A DNA stretch of 64,000 bases from Branchiostoma floridae (lineage: Eukaryota > Chordata > Leptocardii > Amphioxiformes > Branchiostomatidae), in assembly GCF_000003815.2 (NCBI RefSeq), contig NW_023365618.1:1-64000 (forward strand). Reading direction: 5' to 3'. How positions within the stretch are numbered: the first letter of the stretch is position 1; each line of letters starts with the position of its first letter. The notes below the pieces were generated by a model that was not told the origin of the DNA, searched no databases, and saw only the letters and a list, made by a program, of their open reading frames with translations. The position numbers were made by a program, and so were the translations under genes. Below are positions 1 through 64,000 of this stretch, piece after piece.

Positions 1-630
1 AAAATGTTCACACTGGCACAGGACCTAACTTAAGTTCATACTCATACATGCATGTATATGTAAGTAACAACCTTAGTACTAATGCTTAGAGCTGCGTACC
101 TGAAACAAATATCAGGTACAGGTACACAGGTTTAGGTGCAGGTTTCATCAAGTATATGTAAGTTAAAGAACTACTGTAGCTACATGTGTGTAACTATATC
201 TGTTTTAGTGATAAATGTCATGGGGAATTACAGATTTGAACCTCAAAACAATCTCTTTGTAAATTCCAATGGCAAGATTATCAGAATTGTAATAGTTGGT
301 ACAGGATTCACTTATCTGGAGTCTTTACAAGTGGTGTCTAAAAATAGTATTAGTTTGTTTTGGTAAAGAAACAGGTACACAGAAGTTAAGGTCTGGACTT
401 GTACATGTTAAACAGTTTTACAGTATGGAAATTTAGGTACACAGCCTTATCAATGCTAATAGAACTAGTGGTTTTATCATTATTAAGATGTGAATTTTCT
501 TTGTAGACAATACATTTTATGTTAGTAAAAGATGAACTAAAACTAATGACTTTTCAGGGGAAACAAGAACAACAACAGAAGGTAGAATAATAAGAGAAAC
601 CATTAAAGAGTTAGGAAGTACAGCAGCTAC

Positions 631-762
631 CTGTTGCCAGTGCTGTTTCTCAGCCTGTAGTGATTGCTGTGCTGCTGTCAGCTGTGCCTCCAGGGTGGAT
701 TTCTGCTCTCTTAGCTGTCCGCATTGTTGTGTCAGGGTTTCCACACGACTGTCGGCATCAGC
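631..762 (-). CDS. EEA1: EEA1 exon 28, last exon inside the window
   Basis: Forty-four codons beginning ADADSRVETLTQQCGQLREQ, TACCAG acceptor, GTAGCT donor, phase 0-0. Bases 1-630 show no further exon; the gene should continue to the left towards the FYVE domain. Confidence 0.8.
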
Positions 763-3700
763 CTGGTAGGGAAATAAAGGAAAATGAAGATATTTCCTGG
801 CTGAGTTTAGCTTATTTAAAGCAGAACTAGTCTTAAGATCGAAAAGCCTACTAGCCTATGCTATATACACAATGTACTACAGACTGTTTGAATCTGTGTC
901 AAAAGTACTACAGAGTCAATTTCTCACTTATCTTACACAAGTAGTTTAAGAATCGTGATGTGTAATCGGCTACTAGATTGATTATGACTGATTGACTTTG
1001 GTGTCCTCCATTGGCTAAATGTCCCCATGCAGTTCTGATATGTTTGCATAAGGTTTTACTTATTGACCTTTCCAACATTGACCATAACTTGGAAACACCA
1101 GCTACCGGATTCCCTCTAATTTGTATCTAAAATGTTTGAAATCCATCCTTGGCAAAGGCAGTTCAAAAAGCCCTGATCAGAGCTGTTTAGGGACATAGCA
1201 CCTCCTGACGTTAACAAATTCAGTCAGTCAAGAAGCCGTCAGCATGGCGCAAGTCTCCAATAGTGGGAGAGCCAGACTTACGAAAAACAAATTAAGTGAG
1301 AATTTGATTTGACCTTTAATTTTAAGTTGAGCTTTCCTCTGGATTCTGGAAGCAGATTTTTCACTGGATGTGACAAGAAGGGAAAATGCTTGTTATGTAC
1401 CTTCTCCTGTGTGAGCCCCTGCACCCTCTGTTCCACAGACTGGAGCTGTGTGGACAGTTGGGATGCTCGCTCCTCCTGGGTAGCCTTGGCCTGGGGGATG
1501 CAAATTTTCAAACTTTAAATGGTATGAAATTCAAACATATGACAAAGCATTCTATATATTAAATGGTTTCTTCACCAAAGTCTAGAAGCGTTAAGCCCAA
1601 GCAATCTGGTCTACATCTATAAGCCCTTTCACAGAGATCAGGACACATGTACGGCAACAGGAATTCTAGGTAATATGTCAATGGTAAAGGCGCTGTAGAA
1701 GAAAACACAACCAACCAGTCTGGACATTGTTATGCCAATCAAAACAATTGCCGAGCCAAGGACTGATTTTGTTTAGGGGGCTCTACCTTTGACAATAACT
1801 AGAATTTGTATCTCCCCAAATGCGTTCAGATGTTTGTGAAAGGGCTTATTTCAAACATTGCTGGAATACAACTGAAGTACATGTACTTGTGCAACTGATC
1901 TACATTTTACATTGTACAACCCTTACCTCTGTGAGATGTTCTACTGTAGACACCAGGGTTTTCTCCCTGTCCCTCAGGGCCTGGAGGTTAGACTCTGCCT
2001 GGTGAAGCTGACCATGCACCTCCTGAAAGGAAACACAACATGAGCATGTACCACAACTGATAAAAATTTATTCTTCAACCATGCAGGCCAAGAGGGAAAA
2101 GATAAAACACCCTGAGGTAGGGCTGGGTACCGGTACAGAGAATTCAGGTCCAGGTCTGGTTCAGGTCCAGCAGATCAGGTCCAGGTCCGGACCTGAACCT
2201 GGACCTGATTCAGTATGACTCATACCAATGGTCCATTTCACTACAAAGAAATCTGTTTGGTGGAGTATTAGACTTACACTGGCCTCTTAAAATCCTACAA
2301 CGCTATCTGCACATGCACGATTGACTGTAAAACTTTGTAGAAATGACTATAAACTCTACTCTACTTCACTCTTGTTATTTTCTTCCACCTGCAAGCGCCA
2401 AAACATGTGAATGCCTGATCAAATAATATGTTAATTTTCTAATCGGTCCAACATCCGGTCCACCTAATTTTTTTAGGTCCGCTTTTTCTGGATCGGTCCA
2501 ATAAGAAAAACCGGTTTTGTACCGGTACAGCGTACCGGTACCCAGCCCTACCCTGAGGTGTAACAAAGATGAAGATATATCTTGATTTACTGAGAAGCTT
2601 ATATTTCAGACTTTTTGTATCGCATACCAGTCCTGTTCAACCACCTCGTAGCATAACAGTTAACACACAGGTTTTTACTGCACAGTACAAGCTGCATATC
2701 TGGACAGATTTATTTTGTCCACCACTGTAAAAGACTTCTACACTTTACAATAAGTGTGGTGGGTCCATTTACCTACTCAAGGTGTGGTTCCCCTCAAAGA
2801 CTTCCATTTAACGATATATCCGAGGGATATCCCTAACAAAGCTACAAACAGATACTAATTTTCACCTGAGTAAAGTTAGGACATTCCCAAGGGCACAACG
2901 TCAGAGCACATCAGGGGAATCAAGCCAAGGACTTCTGAGCTTTCTGCTAAACATCCCACAGTATGTTGACCCCTCCTTGTATACTTTTGAACTACATATA
3001 GTGCCAGGTACAGCAAAGCATCATACTATCCTTGGGTTATGTACGTGTGTACCACCCAACATGGCAAAAGACCAATTTTTAGGTATTACTTACCTTCATG
3101 GCTTCCTTGCTTGTTGCCAATTCTGCTGCCACACTCTGGGTGTCCTCATTAGCTTTCTAAAAAAAAATAATGAAAAAGATGAATATATACAATCATCAAA
3201 CTTTATCATGTATTACTTGCAATTCAACCTCACCACTCTGAATGTCTATCCCTAACAGCTTAGTATGAACCATACAGATGAGGAGGCCATTGCCAGAGCA
3301 ACTAACAGCCACCAAGATTACAAGACAATGGCAATACCAGCCACTTCCTGTACCTTTTCCAACAGCATGCATATTGGGTAAGCCAACAAACAGACCAAGA
3401 TTTGATGACCTTATGATCTAGAACCCCTCACTTACTACTCAATCACACCCACTACTTGACTATAGTTTTTGCCAAGCCTTGCCATCTCAAGATTTTACCT
3501 AACACTGACATCCCTGTAAGCAACTCAGCCACCTCAGATCCAACCCTGGCAAATCTACCAGCATTTTAAGAGGGTAAAGATAAAAGTATGCCAGGACCAG
3601 AATGAAGTTCCACATACCAAAAACTGCAGCAACAAGGTCGACTGTACAATGCGCTGCTTTGTCACTAGCGCCAAACCACTGATGGCAAGACTTGTTTGAC

Positions 3701-6700
3701 TCCTTACTGAAGAATTAAACTCTAATACTAGCCTGAAGGAATCTTTCGTTCAAGCCTGTACATTGTATTTACTCATTTCTAGTTGCATTATTCCAGTAAT
3801 ATTTCATCAAAGTCAGTCTACAATAGACATAATCTAGATTTTATTCAGGAACTCATGATGTAAAATATCAATGCAATTGAATGCTATGCTGCAAGACTTT
3901 ATTTTGAATGAACCAATCCCTTTTATTAGTTTTAAAAAATAAGACAAACAGTGTAATACTATATAGACCCTCAGACCTTATAACCTCTTTATACATTTCA
4001 AACTACTGCATACTTTTCTAGTCATTTCTGCATTAACTTAATAATTGACAAAACAAGTACTAACAAATTGGTTTTGTTCATTTCTTTTTTAAGATGACTT
4101 TATGTTATGCTACAAACTTCTAAGACTTAACTTATATACCATTGTGATTAAAACATATGACCAGCCGCAGAGATNNNNNNNNNNNNNNNNNNNNNNNNNN
4201 NNNNNNNNNNNNNNNNNNNNNNNNNNNNNNNNNNNNNNNNNNNNNNNNNNNNNNNNNNNNNNNNNNNNNNNNNNACCTACTAGACCTTATGGCAACATCT
4301 TGTAATTATTAGTCAAGAAAAGAATATTTTAGTCAGCCTCATTCAATATCTGCTCTTGTTAGTATCTTAAGCAATCTTGATTATTATAAATATCCCACTT
4401 ATTATAAGTTTTTAAACTTATAATAAGTGGGATATTTATAATAATAATTTAAAAATTCACCTGTAACTTTCTTATAGAAATGACCATTGTAATAAAGCAA
4501 ACCACTTTGAAATCTGTTCCATGTAAAACCATTAAAATATTGTTAACCTTTATTTTATGATCATTTATGATTTAAAACTCAATATTTCTAAAACGTGAAT
4601 AGTTCTAAATCCCCATTTTCACAAACCCCATTTTCATTTTCTCAGATATATAAAATGATTATACACTGTAAAGCCACCCATACACCGAATTCCAGATCAG
4701 TTGGCTATTTAATGACACAGAACCCAAAATCTACATTTTTTTGTAAAAAATTGCAAATAAGTTCCAAATTTAACCAATGTTAAGTGATGTGTCACATAGA
4801 ATTCTGTTAGTTTGTTGCAGAAGCCTTTTCTTTCTCTTTCAGCTTCTTGAGTTTTTTCTTACACACCTGGAGCTGCGTCTGCAGCTGCACCACCTGCGAC
4901 TCGTAGTTCTGGATCTGCACCTGCTGACGCTCCACCTGCTGCTTCTCGTTCTGGGGGTGAGGGAGAGAAGAAACACTTTTGGTCAAATTCCAACTATGTA
5001 AGCCTTTAAAAAACTTTTTTTCTATTTTGCTTTTAGACAGACAGGGACAATGTGGCACTGCACTAAAGTTTTGTAACTTATATTAACAGTAACACATACA
5101 CGGTACAGACTGAAGGTAAAGGTAGTCTTTTACCTCCCCGACCGAAGTCAGGTACCCATTTTTACACCTGGGTGAAGTGAGGAAGGTCGTGTAAAGTGCC
5201 TTTCCAAGGGCACAACGTCGGGGTGGGGCACGGTGGGGATCGAACTCAGGACCTATAGATTCTGAGCCGAACGCTCTACCAGTTACGCCACCCCCGACGC
5301 CACTCCTTCAGGTACTAAGTAAGAACTCCCCACCTGGATCTGTTGCAGCAAGTCTTTCTCCAGTAGCATCTTCTCTTCCAGTTGTTCCTTCAGCTTCTCT
5401 ACCACCTTGTCAGTTGCAGACATCTGAAACACACGTCAAAAGTACAAGATAAAGAACATTCCATAAATAATATTCAACAGTTTCCAGAACTAGTTCAAAC
5501 AGTCACACATGTTGGGAATGGGATGTCTGTACTTTAGATTTAGCTACAGAATATAGGATTCTTTTACACAACCAATTTCTTTTACACTTTGCTCAGTAAA
5601 CGTGTCAATGTCTCTCAGACACCTTCCTCAATGCTTCCAACTGGAGTTCTGCTTATGGCTGCTATATAGGTGGCGCTTTTGCAGGCAAAATGACAATCCC
5701 AAATGTGGCCAAGTTTGTATCCCCCCTCGTCCTGGTTCATCACTGGGGTTGACTTCCTTACATCCAGACCATCTCCTTCATGCATTGGATCCGCCTGTTG
5801 TCTTCCCTGTCTATAAACTTGGCCCTCTCCCATTCAACTTAGCCACATTGGAGATTTTCTTCTTTCCCCAAAAACACTCATAATGCACCAAAAGTGCCAC
5901 CTACATCAGCTACATAAGTCAGAAGCTCTGAACTTCAAGGTGTCTGAGCAAGCAAATTGATTATATTAGTTGTGTTGTGTAAAAGAATTCTCCCAAAGGT
6001 ATACTCTACAAATCTGATGAAAACATTTTTGGATGATTTGGCTATGTCCTTGGTGCTGAGATGTTTAAACCTAAAAGGTTCTCAACTAGAGAAGCGAATT
6101 CAGGCCTCAATGGGATTTTAACTGTACCTTCTCCTGTATGTCCTTCTTTAGCTGTTCCCTAACTGTCTGTGCCAGCGACAGCTGTTCCTGTAACCTGGTC
6201 TTCTCTGCACTGCCTTCTGATTTCACCTAAAACATAAAAACATTAAAAAAAGGCATCCATATTCTTTTCATCTTTGATTTTGGCTGGGAATTGATGGATT
6301 CTGCTTAAAGCACACACACATGCACTCAGCCTCAAACTTGGAAACTCTCAAATCAATTGAAATGACCAAATGAACGATACATCAGCTATTGCTCTATTAT
6401 GTGCTTTTACCATGCATGTGTTATGATATGTGTTGACAGAATCTGAAGGACCTTGATAAGTTTATCTGTATCTCAGTCTGTTATATCCTGTCTGACCCTT
6501 TTACCTTTTCCCTCATGGTCTCAATACAAAGCAGTCTGCAAGCTGATTTAGGATTCTTAGGAATAAACAAAGGATTAAAGAAATAAACAAAACACTGTCC
6601 ACTATGATTAGAGCTGTTCCTGCTTTTGCTGTCTGTCTAGTTAATGGCCATTGTTATTACCTCTCAAGTTCAACTACAACTGTGAACTTTAAGCTTGCTG

Positions 6701-9700
6701 GTTATAATGTACACTCACATGCACTCAGTCACTCACTACCATATGTTAACTGTCAGTGCCCCCTACCTGCTCCAGTTGCTGCTGCAGGCTGGCCAGCTGG
6801 CTGTTCCTGTCCTCCAGCAGCTGTTTGCTGCTGTCCAGCTCCACCTGCATCTTTCCTTTCAGCTGTTCAGCTTCTGATAGGGACTTGGCCTGGATTTTTA
6901 AAAAAGAGTAAACAATACTATCTATAACTTTTACACTGTGGCACACCATAGCTGAAATACAACATCTAGATATGTTTTCCTTGATAGAGAAAACATATTG
7001 TTTATGTTAGTGTGTTCTTCTTCTTTCTGTCATGGACCAATACTATAGCCATACAGTAGGTCGAGTCTAATGGCATAATATTGTGTGCAAGTAGCTTGAC
7101 AAAAGGCTACAGGAAAATATATCGCACAATCACAAAAATGTTGTATTTCTAGTTTGATAAGTTGCCTTTCTTGGTTGCTTGTCTAAATGAGAATAAAATC
7201 ATGTATGCTACACTATTAGTAAATTGTGCTCTGTGAACCTATACATGTAGCAGTGTACAGTCTTAATGCTTTACATAATATAAAGGCCATTTGAAACTTA
7301 GAAAACAAGATATTCTGTAAGAGAATCTGCAGTTTTGTGTCTGATAATGATATGTACACATCTTTGTACATGCTGTATGCCACTCTTTTGTATTGCATAT
7401 TGAAATGAAATATATATATGTAACATATATTCCAATAGAAAGTTGTGTCCCTACCTTCTGTGCCAGGTCGGTGTCCAGCTGTTTGGCCCTCTGCTGTTCC
7501 GCCCCCAGCCTGTCCTTCATCTCACTCAGACTGACCTCCAGTCTGCTCAGCTGTTCCCGCGCTGTACTCAGCTGGGACACAGTCTATGGGAATATTTGCA
7601 CAAGACATTTCTTCACTTTAAATCTATTGAAAAATTCATGTTCCTCATGCATTTTGACTACATCATACACAAAATGCATCTTAAGCCATATCTTTGTCAC
7701 TCAGAGATAAGAAGCCAAACCTTATGACATATATAGTGAAGTTTCATGTAATACAGAGCTCCAGACTAACTTTTTGGCCTAGGAGCACCCCGCTCCTAAC
7801 TCCTAAAACTTAGGAGCACCAGCAAAAATCTAGGAGCACGACAAAGGGAATAAATGAAGGTCCAGTGAAAATACATTTTTTAAACCTCCTTGATACATGT
7901 AATTGAAGACAGACAGACACATGGCAGACCTTAATGAGGTGTGACCCCCCCTGTTGACCATCCCTGTCAGGGGAAGAAACTGACACCTGGCAGGGATAGC
8001 CTTCCCCTGCAAAGATTCTACTTGGCTGCATGATAAATGATGATTAATTGTGAGAGGTCGCACTGTGCGACTGTGGTCACAGATCTGGTTGCATCAGGGG
8101 AATTCTACTCGCATATGCGACCAACTTGGTCGCAGTCAGGAGCCCTGTAATACTATGTTTCAGCTTAGTACTAGGAGTATTGTCAATGTCACCATGTACA
8201 TTTTGTGACAACAGTTGTTTTTGTTTGCCCGGTAGGGCATGAAGGTACAATGAAGAATATCTATGATTACTATTTTTACATGCCCTGCCAAATGGCCATT
8301 TGCAATAATTCTAGTATTGCTTCAAAATGGTTGCTATTACATTTGTCACTATTTTAAAGGTTTTTATTTTTCCATTTTTGCCAGACTTTCATCAAATCAT
8401 GCGACAGTCAGTGAATAATTTTGCTTCTTCACTACAATGAAGCAGGCCACCATTGACTAGTCAGCAAGACCTCAATAAATGTGAAACAGTCTAGCTCACC
8501 TCCTCAGCCTGACCTTTGACCTGCGCTAACTCCTGTGTTTTCTCCTGTAGCGCTGCCCGTGCCGTGGTCAGGTGACCTTCCAAGTCTGTACGCTGAGCGG
8601 CCTTCGCTGCCTCAGAGGCTGCCAATAGGTCGCCCTGCACAGGGAAAAAGGAGATTCATAAGTCACAATGTCATTTATTTATCAACACAATAAACATAAC
8701 AAACTGTGTGAGAGCATCAAAGTTACACTTGTAGCTCTGTTGCCATTAACAATACAGTACATATGTATTACAAGTTTTTAACATAAGATAATGGATACAA
8801 AATGCGACAGTACTGACAAAAAAATCTTCACGTTACAGGAATAACAGAGCTTTACTTCATAAAAATTGAAGATTAACAATAGCTAATTATCGCTTTGGAA
8901 TTCATTTGCATTCTAATATTTCACTAGCACAACAACGCATGAAAGGAAAATACCCAATGGTATGAGACTAGGAATGAAAATAGAATTTGATGAAAAGAAC
9001 AGCTGAGTTTTGTCCCTCTCTGTTCTGTTTAGAATATTAGTATTATTACTGACCTTGTTCTTGAGTTCTGCCTCCAGTTCTGCAGTTTTCTCCTTGGCTG
9101 CAGTAAGTTTGCTGTTGGTGTCCTGTAGAGTTGTGTCCAGCTTGGTACATCTGTCGTTAGCTGCCTCCACATCACTCTTGGTCTGGGGGAAAACAAAGTT
9201 TGGGAGTAGTGAACACAAACAAACAGTACAGACCCATTTCTGGTAATGAACACTATTCAAACAGTACAGATCTGTGGTACCCATCACTGTCAAAAACATT
9301 ATCACTGTTCTCGGTGCTAAAATATTATCCATAAAGTCTCATAAAGTGCAGATCCATCCCTGGTGCTGAACATTATCCACATATACATGTACAGTGTAGA
9401 CTTGTCCTTGGTGCTGAACACTATCCATACATACAGTACAGAACAGTCCTTAGTGCTGAACACTATCCACAAATACACCAGACCTGGTCTTGGTGTTGTA
9501 CACTATCAACACATACCGTACAAACCTGTCCTTGGTACTGGACACTATCAGAAACAGACAGTACAGACCTGTTCTTGGTGCTGAACATTATCCACACATA
9601 CAGTACAGACCTGTCATTGGTGCTGAACACTATCCACACATACAGTATAGACCTGTCCTTAGTGCTGAACACTATCTGCATATACAGTACAGACCTGTCC

Positions 9701-12700
9701 TTGGTGCTGAACACTATCCTCACATACAGTACAGACCTGTCCTTGGTACTGAACACTACCCACACATGCAGACCAGACCTGTCCTTGGTGCTGAACATTT
9801 TACACACATACAGACCAGACCTGTCCTTGGTGCTGAACACTATCCACACATACAGTATAGACCTGTCCTTAGTGCTGAACACTATCCGCATATACAGTAC
9901 AGACCTGTCCTTGGTGCTGAACACTATCCTCACATACAGTACAGACCTGTCCTTGGTACTGAACACTACCCACACATGCAGACCAGACCTGTCCTTGGTG
10001 CTGACACTATCCACACATACAGTATAGACCTGTCCTTGGTGCTGAACACTATCCGCACATACAGTACAGACCTGTCCTTGGTGCTGAACACTATCCTCAC
10101 ATACAGTACAGACCTGTCCTTGGTACTGAACACTACCCACACATGCAGACCAGACCTGTCCTTGGTACTGAACACTACCCACACATGCAGACCAGACCTG
10201 TCCTTGGTACTGAACACTACCCACACATGCAGACCAGACCTGTCCTTGGTGCTAAACATTTTACACACATACAGTATAGACCTGTCCTTAGTGCTGAACA
10301 CTATCCACACATACAGTACAGACCTGTCCTTAGTGCTGAACACTATCCTCACATACAGTACAGACCTGTCCTTAGTGCTGAACACTATCCACACATACAG
10401 TACAGACCTGTCCTTAGTGCTGAACACTATCCACACATACAGTATAGACCTGTCCTTAGTGCTGAACACTATCCACACATACAGTATAGACCTGTCCTTA
10501 GTGCTGAACACTATCCACACATACAGTATAGACCTGTCCTTGGTGCTAAACATTTTGCACATGTACACATACAGTAGAGACCTGTCCTTGGTGCTGAATG
10601 TCATTTCATTTAGTCAAGAGGATATGCATTTACTTTTTATTCTCATCTGTTGGGCATATTCCATTCTAGTCCAATCCTGGATGATAATTCTAGTTCCTTT
10701 TTAACCTTTTCTATCTATCCCTAACGAGGATGGTTCCATACCATAGGCCCCCCTACCTGTGCCAGTTGGGAGTGCAGGGTGTCCATCTGTGTCTCCAGCT
10801 CCTTCACCTGAGCACCTGCTGCCTCCTGACTCGACTGAAGCTGCTTCTGCAGGGCAGCCTGGAAGATTCAGGAATGCAGCACTTAAGTTACAACTGAAGG
10901 GTTAGTAGCACAACTGCTTAATGAATCAGACATCTACATGTTGACAAACTGAGGGAGAAAATACATATCATTATGTTTGTATGGACACTCACATTTTGCT
11001 GCTGTAGCTGTGTGATTGCAGTAGCCTCACCCTCACCTGCCTGGATCTGTAACAAGTTGTGAGCAAAAACAGAATCTTATCTATAGTATAAATGAATCCA
11101 TTTATCTTTTTTGATATTTGTAGTATACTACTATTATACTAACATATATTATAACTATACTGAAAGCAAGGAAAGTCATCCAATACATAAATTTTCCTTT
11201 AACGACTGCTTCACCCTAAAAATCTATAAAGGCATACATCGATGCGACGTGATAAGCAAGATGAGAATCAAGGTAACCAAGATAACTTTTATTGTGTGTA
11301 GTTTTCCCCCACCTTCTCCATAAGGTCAGTCCTCTCCACCTCCAGTTTACTAATCTGATCCTTCAACTCCTGCATAGCGGTCTCCTGCTGCTGGCTGTGG
11401 GCTTCCCTGGGGGACAAGAGATTCCACGTTATCTATGGTCTTCAATATACAGGTGTAAGTTAGGCTTGCCTGTTATCCTTTCCTTACAAGCTTCTGAACA
11501 TGAAGTGTGCTCATTAGGGTAAGGTACTATTACATGTACATTGTACCGGAACAGAACCTGTCTTTCTCTTTGGACTAGTCCGGAAAAAATGTTTAAAACA
11601 TCAGTGAACTGGATTGTGGACCAATTAGAAAGTGAACAGATCATACAGGCAAGAGTTCATGTGTTTTGCAGCTTATCAAGCCAAGAAAAGAACAAGAGCA
11701 AAGTAGAGGAGAGAGAATTTTTACCAAGTGTCTACAGTCAATTTTGGACTACTTTTACAGAGGCATAAGTACATGACGATAGGATATACCAGTAGAAGTA
11801 GGATACTTTAGTAAACAGATTGCTTTTTTAGCAAAGTGAACCATTGTTTTGAGTACTGCCCATTCACAAGTTTTTACAGACATCGGGTCCAGGTGAAGAT
11901 CTGGAGCCGATCATACCTGTACCTGTATTTCCTGTACCCCCTTGTGCTCATTTATTTGTTACATAAAAAAAGTCTTGCTGAATCGAAAGCTTAGTCTTCC
12001 AACTTACTTGGTCTGCAGATGTCTTGTTTGTTCTTCCAGCTGTGTCTGTCTCTTCCTCACCTGTACCTTCAGCTCATCACCTGCTGACACCTGTTGTGGA
12101 GATTTTCACATCACTCCACATCTTTCTCTACTTTGACAAATTTCTACATCATCATCATTGGTCAATGTGCTTTCACACGACGGGGTTATATCCCCCCTTA
12201 CACAGTTATAGGGTGATAATCCCTTTCAAATAGCTGAATACAAGACAGGGATGCGCCCGGTCTCCCATCCAATAATTTCTACAAATTTCTACACAGTAAA
12301 TGTATCCAGTGATATATATGGTAGTATCCGTATAGTAGCTTGCTTGGTACTAAAACTGGATGGTAGTTGTTTGTAAGTTCAACTCCTCAGAATCAGGAGA
12401 TCTACTTCAGTCATGAACCAAAATGACGGGGGAATACAGACACAGTCACGTTTGGGACCACATTCTTGAGAATTAACTGACACAACTCTGTTATTGCTTT
12501 ATTTTATTCATGACAATAACTGTGTATATTTCAAGTTTGGGACCACATAAATGGTATTCTTTAACATTTGGGACTGCACTGTTTGCAGCAGCACATTAAC
12601 TGCAGTGTGGAATTATAGTACAAGTCAGATTTCCCCTTAAGAAGGTGACAGACAGTCATCAAAATGTCCTGTGTGATTGTATGTTGCGGTTGTGAAGAAA

Positions 12701-15700
12701 GAACCCTCTTATCCAAGCTCACCTCCTGTTGGTATCGCACATGTAGATCATCCACTTGTTTCTGTAGATTTTCCACATCACTCTCCTTCTGGTGGCATTG
12801 GTCCTCCCACTGGGGAAACAAAGAAAACTCTCAATCTCATTTCTGTCTTTCAAACATTGTGCAGGAAATAGTGTAATGTCTAAACGTAGCCCATACCTTC
12901 TAATGCTCCAAAAATATTTCCTATCAATTATATAGGCAACCTCAACAAATATGTGATTGTATGGTTATTTTAGGAGTTTGCCACATATAGGACTAGGGCT
13001 GTGTATCTAAAACCCATCTGATACAGGTCTGAACCTAAACATTTGGTGTACAGTCAAACCTGTATTATCAGCCACCTTTGCATAGCGACCACCTGGCCAT
13101 TGCAGACACAATGTTACTAGGAGAGAAAGATTTGTGTTTACTGAAATCATGAGTAACTTATTGCTTGTGGCTAATTGATCAAAATTTTCTCTATAGTGAC
13201 CACCTGTCTACAGTGGCAAAATTTCTTCAGTCCCTTAAGTGGCCGCTATAGACAGGTTTGACTGTACCTGTACCTGAACTGAAATTAAACTACAAATAAG
13301 TAAATCCTGAAATAATGATGATTGTGATAGTCTTGCCATTGAAAGTCAAGAAGAATTGAAAAAAAATGTTTTAAAAAAATCACTAACAAGGCAATTGGCT
13401 ACATGAGTGACTTATTGTACCTGTTTAAGCTTGAGCTGCAGTTCCTGTGTCCCCTGGCTGGAGGCGCTGAGGAGCTGTTGGTGCTTCTGTTGCCACTCCT
13501 TCATCTGTTGGTCCAATTTGGTGCAAGTCGTTTCCTTTTCCTTCATGGCATTCTCCGTCTAAGAAGAAAAAGTAGTTTCTAGCTTCAGTGAATTTTCAAA
13601 ACAATCAAAGGTATGATAATTATGCAAATACATGAAATGAAAAACATAAAATAGAAATTATCAATCATTAATAGGGCTGGGTATCGGTACAGCGTACCGG
13701 TACAAAACCGTTTTTTCTTATTGGACCGTTCCAGAAAAAACGGACCTGAAAAAATTAGGTGGTCCGAATTTTGGACCTAAAATTAGAAAATTAACAGATT
13801 ATTTGATCAAGTATTCACACGTTTTGGTGCTTGCAGGTGGAAGAAAATAAGAAGAGTGAAGTATAGTAGAGTTTATAGTCATTTCTCCAAAGTTTTACAA
13901 TCAATCGTACAGGTGCAGTTAGCGTTGTTGGATTTTAAAACGCCAGTTTAAGTCTAATACTCCACCAAACAGATTTCTTTGTAGTGAAATGGACCATTGG
14001 CATGAGTCATACTGCATCAGGTCCAGGTTCAGGTCCGGACCTGGACCTGATCTTTTGGACCTGAACCGGACCTGAATATTCTGTACCGGTACCCACCCCT
14101 AATCATTAGCATTGTCTGACCTTCTTCAGCTGTTCTGATAATGATGCTCTCTCCCCTTGCAACTGCTGAAGCTGTTCTGACAATTGGCTGACCTCCCCAG
14201 ATGTCTGTTGTAATCTGCAAAGTTAACAATATGTAGGTTAGTGAAAAAAGATCTCCTGAGCAAAATAACAACATAGTATATTATGTTCAACAACAATATT
14301 CATGCTCAAAATTTTCCTTTTTCTCTTTTTTTGTACCTGCCACTACATGTAATTTTTCATATTAATGTCAATACCAAAGAGAATGAAATATTCAAACATT
14401 TTGAGGTACACAGTGAAAACCTTGAATGCTGATGTTGTTTAGTAAGACATTAGAGAGTTTGTAGCTCTACGTGACAGAGAGGGGATTGAAGTACATGCCT
14501 GTGAAAAGACAATGCAAACTTTAAGGCAACTCTGCACGGTAGCCTAAAAAAGGAACAAGAATTAAGAGAGCGAGGAAGACCACACCTAAACCTGGAGACA
14601 TATGCTACAAACAGAGCTCGAGCAACTGGGTGTTATTCTGACAAAAAATTGCCCTGAGAGGTGAAGGCCTTTCGACAAGGCAGTATTAAAGTTGTAGTCT
14701 ATGAGACTATGTATTCACTAAGCACTAGGTAGTAGCTGTGAAACAAACCTTTCCAAGTCTTCAGACTTTGGTGCCTTGTCAAGCTCTGACCTTATGTCAT
14801 TCACTGACTTTTCTAACCTAAGGACCAAAAAGAAATGAAAAGATACAAAAAAAATCAAAATTAAGTTATGCATTGTACAAAAAAAGGACACTAGAATCAA
14901 AATTTATAAAACCACACCCTCAAAGTCAAGTAAAGAAAATCAACGGATATAATAAACAAAACAAAGTGCATAATTATAAACCTCAAGTTATGCATTTCAG
15001 AAAATTATGTCTGTGAGTCAAATTTTACTCAAAAGTCAAAATACTTCCCACTCCATTTGGTGTATATAGGACAGTGCCCATCTCTGTTTCTTCAGCCTTG
15101 GGCCACAATATATGTAAATTAGGGGGCTAGTCCACTGGTAATGTATCAAATTTCTGATTATGTTCATGGTAAGACTCTTTCCCAAAAGCCAGAGGCACTT
15201 CACCAGACATTCTTCACTTACAAATGGGTACCTGACTTTGGCTTAGCCTGATTAAATCTCACTTATAACAGCCTGCCCAACATCCGCCGGCCTCCTAGAG
15301 GGGAGGGGCCAGTTACAGCCCCTGACAGCAGAGTTTGTATTTGGGAGGTAAAATGCAGAGGAGAGGGTTGGGCTCCACATTCCAATACCATGCCCTAGAC
15401 ACAGTGGATAACAACACACTCCCCTTTGAAGTGGATTGTTATCCACTATGGTGCTACCTTTAGGCTATAACACCTGCCTGATTCCTGTAAGACTTACTCA
15501 GTGTTCTTTGACTGCAGTTCCACACACTCCTCCTTCAGCTTGTTGTTTTCTTCCTCCTGTTCCAGAGTTAACTTGTCCATCAGCTGCTGGGCGTTCACCA
15601 GCTCTCTCCTCAGGACCAGGACATCATCTGCACCTGGTCTGGGGGTAAAGAGAAGTGAAAAGATATTCCACATACATGTAGTGCAGAAATAAAATAGAAT

Positions 15701-18700
15701 GATGCAGTGTTCCAGCCAGCCTGAATTTTTTTTTCAGTCCCCTGGATTTTGAATCAAAATCCTGTTGAAGGCACGTGGATCCAAGGCATTCCGGTAGCAT
15801 GCTCTCCCAGAAAAAGTCTAGACCCTCTGAAATGCTATTTCATTATTTCAAGGGGGAGATTTTCCTAGTAAACTCAGCTAGGTTAAATGCATATATTTAC
15901 ATGACGATTTTTGTGGATGGCAATGGGCAAATATTTTTCCATCCCCAAATGCAAAATTTTGTCAAAGAATGGAAGGAAGGACGCTGGCTAGAAACTTTCC
16001 AACACATTGAAAGAAATTGGTCACGGTTCTCAAAAGCACAGTTGAGTACAGGGAGCCAAAAAAATAAGCCAAAAAAATGTACAACTGATTGATGATGTCA
16101 TCATTGAAAACTTGATGTGCTAACATGGTGCCACACACATAGCAATGCTCACATTAGGATTACATCAGAATCACTGTATGAAAGGGGGAGCAGATGTGAA
16201 GGATGAGATATCGATGCATACAAATATATACATTAATTTGTCAGTACCTTTGTTGAAGCTGTGATTCCAAACTCTGAGCCCATGTTGTCTTTTCCTTGAC
16301 TTGGCTCTGCAAAAAAAGAGACAATGTTACATCCATCCAAAAGTACTATCATGTACAGACAAAATATGAGATAAAATAAATATGACATCCTTGAAGTTTC
16401 TAAAACTTTAGCAGTGAGGAGATTATCTTCTAGTTTGTTTGTTTGTTTGATTGTTTGTTTGTTTGTTTATTTGTTTACCTGTAGCGTAGCCACCTGTTCC
16501 TGTAGTCCCATCCTCATCCCAGTCTCCTCATCAACCTTGGACTGGAGCTGGACCTTCTCTCGAGCCTGTGAAAGTCACAAGGAATTGAAAGAAATGTGTT
16601 GACTAAATCAGGAATCAAAGTCTGGAACAAAATGAAGTTCCAAAAGAGCTACCAGAAGGCTTGAATCTAGACTACTCATGTATATAGCAATATCTGCCCC
16701 AAGTGCTATCTACCAGTGGCACTCAAACAATCATGACCAAAGTATGTCAAGAACACGAGATATCAAGACCTTAGAAAGTCCACCTACTACATACTATTAG
16801 ATTCCTTCAACAGCGTTTTGAGTTATGCTGTTCACGCACACACATGCATAAATGACACGAAAATAGTAACCCTGTCGGTAAAAGGATGAATTGATATACA
16901 TGAGGAACCCATCTTGTGCCATCTTTAAAAAGTTAACGCTTAAATCCTTCCAGCACCAGATGTTGCATAGGACGGTGCCCATCTCCATTTCAGTGGCCCT
17001 TGGCTACACAGCTTTGTGTAATCACTACAGCAGGGGGCTAGTCCACAGGTGCACGGTGTGTGCTTATTTTCCATACTATTTCCCGAATACTGACTGCTAA
17101 GCATCTAGAAAGCAGCATGTACCATTTTTAGTATGTCTTTGGTATGACTCTGCCAGGGATTAAACTCATGTCATGATCTACAAAATGCAAGGCGAACACT
17201 CTACCCACTCTGCCATAACACCGTCTTTCTTTAAGTTTAAAATTATGCTTGTGCCATCTTTACAATGATGTTAAGAAATAGAAAGTATCCCCACCATAGC
17301 TGCAGCCTTCTGCTCCAGTGTTTCCTTCTCCCTCCTGGCAGTGATGGAACTCTCGATGGCATCAGCCAACTGTTTCCTTAGAAGGACCACTTCCGACTGG
17401 ACTGTGGAGAAAGGACAGGAGAATCATCCAGTGAATTCCTTTATCTACAAAACCATCTAGCGCAGAGCATGTCACAAATTGTATTCTAACAACTTCCTGA
17501 GACAGGTTAAAACCTTAATGCACTTCAAGTGCCCTTTTATATTTTCAGATTTATGTATTATTGTTTAACTAAGAAAACAGTCTGAACTACACATGTGCAA
17601 GAAAACTAAGAAAGACTTAACACTTTTATATGGTTCTTCTGTCAGACATAAGGACATATGGGACAAAGCTTAGCAATATGAGTGATCGCAGTGATGTCAT
17701 GATAATGCACTGTCAGGAAGAAAGTAATTGAAAGCGAAAGATTAATTTACATAATTATATAAACTAGTAATTTGATCTGCTAATTAAAATATGAGCTAAC
17801 ACAGACGTAGAATACCCCAGATGGAAACAAAAACAGCTATGGCTCGTATAAGCAAGGTACATGTCTACTGAATCTCCACTAGTATGTATCCCTATCAAAA
17901 AAATAAAAACCTACTGAGTGATCTGTTCTCTTCGGACTCTTTCAGCTGCTGTTTGACCACACTGTCCTGAGGGTCTGGTTGGGGCTGGTGGAGAAAAAAA
18001 CAACATGTAAATTCTGCTTTCTTATCCTGTGATTGCATTTGTCTTAGGCCGACGTACAACTTTGATGTCATAGGATTTGCAAGTAGGCTGTTGCTAAACC
18101 AACAACAAGCAAAGACAGTCTTTTTTTCATATATGAACAGGACATCTAAGATAGCTACTGTATGATGATTATTCAATACGAACAAGCCCTTAGCAATCAA
18201 TTTAAACTAACAGCTCTACATTAATCTATATCAATTTTACATTGATTTTGATATTAGTTACCTTGCATGCACTAAGGGATTGCAACCATTTGCCTACAAT
18301 TTAACACCTTTGCCAGTATTGAATCACTTAATTTTTGGCAAAGGCAAACTCTAGACTGTATAAAATAAATTTTGCTGTCTGGGGCTGTAACTGGCCCCTC
18401 CCAGGGATGTTGGGTGGGCTGCTATAAGCAAGATTAAATCAGGCTAGGCAAACTTCTCATCTTAGGTTTACTTGTATTTGTGGCATAATGATTGTGGAAG
18501 TAAAAGGTTACAATTTGTTACATCAAAAAGTCAAAGTCCTTTCCGTGCCTGACGGCGCATATAGGGCGGCGCCCATCTCCGTTTGAGTAGCAATGGGTCA
18601 TACAACTTTGTGCAATCACTACAGCAGGGGGCTAGTCCACTGGTAGTGGTCTGTGTGTTCAACTGCCATACTCTTTCCCAAATGCTGAGTGCTAGGCAGA

Positions 18701-21700
18701 TAAAACAGCATGTACCATTTTTAAAGTCTTTGGTATGACTCGGCCAAGGATCAAACTCACGACCTACAGAATGCAAGGCAAACACGCTACCCACTCGACC
18801 ATTGCACCGGTATAATTGTTACATGTACCTGTTGTTAAGGTGCAGAGTTGTCTGTGTCTCCTGTAGAATGGTACTGTTCATAGTGAGACTGTAGCCTTAC
18901 TCTCACCTCTCAAATAAACGTACCGGTACGTTTATTTTTTTCAGCCTCAAAATCCACCCGGTACATTCTTATTTTAGACGGTACGTTTATTTATTTTTTC
19001 AAATTGGGGCTTTCATTACTAACCTAGGACCCCAAAAATATTGAAATTTTGCGGTTTTCTGCCGATATTTCCGTGGTATTTTGCTCAAAATTTACTATTT
19101 TAGGTGGAGCTGCCTGACGTGACTTATCAGGTCCCCCAGTACGCACAGGGGCGGGTCTCCCATGTGGCAAGCCAAGAGTGTCGGCTTTCCGAGGGAGTGT
19201 TCTTGTATGACAATCTTTTTCGTGGAACTTGTACAAATACAACTACTAGTACAAATATGTTTCCTCCTCGTTCTCAACACTTTTTCCATGTAACTTCCGC
19301 GCCTCCCTCCACTTAACAGCATTAGTATCATTTTTATGGAGGCAAAAAATATATAATCAGACACTTGTCCCTCAGACACTTGGTACGTTCCGATCAGGCC
19401 GTGGGAGGCTGTTGAAAGTTCTTCACGATAGCAGATACTTTTGGTCATTTTATCAAAGTAGAAACTGAACTAACAATATACAATATGAAATATTTTTGAA
19501 AAGTTGGAGCACTGTTGCCATCAGATATGTTTCTGAGCGTTTGTTACTGTCATTTAAGTGCACTCGCCTATGATCCTAGGCTTCCGATTTCATTCTATGT
19601 TTTGGAAAATCCAAATGCCGTCAGCACTCCCTTCGGGTTGACGGCGGCCATTGGGGGAAAAGGAAAAGGGCGGGGGAAAAGCAGAATTACACCGGGGGTA
19701 AAGAGGAATGACGGGGGCACAGATGAAGTACGGCGGGGGTTAAGAGGAAGTCCGGGGGAAAAGGTGAACGGGTAGGGGGAAAAGCAGAAGGAGTTAGGTG
19801 GGGGTGTATTTGGTGTGTATCAGTTTCAAAGCTGGAGTCAAAATTTACAAAGGGCTCAAAGGAACGTGTTTTTTTTCTGTCTTGCGGCAATGCCTGCAGA
19901 GGAATCAGCAATACGATATGAATGTAGGGGGAGGTGTAAAATGTTGAATATTTTCTGTGTTCTTTGACTTCTTTCTCTCACTAAATTTCTAGAATTGATA
20001 ACAAGAGATGCAGAGAGGAATAGGTGCTGATATTTGTAGCTAGCCTTTACACATTAAAAGCTTCACTTGGTCAGTGCACTTCAATCTTCTTCCATCGTGT
20101 ATTTTGAACCATGGGATGTAATAACTACGTGTAGCTCACAGCAAATTGTGAATAGATTACATGTGTACAGGTCAAATGTATTATTCTCTCTCTATATATA
20201 CATATATGACATTTTTCAAGGCCCAATCTAACCAATTACAAAAGTCCAAATATGATAAACATTCTAAGATTATGGCAGTGTGATATAGCCATTCTTTTTG
20301 AAGTATTACAAAAATTTTCCATGATCACTTGCTTCAAGTTCCAAGTAGAAAATGTATGTACAAGTATCATGTAAATTTTCACAAAATTACGAATACTATA
20401 AATCAATCTAATATATTACCTTTTATTACAAAATGGAAAAAAAAGATAATATATCGAACAAGATAACTATGGTTATTCTGTTCATTATATATACAATTAC
20501 ACTATACTGATACGGTACTCAGGCATAAATAAATAAAGAGAACCTCAACCTACTTATCATCTTCTCTTGGACAGAAGTAGCATGGACACAGTTTACATCG
20601 GTATGCCTAAACACCACAAACAAGTGCAAACGAGCAGGCAGACCCAGTTTACATGTCAATTTGGTTTTTTTCCGGGAGGTACTTTTATTCCAGGGGGTAC
20701 TTTTATTAGATTTTGAAGATTTGTCCGGGGGGTACTTTTATTCCAGGGGGTACTTCTATTTGAGAGGTGAGAGTACCTGTTGTTTAGGTGCAGAGTTGTC
20801 AGAGTCTCCTGTAGAATGGTACTGTTCATAGTGAGACTGTAGCCTTACCTGTTGTTTAGGTGCAGAGTTGTCGGTGTCTCCTGTAGAATGGTACTGTTCA
20901 TAGTGAGACTGTAGCCTTACCTGTTGTTTAGGTGCAGAGTTGTCGGTGTCTCCTGTAGAATGGTACTGTTCATAGTGAGACTGTAGCCTTACCTGTTGTT
21001 TAGGTGCATTGTTGTCAGTGTCTCCTGTAGAATGGTACTGTTCATAGTGAGACTGGAGCCTTACCTGTTGTTTAGGTGCAGAGTTGTCGCACTACACGAA
21101 AAAGCGAATATCTGGGTCGAATACTCCTGCATATAAACCCAGATATTCAAAATATGTGGCCGATAACGGGTATATGCCGTCCGCACACTTGGTATAGACG
21201 GACCTGCATATGACCCGGAGATTCACAACTATTAGTGTGCGGGACATATGGAGGCCGATAATGCCTGCATATGTGCCTGGCCATCCCGGTGCATGTCCCG
21301 CCCATGTCCGCCCATCCGACCCAAATTTCCTGCATATGCCTGCCTATTCGGGACATGCACCCTTGTTAGCACCTAATTATCACCTAATTATCTCACCCAG
21401 GTCTCGACTAGAGCACCCTTTGTCATTGAAAGCAGCTTTGTTTTACTACCCTGCCCTACCTAGGATCCCCCCTCCCTGTAGTGTGTTTATTTTGCTTTTA
21501 TTCTTTCTGAATGGTGAATGAAGTTTCTTTATTTTTTCAAAGTATTTCTGGACAGTAGACTATCCTGCCGATTTCCTCCATATGTGCTGGGAATGATGCT
21601 CCTTTTACGTCTTGTGAAGTTCTGCATTCCCGCTATCATACATTCTGTTGTCCACCCGTCTTCTGCACAGACTTTTGTTAGTCAGGAGCACAGCTGCGGC

Positions 21701-24700
21701 AAAATTTCTAAACGTGAACGTGAAGATTTGTGGTAACCATTGATCCATCGCGACACGGGTGGGCAGCCTCCATTGTCCACGGGGCCGAAGCAGAAATCAC
21801 CCGAGGCAACCACCGCCTCCGGCAGCAACTTTTAAGCCAGCCCTACATGGCGACGTGTGACGTAGTCTCAAACCGTCCGCAAAATCACAACCGGGCATGT
21901 CAGTCGTACCCCACCGTACTCTACAGAGCCTGCCCGCGCGCGAGGCTGGATACTAGCTATAAAATTACAGTTGTTTAACACTCCAAGCAGAATCCAATCC
22001 TTCCAGCGTAGGCAGTTCAAATTCCACGCGGCAAGATGTTGTTTAGTTTCGAGGTCGTATCATTCTAAATCCCTCAGTGTTCACTGACGTTGTCTGCCAT
22101 GCATGCAGATATCCAGCTATCGGGATCCGTTGCGTAAAAGCGCAACCTCACAGAAAGAAGTCTAGCTCTGAAATGCCAACTGTAAAATTTGAAAATGTTG
22201 ACGTGTGTTGATTGGTCCATATTTTCAAACACCTACATGCTGTGTGAAATACAATTGGCTAGTTCTGATGAGTATTTGCATACAGACAGACACAATAGGT
22301 CAAACAATACCCACAAGGAACTAGGTGAAAATGTGTTACTGTAAATGTTAATGATTTCATACATCAGTCTGGTAACAAACATATTGTTGTTGCAACAAGC
22401 ATTATCCACAAGGATAAAAACGAATGAAGGCTTCCAATGCGAGCGTGGGTATATCATATACGCCATGTTTTCTTTTGTTTCAAAAGCACAACATTGGTCT
22501 TTAGACTGAAGCGGCCGTTTCATTGATAAGCTTAGGGCGTAAAATGACTACCCCACCATAGAATGGTGGAGAATGTTATCATCAAACGTGTTAGATTTTA
22601 CTTAGAATGTCCATTTCGTGTAGTTCAATCTAGGCAACAAACTGCCGCAGCAAAAAAAAAAACGAATATTAAAATTGAGCGTGGGTAAGCCATGTTTTCT
22701 TTTGTGTCAAAAGTTAAAAAAAAAAAAGTAAAATTAGTTGATTAGCTAAAAACGTAAAACCGAAGCTTAAGAATATAATAATACCAAACGCTGGTATACG
22801 ATGCCCTCAAAGTTATTTTTAGTGTTCGTTCTAGATAACAATTCATTGGAAAACGATGATACGCGCCATTCGTGCGTAGGCCTTTCTTTGTTTTTGTAAA
22901 ACAATGCATTCGTTTATATCAGGCGTTTGTGAGTTTTGTTGACTGAAAATGCCAGACAAGTCAATAAACATCCGCTTGGAGAGTACTTTTATGTAAAGCG
23001 GATGTCCTTTACCAATCTTACTCAAACCTATTCTTATGACAAAGCATCATTACGTCTATCAATTCACACACAAGATGGTCTCTTGTTTGGCATTACTCAA
23101 GACACGAGACGTGAGCAGGGGCCGCATATCCCCATACATGTCTAATTACCGGATGTGCAGGCATAAGCGGTAATATGCAGGACCCGCGCTTGTCATAACA
23201 GGATATGACTGCACATGCCGCGGATACACCAGGTTTCACGGGACATATGCAACCCCAAAAACGACCGGATATTCAAGTTTTCGTGTAGTGTCGGTGTCTC
23301 CTGTAGAATGGTACTGTTCATAGTGAGACTCTAGCCTTACCTGTTGTTTTTGTACTGAGTTGTATGTGTCTCCTGTAGAATGGTACTGTTCATAGTGAGA
23401 CTGGAGCCTTACCTGTTGTTTAGGTGCAGAGTTGTCGGTGTCTCCTGTAGAATGGTACTGTTCATAGTGAGACTGTAGCCTTACCTGTTGTTTAGGTGCA
23501 GAGTTGTCGGTGTCTCCTGTAGAGTGGTACTGTTCATAGTGAGACTGTAGCCTTACCTGTTGTTAAGGTGCAGAGTTGTCAGTGTCTCCTGTAGAATGGT
23601 ACTGTTCATAGTGAGACTGTAGCCTTACCTGTTGTTTAGGTGCAGAGTTGTCGGTGTCTCCTGTAGAATGGTACTGTTCATAGTGAGACTGGAGCCTTAC
23701 CTGTTGTTTAGGTGCAGAGTTGTCGGAGTCTCCTGTAGAATGGTACTGTTCATAGTGAGACTGTAGCCTTACCTGTTGTTTAGGTGCAGAGTTGTCGGTG
23801 TCTCCTGTAGAATGGTACTGTTCATAGTGAGACTGGAGCTCCTCAGGGGAGGGGAGAGCCAGCAAACACATCGGGCAGATAAAACCCTGGGAAAAAAAAT
23901 CCAAAAATATTAGATCTGCATCCTTGATTTTGTCACTGTGACTGTGCACTGGTGAAAGGTAGAAAAAACACCTAAGGCAACTTTGATAGCTTAAATGACA
24001 GCAAAAAGCACAGTCACTGTCTATACAAGTGTTCTCACCAGGATTTTTTCACAGTGTAGGGAGTATCTTAGTGTAGCAAGACCACATGGCAAGAGGCACA
24101 GGCATGAGCATTGTAGATTGTAGAGGGGTCTAGAGGCATCCTCATCTTAGAAATTTTTTTTTTAAATTCATGACCTCCAGAATCACCATTTACTGCATTT
24201 TGACAGACAAATTTCAAATATTTCACGTGTTAGGAAAAAGCCCCCTACAAGCGAACATGTAAGAGCTCAAAACACAGCATAGGGGATACAAAATACTGGC
24301 CCCTTACATTTAGCTCCACTGGTGAGAACTCCATATACTGGTATAAAGAGGGTAGCTACATGTAGGCTGGCCTAAGTATATTCAGGATAAGTTGGAATGC
24401 ACCAGCAAAAAGACAAACATAAGGGAAACAGCAGCAACCATCTCAGCAAAGAGAAACGGCTGGGAGACAAAGGGGCAGGACTTGGAAAACAAGTTAGAAA
24501 ACCAAGTGTTGGAGGAAGCTAGAGCAACGCCCCACATTGACGTCAGCTGAAAAACAAACAAACCAGAACGATGAAGAAATCAGGTTTTAAGAAGAAGGCA
24601 CAATTAAAACACACCACGCAAAACAGTCAAACCTGTACTTAAATGACCATTTTAACTCTCATCATTTTGGTCAACTTTTGGTGTTCCCTTAAGATTATTA

Positions 24701-26562
24701 TTTTTCCCATCATCCAAAGTAAGGTTCCTGTGTTTCTTTCAGGGAATCAGTTCGTAGTCCAGTGGTTAGTGGCCCTGCCTCTGGAACTAGAAGCTGTGAG
24801 TTTGATTCCGGCTGTGTCGCTAACCCGACATGGACACTACCAGATCTAGAAAGTTGCAGTCTTATGACAGAACGTTAAGCCTTGGTCAATTGTTCATTGT
24901 GGTTGGAGCTAGGAGAATTTCCATGGTACAATAAACTTGTAAAATCTGTTACAGTACACATCTGTCTTCTCTGTCACAACCAGTGGAAGAATATAGCTCT
25001 TCAGTGGGCTAAACTGGATAGAATCATATATATCATTTTCTCTTTTTAATGAAATAAAGTCCCTTAAGTGGTCACCATGGACAGGTTTGACTGTATATTC
25101 CAAAGCCACTGCACACCTGTAAAAGCTTCAAACAACCTTAAGAGCATTAAGAGCCACTACCCAAGTCGCCTTTCCTACAGAAGAGACCTACTGAGTCTTG
25201 TGTAGAGATCTTAGACTCCTCTGCATTCCCCTCAGTGTGGTTATGTTCATAATGTGCCTGAAGTTCCTCAGCTGAGGGAAGACTCAGCAAGCACATCGGA
25301 CAGATGAACCCCTGTAATCGATAGTTTTATAATGAGGCCCAATGTTATGGAGGGGACGTAGAAAGCACTTGAATTACTTTCCTACTCTCCCTCGTAAATA
25401 ATTGTAGATCCCTGCATTCCTATAAACACAGGAAACAACTTCAATGGAGATGAAACCTTTCAAAGCAGAAATCAAAAAGTATATAAGAATGTAACAATTT
25501 GTGTTTTCTTTTGCACTACGGCAAATGCTGGAAGAAAACTAAAGTGAAAGTGAAGTGAGATTCTTCAATTTCTTTGGACACTAGCTTTAGCTTACCATTG
25601 ATTGAGATATTACATCATGTCCATTTCGACTGTAAATTACACATACAAATGCTGAGAAACAACACCCAAACTAACGGCAAGTATGTGCTATGCAGACATG
25701 TTGACATTGGCTACAATTAGAGCTACGATACTGTTTTACGACCAAGCTGGAAAATAAACAATAGATCAATTATTAAGTGGGCAAGAATGCACGCAAAAAG
25801 CAATGCTTCGCTAAATAAATTGAGGATAAAAGATATATGGATCTTAAGAATGGTGATGTCATAGATGTAGCATCTGTCTTTTACTGTAAAAGGAAAAATG
25901 TTCGCAAGGTAGGATTTTATTTCTTGTAAATTTATGTAAGAGAGAAATTTGCGGTGACTGTAAGTTCATGGTTTATACAATGGGGAAGGCAAGCAGAATA
26001 CTGAGAAGTCCCAAGTTTCCAGTGCAGTATTCAAAATCGTGAACTAAAAACCACTGCAAACATTTTCCCTTTTACAGTAAGATCACTCTACTAGTAACTA
26101 ATCCCCCTGGAGTCACATGGTACATTCCACCAGAGGCCGACTTCCTGATACAGTGATAGTAAAAACAGATCCGCCATTTGTGACAAGCAAACTTGACTTT
26201 AAACCTCACCTAAACGCTTACAGCACAAAATAAAGATGTAGAATTGAGGAATACTTGTCTATTGAGTGATAGCAACAAGAAGATCGTTTTGAACAAAACG
26301 TGTTAGAAAGGAAATCACATGATAATGTTTACATACCGAGCATTCGTCTTCGGGGGAGGGGCCGGGCACAGGAGGGGCACTGCTCTCTCGCGTCTGTTAA
26401 AACAAACGACAACAACTTTAACACTCATCAAATCATTCTTCAAAGTCTGTAATCCTTAAGAGAATTGCTTGAAGTGTCTTAAAGACGTGTTTAAGGCTTG
26501 CTTACTTGTTCCTCCGAATCTTTTCGCCTCGCCGCCCGAAGTCGATTCAGGAGCTGCGCCAT
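631..26562 (-). CDS. EEA1: Early endosome antigen 1 (EEA1), 5' and central part, 28 exons, C-terminus off window
   Basis: EEA1 tethers early endosomes by binding Rab5 through an N-terminal C2H2 finger and PI3P through a C-terminal FYVE domain, joined by a long coiled coil. Exons in coding order: 26506-26562, 26337-26393, 25192-25311, 23773-23886, 17915-17984, 17295-17401, 16479-16565, 16248-16306, 15498-15638, 14749-14817, 14121-14214, 13421-13558, 12723-12809, 12008-12090, 11313-11406, 10993-11046, 10757-10858, 9054-9182, 8500-8634, 7455-7583, 6767-6889, 6128-6226, 5334-5423, 4867-4950, 3094-3156, 1927-2022, 1401-1490, 631-762. All have AG/GT borders and join in frame (2703 nt, 901 codons). 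Identity rests on the finger, a block starting RPGADDVLVLRREL (human RPGIEDVAVLKKEL), IQAGEGE, and a LLAASEAAKAAQRTDLEGHL block. Most of the rest is Gln/Glu/Leu-rich coiled coil. The FYVE exons are missing at the left. Small exons may have been overlooked, especially near the gap at 4175-4274. Confidence 0.9.
1401..1490 (-). CDS. EEA1: EEA1 exon 27, coiled coil
   Basis: Thirty codons beginning AKATQEERASQLSTQLQSVE, CCCCAG acceptor, GTACAT donor, phase 0-0. Confidence 0.8.
1927..2022 (-). CDS. EEA1: EEA1 exon 26, coiled coil
   Basis: Thirty-two codons beginning EVHGQLHQAESNLQALRDRE, TTTCAG acceptor, GTAAGG donor, phase 0-0. Confidence 0.8.
2118..2550. mobile_element. hAT-like MITE copy 1 with 8-bp target duplication
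   Basis: A 433-bp element with terminal inverted repeats TAGGGCTGGGTACCGGTACA and its complement. It is flanked by a perfect direct repeat CCCTGAGG at 2110-2117 and 2551-2558. The 8-bp duplication and TIR form fit the hAT superfamily. It has no coding capacity. A sister copy lies at 13671-14100 in the opposite orientation. Confidence 0.85.
2860..2965. repeat. Decayed SINE fragment
   Basis: A short stretch around 'cccaagggcacaacgtcaga' matches the body of the SINE at 5121-5302 but the tRNA-like head is eroded. Confidence 0.4.
3094..3156 (-). CDS. EEA1: EEA1 exon 25, coiled coil
   Basis: Twenty-one codons beginning KANEDTQSVAAELATSKEAM, TTTAG acceptor, GTAAGT donor, phase 0-0. The 1.7 kb upstream of it includes an assembly gap, so an exon between this and 4867 could be missing. 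Confidence 0.75.
4175..4274. other. Assembly gap (100 N)
   Basis: Exactly 100 N, a round number that suggests a placeholder length rather than a measured one. It sits in an EEA1 intron. Confidence 0.98.
4380..4445. repeat. Perfect AT-rich palindrome
   Basis: Two perfectly complementary 32-bp arms (4380-4411 and 4414-4445) are separated by only two bases. It would extrude as a cruciform or be a tiny foldback element. It lies about 100 bp from the assembly gap. Confidence 0.9.
4867..4950 (-). CDS. EEA1: EEA1 exon 24, coiled coil
   Basis: Twenty-eight codons beginning NEKQQVERQQVQIQNYESQV, CCCCAG acceptor, GTGTGT donor, phase 0-0. Confidence 0.78.
5121..5302 (-). repeat. tRNA-derived SINE, family 1
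   Basis: On the minus strand a tRNA-like head carries box A (GGCGTAACTGGTAGAGCG) and box B (GGTCCTGAGTTCGATCC). A body with 'ttgtgcccttggaaaggcac' and 'aaaatgggtacctgacttcg' follows. The body resembles the Deu-domain of deuterostome SINEs; that assignment is from memory of the family. Related fragments occur near 2860 and 47180. Confidence 0.8.
5334..5423 (-). CDS. EEA1: EEA1 exon 23, coiled coil
   Basis: Thirty codons beginning MSATDKVVEKLKEQLEEKML, TTTCAG acceptor, GTGGGG donor, phase 0-0. A SINE lies about 30 bp past its donor. Confidence 0.8.
6128..6226 (-). CDS. EEA1: EEA1 exon 22, coiled coil
   Basis: Thirty-three codons beginning VKSEGSAEKTRLQEQLSLAQ, TTTTAG acceptor, GTACAG donor, phase 0-0. 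Confidence 0.8.
6767..6889 (-). CDS. EEA1: EEA1 exon 21, coiled coil
   Basis: Forty-one codons beginning AKSLSEAEQLKGKMQVELDS, ATCCAG acceptor, GTAGGG donor, phase 0-0. Confidence 0.8.
7455..7583 (-). CDS. EEA1: EEA1 exon 20, coiled coil
   Basis: Forty-three codons beginning TVSQLSTAREQLSRLEVSLS, CATAG acceptor, GTAGGG donor, phase 0-0. Confidence 0.8.
7755..8146. mobile_element. hAT-like MITE, second family
   Basis: Imperfect terminal inverted repeats, AGAGCTCCAGACT at the left and the complement of AGGGCTCCTGACT at the right, enclose about 390 bp. The flanks share GTAATAC as a direct repeat. No coding capacity is seen. Superfamily is inferred from TIR style, since the target duplication is only seven clear bases. 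Confidence 0.6.
8500..8634 (-). CDS. EEA1: EEA1 exon 19, conserved coiled-coil block
   Basis: It begins GDLLAASEAAKAAQRTDLEG and continues HLTTARAALQEKTQEL, closely matching human ELLLSAEAAKTAQRADLQNH and LDTAQNALQDKQQEL. Phase 0-0, donor GTGAGC. Confidence 0.9.
9054..9182 (-). CDS. EEA1: EEA1 exon 18, coiled coil
   Basis: Forty-three codons beginning TKSDVEAANDRCTKLDTTLQ, CCCCAG acceptor, GTCAGT donor, phase 0-0. Confidence 0.82.
9340..10600. repeat. 42-bp minisatellite, about 30 copies, in EEA1 intron
   Basis: Tandem copies of a 42-bp unit containing ACATACAGTACAGACCTGTC and CTTGGTGCTGAACACTATCC. Copies become degenerate to the left of about 9340. Because 42 is a multiple of three, reading frames of 404 codons (plus) and 253 codons (minus) stay open, but they are by-products of the repeat. 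Confidence 0.95.
10757..10858 (-). CDS. EEA1: EEA1 exon 17, coiled coil
   Basis: Thirty-four codons beginning AALQKQLQSSQEAAGAQVKE, phase 0-0. The intron that follows contains the 42-bp minisatellite. Confidence 0.8.
10993..11046 (-). CDS. EEA1: EEA1 exon 16, IQAGEGE block
   Basis: Eighteen codons, IQAGEGEATAITQLQQQN, match the human IQAGEGETAVLNQLQEKN segment with no gap. Acceptor TTACAG, donor GTGAGT. Confidence 0.88.
11313..11406 (-). CDS. EEA1: EEA1 exon 15, coiled coil
   Basis: It completes the shared Lys codon and encodes EAHSQQQETAMQELKDQISK through TDLMEK, phase 2-0. Confidence 0.8.
11530..11935. repeat. Degenerate copy of the 2118 hAT-like MITE family
   Basis: Motifs shared with the intact copies, such as 'aaacagattg', 'aagtgaaccattg' and 'gtccaggt', occur in the same order, with an eroded 'gtaccgg' end at the left. 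No clear target duplication survives. Confidence 0.45.
12008..12090 (-). CDS. EEA1: EEA1 exon 14, coiled coil
   Basis: Twenty-seven codons beginning VSAGDELKVQVRKRQTQLEE and two extra bases, GTAAGT donor, phase 0-2. Confidence 0.8.
12723..12809 (-). CDS. EEA1: EEA1 exon 13, coiled coil
   Basis: Twenty-nine codons beginning WEDQCHQKESDVENLQKQ, CCCCAG acceptor, GTGAGC donor, phase 0-0. Confidence 0.8.
13051..13264. mobile_element. TA-flanked MITE (CAGTCAAACCTGT family), copy 1
   Basis: A 214-bp element with TIRs CAGTCAAACCTGTA and its near complement, bounded by TA on each side. This is the pattern of Tc1/mariner-type non-autonomous elements. A longer copy is at 24624-25093. Confidence 0.75.
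13421..13558 (-). CDS. EEA1: EEA1 exon 12, coiled coil
   Basis: Forty-six codons beginning TENAMKEKETTCTKLDQQ, CTTAG acceptor, GTACAA donor, phase 0-0. Confidence 0.8.
13671..14100. mobile_element. hAT-like MITE copy 2 with 8-bp target duplication
   Basis: A 430-bp element similar to the reverse complement of 2118-2550, flanked by a perfect direct repeat AATCATTA at 13663-13670 and 14101-14108. The right end is 20 bp from the donor side of EEA1 exon 14121-14214. Confidence 0.85.
14121..14214 (-). CDS. EEA1: EEA1 exon 11, coiled coil
   Basis: Thirty-one codons beginning LQQTSGEVSQLSEQLQQLQG, TTGCAG acceptor, GTCAGA donor, phase 2 in and 0 out. A hAT MITE ends only 20 bp from its donor. Confidence 0.8.
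14749..14817 (-). CDS. EEA1: EEA1 exon 10, coiled coil
   Basis: It encodes LEKSVNDIRSELDKAPKSED plus LE and a split Arg. It parallels human ISQLRSELAKGPQE. Phase 2-2, donor GTTTGT. Confidence 0.82.
15050..15245 (-). repeat. Truncated SINE, family 2
   Basis: It shares 'cagtgcccatctctgttt' and 'agggggctagtccactggta' with the copies at 16958 and 18540 but lacks the tRNA-like head. Confidence 0.55.
15498..15638 (-). CDS. EEA1: EEA1 exon 9, most diagnostic coiled-coil block
   Basis: Starting from the shared Arg codon it reads RPGADDVLVLRRELVNAQQL and continues MDKLTLEQEEE. It lines up without gaps with human EEA1 RPGIEDVAVLKKELVQVQTL and MDNMTLEREEE. This is the best single piece of evidence for the gene's identity. 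Donor is GTAAGT. Confidence 0.92.
16248..16306 (-). CDS. EEA1: EEA1 exon 8, coiled coil
   Basis: It encodes SQVKEKTTWAQSLESQLQQ and then splits an Arg codon (phase 2) with the next exon. Acceptor TTTGCAG, donor GTACTG. Confidence 0.8.
16479..16565 (-). CDS. EEA1: EEA1 exon 7, coiled coil
   Basis: It encodes 29 residues beginning AREKVQLQSKVDEETG, with CACAG acceptor and GTAAAC donor, phase 0-0. Confidence 0.8.
16958..17223 (-). repeat. tRNA-derived SINE, family 2, copy
   Basis: Minus-strand element with a decayed tRNA-like head near 17150-17223 (box A-like GGCAGAGTGGGTAGAG). Its body contains 'gcagggggctagtccac'. It matches 18540-18810 over its length. Confidence 0.65.
17295..17401 (-). CDS. 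EEA1: EEA1 exon 6, coiled coil
   Basis: It encodes QSEVVLLRKQLADAIES and on to KAAAM, like the human VTLLRQEVQDL segment that follows the finger. Enters in phase 1, leaves in phase 0. Confidence 0.8.
17915..17984 (-). CDS. EEA1: EEA1 exon 5, start of coiled coil
   Basis: It encodes PQPDPQDSVVKQQLKESEEN and three more residues. Acceptor is CACCAG, donor is GTAGGT, phase 0 in and phase 1 out. It joins directly to the next exon in frame. Confidence 0.75.
18540..18810 (-). repeat. tRNA-derived SINE, family 2, best copy
   Basis: On the minus strand box A (TGGTCGAGTGGGTAGCG, 18785-18801) and box B (GGTCGTGAGTTTGATCC, 18748-18764) have the spacing of a tRNA-derived pol III promoter. A body shared with two other copies in EEA1 introns follows. 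Confidence 0.75.
18900..20773. mobile_element. 1.87-kb non-autonomous DNA transposon with TA target duplication
   Basis: Terminal inverted repeats start CTCTCACCTCTCAAATA on both ends and continue as direct-repeat motifs of the type GGTAC(T/G)TTTATT. TA at 18898-18899 is repeated at 20774-20775, and removing the element restores a perfect 72-bp repeat unit junction. The TA duplication points to Tc1/mariner-like transposition, though the TIR is not one I recognise. No transposase frame is visible. A G-rich tract lies inside. Confidence 0.8.
19650..19805 (+). repeat. G-rich purine tract of short repeats
   Basis: Seven or more imperfect copies of a unit like CGGGGGAAAAGCAGAA occur in a row inside the TA-flanked transposon. 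Regular runs of five G give quadruplex potential. Confidence 0.7.
21090..23290. mobile_element. 2.2-kb CACTA-like DNA transposon inserted in a minisatellite unit
   Basis: Both ends begin CACTACACGAAA in inverted orientation, followed by 'gaatatc'. TCG at 21087-21089 is duplicated at 23291-23293, and excising the element restores one 72-bp unit. A CACTA terminus with a 3-bp duplication is typical of the EnSpm/CACTA superfamily. Subterminal regions hold many short 'catatg' and 'gcatatgcc' motifs in both orientations, the usual transposase-binding layout. No transposase frame is visible, so it is probably non-autonomous. Confidence 0.82.
23773..23886 (-). CDS. EEA1: EEA1 zinc-finger exon B (tandem duplicate of exon A)
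   Basis: Thirty-eight residues beginning GFICPMCLLALPSPEELQ and continuing SHYEQYH repeat the C-x2-C-x12-H-x4-H finger with the same Rab5-contact residues. A polypyrimidine tract and CCCAG acceptor precede it. The first donor (CAACAG|GTAAGG) closes it at phase 0, so it is symmetric like exon A. The frame stays open past this donor through three further 72-bp copies of the exon's 3' half, each with its own donor, before a TAA near 23563. The exon end is therefore ambiguous. Confidence 0.85.
24624..25093. mobile_element. TA-type MITE (CAGTCAAACCTGT family), copy 2, carrying a SINE
   Basis: TIRs CAGTCAAACCTGTACTTAA and complement enclose 470 bp. The right flank is TA; the left is AA, so one copy of the duplication has mutated. 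A tRNA-derived SINE sits inside it. Confidence 0.7.
24750..24900 (+). repeat. tRNA-derived SINE, family 3
   Basis: Plus-strand box A-like TAGTCCAGTGGTTAGTGG and box B-like GCTGTGAGTTTGATTCC are spaced as in a tRNA gene. The head is followed by a non-tRNA body. It lies within the MITE at 24624-25093, so it inserted later. Confidence 0.65.
25192..25311 (-). CDS. EEA1: EEA1 zinc-finger exon A (Rab5-binding C2H2 finger)
   Basis: Forty residues beginning GFICPMCLLSLPSAEELQ and continuing AHYEHNH give C-x2-C-x12-H-x4-H, the spacing of the EEA1 N-terminal finger. In human EEA1 this finger binds Rab5 through Phe41, Ile42, Pro44, Met47 and Tyr60. Phe, Ile, Pro and Tyr are kept here and Met is replaced by Leu. 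The acceptor is ACAG|GGG and the donor TCA|GTAGGT, phase 0-0, so it can be skipped or combined with exon B without a frameshift. Confidence 0.85.
26337..26393 (-). CDS. EEA1: EEA1 exon 2, Pro/Ser-rich linker
   Basis: It encodes TRESSAPPVPGPSPEDECS between an ACAG acceptor and a GTATGT donor, phase 0 at both ends. It is a short acidic and proline-rich linker before the zinc finger. Confidence 0.75.
26506..26562 (-). CDS. EEA1: EEA1 exon 1 with start codon
   Basis: It encodes MAQLLNRLRAARRKDSEEQ and ends in a phase-0 donor (CAA|GTAAGC). The ATG is in a fair context (AACATGG) and is the only one that leads in frame into the finger exons. The basic N-terminal segment resembles the short Arg-rich start of vertebrate EEA1. 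Confidence 0.8.
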
Positions 26563-26700
26563 GTTGGATTTTACCCACAATCCAAAATGGGACACTCTGA
26601 CCTAATAAGGTCACGGTAAAGGTTCAGAAAGTCGCTAGAAGGCGCTTTTAGTCAGAGATTGGCATGTTTTAGCAGAACACAGTTTTTATCTCAGTGAAAA
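26563..26700 (-). promoter_or_regulatory. EEA1 5' flank, probable promoter region
   Basis: Sequence directly upstream of the EEA1 start codon. I see no TATA box. Assignment as promoter rests only on position. Confidence 0.3.
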
Positions 26701-26709
26701 TGTTGACAT

Positions 26710-26759
26710 TGTTACCTCCATGAAATGTCATGGAGGTTATATTTTACCCTGCGTTTGTG

Positions 26760-26791
<32 letters not shown>

Positions 26792-28350
26792 AACAAGATA
26801 ACTCAAGAACGGCTGGATGGATTGGTTTCATACTTGGTGTGTTGGTAGGGTGTGATGAAAGCTGGAAGTGATTAGATTTTGGGCCCCCTAGCGGCTTCCC
26901 TTGGTACTGCAGCGCAACTTCCGGTTTTGCTATCTCGTGTTCTGAACAAGCTATGGTCCCAATTTTTATGTGTTACATAGCTCTTGCGCTCAGAAATAAG
27001 TGACATAAGTTTGGGCCCCCTAGCGTCTAGTTTTGGGATAGCAGGGGCATTTTTGTCAAAAACTTCTGAAGACGATAACTCAAGAAAGGAACAGCGGATT
27101 TTCATGATTTTTGGTATGTAGGTACCTCAGACAATGTTGTACAAAGTGAAATACTAATTATGCAAAATTATATTACATTTGCATAANNNNNNNNNNNNNN
27201 NNNNNNNNNNNNNNNNNNNNNNNNNNNNNNNNNNNNNNNNNNNNNNNNNNNNNNNNNNNNNNNNNNNNNNNNNNNNNNNNNNNNNNNNNNNNNNNNNNNN
27301 NNNNNNNNNNNNNNNNNNNNNNNNNNNNNNNNNNNNNNNNNNNNNNNNNNNNNNNNNNNNNNNNNNNNNNNNNNNNNNNNNNNNNNNNNNNNNNNNNNNN
27401 NNNNNNNNNNNNNNNNNNNNNNNNNNNNNNNNNNNNNNNNNNNNNNNNNNNNNNNNNNNNNNNNNNNNNNNNNNNNNNNNNNNNNNNNNNNNNNNNNNNN
27501 NNNNNNNNNNNNNNNNNNNNNNNNNNNNNNNNNNNNNNNNNNNNNNNNNNNNNNNNNNNNNNNNNNNNNNNNNNNNNNNNNNNNNNNNNNNNNNNNNNNN
27601 NNNNNNNNNNNNNNNNNNNNNNNNNNNNNNNNNNNNNNNNNNNNNNNNNNNNNNNNNNNNNNNNNNNNNNNNNNNNNNNNNNNNNNNNNNNNNNNNNNNN
27701 NNNNNNNNNNNNNNNNNNNNNNNNNNNNNNNNNNNNNNNNNNNNNNNNNNNNNNNNNNNNNNNNNNNNNNNNNNNNNNNNNNNNNNNNNNNNNNNNNNNN
27801 NNNNNNNNNNNNNNNNNNNNNNNNNNNNNNNNNNNNNNNNNNNNNNNNNNNNNNNNNNNNNNNNNNNNNNNNNNNNNNNNNNNNNNNNNNNNNNNNNNNN
27901 NNNNNNNNNNNNNNNNNNNNNNNNNNNNNNNNNNNNNNNNNNNNNNNNNNNNNNNNNNNNNNNNNNNNNNNNNNNNNNNNNNNNNNNNNNNNNNNNNNNN
28001 NNNNNNNNNNNNNNNNNNNNNNNNNNNNNNNNNNNNNNNNNNNNNNNNNNNNNNNNNNNNNNNNNNNNNNNNNNNNNNNNNNNNNNNNNNNGTGTTTGTG
28101 TTTCCGGATTTTTGTAGTCAGCATAACGTGAACTCAAGAATATCTAGATGGACTATGTAAGTCATGATATTTGGTACGATGATATTTGGAAGATAGGTAA
28201 CGTTAACGTTAGATGTTGGGAAGACGAAGTTAAAGCCCGTAAAGGTCAATTTTGGGCCTACTAGTGTGTGACCTTTGTACTGCAGCAAAACTTCTAACTA
28301 TATTCTTTCTTTCTTTTTATATCTTTTGACGTGGACATGCCGGTATGGTC
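26710..28350. repeat. Dispersed repeat with TGTC microsatellite, interrupted by a gap
   Basis: It opens with the palindrome CCTCCATGAAATGTCATGGAGG, then a (TGTC)n run at about 26760-26791, then 'ataactcaagaacggctgga' and 'attttgggccccctagc' motifs. The second motif recurs at 27011-27023 and near 59845, showing a dispersed family. The middle is lost in the N run. Confidence 0.6.
27187..28091. other. Assembly gap (905 N)
   Basis: A run of N in the intergenic region between EEA1 and the CAP gene, inside a dispersed repeat. Reading frames across it are meaningless. Confidence 0.98.
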
Positions 28351-29440
28351 TTGATGTCTGGCGTCAGAGAGCTTGTGGTGTGTGGGAGAAGTGACCGTCT
28401 CATTTGTCATTAGTCTTCATAAAGTTGTGAATGATGTGTTTACTTTTGTCCTAAGTTTTCACAATGCTTGCACCAAAGAATTTACTTTGATCGAATCGCT
28501 GTGTGACAGACTGAATAAAAACCTTTGCGGCTACGGATAAATTACTGAGTTGTGACTGTGGTGAGAATGTACTACCCAACTGACTTCATACAGTAGGTCG
28601 CTAGAAAAAGGCATTTCATTGGCCTTACTGGTCAACGTAGTACAACTTGCTGAAATGCATTGGGCTCATTATATTGTATCTGCATGTTTTGTCAGTACAA
28701 GTTTAATGAACCGAACAAAGACGTACAATGTTCTCCACGCATTCTTACCTAACACTGTTTTTAGCCTAGAACTGTTAACTGTCTGTAAAATACAGGAACT
28801 ACGGTCTTTATGTGCACCGTGAGCACAGCATTGGGTAGCAGAACACAGTATTTATGCGCGGTCTATGTTGCGGATACATATATCAACAGTAGTACGGATA
28901 AACTTTTTGAAGGCCGGGTAGAAAGTTTTACTTATAATTACAAGGCAGCCAGATATAACCAGTGACTGCGAGGTCTCGGAAGGTGTCGACTCCGAGACTG
29001 TATGGCTTGGATTGTGAATTCAAAGTTTTCCAGTTCATTTACAAATGCACCCCATTAGGCAACTGCCTTTCTAGTGTAAGCCAGCGGCAGTTATTTTACC
29101 CCCAAGAGCGGCTTTTCAAAGTGAGCATGAGAAGGCAATACGCCGACGGAATCTTTTTGTTTTTCAATATTTTGCCACAATTTTTGTGGCTTGTGCCTTG
29201 AACTCAAACATATTGGTTTTTTGGGTATTCATAAAGTGCACCCTTAACTCAACTCTTAATTATAAGCATCGGCATGGGACGAAAACTATGTTCTGCTACC
29301 TTGACAATATAAATCTCAAATTCCTTATGTCTTTATACAATTGATGTTGGTACAAATCTTGAAGTACCAATAGTCTTAGATGTTTTATTTTCATTCCACA
29401 TACCTGCATCATTTTTTCAAAACGCAGGGAGACAGAAGTA
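28351..29440. other. Intergenic sequence, nothing recognised
   Basis: No exon, SINE or element with clear ends was seen here on either strand. Confidence 0.4.
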
Positions 29441-29469
29441 GAGACATACGGTGTTATACGGCATCTGGT

Positions 29470-29705
29470 ACATAATTGAACTAGTTTAACTGTTATATCA
29501 AACACAAAAATTGGACCAAAATTTTCGACTAAACAGCACCAGTCTTTGTCAAGGTATGAACAATCCACTGCCTTCGTGACGTCACGGTATGTAGATAGAA
29601 CACGTGACTTTGTAAGCAGTGGATCATAGACTGGTGCTGTCCAGTCAAAAAATTGGGCGAGTCCAATTTTTGTGTTGAATATTACAGTTAAACTATTTCA
29701 AGAAT
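29470..29705. repeat. Imperfect inverted repeat, dispersed
   Basis: The arm 'cacaaaaattggaccaaaat' through 'aacagcaccagtct' and 'aatccactgc' is mirrored by 'gcagtggatcatagactggt' and 'gagtccaatttttgtgttga'. Arms are about 90 bp around a 50-bp loop. A fragment sharing 'agatagaacacatgact' and 'gagcagtggatcata' occurs near 39355-39395. Confidence 0.65.
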
Positions 29706-30036
29706 AACTTCTACCAACACAGATGAACTTTCAAGTTAGTCTGGCACATATATAAGTATCAAAATCTGGTCGTCTGTACACATATTGATGAGAAACATAG
29801 AGAGAGGTCATTTTTGTAGTAATTAATTGTTTAAAGCTAACCACTCGACTTTGACAACAGTACAAATGTTCCAGATACGACCTAGCTGTTTAACATAGGA
29901 AGTAACCAGGCGTCAATGAAATAAAATATGCACAAAATATGAAACACTTCAGAGCCATTAAAAATTGCAAACAGACATGTGCATGAACGATTAAAAGCGT
30001 AGCAATACTGTATGTATCTTACTATTCACAATTTTC

Positions 30037-30042
30037 TTTATT
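30037..30042 (-). terminator. Candidate polyadenylation signal of the CAP gene
   Basis: AATAAA on the minus strand about 410 bases after the stop codon at 30451-30453. No other evidence marks the 3' end. Confidence 0.35.
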
Positions 30043-30450
30043 TCAGACAAGGAAATCTATATAAGCAGCAATTGACTGAGTTAAAGCAGCAGCAGATCGG
30101 CATAAAAGGCATAAAATTCCACAATCACAGTAGCTTGTTGGGCACGATTAGGAGACTTAGCTTTGGCCGGGCTCCGAATCCACAAATTTGTCCCTGTGGC
30201 CTGAGGGATACCGTTAGGTTGAGTACCTCTTTGTCTTTTCCCAAATAGGTTACGGTATCTGTCACCGGGTCCCGGGTTGAATTTAAGTACGAGTTTTAAA
30301 AAAATGCGAAGGCCCGGCCGTGGTCCAAAATAGGTTCGCACCCGAAAGTGCAAAAAAGCATGAAAGCTTCCTTTCCTACGATCCCCTGTTTCCAACTGTG
30401 ATCGTAGCATAATCGGTATTATTTTTAGCTCGCAATAAGGTAGTTTTTGA

Positions 30451-30530
30451 TCAGTTGAGCAATTTCAAGACCACCATCAGTCCAAAGCACCATGCTGCGG
30501 ACAGGACAGGAACTGCAGTGGCTCCGTTCT
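30451..30530 (-). CDS. CAP gene exon 8, C-terminal hydrophobic tail and stop
   Basis: It encodes ENGATAVPVLSAAWCFGLMV and VLKLLN before TGA. The TTTCAG acceptor fits the phase-1 end of exon 7. The tail looks like a GPI-attachment signal; a short C-terminal membrane anchor is the alternative. Confidence 0.72.
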
Positions 30531-33500
30531 CTGAAATAGGTCAATGAAATAGTGTCAGATTAGAAAATATCAAAGGCTTCTCTGTATCTAGTCTGTTGCA
30601 TATCCATTCCTATTTTCTCTCCGTTTCCGTTATTTTTGAATGACTGCGGGTTTCGGATACAAAATGAGACTCGGACCATGGGAACTGTAGTTGACTTCCT
30701 TGGAGATCTACATACTAGGAGAAATACGGAAAGATACAAGGCAATTGCAAGAATATTTTTTTAGACTCCAAGCAGATCCTACGGTAGTATCCAAGATAGT
30801 ATCCAACGCTGACAGAGGAATGTAGCTGTCCTAGGAGTGTGCATTGGTAGCCAATGACAGTCCTAGACCGGCTCACTNNNNNNNNNNNNNNNNNNNNNNN
30901 NNNNNNNNNNNNNNNNNNNNNNNNNNNNNNNNNNNNNNNNNNNNNNNNNNNNNNNNNNNNNNNNNNNNNNNNNNNNNNNNNNNNNNNNNNNNNNNNNNNN
31001 NNNNNNNNNNNNNNNNNNNNNNNNNNNNNNNNNNNNNNNNNNNNNNNNNNNNNNNNNNNNNNNNNNNNNNNNNNNNNNNNNNNNNNNNNNNNNNNNNNNN
31101 NNNNNNNNNNNNNNNNNNNNNNNNNNNNNNNNNNNNNNNNNNNNNNNNNNNNNNNNNNNNNNNNNNNNNNNNNNTCATGGTGAGATAATCCCTGGTCAGG
31201 TGCGATAACCACCGAATAAACCGCCCAGTGAGCGTAGCGAACGAGGTGGTTTATGAGGTGCTTATCGCACCTGACCAGGGATTATCTCACCATATACACC
31301 GAGGATAAGGCGGGGCATTCAAGTTATTATCATATAGCCTACCCAAACTTGCAAATTCCTGTATGACGCATAGATCCTTTGGTACTATACGTGTGAATTC
31401 CTTTGTCGAATTTCTGAAAGTTCACATTTGGTACATACATATGTAAGGAGATTACAGATTGCATTTTGAAACCAAAATTTCCGCAGAAAATATTCGAAAC
31501 ATTGCAGGCTTTTTAGAAAAACAAAACTCATTATCAATGTTAACAGAAGGAGCCATTCCCCCTTGCAGTCTGCTCCGGCATATGTTTTGCTCCTTTTTAT
31601 TGGCCAATGCCTGCTATATACCTTTCTTTCGTTCCTTTTGATTGGTCAAAATGAATTAACACCCGCACCGGTGTTAATTCAAAATGAATTAACACCAGCA
31701 CCGGTGTTATCAAATGAATTAACACCACTGGTGTTAATTCAAAATGAATTAACACCACTGGTGTTTATTTGCACCTGCCTGGCCGGAATCTTTGTGTTAC
31801 GGCGACAAAACCAACGTGGAACGGGGCCTTCTGATTGGTCCGCGGCGCCTGGCTATATGATAATACAAGGTAAAGAATTTACCACATTGTCCGCAAAGCA
31901 CTCTACACTGTGCTGTGACTATGGCCCCGATGGTAGCATCTGTGCAGTACTGCGTGGTAGGCCAACCTGGACTCCTTCCGCAGTTACGGTGCCAGTCTTT
32001 ACACACCACTGGACATTAGAGACAGAGAACATATACAATTGGGACCGCATTCTAAACATCGCTTTAACTATCTATGTATATGCATGATGTATGTTTATAC
32101 GTTTTTAACCGCATATGCTACTAGCGACATCTATAGCTGCAGTATAAGGTGAACCAGGCAGGAAAGTGACACGCGGTCACCAAAATGTCCGTTAAATTGA
32201 AGAAAAAAACTGTTTATGGAGAAGAGACAGTAAAATTCAAACTTCCATCTATTGCAACGTCGCATTACATTTTTTGACAAGTTTTAGGCGCTTGATTTTG
32301 TAAATACGAGACTCCAAAGTGAGTAAGATTGCTTGGAATCCTGTAACTTCCCCCGTCTATTCATGTGAATTGAAAAAGAGACTTATGGGTTGGCGGAAAA
32401 ATCGTTACGATGGTTCTTAGAAGTGTTGATTCAAGTATTGTGTTGCTTATAAAACAATTGTGTTCATCGAAAGTTCATCGAAAGATTTAGTTGTTCATTA
32501 GCGCAGATACGCAGACATTTCTTCTAACAGAACACCGAGTATTCACCTGAGCAGTCCAGCCCGTCCCAGCCATCCTTACAGTCACACTGGCACTCCGCTG
32601 TGTCCTTTACTGCACAGTTACGGCACTCCATGGGACAGGCTACAATAGAGAGAGATTAAACACTTGGCGTTGTTGTTCGAATACGTTTTCATTTTATATT
32701 CATTAATTGATATATATAAAGAAATTCTATACTACGTGTTTAAAAGAATTCATTTGATCTGTGATTTTTTTACTGTTGATGTTGTTTTTCGAATACGTTT
32801 TCATATTATGTATATACATTTTAAGATACATTGTATAGTGCATGTTTTAAAGAAATGATGTAGTCTATGATTTTGTTGCTGTTAGAACAGGATTAGTGAA
32901 AAGTTACCAGTCATATAAAACAAAGTAATTGTTAAGGATAGACAGGAAATCGGAATCTCAGAAATTCCACTTACACAAAGTTGCACATTTACTAGTACAG
33001 TGGAAGCCAGTTAATTGCACGTCGGATAAACGCACACTTCGGTCAATTGCACGGAATGCCGTGGCGATGCGTTCCAACTGGGTAACTTCGCATTTTCGCA
33101 GACGCCGGATAATTGCACGGAATTCGCTTTCAAATTGGGTGTGCAATTAAGCGGCTTCCACTGTACCTTATAACGGAGCATTCTGTTTTCTTGCCCCTAA
33201 ACTAAATCAAAATCTACTCACTGCAGTTCTTTGTGGGGCAGTCAACTGTATGAAAAAAGAAAGAAAGAACGTTTAGGAATATATACGTTTTAAATGTTCA
33301 CAGTTAAAAAATCGTTCCTAGTCCGGTAACGCCTTTGGCATCAAAGATACAAATAGTTCACCTTTTATATATATCTACTAAACGTATTGCAAATCAATAC
33401 GTGGTGGTTTAATGAAACATCTGTACTTACCACAGAAGTCGTCCTCACACCATCCCGCTCCCCTGGCGCACAGAGAACACGGTGGGCCGGTTTTGAACGG

Positions 33501-36500
33501 CTTCGTACCAGCTGTGTTACCACTGAACATTCAAGTAAAGAAAAATGAATTCTTTTAGTGTACCCTCCGTATACACATGACGGCGGGTGCCAAAATAAGT
33601 CAAGATATGAACTTTATTGCACGACATTTGTACATATGGTACAATGTATGGCAACGACTAATACACAAAGTACAAAATAGGTCTATACAATATGACTTAA
33701 CATCCTAATTAACATAACAAAAAGGGCTAATACAAGTCTTTGATATAGTGTTACAATCGAGTTGGGCTAATCATGAGTTTCATTATTCATTCTAATAGCA
33801 AAGCAGTCTTTGATATATTTGCCTATCTTTGCATTATGGGAGTTGTGGCACGTAAATATATAAGCAAATCTGTCTGTAGCATCGAGTCTCTTGAAATCTG
33901 CTGTTACTGGATTCTAGAAATGTGAATAGCTTATTACGTAAAATAGCGTCACTAGAACATTCCATTAAAAAGTGAAATTCATCTTCAATATACAAATATA
34001 TATACGTGTAGGTGTTACCCGGTGTCCTTTTCTATAGAAGGTGACTGTGGTGAAGCTTTATATTTCGTCTCAAGCGTTACACTTAAGGTTCAATCAATGA
34101 CGAAGTGCTGAAGTGCTGAAACAAGCCTAGGGTGTGCCTCATTTGAAATAGAAAACTCATGCATCAGTGACGAGATTCATGTATATCTTTTTAATATGTG
34201 ACATTATTTTCTGCATATAATATCATACGTTTGTGGCGTATCTGGTTTAGTGTTGGGCTCGGTACCTAGAAGTGAATGTCGGACACTTCGGCACATGGAC
34301 ACTTCGGCCCCCTGGCAATCAGGACATTTCGGCCCCACGCCGAGGACACTTCGGCCCCAAGCCGAGGACACTTCGGCCCCGGGTCCGGTCCACGATAGTT
34401 ATCTAACACGTAGCCCGAGCTGAATACATAACGTATAATTTTAGGAAGTATGATTTTACTTGTACAGTATATTACATAGTGTTCTCCTGTCTACTCGAGA
34501 AAATCGCTGGTAAGTGTGTTTGCTATGTTTCAATACTTATTTATTTGTTTCAAGACTTAAGAGCGAATGTCTGTAAGGGTCAAACAATGGTGGCACCGGT
34601 CAGAAAATAGATTTGGCTCCTTTTTTGCACAGTGATAGTACTTGGTACACAACCCCTCAAAATAGATTTCTTTCTTCTCAGAACCCCTCGTTGCCATGGC
34701 AACAGGCCAAAGAAGTTTGGGGGCCATTTTGCCGGATTTGGGCATGTCAAAAACATGAAAATTGGCCAGCTTAAGGGCACTATCACTGAACAATGCTTTA
34801 ACTAAACAACAAAGGCAGAATATGCTGATCAGAGCAATGCCTAAACTTGTATGAAATAGCAGTAAAGTTAATCTCCTGTAAATTCTAAGGCCCTGGGCAG
34901 CCTGAATACAATACACTGTTTTCAGGTTGTAAAGAATATGAAATTTTGCCCAACTTCAAAGCACTGAAAGTCCATAAGTATAAAATATTTTCGCTTGCAA
35001 TTTACTACAAATAATAACCTACTATAGGGCTATTAGATGAATGCTAGCAAAGTTTGGGTTCTTGTTTTGTTGCTATACAATCGTCCGTCGAAGTGGGTCA
35101 AATTTCATGATTTTGATAATATGTCATTTTATGCTCTCTTTAAACAATCATAAGTCCCATACCAAAGTTACTCTGCAATTAAAATTCACATGGATTATAA
35201 ACCAATGTATTGTCTATCAAATGCATGTTTGTAAAGTTCGGGTTCTTCTTTCGTTGCTACGTAATTGTCCTTTAAAGTGGGTCATTTTTTTATGACTTTG
35301 ATAAAATACATTATTTTGCATCATCTTCGAACAATCATAACTCACAAGCCAAAATTGTTCTGTAACTAGAATTTACCTGAAATGTAAACCAAGATATTGT
35401 TTCTCAAGGTCATGCTTGTAAAGTTTGGGTTCTTGTTTTGTTGCTAAGCAATTGTCCATTAAATTGGGTCAATTTCATGATTTTGATGATATATCATTTT
35501 GTGCTCTCTTTGAACTGTCATAAGTTGCAAAGTAAATTTGTTCTGAAATTGAAATTAACAAGGAATACAAACGGATATATTGTAGCTATCAAATGCTTGT
35601 TTGGACAGTTCGAGTTCGGGTATTCTAACAGTGAATGTACATGTCCCTGAAAGTAGGTCGTATTTCACTGACTTTTCCACAAATCATGTTCTTGACAACA
35701 GTGATACACAGTCTTTGTTTTTATAGAACCGATGCAGTAATGTGCTATCACCATGGAAAAAAAACATTTGTAGGTATTATATTCTACACAAAGTCATATT
35801 TATGTTTAATGTCAGATTAATCCACTCTGAACTTTCAAACATTCTGCTAGTTTTAAAGCTAAGCATGACGTATGACTACAGTCTTGAACATGTTTGCATC
35901 CCCACAATATGGCGACTTATTTCTACATTGGAACAAATATCTTAAATCTCTGTGCATCTTTCTTTCACAGTAATGTGAAAAACATGTGCATTTTCAACTT
36001 CTGCTAACACACTCATTTTCAGCAAGGACATGAACTTCGGTATTCTTGAATTTTTGCCACAAATATGTACTTCCAAAGGCAATCAATTATTGGTGATCGC
36101 AAATCAGATTTAGGAATGTTAGTTCGTACAAGTTCAATTTCCTTGCCAAATCGCAAGCTTATATGTGTCTCCCAAAAAGGAAGATGTAGATAAACGTCAT
36201 TCGTTGCTTCATATTGATCTTTACTGTTGATAGATTCGAACAAAGTTAGGTCAAGATGCTGACCTTCATCATCCTCTGCCGTATTTTGACGTTAGCCTGT
36301 CAAGCTAATTTCCACACAGACAGACTAGCAGACAAACATCAATCGCCGCCAGGAGTTGGCATTTCAGGCAAACTTCAAGAGCAACCTACTAGGTTCGTTC
36401 TTGCCCTTGCTTAAAACGAGTATGGTCCATTGAATAGCAGAAACTGAAAAACGCATGTTTTCACATAAATGCTACCGTGCAAAAGAAAGATGCACAGAGA

Positions 36501-39500
36501 TTTATGATATTCGTTCCAAATATGTATATACATTGTATAAGCTAAGTCTTCAAGAGTCATATTGTGGGGATGCAAACATGTTCAAGACTGTAGTCATACG
36601 TCATGCTTAGCTTTAAAACTAGCAGAATGTTTGAAAGTTCAGAGTGGATTAATCTGACATTAAACATAAATATGACTTTGTGTAGAATATAATCCCTACA
36701 AATATTTTGTTATGGTGATAGCACATTGCTACATCGGTTCTATAAAAACAAAGACTGTGACATGTGTATCACTGTTGTCAAGAACATGATTTGTGGAAAA
36801 GTCAGTGGAATACGACCTACTTACAGGGACATGTACATTCACTGTTAGAATACCCGAACTCGAACCGTCCAAACAAGCATTTGATAGACAATATATTCGT
36901 TTGTATTCCTTGTTAATTTCAATTTCAGAACAAAGTTACTTTGTAACTTATGACAGTTCAAAGAGAGCACAGAATGATATATCATCAAAATCATGAAAAT
37001 TGACCCACTTTAACGGACAATTGCTTAGCAACAAAACAAGAACCCAAACTTTACAAGCATGACCTTGAGAAACAATATCTTGGTTAACATTTCAGGTAAA
37101 TTCTAGTTACAGAACAATTTTGGCTTGTGAGTTATGATTGTTCGAAGATGATGCAAAATAATGTATTTTATCAAAATCATAAAAAATGACCCACTTTAAA
37201 GGACAATTACGTAGCAACGAAAAAAGAACCCGAACTTTACAAACATGCATTTGATAGACAATACATTGGTTTATAATCCATGTGAATTTTAATTGCAGAG
37301 CAACTTTGGTATGGGACTTATGAGTGTTTAAAGAGAGCATAAAATGACATATTATCAAAATCATGAAATTTGACCCACTTCGACGGACGATTGCATAGCA
37401 ACAAAACAAGAACCCAAACTTTGCTATCATTCATCTAATAGCCCTATAGTAGGTTATTATTTGTAGTAAATTGCAAGCGAAAATATTTTATACTTATGGA
37501 CTTTCAGTGCTTTGAAGTTGGGCAAAATTTCAGATTCTTTACAACCTGAAAACAGTGTATTGTATTCAGGCTGCCCAGGGCCTTAGAAATTACAGGAGAT
37601 TAACTTTACTGCTATTTCATACAAGTTTAGGCATTGCTCTGATCAGCATATTCTGCCTTTGTTGTTTAGTTAAAGCATTGTTCAGTGATAGTGCCCTTAA
37701 GTTGGCCAATTTTCATGTTTTTGACATGCTCAATTCCGGCAAAATGGCCCCCAAACTTCTTTGGCCTGTTGCCATGGCAACGAGGGGTTCTGAGAAGAAA
37801 GAAAGCTATTTTGAGGGGTTGTGTACCAAGTGCTATCACTGTGCAAAAAAGGAGCCAAATCTATTTTTTGACCGGTGCCACCATTGTTTGACCCTTACAG
37901 ACATTCGCTCTTAATGCTCAATATGTTTAATCGTTGCGTTTCACATAGCTTTTCGAGTAATTTGTATATTGCACAGCATGCCCACGCACGTAAGAACTAG
38001 CGGGGCCGAAGTGTCCTCTGAACCTGGGCCGAAGTGTCCTCGCCCTGGGGCCGAAGTGTCCTGGACTTGGGGCCGAAATGTCCGGGCCGAAGTGTCCATG
38101 TGCCGAACTGTCCTGATACCCCTAGAAGTCCCAGGTGTGAAAATTAGGTATCTGACTTCGGTATTAAGGTAAGATACTAACCATACCTCCTTCTGTCTGT
38201 ACTTTGTATACGGCATTGTAAAAATAAGTTACTAACTTGATTGTAGCTAGTGCCATATTTTTCTTGTCTTGTAGGGAAAAAAGAGAAAAAATTGATGACC
38301 TTACCCTGGGCCGTAGTTACAGACGACGTACGTCCCGTCACCGCTGCACGTGTGAGACCCGCACCCCACTGCTTTGGACTCAGCCCATACAAGCTGCAGG
38401 AAAAACACGAAGAATGGCTGTAATTACACTTAAGTTCGAAATTGTTGAGACACATTTAAGAGTTCAAACATATCGACAGATTTCTCATCGGCCTTTCTAT
38501 GTGCGCTCAATAATCTCCAATGTCTTGTCATGATCTTTCCACGATCTCTAACGTTCAGGATCTTTAAAAGACATCTGAACTATCTTTTAAGATTTAGCTG
38601 ATTTTGGTCGCTCTAAAGTTGTACAATGGTCTAGGCCCTGCATGTGGGGAAAAGGCGTCGGTAAGGCACGCTGCCATAAAAAAACTTCAAAGGCAAAAGT
38701 TAGGCTTTTCATATAATTCAACATTTACAACGGAGGGATTCGTTAAAATTTATGAGTCCTAAACCTTTAAGCTGTAAGCTTATAGTTCCATTGGTATAAT
38801 CCGTTTTGAAGACGAAAGATGTACTGTGTTGATAAGTCATAAGTTATATCTTCTACCGGGGGCCTGGCCGGACTGTTTGCGGAAACAAAGTATTGAACTT
38901 TACGTCAATAAATATGCACGAGGCACGTTGTTGATTCATTTTTGGCCCATCTGGTGTTTTTGTTACCTTTTATATACTTTAGTCTTTTTGTTAAAACAAA
39001 AACTACCCGACCGGTCCCTTTGTGGAAATGTGACGTTATCCTAGTAAATTCGCCCCTACCTGAGTGTAGTGGGTGCAGGTCCGTCCGGACTGACAGGAGG
39101 CGCTGTTGTAGTTATAGAACTCCACCTCGTCAAACCACGCCTGCACAACGGAGTTGTAGTCACCCACAGACGACCCGCTGGTCTTGAAAATGTTCTGACC
39201 TACAGAGTAAAGACATCAACGGTATTCTGAGGAAAGTTGAATTGTAATTTCAGCACAAGGACTTAGACTTACTCTAATTTTCAAATGTTAGACTCCAGTC
39301 TTTGTGCAGAAATGAGTAATCCGATGCTTAGACGAACTGTGTCATCATGTTTAGTAGATAGAACACATGACTCCATGAGCAGTGGATCATAAGTTGTAGC
39401 AAATTTATGCTGACTTTTGTCTCTGTTTAGAGATCGCTGTAAAATCTACAGTAAAGCGTCGATCAGAAAATATTTCGGGTAATAATTTGAATTATTGTGA

Positions 39501-42500
39501 TGGATATTACATTTTAAATGTAATCAGAATGACTTCTACAAACACAAATGCATTTACAAGTTAACATCAACGGTATATTCTATACTTAAGTTATCTACAT
39601 GGTTCATTTTGAAAATGAAAATGAATCTAAGTTGTAGGATTGATATTGTAAAATTCACAAAAATGCGTCTGTTTCATCATTTTACGGGGAGCGCTATTTC
39701 AAAGATTATTCAATGAGATATTTTACAACGAATTGTAGATTTGAACCATTACGAACATACAATTAGTCACACGTATACCAAGTGCCTTAGTGACATTTGT
39801 TAGCCAAGTTAAAGTTTTTGGCTGAATATTATTTTTGTCGTTCGACATCCAGGCTACACAAAGCAAAACCTTGTCTGTACGGAGATCATATGGACGGGAT
39901 ATACGCAAAAGTGTGATTCCCTCGATATGCACCAGTGTATACTTGGTAACACCAATAAGCAAGCAGCCGTCATCAGTAGGATAAACTTGTGAATAAGTAT
40001 ATTTTTTACCAATGTCGTCACCAAACGCAGAAGACCCGGATGTTCCGCCATGTCCTGTTGAACAGGTTTCCGCCCAGGTCTGCGCCATAGTTGCCAGCTC
40101 ACTGTGCCAAGTCTGAAACAGACGTACAGAATTATAAGTAACTACAATGGTAATATCTTCAAGCAACTACATAATGTTTACTTTCACATGGTCTAGCCAT
40201 GGAAACTACTGTTCTTTTCTGTTCTTACTCAGGCACTTTGTTTGCAATTAGACCTAGGGCATGAATTTGCACAAAAAAAATTTTATTATTCATGTATGGT
40301 GACCAGCCCCTCTAGCTCTGTCCTGCCACATGCTACATGACGTACACCACAAATGACAGATGAGCGCTATTCGTTTCCAACTAGATGATGATTCGGTGAT
40401 CATTATGCTAACGTATAGCAACTTGAAAATTGCATTTGTCCGACGACTGATTTTAAAATCAAAGTACGGTGCAACACGCCTGTAGAAAAAAAGCACAACA
40501 CATAAAAACTTCGTTCTGTATCAATGAAATTCGTTGGTCTGTCGGTCAAACCTTCGCTTAGTGGTCGATCAAAGCCTCTAGTAGTAGAAAGAGGGTGCGG
40601 ACAGAGCCTATCATGTATATCATGTACATGTATTCTGTGTTGGCGGTTGAAATATTTGAACGTTTGATCTAACTAGTTAGAGAAACTGCACTCCTCAGAA
40701 ATTTTATCTCGATGTCATCATTAAAATATTCCCCTTGCATCCGTCTCCCCGCCAACATGGTTCATAGTTCACATCATTAGAAAATACTTTCAGATAAACG
40801 CAGAGATTAGTAATACCTCTTTACAGAGCTTCTTTGATACAATATTTACTCCTGCGGAACTGTTTGTTATTACTGTTACCATGGATATGTTGACAGCAAT
40901 AAGGACGTGAGAAGATACATCGATCCCATTAACCTCGATGACATCATCGCACACGTATACACTTAGGCAACGGTACCAAACTTTAACAATGGGGGGTTGT
41001 GTCATTAACTCTGTGAAGGAGGTTCGCATCCTAAGGGGAGGTATTGCGGTTGTCTGTGTTAGGGTGTTCGCAGCGATATCTCAAGATCCATATGATGGAT
41101 CTGTTTGTATCTATAAGCATACCGTGAATTATCAAAATCCTAATACAATGATAAACGACAATTTAAGGGCAACGGAGCAGTGGGTTTCGGTAATATTTAG
41201 CGCTTTGGAAATCGTTCCTCTTCATCTTTCTGAGTCTTTGGAAAAGCCCGCAGTGTTAGAATTACACCGATAGAACAGGGCTAGTCGGAAGAAGACGGCA
41301 ACGTTGTGAATTTTAGGAATCAGGAAAATACTCTTGAGACTGAGTGTTGCAAAACGTTCTTTAAACAACCAATTTGAAACTCCATCATCTTATTACAGCT
41401 AGTTGTATTGATGCAATTACCAAGAAGCGAGAGGAAGTTGGATGTACAGAGTAGATTGGACGTATATATGCACATATAAATGTATATGATTGTTTCCATT
41501 GCTACATGTATATGGTTGTTACCATATGTGACCTGTACTTAGCCCATCTGGACAAAAATGTGCAATAAGTTTGTAGGTTTTCTTTCATATATAGAATGAC
41601 ACCCCCAAGAAATACGATGATTGATTCACGCAGGTTTGTGCTCGACGGACTCTTGTTCGTGTTTCCCCGGTAGCTAGGAGCTATAACATAACACTCCTGA
41701 CACGGCTTGTAACCCTTTGTTAGTTGATAAGTGCTCGATTCGAATCAATATTTGAGATCGCTTAAGATTGTCAACTTGTGCATGACCGCGCACGAGTGCA
41801 TTTTGAACTAAATTTAGTTAGGATAAAAGAAACTATGACAAAAACTTACTATTTAGATCGTACATCATAGTAAGAAATGTAAGAACAATGATACTGATAA
41901 GGTAATTTCCATGTCGTAGTGAGTATTGTTTGAAATACGATTTTCTTTGCCTCTAATCTTAAACTCCAGATTGATTCGATACACATCGGCGGCCATGATA
42001 GATCGAAGACGAGGTCAATGAGGCAAACGGACAAAACTTTTTTTCACCAAACCATACAGATTTTCACAATCTAAGATCAAATAATAACTATTCTAATTAG
42101 ATTTATTGTTCACCTAAAGATGTAGCAATTTAGAATCCCATAGACGTATACGTAGATACAAAATGAAAAAGGAAAAAACATAACAATGCAAACATTTGAC
42201 GGACATGCAGCTATTCTCTTATTGGTCGCTTTCCTAATCGAAAGGCTACCATTGGTTGAACTGCTAACTATGATGGATAGTTTTTTGTTTAAGTCATTGA
42301 ACTCGTTTTAGATCTATCTTGGCCTCCGCGCGGAAAAAGGTGTATTACTCTCTTACTTGTCGATAATACGTCGTGTTTTTAGACGTTACAGGTCCCTCTA
42401 TGTTCAAGGAAATAAATTACACTTCCTGCTGTCTGACAAGTGTACGTTATAATCATTACATATCGGGTAGTAGTACAAGGGTAGATTATTAGAGGAACAG

Positions 42501-44811
42501 CAACACCTTTCTAACTTGTACAATTTTCGAGGTTCCCGTTAATGATGATTACCTCAAATTCATCTTGTCATGAAAGAAAAATATCAAAGGGGAAAGTATG
42601 TGGAAAAGTTTCTCTATACGTAGTCTATTGAGAATAGCCAGGTGCAAAAATACGTAAACTTCCGTTGACTCTTACAGAATCAAAGGTATCACTGTAAAGT
42701 CTTTACGCTACGTGTGGTTTGGCTTAATGTTGTGTATTGAGGTCCCTCCCACGGTCAAATCAAAAGTTTCTCTATACGTTGTCTTTTGAGAACAGCCAGG
42801 TGCAAAAATGCGTACACTTCCTTTGACTTGTACTGAGTCAAAGGTATCACTGAATGGTCTTTATGATACGTGTGGTTTGGCTTAATGTTGTGTGTTGACG
42901 ATCCCTCCCACGGTTAGATTAAGACCTGTGACCTTTAAGTTTCTTCCATTGAACCTGAAGTTTTAAGTCACGTAAATTTAGTGCAGGGGATTTGGGAGTT
43001 TACTTACACGTACGTGCGAAAACCAGAACTAGCTGTTATTGTTCACCTTGGATTGTCTGGTGGTACATAGGTCAACAAGTTTCTTTGCTCTTTCAGTAAA
43101 AGGGTGTATTTTTACAAGGATGGCTTGCTAGCCTTTCCCATCAATCATGCCAAAAGCACGTCCTTAAACATGTGATATTTTGCTTCCTTTCCGAAAGACG
43201 GTTGCAGACCCAACCGAAATACCCGTTCCAGGATTGAACCTAGCCTGGTATCCAGCTGTAATATAGCTTCCGAGTCTCTTCTCTCCTCTCTGGCAATTAC
43301 GTCTGGCCCCGATCAAATTCAAAAGGTTTTCCCGTTACGTCATTAAGCTATATTACGGCTGGATACCTTGCTAGATTGAACCGGGGTATTCCATATGTAT
43401 ATGCCTACGTGACATTTCCAAACCGGGCCCCGGCCGGGATGTTTCCGGAAACAAAAAAAAAAGTGTTTAAGCAAGGAATATACAACAATTATGCTCATGA
43501 CTATTTTCTTTATTACCGGTGTCTTTCGTTGCATTTTATATAATAGTTTTTCGTTTCCCAAAGCTTCCGGGCTGGCTCCGGGTTGGGAATCGGGACATAA
43601 GACTTCTGGCCTACAACGATTTTCAAACCGACACAAAAGGTAAGATATAAAAGACACCAAACTACACAGGACGTAAATAGAATAGTCGTAAGTTATGTAT
43701 ATTTTGAAGTACGTATCTATATTTTTCGTTTCCATGAACGGCCCGGCCGGGCCCCGGTTTGGAAATTGACGCTAGCCATACCAACCCATTCGAACCACGA
43801 GTTCAACTATGAGACTGCTTCCAGTTGAGTTACAGAGACATCATTGAAGCCCTAAACGAATACAAAAGAACGCCGACACATTGTGCTCCGTACCTTGTAC
43901 CTGTACCTGTATGGTAGATTTAGGACAATGGATTAAAACGTGCATACAGCTGCAAGTGTAGGATTTGGATTAACTTAACTAGGATATTAGAGTAAACGCA
44001 GGTAGTCGTGTGCTCCGTAAGTTTAACCTGACGTGTGAAGGTCTGTAGATTTAGGGCACCGGATTAGATCGTTTACATAGGCGCGAATGTGGGATTTGGA
44101 CTAATGATATTTACCTAGAGTTAGAATATGATACACACAGGTACTGTTGTGCTCCGTATGTTCAACCTGACGTTTGAAGTTCTGTAGATTTAGGGCATTG
44201 GATTAGATCGTTTATATAGGTGCGAATATAGGTATTTGACTTGTATCATTTATAACATGGTCGTAATAAAAAGGTACAGGTAACTACATGCATGTGTTTA
44301 GTATTTGTGACCTAGCTCTAAACTACATACATGTAGATCTAGCACAAAGGATTAGGAAGTTTGCGTTTGTGCCAATGTATGAACTAGATCAACGTCATTC
44401 AAGTACTACCCCTCCTCACGAGAAAAACAAACATCGTTTTCTTATGTAAAGTTACCCTGACGTAGCTGTAGTTCTGTAAATTTAGTGAACAGGATTTGGA
44501 TGTTTACTTAGGTGTGGATGTAGCTACCGTAAAGAGCGTCTGTGTGGGGTTATAAAACGATTTGTAGGAAATACTGGTATTCTGTGTGTGGCCGGAAAAG
44601 TCCTGAATGACTGACGTCACATTACATCTCTGACGTCACATAGCGTGATTGATGAGAACGTTTTTGGTGCCTTCACGTGTTCGTGTTTGTGTTCGTGAGT
44701 GTTCGTGAGTGTGCGTGTGTGTCTGTGTGCGTGTGTGTGTGCATGTGCGTGTGTGTGTCTAGGTGCTTGAGTGTGTGTTTGTGTGTGTGTTCGTGTGTGT
44801 CTAAGTGTTTG

Positions 44812-44863
<52 letters not shown>

Positions 44864-44966
44864 TCTGCGTGGTTTGTGCATGTTTGTATATGTCTGTGTG
44901 AGTGTGTTTGTGTATGTGTTCGTCAGTGTGTCCATCTATGTTCTTGAGTGTGTGTTTGCATGTGAG

Positions 44967-45006
<40 letters not shown>

Positions 45007-48000
45007 CTTGTCATTAACTTCAAGGTCGTGACTGGGGAGTCACATGTGCAAACTCTAGTGGTCATTTATATATGAAATATTCGATTGCCATACCCCCTGA
45101 ATTTTTTTGTAAACCCTATAGCCGTGAGAACTGTGCTCATGTAAACTTCTCATATCTTCAGTCCAGATAAGAGAGTTGCCTGTGACTGTGTTAATCAATA
45201 AAGGTATTCGACTGCACAAAATAGAATGCCTTTGTTCAAGCTTTAGTTCTTGTAACGTTATAATCTTACATGAAACTTTCTTTTATGGTGTTCATTACTT
45301 TTTCTTTTGTTGTTTTTGATGTTGCTGGTCCAAGAGAGCCAACCGTCTCGAATAGAATGCCGACATTTGTTGAGGCATCTTTCTTTTTTTTTTGTCGAAG
45401 AGATTTAGCACACAATAAATTCTGGATAAACATTTCTTAATCTTATCATATATAATAATACTTTCTTTCATGTTGTACATTATGTCTTTCTTGTGTTGCT
45501 CTTGATGTTACCGGTCCACGAAAGCCAACCGTATTACATAAAAAGCTGAGATTGCTAAAGCATCATTTTTGTTCTCGGCGAAAGTTTGTCAACAGATTAA
45601 ACACAGAATAAATTCTGGATAATCAATTCTTGTGTAATCTTAAATAACACTTTCTTTAAAAGTGTACATTATCCGTTTCACTTGTTGTTCTTGATGTTGC
45701 CGGTCCAAGAAAGCAAACCGCCTCACATGGAAAGCCGACATTTGCTGAAACATCAGTTTTGTTCTGGGCAGAAGTTTGTAAAGGGATTAAACTCACAATA
45801 GATTGTAAATCTAGCTAGCAAATACCCTTTCTTGATTTGTCTGAACATTGCGGTTTGTCTAAAGCCCCGGTTAACGTTACAGAAAGCTGAATATGTCCTC
45901 CCTACCTTGCTCAAATTGTCTGGAGTACGGGTTGGTACCGGTAACAAAAAAAAAAATTCTTGTTGGACAGGTCCAGTAAAACCGGACCTGAAAAAATCCG
46001 TGACCCGAGCGAAGTAGAGGAGAGTTGATAGTCTTTTTTACCATGCTTCTACAGACAAACTTCGTCTAAATTAACAGAGGAAGCTATTCGCGTGAAGATG
46101 GGATATTCCACCAAACAGATTCATTTGTAAGGAAATAAACCATTATTTTGAATATTGTCCGTTCACAAACAATAAGGACCTGGACCTGATTCTTATGGAG
46201 TAAGTATTTTGTTGCCTGGGTGCGTTTGGAAGTAAAAGTTGGCTCTTAATCTACAACTGGTCCGACTTCTCCCGACCTATCGTTCAGGTCGCTGGTGTTC
46301 GGGAGCCATGTTCGGCTTTCTGTAACCGGGGCTTAAGACTTCCTAATGTTTACCTGGCGGTGTAACTCTTGAACTCTTCTGTTTTCAACTCACTTTTATC
46401 CATATAACGATTTTTACGGCTCAGTCCTTATTGATTGATAACCGTCGGACTCGGCGGTAGGCTTAACATCACAAACAACTCTGGGGAGATAAATTTGATA
46501 CAATCATAATTATCGGGCACAGGGGGCGATCAACATACCAGCAGATATTAGAGACCTATAACTGTCGTGTGATGTTGACTTAGGGTAGATCAGGGAGCGG
46601 TAAGGTCAGGTACAGTGTTTCTTTTGTTGGTAGCAACAGCGGTAAGGCTAGTGAAGTTACTAAGTATGTTCAAAGAGTGTCGGTGTTTTAGAACATTTAC
46701 GTGTGGGAGTTTGAAGATTTGGAATCTATGAAGTTCTAAACAATTGAAAAAATATTTGTTCTTTTTTCATTTTTCTTATTTTCTTTGTCTTTCTTCTTTT
46801 CTTTTCCCCTCTTTCCTTCCTTCTCTCCTTTCTGTTTCTTCCATCTTTTCTTTCTTGCTTTTTTCCTTCATTTTCTGCCTTTTCCTTTCTTTCTTTCCTT
46901 TCCTTTCCTCACTCCCTTTGCTTTTTTTCTTTTTTTTCTTTCTTTTCTTCTTTCTTTTTTTCTTTCTTTCTTCTTAACTTAGTACCATCTTGGGAGAGCT
47001 TACGAAATAACTCCGTAACATACAAACAATATTAAACATACAGCTTACACAAGTTATCTAATATGTGCAACAATACTATACAAACGAGTAATGATATTGG
47101 TAATACAATCATTCTATATAAAATTTACCTCTGACAGAATTTAGGGCTGAGAACTAACAGGCCCCGGGTTCTATACTCACAATGCCCTCGACGTTGTGCC
47201 CTTAGAAAAGACACTTTACACGACTTTCACTGACACTGGAGTGACGACCACCGAGCGTCTTACACAAAGAAGGGTAAAAAATCACGGCTTTAGTGCAGCA
47301 ATGTTCCATCAAGTCTGTGCCAACATCTAAAACCAAGAGTCGCATTTCTTCTTAAACGTAGAAAACCACTTGAATTACTAAATTGATAATCTAATATCCC
47401 AACTCTCCTCGGCCGGTAACTTCGCCTGAACCGTGTTGTGACGTAAAATTTATCATGACGTTCAATAAAGTATATATATTTAGAAAATTAGTGTTTTACC
47501 CTTTGTGGGTCTTGTCGTCTTTTTAGGCACATTTTTGCATGATATTTCAGTTATGGAATCAAGGGTTTTACACATAATATTTACGTCGCAACGAGCGCTC
47601 ATAACAATCGCTGCCTGGCGAAATTGGGTGGTAAAGTCATGTCATGGGCCTCGGTGGAGTAAAGAACAGCACACTTCTCCGACGAACTTTTAAACTAAGT
47701 GGAGAACAGACATTCTTCTAGCTAAGGCCATGTTGATTTGATTCTATGGATGACATCCGCGTGCGCACCAATTTTCGGCCGATTCCAAAAAAAAAAAAGT
47801 TTTCAAGCATCGTTAAAACCAGCTTCAATACCATCAAATATATGCCGAAAATCCATACTAATGTCGTAAAATGCATCTTTTGCGTCTTCTCCTATCGCAA
47901 AACGTACTCATTTTGTCGTAAACTATTCCTTGCACATGCGCATTGACGTTAACCGAAACTTGCCAAAATAACTGAAAATGGCGACGAATTCAACTGATCG

Positions 48001-51000
48001 TGATTCTCCTTCGAATTATGTAAGCATCAAAGTGACACGGAAGGGTGGTGGTGTTGTGAATTGGTACGAGATTGATTGTGGACAAGGTGACGTTACATTT
48101 GCCCAGTTATATGAGAAACTTGTTACGACAAGCGAGTTCAGGCCGGTGAACTTCAGCGAATTTCTTTCAAGAACCGCCAATGTGCAAATTATTGCAATGA
48201 AGAAAAAGTCGGAAGAGATGTCGAGGTCTACGCTGGCCTAAACGTTGGGCATGCCTGCCGACAATTCGGATGTTTTGTCCGCATTGAGGTGGACAAGACG
48301 GCCAGTGGAAAGACTGATGAAGATCCACGGCCCAAGTCTGCTTTTGAGGTGATTAAAATTTCATTGTAACCTTCAGTTTTGGATTGAACTACTAGTAGGG
48401 GAGGGGGGCCGAGGGTATTTTAAATTTTCACATTCGGTACATGCATGCATAAATGACTACAGCACTGTTTTTTAAGTCTATTGACAGGATGTCTAAGCTA
48501 TCTAGTCAGTATAAAGGCACTAAACCGACTGATAACAAATTTTGGACTCTTCTATTGACAGGAGATTCCTGGCAATGAGCGCTCACCACAGCACAGAAGA
48601 AGGACTTGGAGTCTGAAGGAGGACTCCATGTACACCTGTGGAGTATCATGGATACCAGACGATCATCTGAGAGAGAGCTGTTATGTGAGCCGGTGAGTTA
48701 TAGCGTACATTGAATTTATGTTGGTTGACAATGTTGTTATTCTGAGGCTACAATTGTAGCTCATCACAAGGACTTAATAGGACCTAAAACTAGACTTTGA
48801 CTTGAAAGATACAGGAAGAAGACCATCTTGATATAGTAACCCTTTTTGAATGGGTATGACAACTGTTATTTTTACTTTTATAGTTTCATAGACAAATGTT
48901 TTTTTTTTCAATCAAGTTTGATACCGTATTAATGTCTCATTTGACACCTGTTTTGTGCAGGGCCCTATCATGTGCCGTTCCAGTAGAGCCCTACTACTAT
49001 TCTGCGAGACTCAAGGCTCCAGCTGCATTAAGGTCAATCCTCCCAATGGTAAGCTGGCAGTGTGGGGAGGAAGAGACACTCCCCATTCTTTGGAGAAGGC
49101 CAAGCAATTCCAGATGATCCATCCAGTGTGTCAGGTGGGTTTTTTAAGTCTTTAGTTACATGTCATTTTACAATGTACAGTATTTGTGAAGATGATACTT
49201 TGCCTACATTCATTGTGCTTTTGTCTGAATTAGTGTGCTTTCTCAACATAAAACTTGATTTATGTAGTAGCTACATTTTTATTAATGAAGGTTAAATATC
49301 CAGGTACCAATACATGTGTATAGATGATGCATCTTTCCACAAACATGTCTAAAACTGGAGCTAAATACATTTTGAATTTCAGATATTTGTAGTGGCATCC
49401 ATGTATTGCAAAATTCAATCAATGGTTTATCCCATCTTGCGTTTTTGTAGGTGTGCAAATCTGCAGGAGTAGAGGAGAGGACACGAGGAAAGAAGAAGAT
49501 GAAAAGGAGAAGAGAGGCGGAAGATGACAACTAAGGCAGGTGTTTTATTTGATCTACCTTTTTCAATACTGTTTTCACCAAGTTCTAAGTTAAAAAGCCT
49601 TCATCCTACATGCTCCATTCCATCTGAAGTGCTGAGCCTTTCCATTTGCATTTGTGTCTATCATGTACACTGTACTGTAAAACTACATGTTGTAAACTAT
49701 TGAAGAAATGTATACATTAGAAGGGTTGATACCTAGTAATTGTTGCTTTTCATACTGTGTTTCTGTAGGCACCTGAAGAATGACAGCGCCATAAGGGGAA
49801 AACAAGATGCCAGAGGAAGTTAGACAGGACATGCAGCATGCCAGTCAAACAAAACAAAAATAAAGTTCTTGTTTGGTATACCATACTTTGTGTGTTTAGT
49901 CATTTGTTCTACCTTCCCGACCACTTAGATTTCATAATAAAGAGAACTTTTTTTTTTTGCCAAACTTTTTTTTTTTCGCTCGCTCGCACCAATTCTGGGG
50001 CTGCCAGAGGATGTCATCCATATAATCAAATCAACATGGCCTAATTGGTCTCATTCTAGCATAAGAACACCCCTCCCTACTTCTTTACTCCTATATTTAA
50101 ACAGCTTGTGTACATCGTTGCAAAGACCCACGGAACCGGTCCATTTATGTACACACGGTCTCAAGGACGTCTCAGGTCTTCCTCCGGCTCAAACAAAAAT
50201 ACACATTTGAACATATATATAATCGCGGACGGAAGTTTCTGAGCTAACTGAACAAAATAAACACGCTGACGACATGCGGTCGATAAGGAAAGAAAGAAAG
50301 AAACCTCGAAATAGAACTATTCTTATACATTAACCACGTTTTTTAACTGATTTCTTAGCAATTTTTAATTCCTGAACTTCATTTTTATGTGCAGTATGTT
50401 AGTTTCTTAGTCTGTACTAGATTGTGTGGTGTCAGCGTGGTCTTGGCCAGATATCCTAACATACACCATTAATTGTGTGTCCTAGGGAACAGCACTTTTC
50501 GCGATTTTCCTCACTTCACCAACTGATAGTAAGGATGAATACGTAAGGCTAAGATCACTTTTGGGCTATGGGACTAACCAAGGAGGGCCCCCAAGGGGGA
50601 GTACCGACAACGCTCTACACTAAATTCGTAAGGGCCGGCTACGTAAAACGCTAAATTATGGACGCTTTATTACGCTCTACGCTAAATTACGAAGTTTCAC
50701 AATGCATTATCCAAATCTTAATCGTCTTTTGGCTGAACTCCGTGAAGAGGAGATCTAACAACTTGAACTTATGATTCCATCAACAAGATTCAAACTTAAC
50801 TTAGACGATATAAAAGCGCCCGTCTTGCTGGCCAAAGGTGGCGACAGCAAATTTCTGATGTGACGTAATTTTCAGCACTTGTAGCACCAAAAGCGGAGGC
50901 ACGATAATCAGGCATGTTCCCCTGGGAATATTGTGAAATCTTGATCCTCTGAAACACCATTTTATGCATTTTGAAGGGCAAACAGACTAAGCTAAGTTAA

Positions 51001-53466
51001 ATGGCATTTCAATTAGAAATTCATATGGTTTTAGCTTAAAGATATTATAAATATATATTGAGGGCAACGCCCCCAAACAACATTTTTAGATTTCGACTGC
51101 CGAAAGCATGAACTGTTGCAAGGTAGGTACGGGAAAATTTGTATCTCTGAAACACCATTTCCTGCATTTTGGGGGACACGTTTTGCTGGCAGACTATGTG
51201 CTCAATGTAATGACATTTCTGTCAGAGAAACGTTTTTGAGGGCGACGAGCACTGGAGAGTCGTACGCGTGAGCGCCAGAGGCCTAAGCCATCGCAAGCCC
51301 AATGGCCGCTCGGAGAAAATTTGAAATCTTGACCCTCTGACATGCAGTTTCTTGCATTTAAGGGGCACATTTTGCTTGTTAACTAAGCTTGGTTTGGTAA
51401 AGAAATTTCTACTTGTTGGGAGGCGACGCTCCCGCAACATATTTTCACCATGTCCAAAGCCGCTGAGGTGAGCCACTGCAAGGAAGGTCCAGCGAAATTT
51501 TGAAATCTGGACTCTTTGAAACGCAATTTCCTGCATTTTCGCGGTTAAAATTTGCCGGTAGACTAGTTAAGTTTAATGGAATTTTGATTATGCTTTACAA
51601 ACAAGTAAGATGAATTACGTTTTACGGTAAAATCACGTTAGCTTCTACGTAATACGTTAAATTAAAGAGGCTAATATCGCTCGACGCAAAATGCACCAAT
51701 TACGCTCTACGTTGAATTCGAGCGGTCCTGCTACGTAGTACGTAGAATTAAAACCGCCGATTACGCTCTACGGAAAAGGGCTTTGGGGGCCCCACCAAGG
51801 AGCTTTTATCAGTCATTGGACTAACTAACTAACTAAAGATCACATTTCCACAAAGGGGCCCGGCCGGGCAGCCTTCCGAAACGATAAATATGATATAAAA
51901 TATAGCACAAACACAAAAACGGACCGAAAGAAAGTCAATGGCATTCCTTGTGCATATTCATTGGCATAAAATCTAATTTTTGGTTTCCGTAAACAGCCCG
52001 GCCAGGCCCCGGGTAGGAAATGTGACGTAGGCCTTATGCTAACGTCACATTTCCACAAAGGGGCCCGGCCTGGTATGTTAGGGGCTGATTTTTTGCACTT
52101 TCGGGCGGGGCCCCGTAAGACCCCCGGCGGCTGCCGGGCTATTTTGGGGCTCGGGCGGGGCCCTGGTTGATTCTAAGTCGGACTTACAATCAACGGGGGC
52201 CCGGGCAGGAAAATACGCCGAATCAAAGTCGCCATCTAATCGTGAACACATCGGCAGGGTTCCCTACAGTATCCTCCCGGTACCCGCCCGGTACTCGACG
52301 GTACAGGCCCAACCTTCTTGCATTACAAACTATTGCATCCGTTGTGTCATCCCGGAACACCGCTAGGGCCGCCGACGGGTCCCTCGGTCATCAAACAGGA
52401 CTATTTGGGCTATGGTCACATTTCCACATAGGGACCCGAGCGGGTAATTTACGGACTGTTTTTGGCACATCCGGGCGGGGTCTTGTGGGTCTCCCAGCGG
52501 CTGCCGGGTTATTTTTGGTCTCGGGCGGGGTCCCGGTTGGTTTTAAGTCGGACTTAAAATGAACCAGGGGCCCGCCGGGGAAATATTGGGGAAATATCAG
52601 CAGTAAAAAAAAAAAGTCACTTTCTACTCTTCTTAATGGAAGGTCCCACACACATGAGCAGGTCATAGAACATTTGGGGCTCCATGCGCATGAAGAACTT
52701 AAAGTCGCAACAATGTTCTCGCATTAGCTTGCTCATCAGCGTATTGTAGAACCCAAACATGGGTTGGTGCCTCAACCAGAGTTAAACCCACCACGATCTT
52801 CTTCTCTGGCACTGCCGTTCCACTAGTCTCTCTTCTTCAATGACAAAGAAGCAACAAAAACAAGGAAGCAACGGTGACGAGCCATCGTGACCGCGAACAT
52901 AGAACCACCGCAAAAACTCGTTTACAGTATAACGCCAAACCTGGCGTATTACGCTTTCAGGCGGGTTACCTGGTGTGCAATACAAATGATCTGGAGTTAC
53001 GAAACTTGGCCCCATGTCCGTTGATTTCCCTGGCTATCACGATGCACGCATGTGTGTATGATTAACTAACGTTTGGATATACTTCTGAATCATGTAACGA
53101 GGGCCGGTAAAACACACATCGGTGTTGCTACGTAGTGTAAGTAGTTCTGTCTTCAAGAAGGAACTGAATATACCCCCTTTCCCTCTCTCACCACGCACTC
53201 TCTGAGACCTGAATTTTGTTAGATCCGTCTAGGATCTTTTTTAACGCTTGATGTGTTTTGTTGTCTTTTCAGTAATACTTTTTTTAATATTTTACGCTTC
53301 TTACCTACAAAGTATAATCAGAATCCATCCACAACGTAAAGAGTTGGGCGATTTAGGGTCACTGAGACACGGACGCAAACACATCAGACACATAGATATG
53401 CACACACCCTCTTCCTTTCTTTCTCTATCTGTCTCTCTCAATCTCTCTCCTTCTTTCACACATACC

Positions 53467-53531
<65 letters not shown>

Positions 53532-53912
53532 ACACACACATACATACATACATACATACATAGACACACACAGACAGAACAGACACACAAGCGAGCGGCA
53601 CCAAAAACGTACGTTAACGTTCTTGGCGAACGTAAAAAGCAAATCCATGTAATATGTATGTTTGCTATCATTCTATCGTATTATAAAATGTCTATATAGT
53701 GCCTACAGTGAGGAATATTTCTGACTATTTGTACTTACCATAGATTCCATGTCCGCTGCCCCTACCCCCTTACGAAGCTCCCGATGTTTCTCTAGAAGAA
53801 CCGCCTCGTCATTTGCCGTCAAACTCGCGCGTGCTCGCAAAATTCCCGACACAAAAATTACAGCGAGCCATACAAACGTACTCGCACGACGAAAAGGTAA
53901 TGGTATAAACAT
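30451..53912 (-). CDS. Secreted CAP/SCP-domain protein with EGF-like tail and likely GPI anchor, 264 aa, 8 coding exons
   Basis: CAP proteins (CRISP, GLIPR, PI15/16 and allergen 5 relatives) are secreted disulphide-rich proteins; this one's role is unknown. Exons: 53739-53912, 40010-40112, 39060-39199, 38305-38393, 33431-33522, 33222-33245, 32547-32639, 30451-30530; total 795 nt including TGA, all in frame. Residues 1-29 form a signal peptide. The CAP domain spans about 32-200 with WHSELATMAQTWAETC (His61), GQNIF, VQAWFDEVEFYNY (Glu119), CTHYTQLVWAES (His136) and YVVCNYGPGGN. PFKTGPPCSLC follows, then a nine-cysteine EGF-like stretch (202-237). The C-terminus 242-263 is hydrophobic with no basic tail after small residues Ser238-Gly241, typical of a GPI signal. 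The first intron is 13.6 kb and contains another gene on the plus strand. Confidence 0.88.
30878..31174. other. Assembly gap (297 N)
   Basis: A run of N in the last intron-side flank of the CAP gene, immediately next to a long hairpin that may have blocked assembly. Confidence 0.98.
31177..31293. repeat. Long perfect hairpin, copy 1
   Basis: Perfect 32-bp arms at 31177-31208 and 31262-31293 surround an inner imperfect stem (CACC..ATAAACC.CC) and a loop 'gagcgtagcgaacga'. It shares design and loop with 57381-57560, and with it flanks a MITE ending in GGCTATATGATAATA. The left flank is lost in the gap. Confidence 0.88.
31324..31866. mobile_element. MITE-like unit bounded by TATTATCATATAGCC, copy 1
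   Basis: TTATTATCATATAGCC at the left is inverted as GGCTATATGATAATA at the right. Internal 'gttaacagaaggagccattc' and 'ggggccttctgattgg' motifs match the unit at 56514-57380. Target duplication is not clear. Confidence 0.6.
31651..31770. repeat. Four tandem palindromes
   Basis: Four consecutive units of the form GAATTAACACC(N)GGTGTTAATTC, each self-complementary, separated by 'aaaat'. They lie within the MITE-like unit at 31324-31866. Confidence 0.9.
32547..32639 (-). CDS. CAP gene exon 7, EGF-like
   Basis: CPMECRNCAVKDTAECQCDC is followed by KDGWDGLDCS, an EGF-like C-x-C-...-G-W-x-G-x-x-C ending. Phase 1-1. Confidence 0.85.
32998..33163. mobile_element. 166-bp MITE with TA target duplication (CAGTGGAAGCC family)
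   Basis: TIRs CAGTGGAAGCC and complement, flanked by TA on both sides, with a second internal stem 'gttaattgcac' and 'gtgcaattaagc'. Tc1/mariner-like (pogo-like TIR start). It sits between the microexon 6 and exon 7 of the CAP gene. Confidence 0.8.
33222..33245 (-). CDS. CAP gene exon 6, 24-bp microexon
   Basis: Only 24 bases (VDCPTKNC and a split codon). It is required to keep frame between exons 5 and 7 and has CATACAG acceptor and GTGAGT donor. Confidence 0.78.
33431..33522 (-). CDS. CAP gene exon 5
   Basis: It encodes GNTAGTKPFKTGPPCSLCAR and GAGWCEDDFC, the cysteine pair block that follows the CAP core in animal members. Phase 2-1, donor GTAAGT. Confidence 0.88.
34274..38120. mobile_element. 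3.85-kb foldback element with 1.7-kb inverted arms and 9-bp target duplication
   Basis: CCTAGAAGT at 34265-34273 and 38121-38129 flanks the element. Arms of about 1.7 kb (to about 36000 and from about 36440) are highly similar in inverted orientation. Each arm begins with four to five copies of a GGACACTTCGGCCCC motif and later carries three to four tandem units of about 190 bp containing 'aagtttgggttcttgttttg'. Long TIRs with a 9-bp duplication suggest a Mutator-like foldback element. Mirrored 119-codon frames at 34557-34916 (minus) and 37555-37914 (plus) differ by about six residues and look non-functional. Confidence 0.8.
36256..36414 (+). CDS. Small hypothetical ORF in the foldback loop with signal-peptide-like start
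   Basis: ATG opens a frame reading MLTFIILCRILTLACQANFH and about 32 further residues before TAA. The hydrophobic N-terminus with Ala/Cys before a polar stretch resembles a signal peptide. It is confined to the single-copy loop between the arms. It may be a captured exon or chance; I do not recognise it. Confidence 0.2.
   Translation: MLTFIILCRILTLACQANFHTDRLADKHQSPPGVGISGKLQEQPTRFVLALA
38305..38393 (-). CDS. CAP gene exon 4
   Basis: It encodes LVWAESKAVGCGSHTCSGDG and TYVVCNYGP, completing the HYTQ-LVW signature across the intron and containing the second CAP signature. Acceptor CTGCAG, donor GTAAGG. Confidence 0.9.
38855..39035. mobile_element. GC-ended MITE family (GGGGCCTGGCCGG), copy 1
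   Basis: It begins near 'gggggcctggccgg' and ends 'ccctttgtggaaatgtgacg'. The reverse complement of 51838-52030 matches it, including 'aatatgcac' in the AT-rich centre. Confidence 0.6.
39060..39199 (-). CDS. CAP gene exon 3
   Basis: It encodes GQNIFKTSGSSVGDYNSVVQ, AWFDEVEFYNYNSAS and CQSGRTCTHYTQ, a standard CAP core with the conserved Glu and second His. Phase 1-0, donor GTAGGG. Confidence 0.9.
40010..40112 (-). CDS. CAP gene exon 2
   Basis: It encodes TWHSELATMAQTWAETCSTG and continues HGGTSGSSAFGDDI, including the first conserved CAP histidine. Acceptor TTTCAG, donor GTAAAA, phase 0-1. Confidence 0.88.
41280..42600. other. CAP intron 1 sequence, nothing recognised
   Basis: No exon or bounded element was recognised on either strand. 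Confidence 0.4.
42604..42918. repeat. Tandem duplication of about 160 bp
   Basis: 'aagtttctctatacgt', 'agccaggtgcaaaaat' and 'gtgtggtttggcttaatgtt' each occur twice in the same order, about 160 bp apart. Confidence 0.85.
43410..43775. mobile_element. GC-ended MITE family, copy 2
   Basis: ACATTTCCAAACCGGGCCCC at the left and GGGCCCCGGTTTGGAAAT at the right are near-perfect inverted repeats, with inner 'gtttccggaaac' and 'gtttccatgaac'. Related to the copies at 38855 and 51838. Confidence 0.7.
43885..44270. repeat. Imperfect tandem repeat, about 130-bp unit
   Basis: 'tgtgctccgta', 'ctgtagatttagggca' and 'ggattagatcgttta' recur about every 130 bp, three clear times, with a more distant copy to the right. 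Confidence 0.7.
44690..45003 (+). repeat. (TG)n microsatellite
   Basis: Over 300 bp of TG-dominated sequence with interspersed variants and pure (GT) runs at about 44826-44857 and 44966-45003. Long frames rich in Val/Cys or His/Thr are artefacts. Confidence 0.95.
45270..45760. repeat. Three tandem copies of a unit of about 190 bp
   Basis: 'ttgatgttgctggtccaaga', 'gccaaccgt' and 'aataaattctgga' recur in order at about 45310, 45505 and 45690. Confidence 0.8.
45930..46205. repeat. Degenerate third copy of the 2118 hAT-like MITE family
   Basis: 'ttggtaccggtaacaaaa', 'accggacctgaaaaaat', 'ccaccaaacagattc' and 'aggacctggacctgatt' match the intact copies in order. Confidence 0.55.
46744..46977 (+). 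repeat. Polypyrimidine (TTTC/TTCC)n tract
   Basis: About 230 bases almost entirely T and C. Mirror-like regions could form triplex DNA. Phe/Leu/Ser-rich frames here are artefacts. Confidence 0.92.
47180..47285. repeat. SINE family 1 fragment
   Basis: 'cgacgttgtgcccttagaaa' and 'cactttacacgactttcact' match the body of the SINE at 5121-5302; the head is absent. Confidence 0.6.
47978..48348 (+). CDS. Nested gene exon 1
   Basis: Starts ATGGCGACG and ends GAG|GTGATT, a mediocre donor. Two frames are open in succession, with the switch between about 48150 and 48210. Confidence 0.45.
47978..49534 (+). CDS. Nested gene of unknown family inside CAP intron 1, four coding exons, apparent frameshift
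   Basis: Exons 47978-48348, 48562-48684, 48961-49134 and 49451-49534 (TAA) are read on the opposite strand to the host gene. The start reads MATNSTDRDSPSNYVSIKVT and 67 more residues, then hits TAA at 48239. A second frame in the same exon (EKVGRDVEVYAGLNVGHACR onwards to KSAFE at 48348) continues cleanly into exon 2. A one-base change in the A-run near 48202 would join them, so this is either a pseudogene, an assembly error or a mis-called exon. Exon 3 includes VNPPNGKLAVWGGRDTPHSL and exon 4 a basic tail (RGKKKMKRRREAEDDN). I do not recognise the family. Confidence 0.5.
48562..48684 (+). CDS. Nested gene exon 2, two candidate donors
   Basis: It encodes EIPGNERSPQHRRRTWSLKE and DSMYTCGVSWIPDDHLRESCY. 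Acceptor is TTGACAG. Donors are TAT|GTGAGC (48684, phase 0) and CCG|GTGAGT (48692, phase 2). Confidence 0.55.
48961..49134 (+). CDS. Nested gene exon 3, readable in two frames
   Basis: From the phase-0 donor it reads GPIMCRSSRALLLFCETQGS and 38 more residues to CAG|GTGGGT. From the phase-2 donor it reads ALSCAVPVEPYYYSARLKAP and exits at ATG|GTAAGC (49048). Both exits are phase 0. Confidence 0.5.
49451..49539 (+). CDS. Nested gene exon 4 with stop
   Basis: It encodes VCKSAGVEERTRGKKKMKRR and REAEDDN, then TAA at 49532-49534. A CAG|GTGTTT donor at 49539 leads to a non-coding last exon beginning near 49769. Confidence 0.55.
49859..49864 (+). terminator. Polyadenylation signal of the nested gene
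   Basis: AATAAA lies 90 bp into the probable last exon (acceptor TCTGTAG at 49768), followed by a GT-rich stretch 'tactttgtgtgtt'. Confidence 0.6.
50586..51793. mobile_element. 1.2-kb non-autonomous DNA transposon with 8-9 bp target duplication
   Basis: ACCAAGGAG at 50577-50585 is repeated at 51794-51802. Ends are GGGCCCCCAAGG and the complement of GGGGCCCCCAAAG. Subterminal 'tacgctctacgctaaatta'-type motifs occur at both ends. The centre has four degenerate tandem units of about 180 bp with 'ctgaaacaccatttcctgca'. hAT or Mutator-like; not resolved. Confidence 0.75.
51838..52030. mobile_element. GC-ended MITE family, copy 3
   Basis: CACATTTCCACAAAGGGGCC at the left and the complement of 'cggggcctggccgggctgt' at the right. 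It is the inverted counterpart of 38855-39035. A further CACATTTCCACAAAGGGGCC end occurs immediately after, at about 52045. Confidence 0.7.
52045..52600. repeat. Two diverged GC-rich direct repeats
   Basis: 'cacatttccaca', 'tcgggcgggg', 'cggctgccggg' and 'taagtcggactta' occur in this order at 52045-52195 and again at 52418-52565. They look like two copies of one element. Confidence 0.65.
52617..52860 (-). pseudogene. Broken PIF/Harbinger transposase N-terminal fragment
   Basis: In one frame the minus strand reads ERLVERQCQRRRSWWV, an in-frame TAA, LWLRHQPMFGFYNTLMSKLM and FKFFMRMEPQMFYDLLMCVG followed by PSIKKSRK and TGA. The RRRWWV, HQ..FG.Y.TLM, FF.RM.P.MF..LL..VGP.I.K pattern is characteristic of animal Harbinger (HARBI1-like) transposases. 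The DDE catalytic region is absent, so this is a decayed fragment. It abuts the GC-rich repeats at 52045-52600. Confidence 0.75.
53468..53572 (+). repeat. (CA)n and (CATA)n microsatellite
   Basis: About 60 bp of pure CA followed by TACA/CATA repeats. His/Thr and Val/Cys frames across it are artefacts. Confidence 0.96.
53739..53912 (-). CDS. CAP gene exon 1: start codon, signal peptide, CAP N-terminus
   Basis: MFIPLPFRRASTFVWLAVIF is followed by VSGILRARA and a probable cleavage before SLTANDEAVLLEKHRELRKG. The latter is the usual first CAP helix. The donor is ATG|GTAAGT, phase 0. A TATA box lies 127 bp upstream. Confidence 0.85.
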
Positions 53913-54038
53913 CGCAATTACGATTCTGTGCTACCTTTGACTACGTCTGAATTCTTGCTCTACGAAGAGATCTTATAGCCGGGGTTGTTGCAAACATGGG
54001 AAAGCTGAACAACTCGCGGAATGGTCTACCCGGATTTC

Positions 54039-54046
54039 TTTATATA
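54039..54046 (-). promoter_or_regulatory. TATA box of the CAP gene
   Basis: TATATAAA on the minus strand 127 bp upstream of the ATG at 53912. A start site about 30 bp downstream would leave a 5' UTR of roughly 100 bases. Confidence 0.6.
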
Positions 54047-54059
54047 CTCGGCTCAAGCG

Positions 54060-55790
54060 ATTAATAAAAAAAATCCCTGTGACCGGCTGTGTTGCTGGGT
54101 TGGTGTTGCCGGTTCGACCCCGTGACCTAGCTAGACAGGCCGAACCACGAGTTTGTCGTTAAGGGTGTGCTGTATATACTGTACATATAGCGACAGCCAA
54201 ACAAAAGGATATTCATCTAGATGTTCTATAGGACAGGCACTTGAATTTAAGGTGCAGCTACCACAGGCTTAGTTGTATTAAGGATGTATATTTTTTTTAA
54301 TTATTGCAATTAAGATCAAAGGGGCCGATGCAAAATGATTGAGTCAAAATGATTGTGTATATTCTTTTAATCCTATATTAAACAAGACGCAAAATTAAGA
54401 TAAGATACAAACACAATAGATTATTATATGGAATATATGGTTTCATGTGATATTTTACGGGCATTAAATCAATTTGTTTTATAATTTTGATACCGTTCCG
54501 AATTTTCGTCTTACATTTTAGTCTGATTTTTTTTCCTTTTGAGTGAATGATAATTTGAAGGTTACATTTTCTATCCATTATTTAATACAAATCACTGCGA
54601 TGGTTACAAATTTTAAACAATACAAAACAATTTCGTATCAGAATCTTCGGTGTGATTATTGAGTCAGAGTCAAGCGTCCCAAATCCCTGCCAGAAAATAA
54701 CCTTAAACATCCTGGTCGTTGCTTAAAGAAACTTTACAACAGCTCTCCGCGGTATGTGCAATACCCATGACAATCATTGGACGAATACCTCTCAACGCAC
54801 GGCTTTTCCAAAAGACAGCGTTCCCTGGGCGATCGTACAGCGACCAAAACTGGATTAGAATTAACCTTGAATTTATAACTGGAATATGATGGAAGACTTA
54901 AAAGTATGATTTAGAATACAACAAATACACACAAAAGGTACAATAATTCGTTCTTTCTTCATGAAAATCTTGGTGTGATCTGTCAAACCTTTTGACGCTG
55001 AGCGATCGCAGAAAAAAAGGCGGTTGGAAATCAGGTTAGCGTTTGGCAACCGTAAACAGTCGAGAGCGAACAATTGAGATAAATTATGCCGCTGCCGCGA
55101 ACAGTCACACGGAGCGCACCGTAGGTCACGATGGGCCGCTGACTTCAAATAACTACAGTCAACAAACATCACACAAACATGGCGCTAAAATCCACTTCAA
55201 CCTCGGCATGGGACGTGGCAGCCAGATATAGTTTATTGATAGAACCGTCTCTGGTGTTGATTATAATCGATTGACGGTTGGACGTTGAACAAATGGCGTA
55301 GACAGTCACTACCGATGTATGTTTAAAAGGGGGAGTGGCTAACTTGGATATAGTGGGGACCGCACAGTTACAATATATGCCAGTAATGCATGTAGACAAA
55401 ACGAAGGTGTCACTTTTTCATTATCTCTAGAATTAGAAATTTAACCCATAAAAACTTAACATGCTATCATGTTCTTTCAGATGGCATCAAACACATTATT
55501 AATAAGATTTCTAATGACGGCTAGTCTGAAAAGAACCCCCCTAATCGGAGCACTTGGACTAGTCCTTTACTCAAAACAGCCATCATGCGATGATTCCACT
55601 ATCTTCCGGGGATGCAGAATAATTTAACACGGTGAAAGGTAATTTCTACCACTGATTCAATAAGAATAGAGTCTTTCTTACCGTATCCACATCTAAATAA
55701 TCAAGATTTCAACTAAAATCCTACCATGAAATGGTTTTCAACAGTTTCAAGCTCGCGCTAATCTTACGTCACCCATTTTTACATAGCACC
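54060..55790. other. Intergenic, no gene recognised
   Basis: AT-rich sequence. A short ATG frame at 55179 (MALKSTSTSAWDVAARYSLL) has a good context but runs to a stop after 32 codons without a convincing donor. Confidence 0.4.
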
Positions 55791-55797
55791 GTCGAGC

Positions 55798-55818
55798 TTT
55801 GGGCGGGAAAATTGGCGC
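55798..55818 (+). promoter_or_regulatory. Possible double E2F site
   Basis: TTTGGGCGGGAAAATTGGCG contains GGGCGGGAA and an inverted TTGGCGC, both E2F-like. No gene start is firmly placed next to it. Confidence 0.25.
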
Positions 55819-56513
55819 TAATCGCCGTGTGAGGGAGTGTTGGGGTAGGAACGTGAGATAACGGTGTTGACATGAACTCGTGATGAAGTGGGGGAAACGC
55901 ACTCGGGTGGGAGTAACATAGGGTTGTGGACCTCCTCAGTATTCTTGAACATTGACAAGCTTTATTGACACGATAAAAAGTACAGTGATTTTTGTATGGT
56001 CAAACATAAACTACACAAAAAGTAGATAGAGACTTGGTTTGTTCTAGGAAAAAAATACGAAATCTGCTGTAAAACCAACTAGCACTACTGTATCACAACG
56101 CACACCATCCTAGCAGCTGTAAATAAAGAACCATTGAGAGTTTAGAATTGAAAATTGGTACGTATGTTATAAAACCACTTGCCACTTGCATTACTTTTAG
56201 ACTCACCTTTGCTGCATATTCAGGATACCATTGAAAAATCATATTTCTAGCTCCTGGATAAAATTGTGATTGTAAACATCAGGAAGCGTGTACATTACAT
56301 ATAAATGAAATAATTGATTAATGTCCATGAAAATGAAGGTATAGGTTTGCCTGGCATCTGCAATGGCTCAAAAGCGCCACCTATTAATCCGCTTTAGTAT
56401 TGCAGCGTCAGTTTGTTGCTGCTACCATCATCATCTTAGACGAGTCATTGTATTGATTGACTTATCACCGTTGCCTTACAATTGTACCATGTACAAATGT
56501 CGTGCAATAAAGT

Positions 56514-57380
56514 TCATTATCATATAGCCAGGGGACGTGGGCCAATCAGAAGGCCCCATTTCATGCCGGTTATGACGCCGTAACAGCCGTGCATTAAATT
56601 TTTGATTATCACATATGTGATAAAACTTTTGAAAGTTTAAACCAATCAGGAGGACAGACAAACAGGACGCTGGCCAATCAGAATGAGATATCCAGGAATC
56701 GTCCATCTGCCAAGATAGGGGAATAAGTACAGGCATGGCAGGGGGGATGACTCCCTCTATTAACATCGGTAGTGCGTGTTTCTTTGTTCAAAGAAAACAT
56801 TTGCTGTCTTAAAACAACATTGAATTACCTATAATATTTAAGACAATAAAATCTATTTCAAGTCATGTCCAATTTAAACTGCAAATGGAAAATAAATTTA
56901 TTTGCACCCCCGCCCATTCAAGTTCAGACGACAATAACACCACGGTCCGCCATTGAGTAGTGGTCATGGCGCTGGAGGACCAAAATGCTACCTTTCTTCG
57001 GAGAAGCCGTGTCTGGGTTCGTAGTGAACGAGATTCTCAAGAGCTGTGAAGCACAGGGATCCCGGAATATCTCAGGAAAGCCGGCAGAGATTTAGCGCCT
57101 GATACGAACGAACTCGACAAACTGGAGAATGGGCGAGTGGAGAAATACGGAGCGTGCAACAATTTGTAACATAATGAATCAACTTTGTTCTTATTTTAAG
57201 CATTGGAACAGAAATACATTTCACGTACAAGTTTTATGTTGTTCAAATTCACTGTTCAAATGTGTACTGAATAAAAGATGTATGTTTAAGAAAAGAATTT
57301 GTCGCTCCTACTCAACTGGAAACTCTACTCTACTCTAATCTACTCTTAAATGGGTCAGTGTGGGTAGGCTATATGATAAT
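56514..57380. mobile_element. MITE-like unit bounded by TTATCATATAGCC, copy 2
   Basis: CATTATCATATAGCCA at the left and GTAGGCTATATGATAATA at the right are inverted. Internal 'ccaatcagaaggccccattt' and 'gactccctctattaacat' match the complement of 31324-31866. This copy is longer, with unrelated sequence around 56900-57330. Confidence 0.55.
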
Positions 57381-57560
57381 AGGGTTAATGACCCACCTGT
57401 TCCTCGGTATATATGGTGTCATAACGCCTGGTCCTTTGCTATAACCACCTCATAAAACCACCTCGTTCGCTTCGCTCGCTGCGGTGGTTTTATTCGATGG
57501 TTATAGCAAAGGACCAGGCGTTATGACACCATATACACCCCGGGGCGGGTCATTAACCCT
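57381..57560. repeat. Giant hairpin, copy 2
   Basis: Perfect 38-bp arms at 57410-57447 and 57498-57535, with an outer stem AGGGTTAATGACCC (57381-57394) pairing GGGTCATTAACCCT (57547-57560). The inner loop 'cctcgttcgcttcgctcgct' matches copy 1 at 31177-31293. Confidence 0.9.
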
Positions 57561-57569
57561 TAATTCATT

Positions 57570-57680
57570 CATTCATCATCATCGGTCGGCTGCGGCGCAG
57601 GCGACTGTTAAGTTTCTTCCAAGACCTTCTGGGACATATTCTGCTGCTACCATAATACCATGGACCGCTAGGTGTCATCA
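57570..57680 (-). repeat. Possible LINE 3' tail
   Basis: The minus strand ends in a frame with an acidic DDDE terminus followed by ATGAATGAATGAAT-type repeats, the style of CR1/L2-like LINE tails. Too short to classify. Confidence 0.25.
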
Positions 57681-57923
57681 CTAGAACATCCACCGCTTAA
57701 ATTCCGACTCATGTGAAAACAAACGTGCGGTTCCGGACCGTTTTGAGGGATTGTGCTGTTGTTTGATACGTTGGAGGGTTTTGTTGAGCAGATTTTGGGC
57801 CTCCTTGTGGCTGATGACCTTGTTTTGATATCTTTGACCATTCATTGACGGATAGATCTTAATGTACGAATTAAAGCCTAGTCCCGTTTTATCTTGTTCT
57901 GTAACTGCAGGGAGCATTTTGGT
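57681..57923 (-). CDS. Candidate 3'-terminal exon of an unidentified minus-strand gene
   Basis: A pyrimidine tract and TTCAG acceptor (57924-57928) precede an 80-codon frame (TKMLPAVTEQDKTGLGFNSY, then IKIYPSMNGQRYQNKVISHK, EAQNLLNKTLQRIKQQ and more) that ends in TAG. Composition is protein-like rather than repeat-like. I found no partner exon to the right. It could also be a retrocopy fragment. Confidence 0.35.
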   Translation of the reverse strand, partial: TKMLPAVTEQDKTGLGFNSYIKIYPSMNGQRYQNKVISHKEAQNLLNKTLQRIKQQHNPSKRSGTARLFSHESEFKRWMF

Positions 57924-57983
57924 CTGAAAAAAAATATTTGAAGGAACTTAACCATTGACCGGGATTTTTTTGTCATCCCTGGA

Positions 57984-58014
57984 GGGGGGGGGGTGTAATG
58001 GGGGGGGGGGGGGA
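57984..58014 (+). repeat. Poly-G tracts
   Basis: Two G homopolymers of 10 and 14 bases separated by TGTAAT. Confidence 0.95.
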
Positions 58015-58019
58015 GTGTT

Positions 58020-60070
58020 GCCTTTGGAGGCCCTCCTCTTCTAAGTCCTATAGCTCTTGAACGACGTGTCGTAAAGACACCAAATTTCGAAGAAATGATA
58101 TAGACATAATATCTAACAATTGTTAGACGTTTGACGTAACGAGAATGTAATATGGCGTAATTATGACGTCATCAATTTGTTTCTATTGGCCGAGCCCATG
58201 AAAAAGGGGTGGTCTCAGAAAACTTCAAGTTTTGCTCCAAAAATGTAACAACAAGGGCAGATAACAAAATTATAATGTTTGTTACGACTTGTGTTGCCAA
58301 TAGCGCCATCAATGACGTCAAAATGACGTCATAAAATGACGTCATGCACATCTACCAGTTGGGCTCCGCCATATTATGTCCACTATCTTTGATTTTCAAA
58401 AAAAAAATTTTTGCAACAAATAATCACAAAAGGCAACGGAAATAGGCTAAATTCATTCATTTAGATGGTTTTTGATAACAAAAATACCAGGTAGTTACAA
58501 ATTTATGGGATATTAAGCTAGTTATTCTTGATCTCGCCATCTTGGATTTTGGGCTGATAACGTCAAATTAGCATTATTTGTACATATCTAATTATGAAAG
58601 ATATTCTAAATAACATATGATTTTATTGATGTAACAAAATAGCAGTAATATAGCAACTAAACGTGAAAAAAAACATTGTTAGAACCGAAATTAGCGATTT
58701 TTGGCAAAACTGCCCTTCAACAAACGATTGCCATGGCAACACGAAAAACTTGAAAATTTGTCAAATCACGTTAAATTGTTGTCAATAATATTTGAGAAAA
58801 AACTCACTATATTTGGTGGCTGTAGCATAAGCCTTTCTGGCGTTATAGGACATCAAGTTAAAGTTGGCGCAGGCCTCAAAAGCACCCCCCAAACGCCCCC
58901 CCCCCGTCTGAAAAGGGTTAACAAATTGTTGAAAAAATGATTTTCATTACACTCGTATGTAGGTAGGTATGTATCTCGATCTTCATGTCTACCTTGTCCC
59001 CCCAACGACCTGGAGGTCAAGGGACTAGGTAGGTAGGTAGGTAGGTAGGTAGGTAAGATGTAGAAAAATGATATCCAAAATCTGCAGGTTAAGACTTAAT
59101 TTACAGTTTCTTTCCTCGGACAGCAAAGTTATGGAACTCTCTCAATGGCAACTGTTTCTCTCCTGTGTGCTACTTATCAGCCTTCAAAACAAATGTACAG
59201 CACTATCTCCGTACACAGTTATTTCCAATTTATTACTTCATTGCCTTGAAGTGGTCTCTTGACCTTGCTTTGAACAATCTCGTTAAAATGATAACTGTTT
59301 TGACTTTGACTTTATTGACAATGAAACAAGTCACAAACGATTTAGAATATAGGTTTGCAAAACAGAAGTCATCATTTCCACGCAAATACTTCTATCAACT
59401 GACAGTATAGAAAGAATCACAGGCCAAACGAGCCCGAGGTTGGTTACTTGAAACAACTGTTACTCCAATACTTAAGGGACTGTACTGAAACACAGGTCTG
59501 GTTTGGTTCACGCTATTGCATTAGCGCTGTAATGGGCAAAACTATAATAAAACAGATCGGGTGTATAGAATTCCTCATCAATTATGCAAATTATACTCTG
59601 ATTTGCACAATTACCATTAAATCAAATAAAGTATGACGTAAGCTATCTGCATTCCAAAAAATCACCAATGATCCGTTTATCCCCTCTTGAGTTATTCCTC
59701 TTCAAAGTCTGAAACTGAACAAACTCCTGCAGTTGCAAACTCTATCTCTGCCCCAAGAGCTATCTACCACACAAAAATCAACTCCTTCCACGCAAACATA
59801 CACATCACATATGTACACCCTCCCTACAAAGACTAATGATTATATTTTGGGCCCCCTAGCAAGTCATTTGTATAAAATTTACACAAGCTCTTAATATTTC
59901 ATGGAAGTATTAGGTCGACAAACTCTTAAGTTGATAAGAGTTTGTGTGACTTTATCAAATAACATATGAAATAAAATTTTTATGTCTACAGACATCTTTC
60001 TACATAACGAACCTCGTTTATTTGGCAAAGGTATATGTTCGTGGCACTCTAGTTCAATGTCCGGTGAGTT
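58020..60070. other. Non-coding, repeat-like intergenic sequence
   Basis: No exon found. It contains four TGACGTCA palindromes (58164, 58313, 58324, 58337), a (GTAG)n run at about 59028-59056, and a fragment of the 26710 dispersed repeat near 59838-59860. Confidence 0.5.
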
Positions 60071-60077
60071 ATCCAAA

Positions 60078-60233
60078 CAAACCGAGATCAGTGAAGGCAA
60101 AATGCCGCGTGACTGACTTTGACCTTTGACAAACCGAGGTCAGTGAAGTCAGAATGCCGCGTGACTGACTTTGACCTTTGACAAACCGAGGTCAGTGAAG
60201 TCAGAATGTCGCGTGACTGACTTTGACCTTTGA
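60078..60233. repeat. 52-bp tandem repeat, three copies
   Basis: Three consecutive units containing CAAACCGAGGTCAGTGAAG and GTGACTGACTTTGACCTTTG at 60078, 60130 and 60182, nearly identical. Confidence 0.95.
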
Positions 60234-61187
60234 TGCAGAAGAAACGAGCACGTCGCCACGGTAAGATACTATTAAAGTGTTTTTCAGTGAAATCTTTGAC
60301 TACGGAGGGTTTTTAAGAACGATAATGGTTAACTTATCTAGACCGGGCTTTTGGGGGGATTCCTGGGACCAGGGGTGGGGGGCTCTTTTGACACAACCCC
60401 AATTTCCAAACGGGTTGGGTTACGAGCACTAAATTTAAAGGGAATGATTTACTTGGAAAGTTTTATACTTTCTGTAATTTTGGTATCGTTCTGACGTAAT
60501 ATGACGTAACTATGGCGTCACAATGTCATTTTGGGCTAAAACCGTCTAAATATGGAATTTCCGCTGTACTTAAAGGTATTAAACAGGACGTTGACTAGGA
60601 GGGGTACCTTATTGGTATCTAAGCCTGCCAAGTCTTTTGTTGCCAATGACGATGGCACTGACGCCTATATGACGTCAGAAAATGACTTCATTTGTCCGCC
60701 ATCTTGTATCGAAAAGCTTGAATATTCTAAAATACGTTTTTTTCTGCATATAACCCCAAAACCTCACAGAAGTGGGCTAAAGAGGTTCAAGTGAATGTGT
60801 GTTTTTTTAATGACGGAATTTGAGTAAAAATTACATGTATTTACCGTAGCTAATGACATTGTCCGCCATCGTGGATTCTACCCCATGGCGTCATCAACTT
60901 ACCATAAATCATGAATATTTAATTATAAATGTAACTCAAAATGACACAGGATGTTGATGATATAAATAAACAAGTGTGGTCTACCAATAAAACCATTAAA
61001 TCTCATAATTCAAACTGCGACAGGATAACTTGCAACCTGAAAAATTATGAATGGATTTTCATCACAATCGCTTGTTTGTAGAGTGGACTTGGCTTAAGGG
61101 ACAAAGCCACGGATTTCTTTATATCCAAATATCAAAACATATAATATGAACCTTCAACCCTTCTAATGCAGTCCACGCCGTAGCGTC
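60234..61187. other. Upstream region of the regucalcin gene
   Basis: No exon recognised. Sequence resembles the 58020-58560 repeat in style ('gacgtaatatgacgtaac', 'gtccgccatc'). An acceptor-like 'ctaatgcag' at 61160-61168 suggests a 5' non-coding exon may lie upstream. Confidence 0.4.
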
Positions 61188-61341
61188 ATGGCGGTGTCTG
61201 TAGCTATAGATGAACCCGGGATGCTTCTGGAAAGTCCCCACTGGGACGACCGCACGGGGACGCTGCTGTATGTTGACCATATGGGACAGCGTGTCCACCA
61301 CTGGAGTCCAGTCACCAAGCACAAGGACACGTATGACATAG
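61188..61341 (+). CDS. RGN: Regucalcin exon 1
   Basis: Encodes 51 residues, including LLESPHWDDRTGTLLYVDHM; donor ATAG|GTAGAC, phase 1. Confidence 0.85.
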
Positions 61342-63128
61342 GTAGACTTACATTTTACACAATGTTCTCAGTTTAATACAGGGAATCATTTGCAGACAGA
61401 TAAATAAACAGACAGACAAGTATTGTTAGACCTTCAACTTCACCCTACTCTCCAAACAGGGGCTCCGCCCCGGCTGTTTTTTTTTTGTTTTTTTTACGTG
61501 TTTTAGACGTTTTTATCGGGGCTTCTATTGTGCTGTTTTGCTCTGGCTTTCTAGCAAATAGCATTGGTAAGCGCAATTGTTATAAGAAACAAATGCATAC
61601 TTTGTCCTGTTATACGTGTAAGGCGTTGTGATAATGGAATATTGCTAAGCAGATGTTGCGTAATTCCTTTGCCGCTTTCAGCATGCATGTTATCAGCTGT
61701 TCTATGTTTATCAGTGTTTCGTCGGCGCACTGTAGTATATATATAGATGCAACTGATGCGGCGAAAGTTACAGATGTATATAATTCAACAGATGATCGTA
61801 TTATGTATGATGTAGCAACAACAGCCGACGTCGTGGACCGTCCCCGACAATTTTGAATATTTTTCATTTGGTGTAGTTTTTTTTTTTTTGAGATGCTGGT
61901 TTTGCTGTTGATGCGTACGGGATTGTGTTTTACATTTGACAGTAATAGGTACGTTAGCTTTAAGTAAGTTTTAGGTATAAGGCGATGTGCTCTGCATGCG
62001 ATATAAACAGAATGTCACACACCACAAAAGACAAGACAACCGACATAGAAACCATAATTTCGTCACGCAGAGTATGTTACCTGCGGTAACTTTATTATGG
62101 GAATGGGCATATAATTAGAATAGCCTATTCCACCAGCTTCAAATGTCACTTGGGATGTAGGGTGGGTTTGGACGGTTCGGACAGGCTGTGGGTGGACATG
62201 GCAATCATATAGAGGCTCTTAAGATGCCTCCTCTGGAGTTGTAGTTCTTATAATAGGAAAGGGGTTTGGTAGGATTGGACGTGGAGAGGTAGTAACTTTG
62301 CGCGGAGACTTTCTTTGTAATGACAAGCTCATTGGATCATCGCATCACATGTAGTACATGCTTTATTAGCGAAAAACTCTTACACTTTGGCATGGGTAAA
62401 CGAAGGTGTGCGTTCCCATACATGCAAAAAATGTATTTTATAATGTTGCAAACACCATAGACTGATGAATAGGCCGAGACAACTACTGGTGATTGTTGGC
62501 TCCTTGGTAACACTGATTAGATGTATCGGTTCTTCATCACTCTTCCAGACTGCGTGGTAGGTGCCGTCGTCCCTAGGGAATCAGGAGGGGCTGTAGTGGC
62601 CGCTGGGACCAAGTTTGCTTTTCTCGATTTCGAGACCGGGAAACTGACCTCTGTTGCGACGGTGGACCAGCACAAACCCACCAACCGGTTCAACGATGGC
62701 AAGTGCGATGCTGCCGGCAGGTTTTGGGCTGGTAAGGAAATTTTGCTTTCCACGATGTTTTAAGTTTCCTCAGTTTCTTCAAATGATACTAATTGACAAT
62801 TTTTTTTTCATCCACACAGTAACAAATCTATATGTCGAAGTTAATTATGTATTATGCATTCTCTTTTTTATTTTAATGTTCATCCTCTTTCCACAATGGC
62901 ATCATTATCTGATTTGTAATATACACTGGACCATACAATACACTGCATTTGTAACCTCTAAAAGGTGTGCAGAATTGTACGATATGCTTATTTACCCCTT
63001 GTCAACCTACATTGATGTGAGAATGTGTTTCAGGCACTATCGGTAAAGTGGACGAGGGTGCTCCCACACAACTCGAACGGAAAGCTGGATCATTGTACTG
63101 CCTTCACACGGCTGGTATCGTTACAAAG
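61188..63128 (+). CDS. RGN: Regucalcin / SMP-30 (gluconolactonase family), first three coding exons, gene runs off window
   Basis: Regucalcin is a cytosolic six-bladed beta-propeller metalloenzyme that hydrolyses gluconolactone and binds Ca2+. Exons 61188-61341, 62549-62731 and 63034-63128 join in frame for 144 codons. Exon 1 reads MAVSVAIDEPGMLLESPHWD with Glu15 in the position of the human metal ligand Glu18 (GESPVW). Exon 2 contains TNRFNDGKCDAAGRFWA (human NNRFNDGKVDPAGRYFA). Exon 3 reads GTIGKVDEGAPTQLERKAGS and LYCLHTAGIVTK, parallel to GTMAEE..PAVLERHQGALY. The N-terminal length matches the family, supporting this ATG. The remaining metal ligands (human Asn154, Asp204) lie beyond the right end. 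Confidence 0.9.
62549..62731 (+). CDS. RGN: Regucalcin exon 2
   Basis: CTTCCAG acceptor, then CVVGAVVPRESGGAVVAAGT, KFAFLDFETGKL and the RFNDGK motif; donor GTAAGG, phase 1-1. Confidence 0.92.
63034..63128 (+). CDS. RGN: Regucalcin exon 3
   Basis: TTTCAG acceptor, GTAACT donor, phase 1-0. It continues the propeller with QLERKAGSLYCLHTAGIVTK. Confidence 0.88.
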
Positions 63129-64000
63129 GTAACTTACCTGGCAATTCAGTTCATGATTTTCATTCAAAGCCCCTTTTGAAAGGTTGGCATTGGAAAATTG
63201 TGGAATTGTACGATTTTCTTTGGAAAAATAATATAAAATAGTTGTTAAATAGGAACAATTTTCTTGAAAAGCGACATAAGAATACAAAATGATGCAGCAC
63301 AACACTGACCACGTTTTCTGAGCAAAAATTGAGGTAACGCATTCCTGAACCATAACGAGGGTGCATTGATTTTCATCCGCCCCCCCCCCCCCCAAAAAAA
63401 ACAACAACATATAATAGGATATGATTGTATATTTACTACAATCGTACAAAGCTGTTGTAAAATGAGCTAATACTGTTACAGAATACGCCGTGAAATTGAA
63501 AAGAAACGGATACAAATGTCAAAGAATGCCAAAGTAATTTCAAAGTCATGATCAAAGACGAAGATGTGAAAGAAAACTGAAAAAAAATGGTCGGCTTAAA
63601 TTTCATACTGAATACAGCTTTTTGGCCATTTTTTTTTTGTATTCGCTTGCTCGCATCAGTTTTGGGTGTCCAAAGGATATGTTATCCTTATCATAAAATC
63701 GACATGGCCTAACGGGGTCATAGGGTAATAGTCATAGGGTGCTCTAACTAAAGAGCTGAGGCATTATGTTCACTTTATCAAAGTACATTGTCAGTAAATG
63801 GCATCTGGCATTAATCGCAAGAACATAATGTGAACAGGTATTATATTCATACGGTTCATTAAACTTTTGCTCTGTGTTCCAAACCGCATGGTAAACGCGG
63901 CAATACGTTTTTTAAGCTTGTATCTTTCAATTTTGTGGTAAGTTATGCATGGTATAATAAGAATAGACTTGTAAATGATAAATGCGCATATACTTTTTTT
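63129..64000 (+). other. Regucalcin intron, no exon seen to the window end
   Basis: AT-rich sequence with a poly-C run at about 63380-63395 and no exon recognised. Confidence 0.5.

Follow-up and report, generated by a model that had tools for sequence, protein, structure and literature searches.

An in-frame 72-bp minisatellite across a predicted splice donor of a probable lancelet EEA1 gene

The minus strand of the 64-kb stretch of Branchiostoma floridae DNA analysed here (the window) carries a minisatellite whose 72-bp unit joins the last 66 nt of a zinc-finger exon, exon B, to the 6 nt of intron that follow. The unit, with a length divisible by three, reads as 24 codons. The array holds 13 units with 13 donors, its reading frame is open as far as donor 3, a stop codon lies in unit 4, and two insertions, each with its target duplication, interrupt it. 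According to the accessible text of PMC3087553, amphioxus minisatellites that lie across exon-intron boundaries, as in Adh3 and the globin genes, are known as mirages. We consider it likely that the array is a young mirage, which arose when a segment across the donor boundary of exon B was duplicated in tandem and which turns over by unequal exchange or slippage, with donor 1 as the main donor and the array near-neutral.

Structure of the array and its two insertions

Tandem Repeats Finder (TRF) reported two 72-bp arrays, at 23289-23839 (7.7 copies, score 1004) and at 20774-21088 (4.4 copies, score 588). Within 18700-24100, the minus strand holds CAACAGGT at 13 sites, which correspond to 13 CAACAG/GT donors (the slash marks the predicted junction); the units were located by this motif, which 13/13 contain. 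When the two insertions and one copy of each target duplication were removed and the flanks joined by script, the donors followed each other at exactly 72 bp in 12/12 spacings. The layout, read along the minus strand, is as follows.

23767..23838, minus strand: unit 1, 66 nt of exon plus GTAAGG; donor 1 after 23773
23335..23766, minus strand: units 2-7, uninterrupted, with a TAA within unit 4; donors 2-7 after 23701, 23629, 23557, 23485, 23413 and 23341
23291..23334, minus strand: 5' part of unit 8, which transposon 2 interrupts
21090..23290, no strand assigned: transposon 2, 2201 bp, terminal inverted repeats beginning CACTACACGAAAA
21059..21089, minus strand: 3' part of unit 8; donor 8 after 21065
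20843..21058, minus strand: units 9-11; donors 9-11 after 20993, 20921 and 20849
20774..20842, minus strand: unit 12, its intronic end split by transposon 1 so that the last 3 nt lie at 18895-18897; donor 12 after 20777
18900..20773, no strand assigned: transposon 1, 1874 bp, terminal inverted repeats beginning CTCTCACCTCTCAAATA
18823..18894, minus strand: unit 13, a single unit at the distal border, containing a TAA; donor 13 after 18829

The repeat is confined to this place: over the 64-kb window the minus strand has 11 copies of CAACAGGTAAGG and the plus strand 0, and 17/17 rows of a blastn comparison of the unit with the window fell inside the array. These results bear out the preliminary description, which had reported a 72-bp in-frame minisatellite derived from the 3' half of the finger exon and the start of its intron, and which had correctly named QQVRLQSHY as the peptide at the unit junction, as translation of the unit confirms. 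Its statement that every unit carries GTAAGG holds for 11/13 units, in which the donor 9-mer CAG/GTAAGG is identical, and fails for the other two. Donor 12 reads CAG/GTACTC and is changed at the insertion point of transposon 1, while donor 13, a weaker site that borders the remainder of the intron, reads CAG/GTACAT.

The two transposon-like insertions, which the preliminary description had left out, account for 4075 bp of the roughly 5 kb that it had given as the span of the array. The 26-nt arms of transposon 2 are 85% complementary, and a TCG target duplication flanks it at 21087-21089 and 23291-23293. CACTA/EnSpm elements are recognised by CACTA ends and a 3-bp target duplication; transposon 2 ends in CACTACACG and has the TCG duplication, and we take it to be CACTA/EnSpm-like. 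Transposon 1 has 27-nt arms that are 93% complementary and a TA target duplication (18898-18899 and 20774-20775), and is presumably Tc1/mariner-like, an assignment made from its target site only. Five open reading frames (three from transposon 1, two from transposon 2) matched no Pfam family at its cut-off, though one of the five weakly resembled a family of unknown function (E = 0.093), and no transposase was recognised in either element. Transposon 2, with no such match in the two frames tried, would be at most a non-autonomous copy. Within the window, the end pattern of transposon 1 (up to 3 mismatches) was found only at its own two ends; that of transposon 2 (up to 2 mismatches) was found at four sites, comprising its own two ends and two poorer ones, with 2.1 expected by chance. 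The elements also serve as an internal marker of relative age: as they interrupt units 8 and 12, the array would already have been long when they landed.

One end of transposon 2 drew our attention for another reason. At 21059-21091 an AG at the transposon end follows a pyrimidine-rich stretch and precedes 27 nt in frame and donor 8, a possible in-frame microexon judging from its sequence. As a case of exonisation we set it aside: the acceptor, the AG before 21091, is not strong (rank 173 of 3827).

Tandem arrays are often mis-sized in assemblies, and the window does contain runs of N (at about 27.19-28.09 and 30.88-31.17 kb), which could suggest that the array is an assembly artefact. However, its units fall into 10 distinct types, there is no N within it, and the target duplications match at both insertions. 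We therefore regard an artefact as extremely unlikely.

The host gene

The exons to which the array belongs were predicted as follows.

26506..26562, minus strand: predicted first coding exon, MAQLLNRLRAARRKDSEEQ
26337..26393, minus strand: predicted second coding exon, TRESSAPPVPGPSPEDECS
25192..25311, minus strand: finger exon A, 120 nt, phase 0/0, upstream of exon B, without array
23773..23886, minus strand: finger exon B, 114 nt, 38 codons, phase 0/0, GFICPMC...PKQQ, ending CAACAG/GTAAGG; the final 66 nt form the exonic portion of unit 1
17915..17984, minus strand: predicted next exon past the array, acceptor phase 0

The 38-residue translation of exon B has the crystallised human EEA1 finger (3mjh_B) as its best PDB match, with E = 6.5e-6 against 0.021 for the next of the 11 matches listed, whereas the Pfam C2H2 models match it only weakly and below threshold (16.6 bits, cut-off 27). 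The PDB match supports the earlier assignment of the gene to EEA1, and the host is probably the lancelet EEA1 gene. A lancelet origin is also in keeping with the type of array and with the sequence style of the window, in which TACATGTA is over-represented. The N-terminal C2H2 finger of EEA1 is a Rab5-binding site, as given in the accessible part of PMC7036122.

Candidate exons of coiled-coil-like composition follow further along the minus strand. By an ad hoc composition score, the part of the window below 17.5 kb has 25 coiled-coil-like stretches on the minus strand and 8 on the plus strand (45 and 18 over the whole window); 22 of the 25, scored on composition in the same ad hoc manner, were kept as exon candidates. 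Four candidates were compared with Pfam and gave sub-threshold matches only, with none to the EEA1 family; one candidate resembles human EEA1. The C-terminal FYVE domain, if present, probably lies further along the minus strand, likely past the left edge of the window. A search of the array translation also yielded PF17291 (M60-like_N), at 25.1 bits in one piece (cut-off 23) and 21.7 in another, and no single stretch passed; we take this match to be a spurious sum of short matches within the repeat.

Exon A resembles exon B over approximately its first 75 nt in an alignment judged by eye. When a doubled 72-bp unit was aligned to exon A, its score was reached by 4/500 shuffles, which we read as the likeness between the two exons; no array was seen in exon A. 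The two finger exons stand in tandem, and inclusion of A and B, of A alone or of B alone would each keep the frame. Both splice sites of exon A are weak (acceptor rank 787 of 3827, donor 2.97 bits), and therefore alternative or mutually exclusive use of A and B is possible.

Reading frame and donor choice

As expected from a unit in which 66 of 72 nt are copied coding sequence, the frame through the array is open: the exon-derived part brings no stop in the copied exon sequence, and the intronic GTAAGG reads VR. A unit length divisible by three would in itself be a one-in-three event. Stops occur in 2/12 intronic units, where a TAA derived from AAA lies two codons 5' of the donor in units 4 and 13. 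We then joined predicted exons 1, 2, A and B to the next exon through each of donors 1-7. Donors 1, 2 and 3 gave stop-free products of 139, 163 and 187 residues, while with each of donors 4-7 the product came to a stop after residue 185; donors 8-13 are located past this TAA as well. Among donors 1-7, only the first three keep the protein open (+0, +24 and +48 residues), because the TAA precedes the donor of unit 4. The preliminary description, in which the frame was open through four units, was thus too generous, and its proposal that alternative donors could add 24-residue steps stands as a potential up to donor 3 and falls beyond it, at the TAA of unit 4. Against its further suggestion, that length polymorphism might alter the EEA1 protein or its splicing, stand the published mirages, which vary in length while Adh3 data and globin RT-PCR were reported to suggest regular splicing.

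Splice sites were scored on consensus tables. On this scale donor 1 reaches 11.44 bits, a value attained by 14/4015 GT sites on the minus strand, 11 of which are in the array; the acceptor of exon B ranks third among 3827 AG sites. Since eleven donors are identical, the 9-mer gives the first donor no edge. Of two equal strong donors, splice competition often favours the intron-proximal one, and this preference, if applied to the array, would yield an exon containing the stop. Use of donors 4-7 would extend exon B to 330-546 nt, and exon definition disfavours exons of this size. The array offers a natural test of donor choice by the spliceosome, with 11 identical 9-nt sites, of which seven follow each other at 72-nt spacing, and a stop that marks the fourth.

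Our model suggests that a tandem duplication across the donor boundary of finger exon B founded the minisatellite, that unequal exchange or slippage expanded it to 13 units, and that it was subsequently interrupted by two non-autonomous DNA transposons. The strong acceptor of exon B, through exon definition, would normally lead to the choice of donor 1, giving the 114-nt exon and a normal finger, and the other units would be removed as part of the intron. If donor 2 or 3 were used now and then, 24 or 48 residues would be placed between the finger and the coiled coil, presumably a rare and harmless event, while splicing at donor 4 or beyond would bring the TAA into the exon and lead to decay of the mRNA (NMD). 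Under this model the array itself is probably near-neutral.

The same features could be read as a working length dial, in which donors 1-3 are used at real frequency, EEA1 isoforms differ by 0, 24 or 48 residues and unit number varies the outcome between individuals. A unit that is a multiple of three, a frame open to donor 3, donors that are identical and strong, and an excess of synonymous changes among the units (see below) would all suit such a function. However, the units owe their open frame to the exon they were copied from, unit 4 contains a TAA, the synonymous excess weakens when repeated changes are counted once, and regular splicing is reported for the Adh3 and globin mirages in the accessible text of PMC3087553. 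We judge this reading to be unlikely. A more elaborate form of it, in which the balance between use of donors 1-3 (+0/24/48) and decay depends on how many units there are and on where the first TAA lies, with unequal exchange feeding variants into the coding unit, would make the array a heritable, fast-mutating dial of EEA1, and strikes us as quite improbable. If it were true, the tether would lengthen by 0, 24 or 48 residues after the Rab5-binding finger.

Alternatively, the extra donors could titrate U1 or add the TAA of unit 4 to the transcript, with a loss of EEA1 mRNA proportional to the number of units. It is plausible that U1 would occupy many strong donors, and the early stop predicted with donors 4-7 is what such poisoned splicing would produce; against this, the long form of exon B that these donors define is disfavoured under exon definition. 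We hold this possibility to be quite remote, and retain the model in which donor 1 predominates and the array is near-neutral.

Divergence among units and comparison with other mirages

Comparison of the exon unit with each of the 12 intronic ones shows differences at 0-6 of 66 nt (mean 3.4%); it is identical to unit 3. Over the same 66 nt the 13 units represent 10 distinct types and differ on average by 4.5%, or by 3.4% without unit 7. Neighbouring units are no closer to each other than to the others (3.3 vs 2.9 differences), and several variants recur in non-adjacent units: C at position 3 in units 1, 3, 7 and 9, T at position 40 in units 2 and 12, and T at position 58, which creates the TAA, in units 4 and 13. 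Such low divergence fits recent turnover, either of a young array or of one that has been homogenised together with the exon. The identity of the exon unit to unit 3 and the scattered variants would equally be seen if the intronic units served as a reservoir from which gene conversion passes variants to and from the coding unit of exon B. Recent expansion explains variant sharing just as well, and we consider such a reservoir very unlikely.

Judged singly against the unit consensus, the differences comprise 12 synonymous, 8 non-synonymous and 2 stop changes, an excess of synonymous ones (12/22 vs 20.7% expected, p = 0.0005). When each distinct change was counted once, in a tally made by hand, the figure was 6/14 (p = 0.05), and leaving out the changes private to unit 7, again by hand, gave 4/9 (p = 0.095). 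The excess could hint at coding constraint, and is strong only if shared changes are counted repeatedly.

In anatomy the array agrees with the amphioxus mirages. Each of its 13 units spans an exon-intron boundary, here a predicted one, and the units carry splice signals (CAACAG/GT in 13/13, GTAAGG in 11/13); our comparison is of a single haplotype. The accessible text of PMC3087553 names B. floridae and B. lanceolatum as carriers of mirages, places them in two globin genes, BflGb6 and BflGb9, and relates those of Adh3 from Canestro et al. 2002. Published mirages vary in length, and BflGb6 has 6 and 3 units in two haplotypes (PMC3087553), compared with 13 in the EEA1 array. The 72-bp EEA1 unit compares with 150-160 bp in BflGb6, 157 bp in BflGb9 and 10-72 bp in Adh3, as far as that text gives them. 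Adh3 data and RT-PCR of the globin genes suggested regular splicing, and the splice signals of mirage repeats were considered potential cryptic sites (PMC3087553); the accessible text of PMC3902484 agrees on regular splicing for Adh and troponin C.

PMC3902484 also describes, in its accessible text, 60-bp and 108-bp arrays that abut or overlap splice sites in PGBD5; depending on which of two assembly versions is consulted, their copy numbers are 2 or 7 and 3 or 6, respectively. Part of the 108-bp array is taken as an exon by the JGI gene model, without EST support. Both PGBD5 units are divisible by three, as is the 72-bp unit of EEA1. The PGBD5 repeats are described there as imperfect and with no mention of a transposon insertion, whereas the EEA1 array holds two. 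Unlike the Adh3 and globin mirages, the EEA1 array keeps the frame and contains two transposons. Its unusual features are a unit that preserves the frame, a host finger of the Rab5-binding type and the pair of transposons within it. EEA1 is absent from the genes named for mirages in the accessible text of PMC3087553 and PMC3902484, and the array is not named in the titles or abstract openings of the literature searched on mirage-like repeats, EEA1 and donor choice, a body from which subscription papers were mostly absent. The array would add an endosome-tether gene to the lancelet genes that bear splice-boundary minisatellites. With intron gain by duplicated proto-splice sites (Rogers; Gao and Lynch; both as related in the accessible text of PMC3087553) it has in common the duplication of a splice-site-carrying segment; in contrast to that process, the array lengthens an existing intron, and no new intron is shown.

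Other repeats were observed in the window. A 42-bp array at 9357-10598 (approximately 29 copies, unit divisible by three) fills much of a predicted EEA1 intron, and 27 CAGGT motifs lie on the EEA1 gene strand at 9300-10640. We considered it as a second mirage, but the unit matched the flanking donor and acceptor no better than chance (shuffles scored as high in 252/500 and 96/500 cases), and because it fails to match the flanking junctions we do not count it as one. Two open frames of 132 codons, at 34557-34955 and 37516-37914, are near-identical by eye, run in opposite orientation about 2.6 kb apart, and resemble the two arms of a large mobile element with inverted repeats. At 60077-60233, outside the predicted EEA1 exons, there is a 52-bp tandem array of 3 copies with 96% matches. 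Finally, TACATGTA occurs 13 times in the window, against 1.6 expected from base composition.
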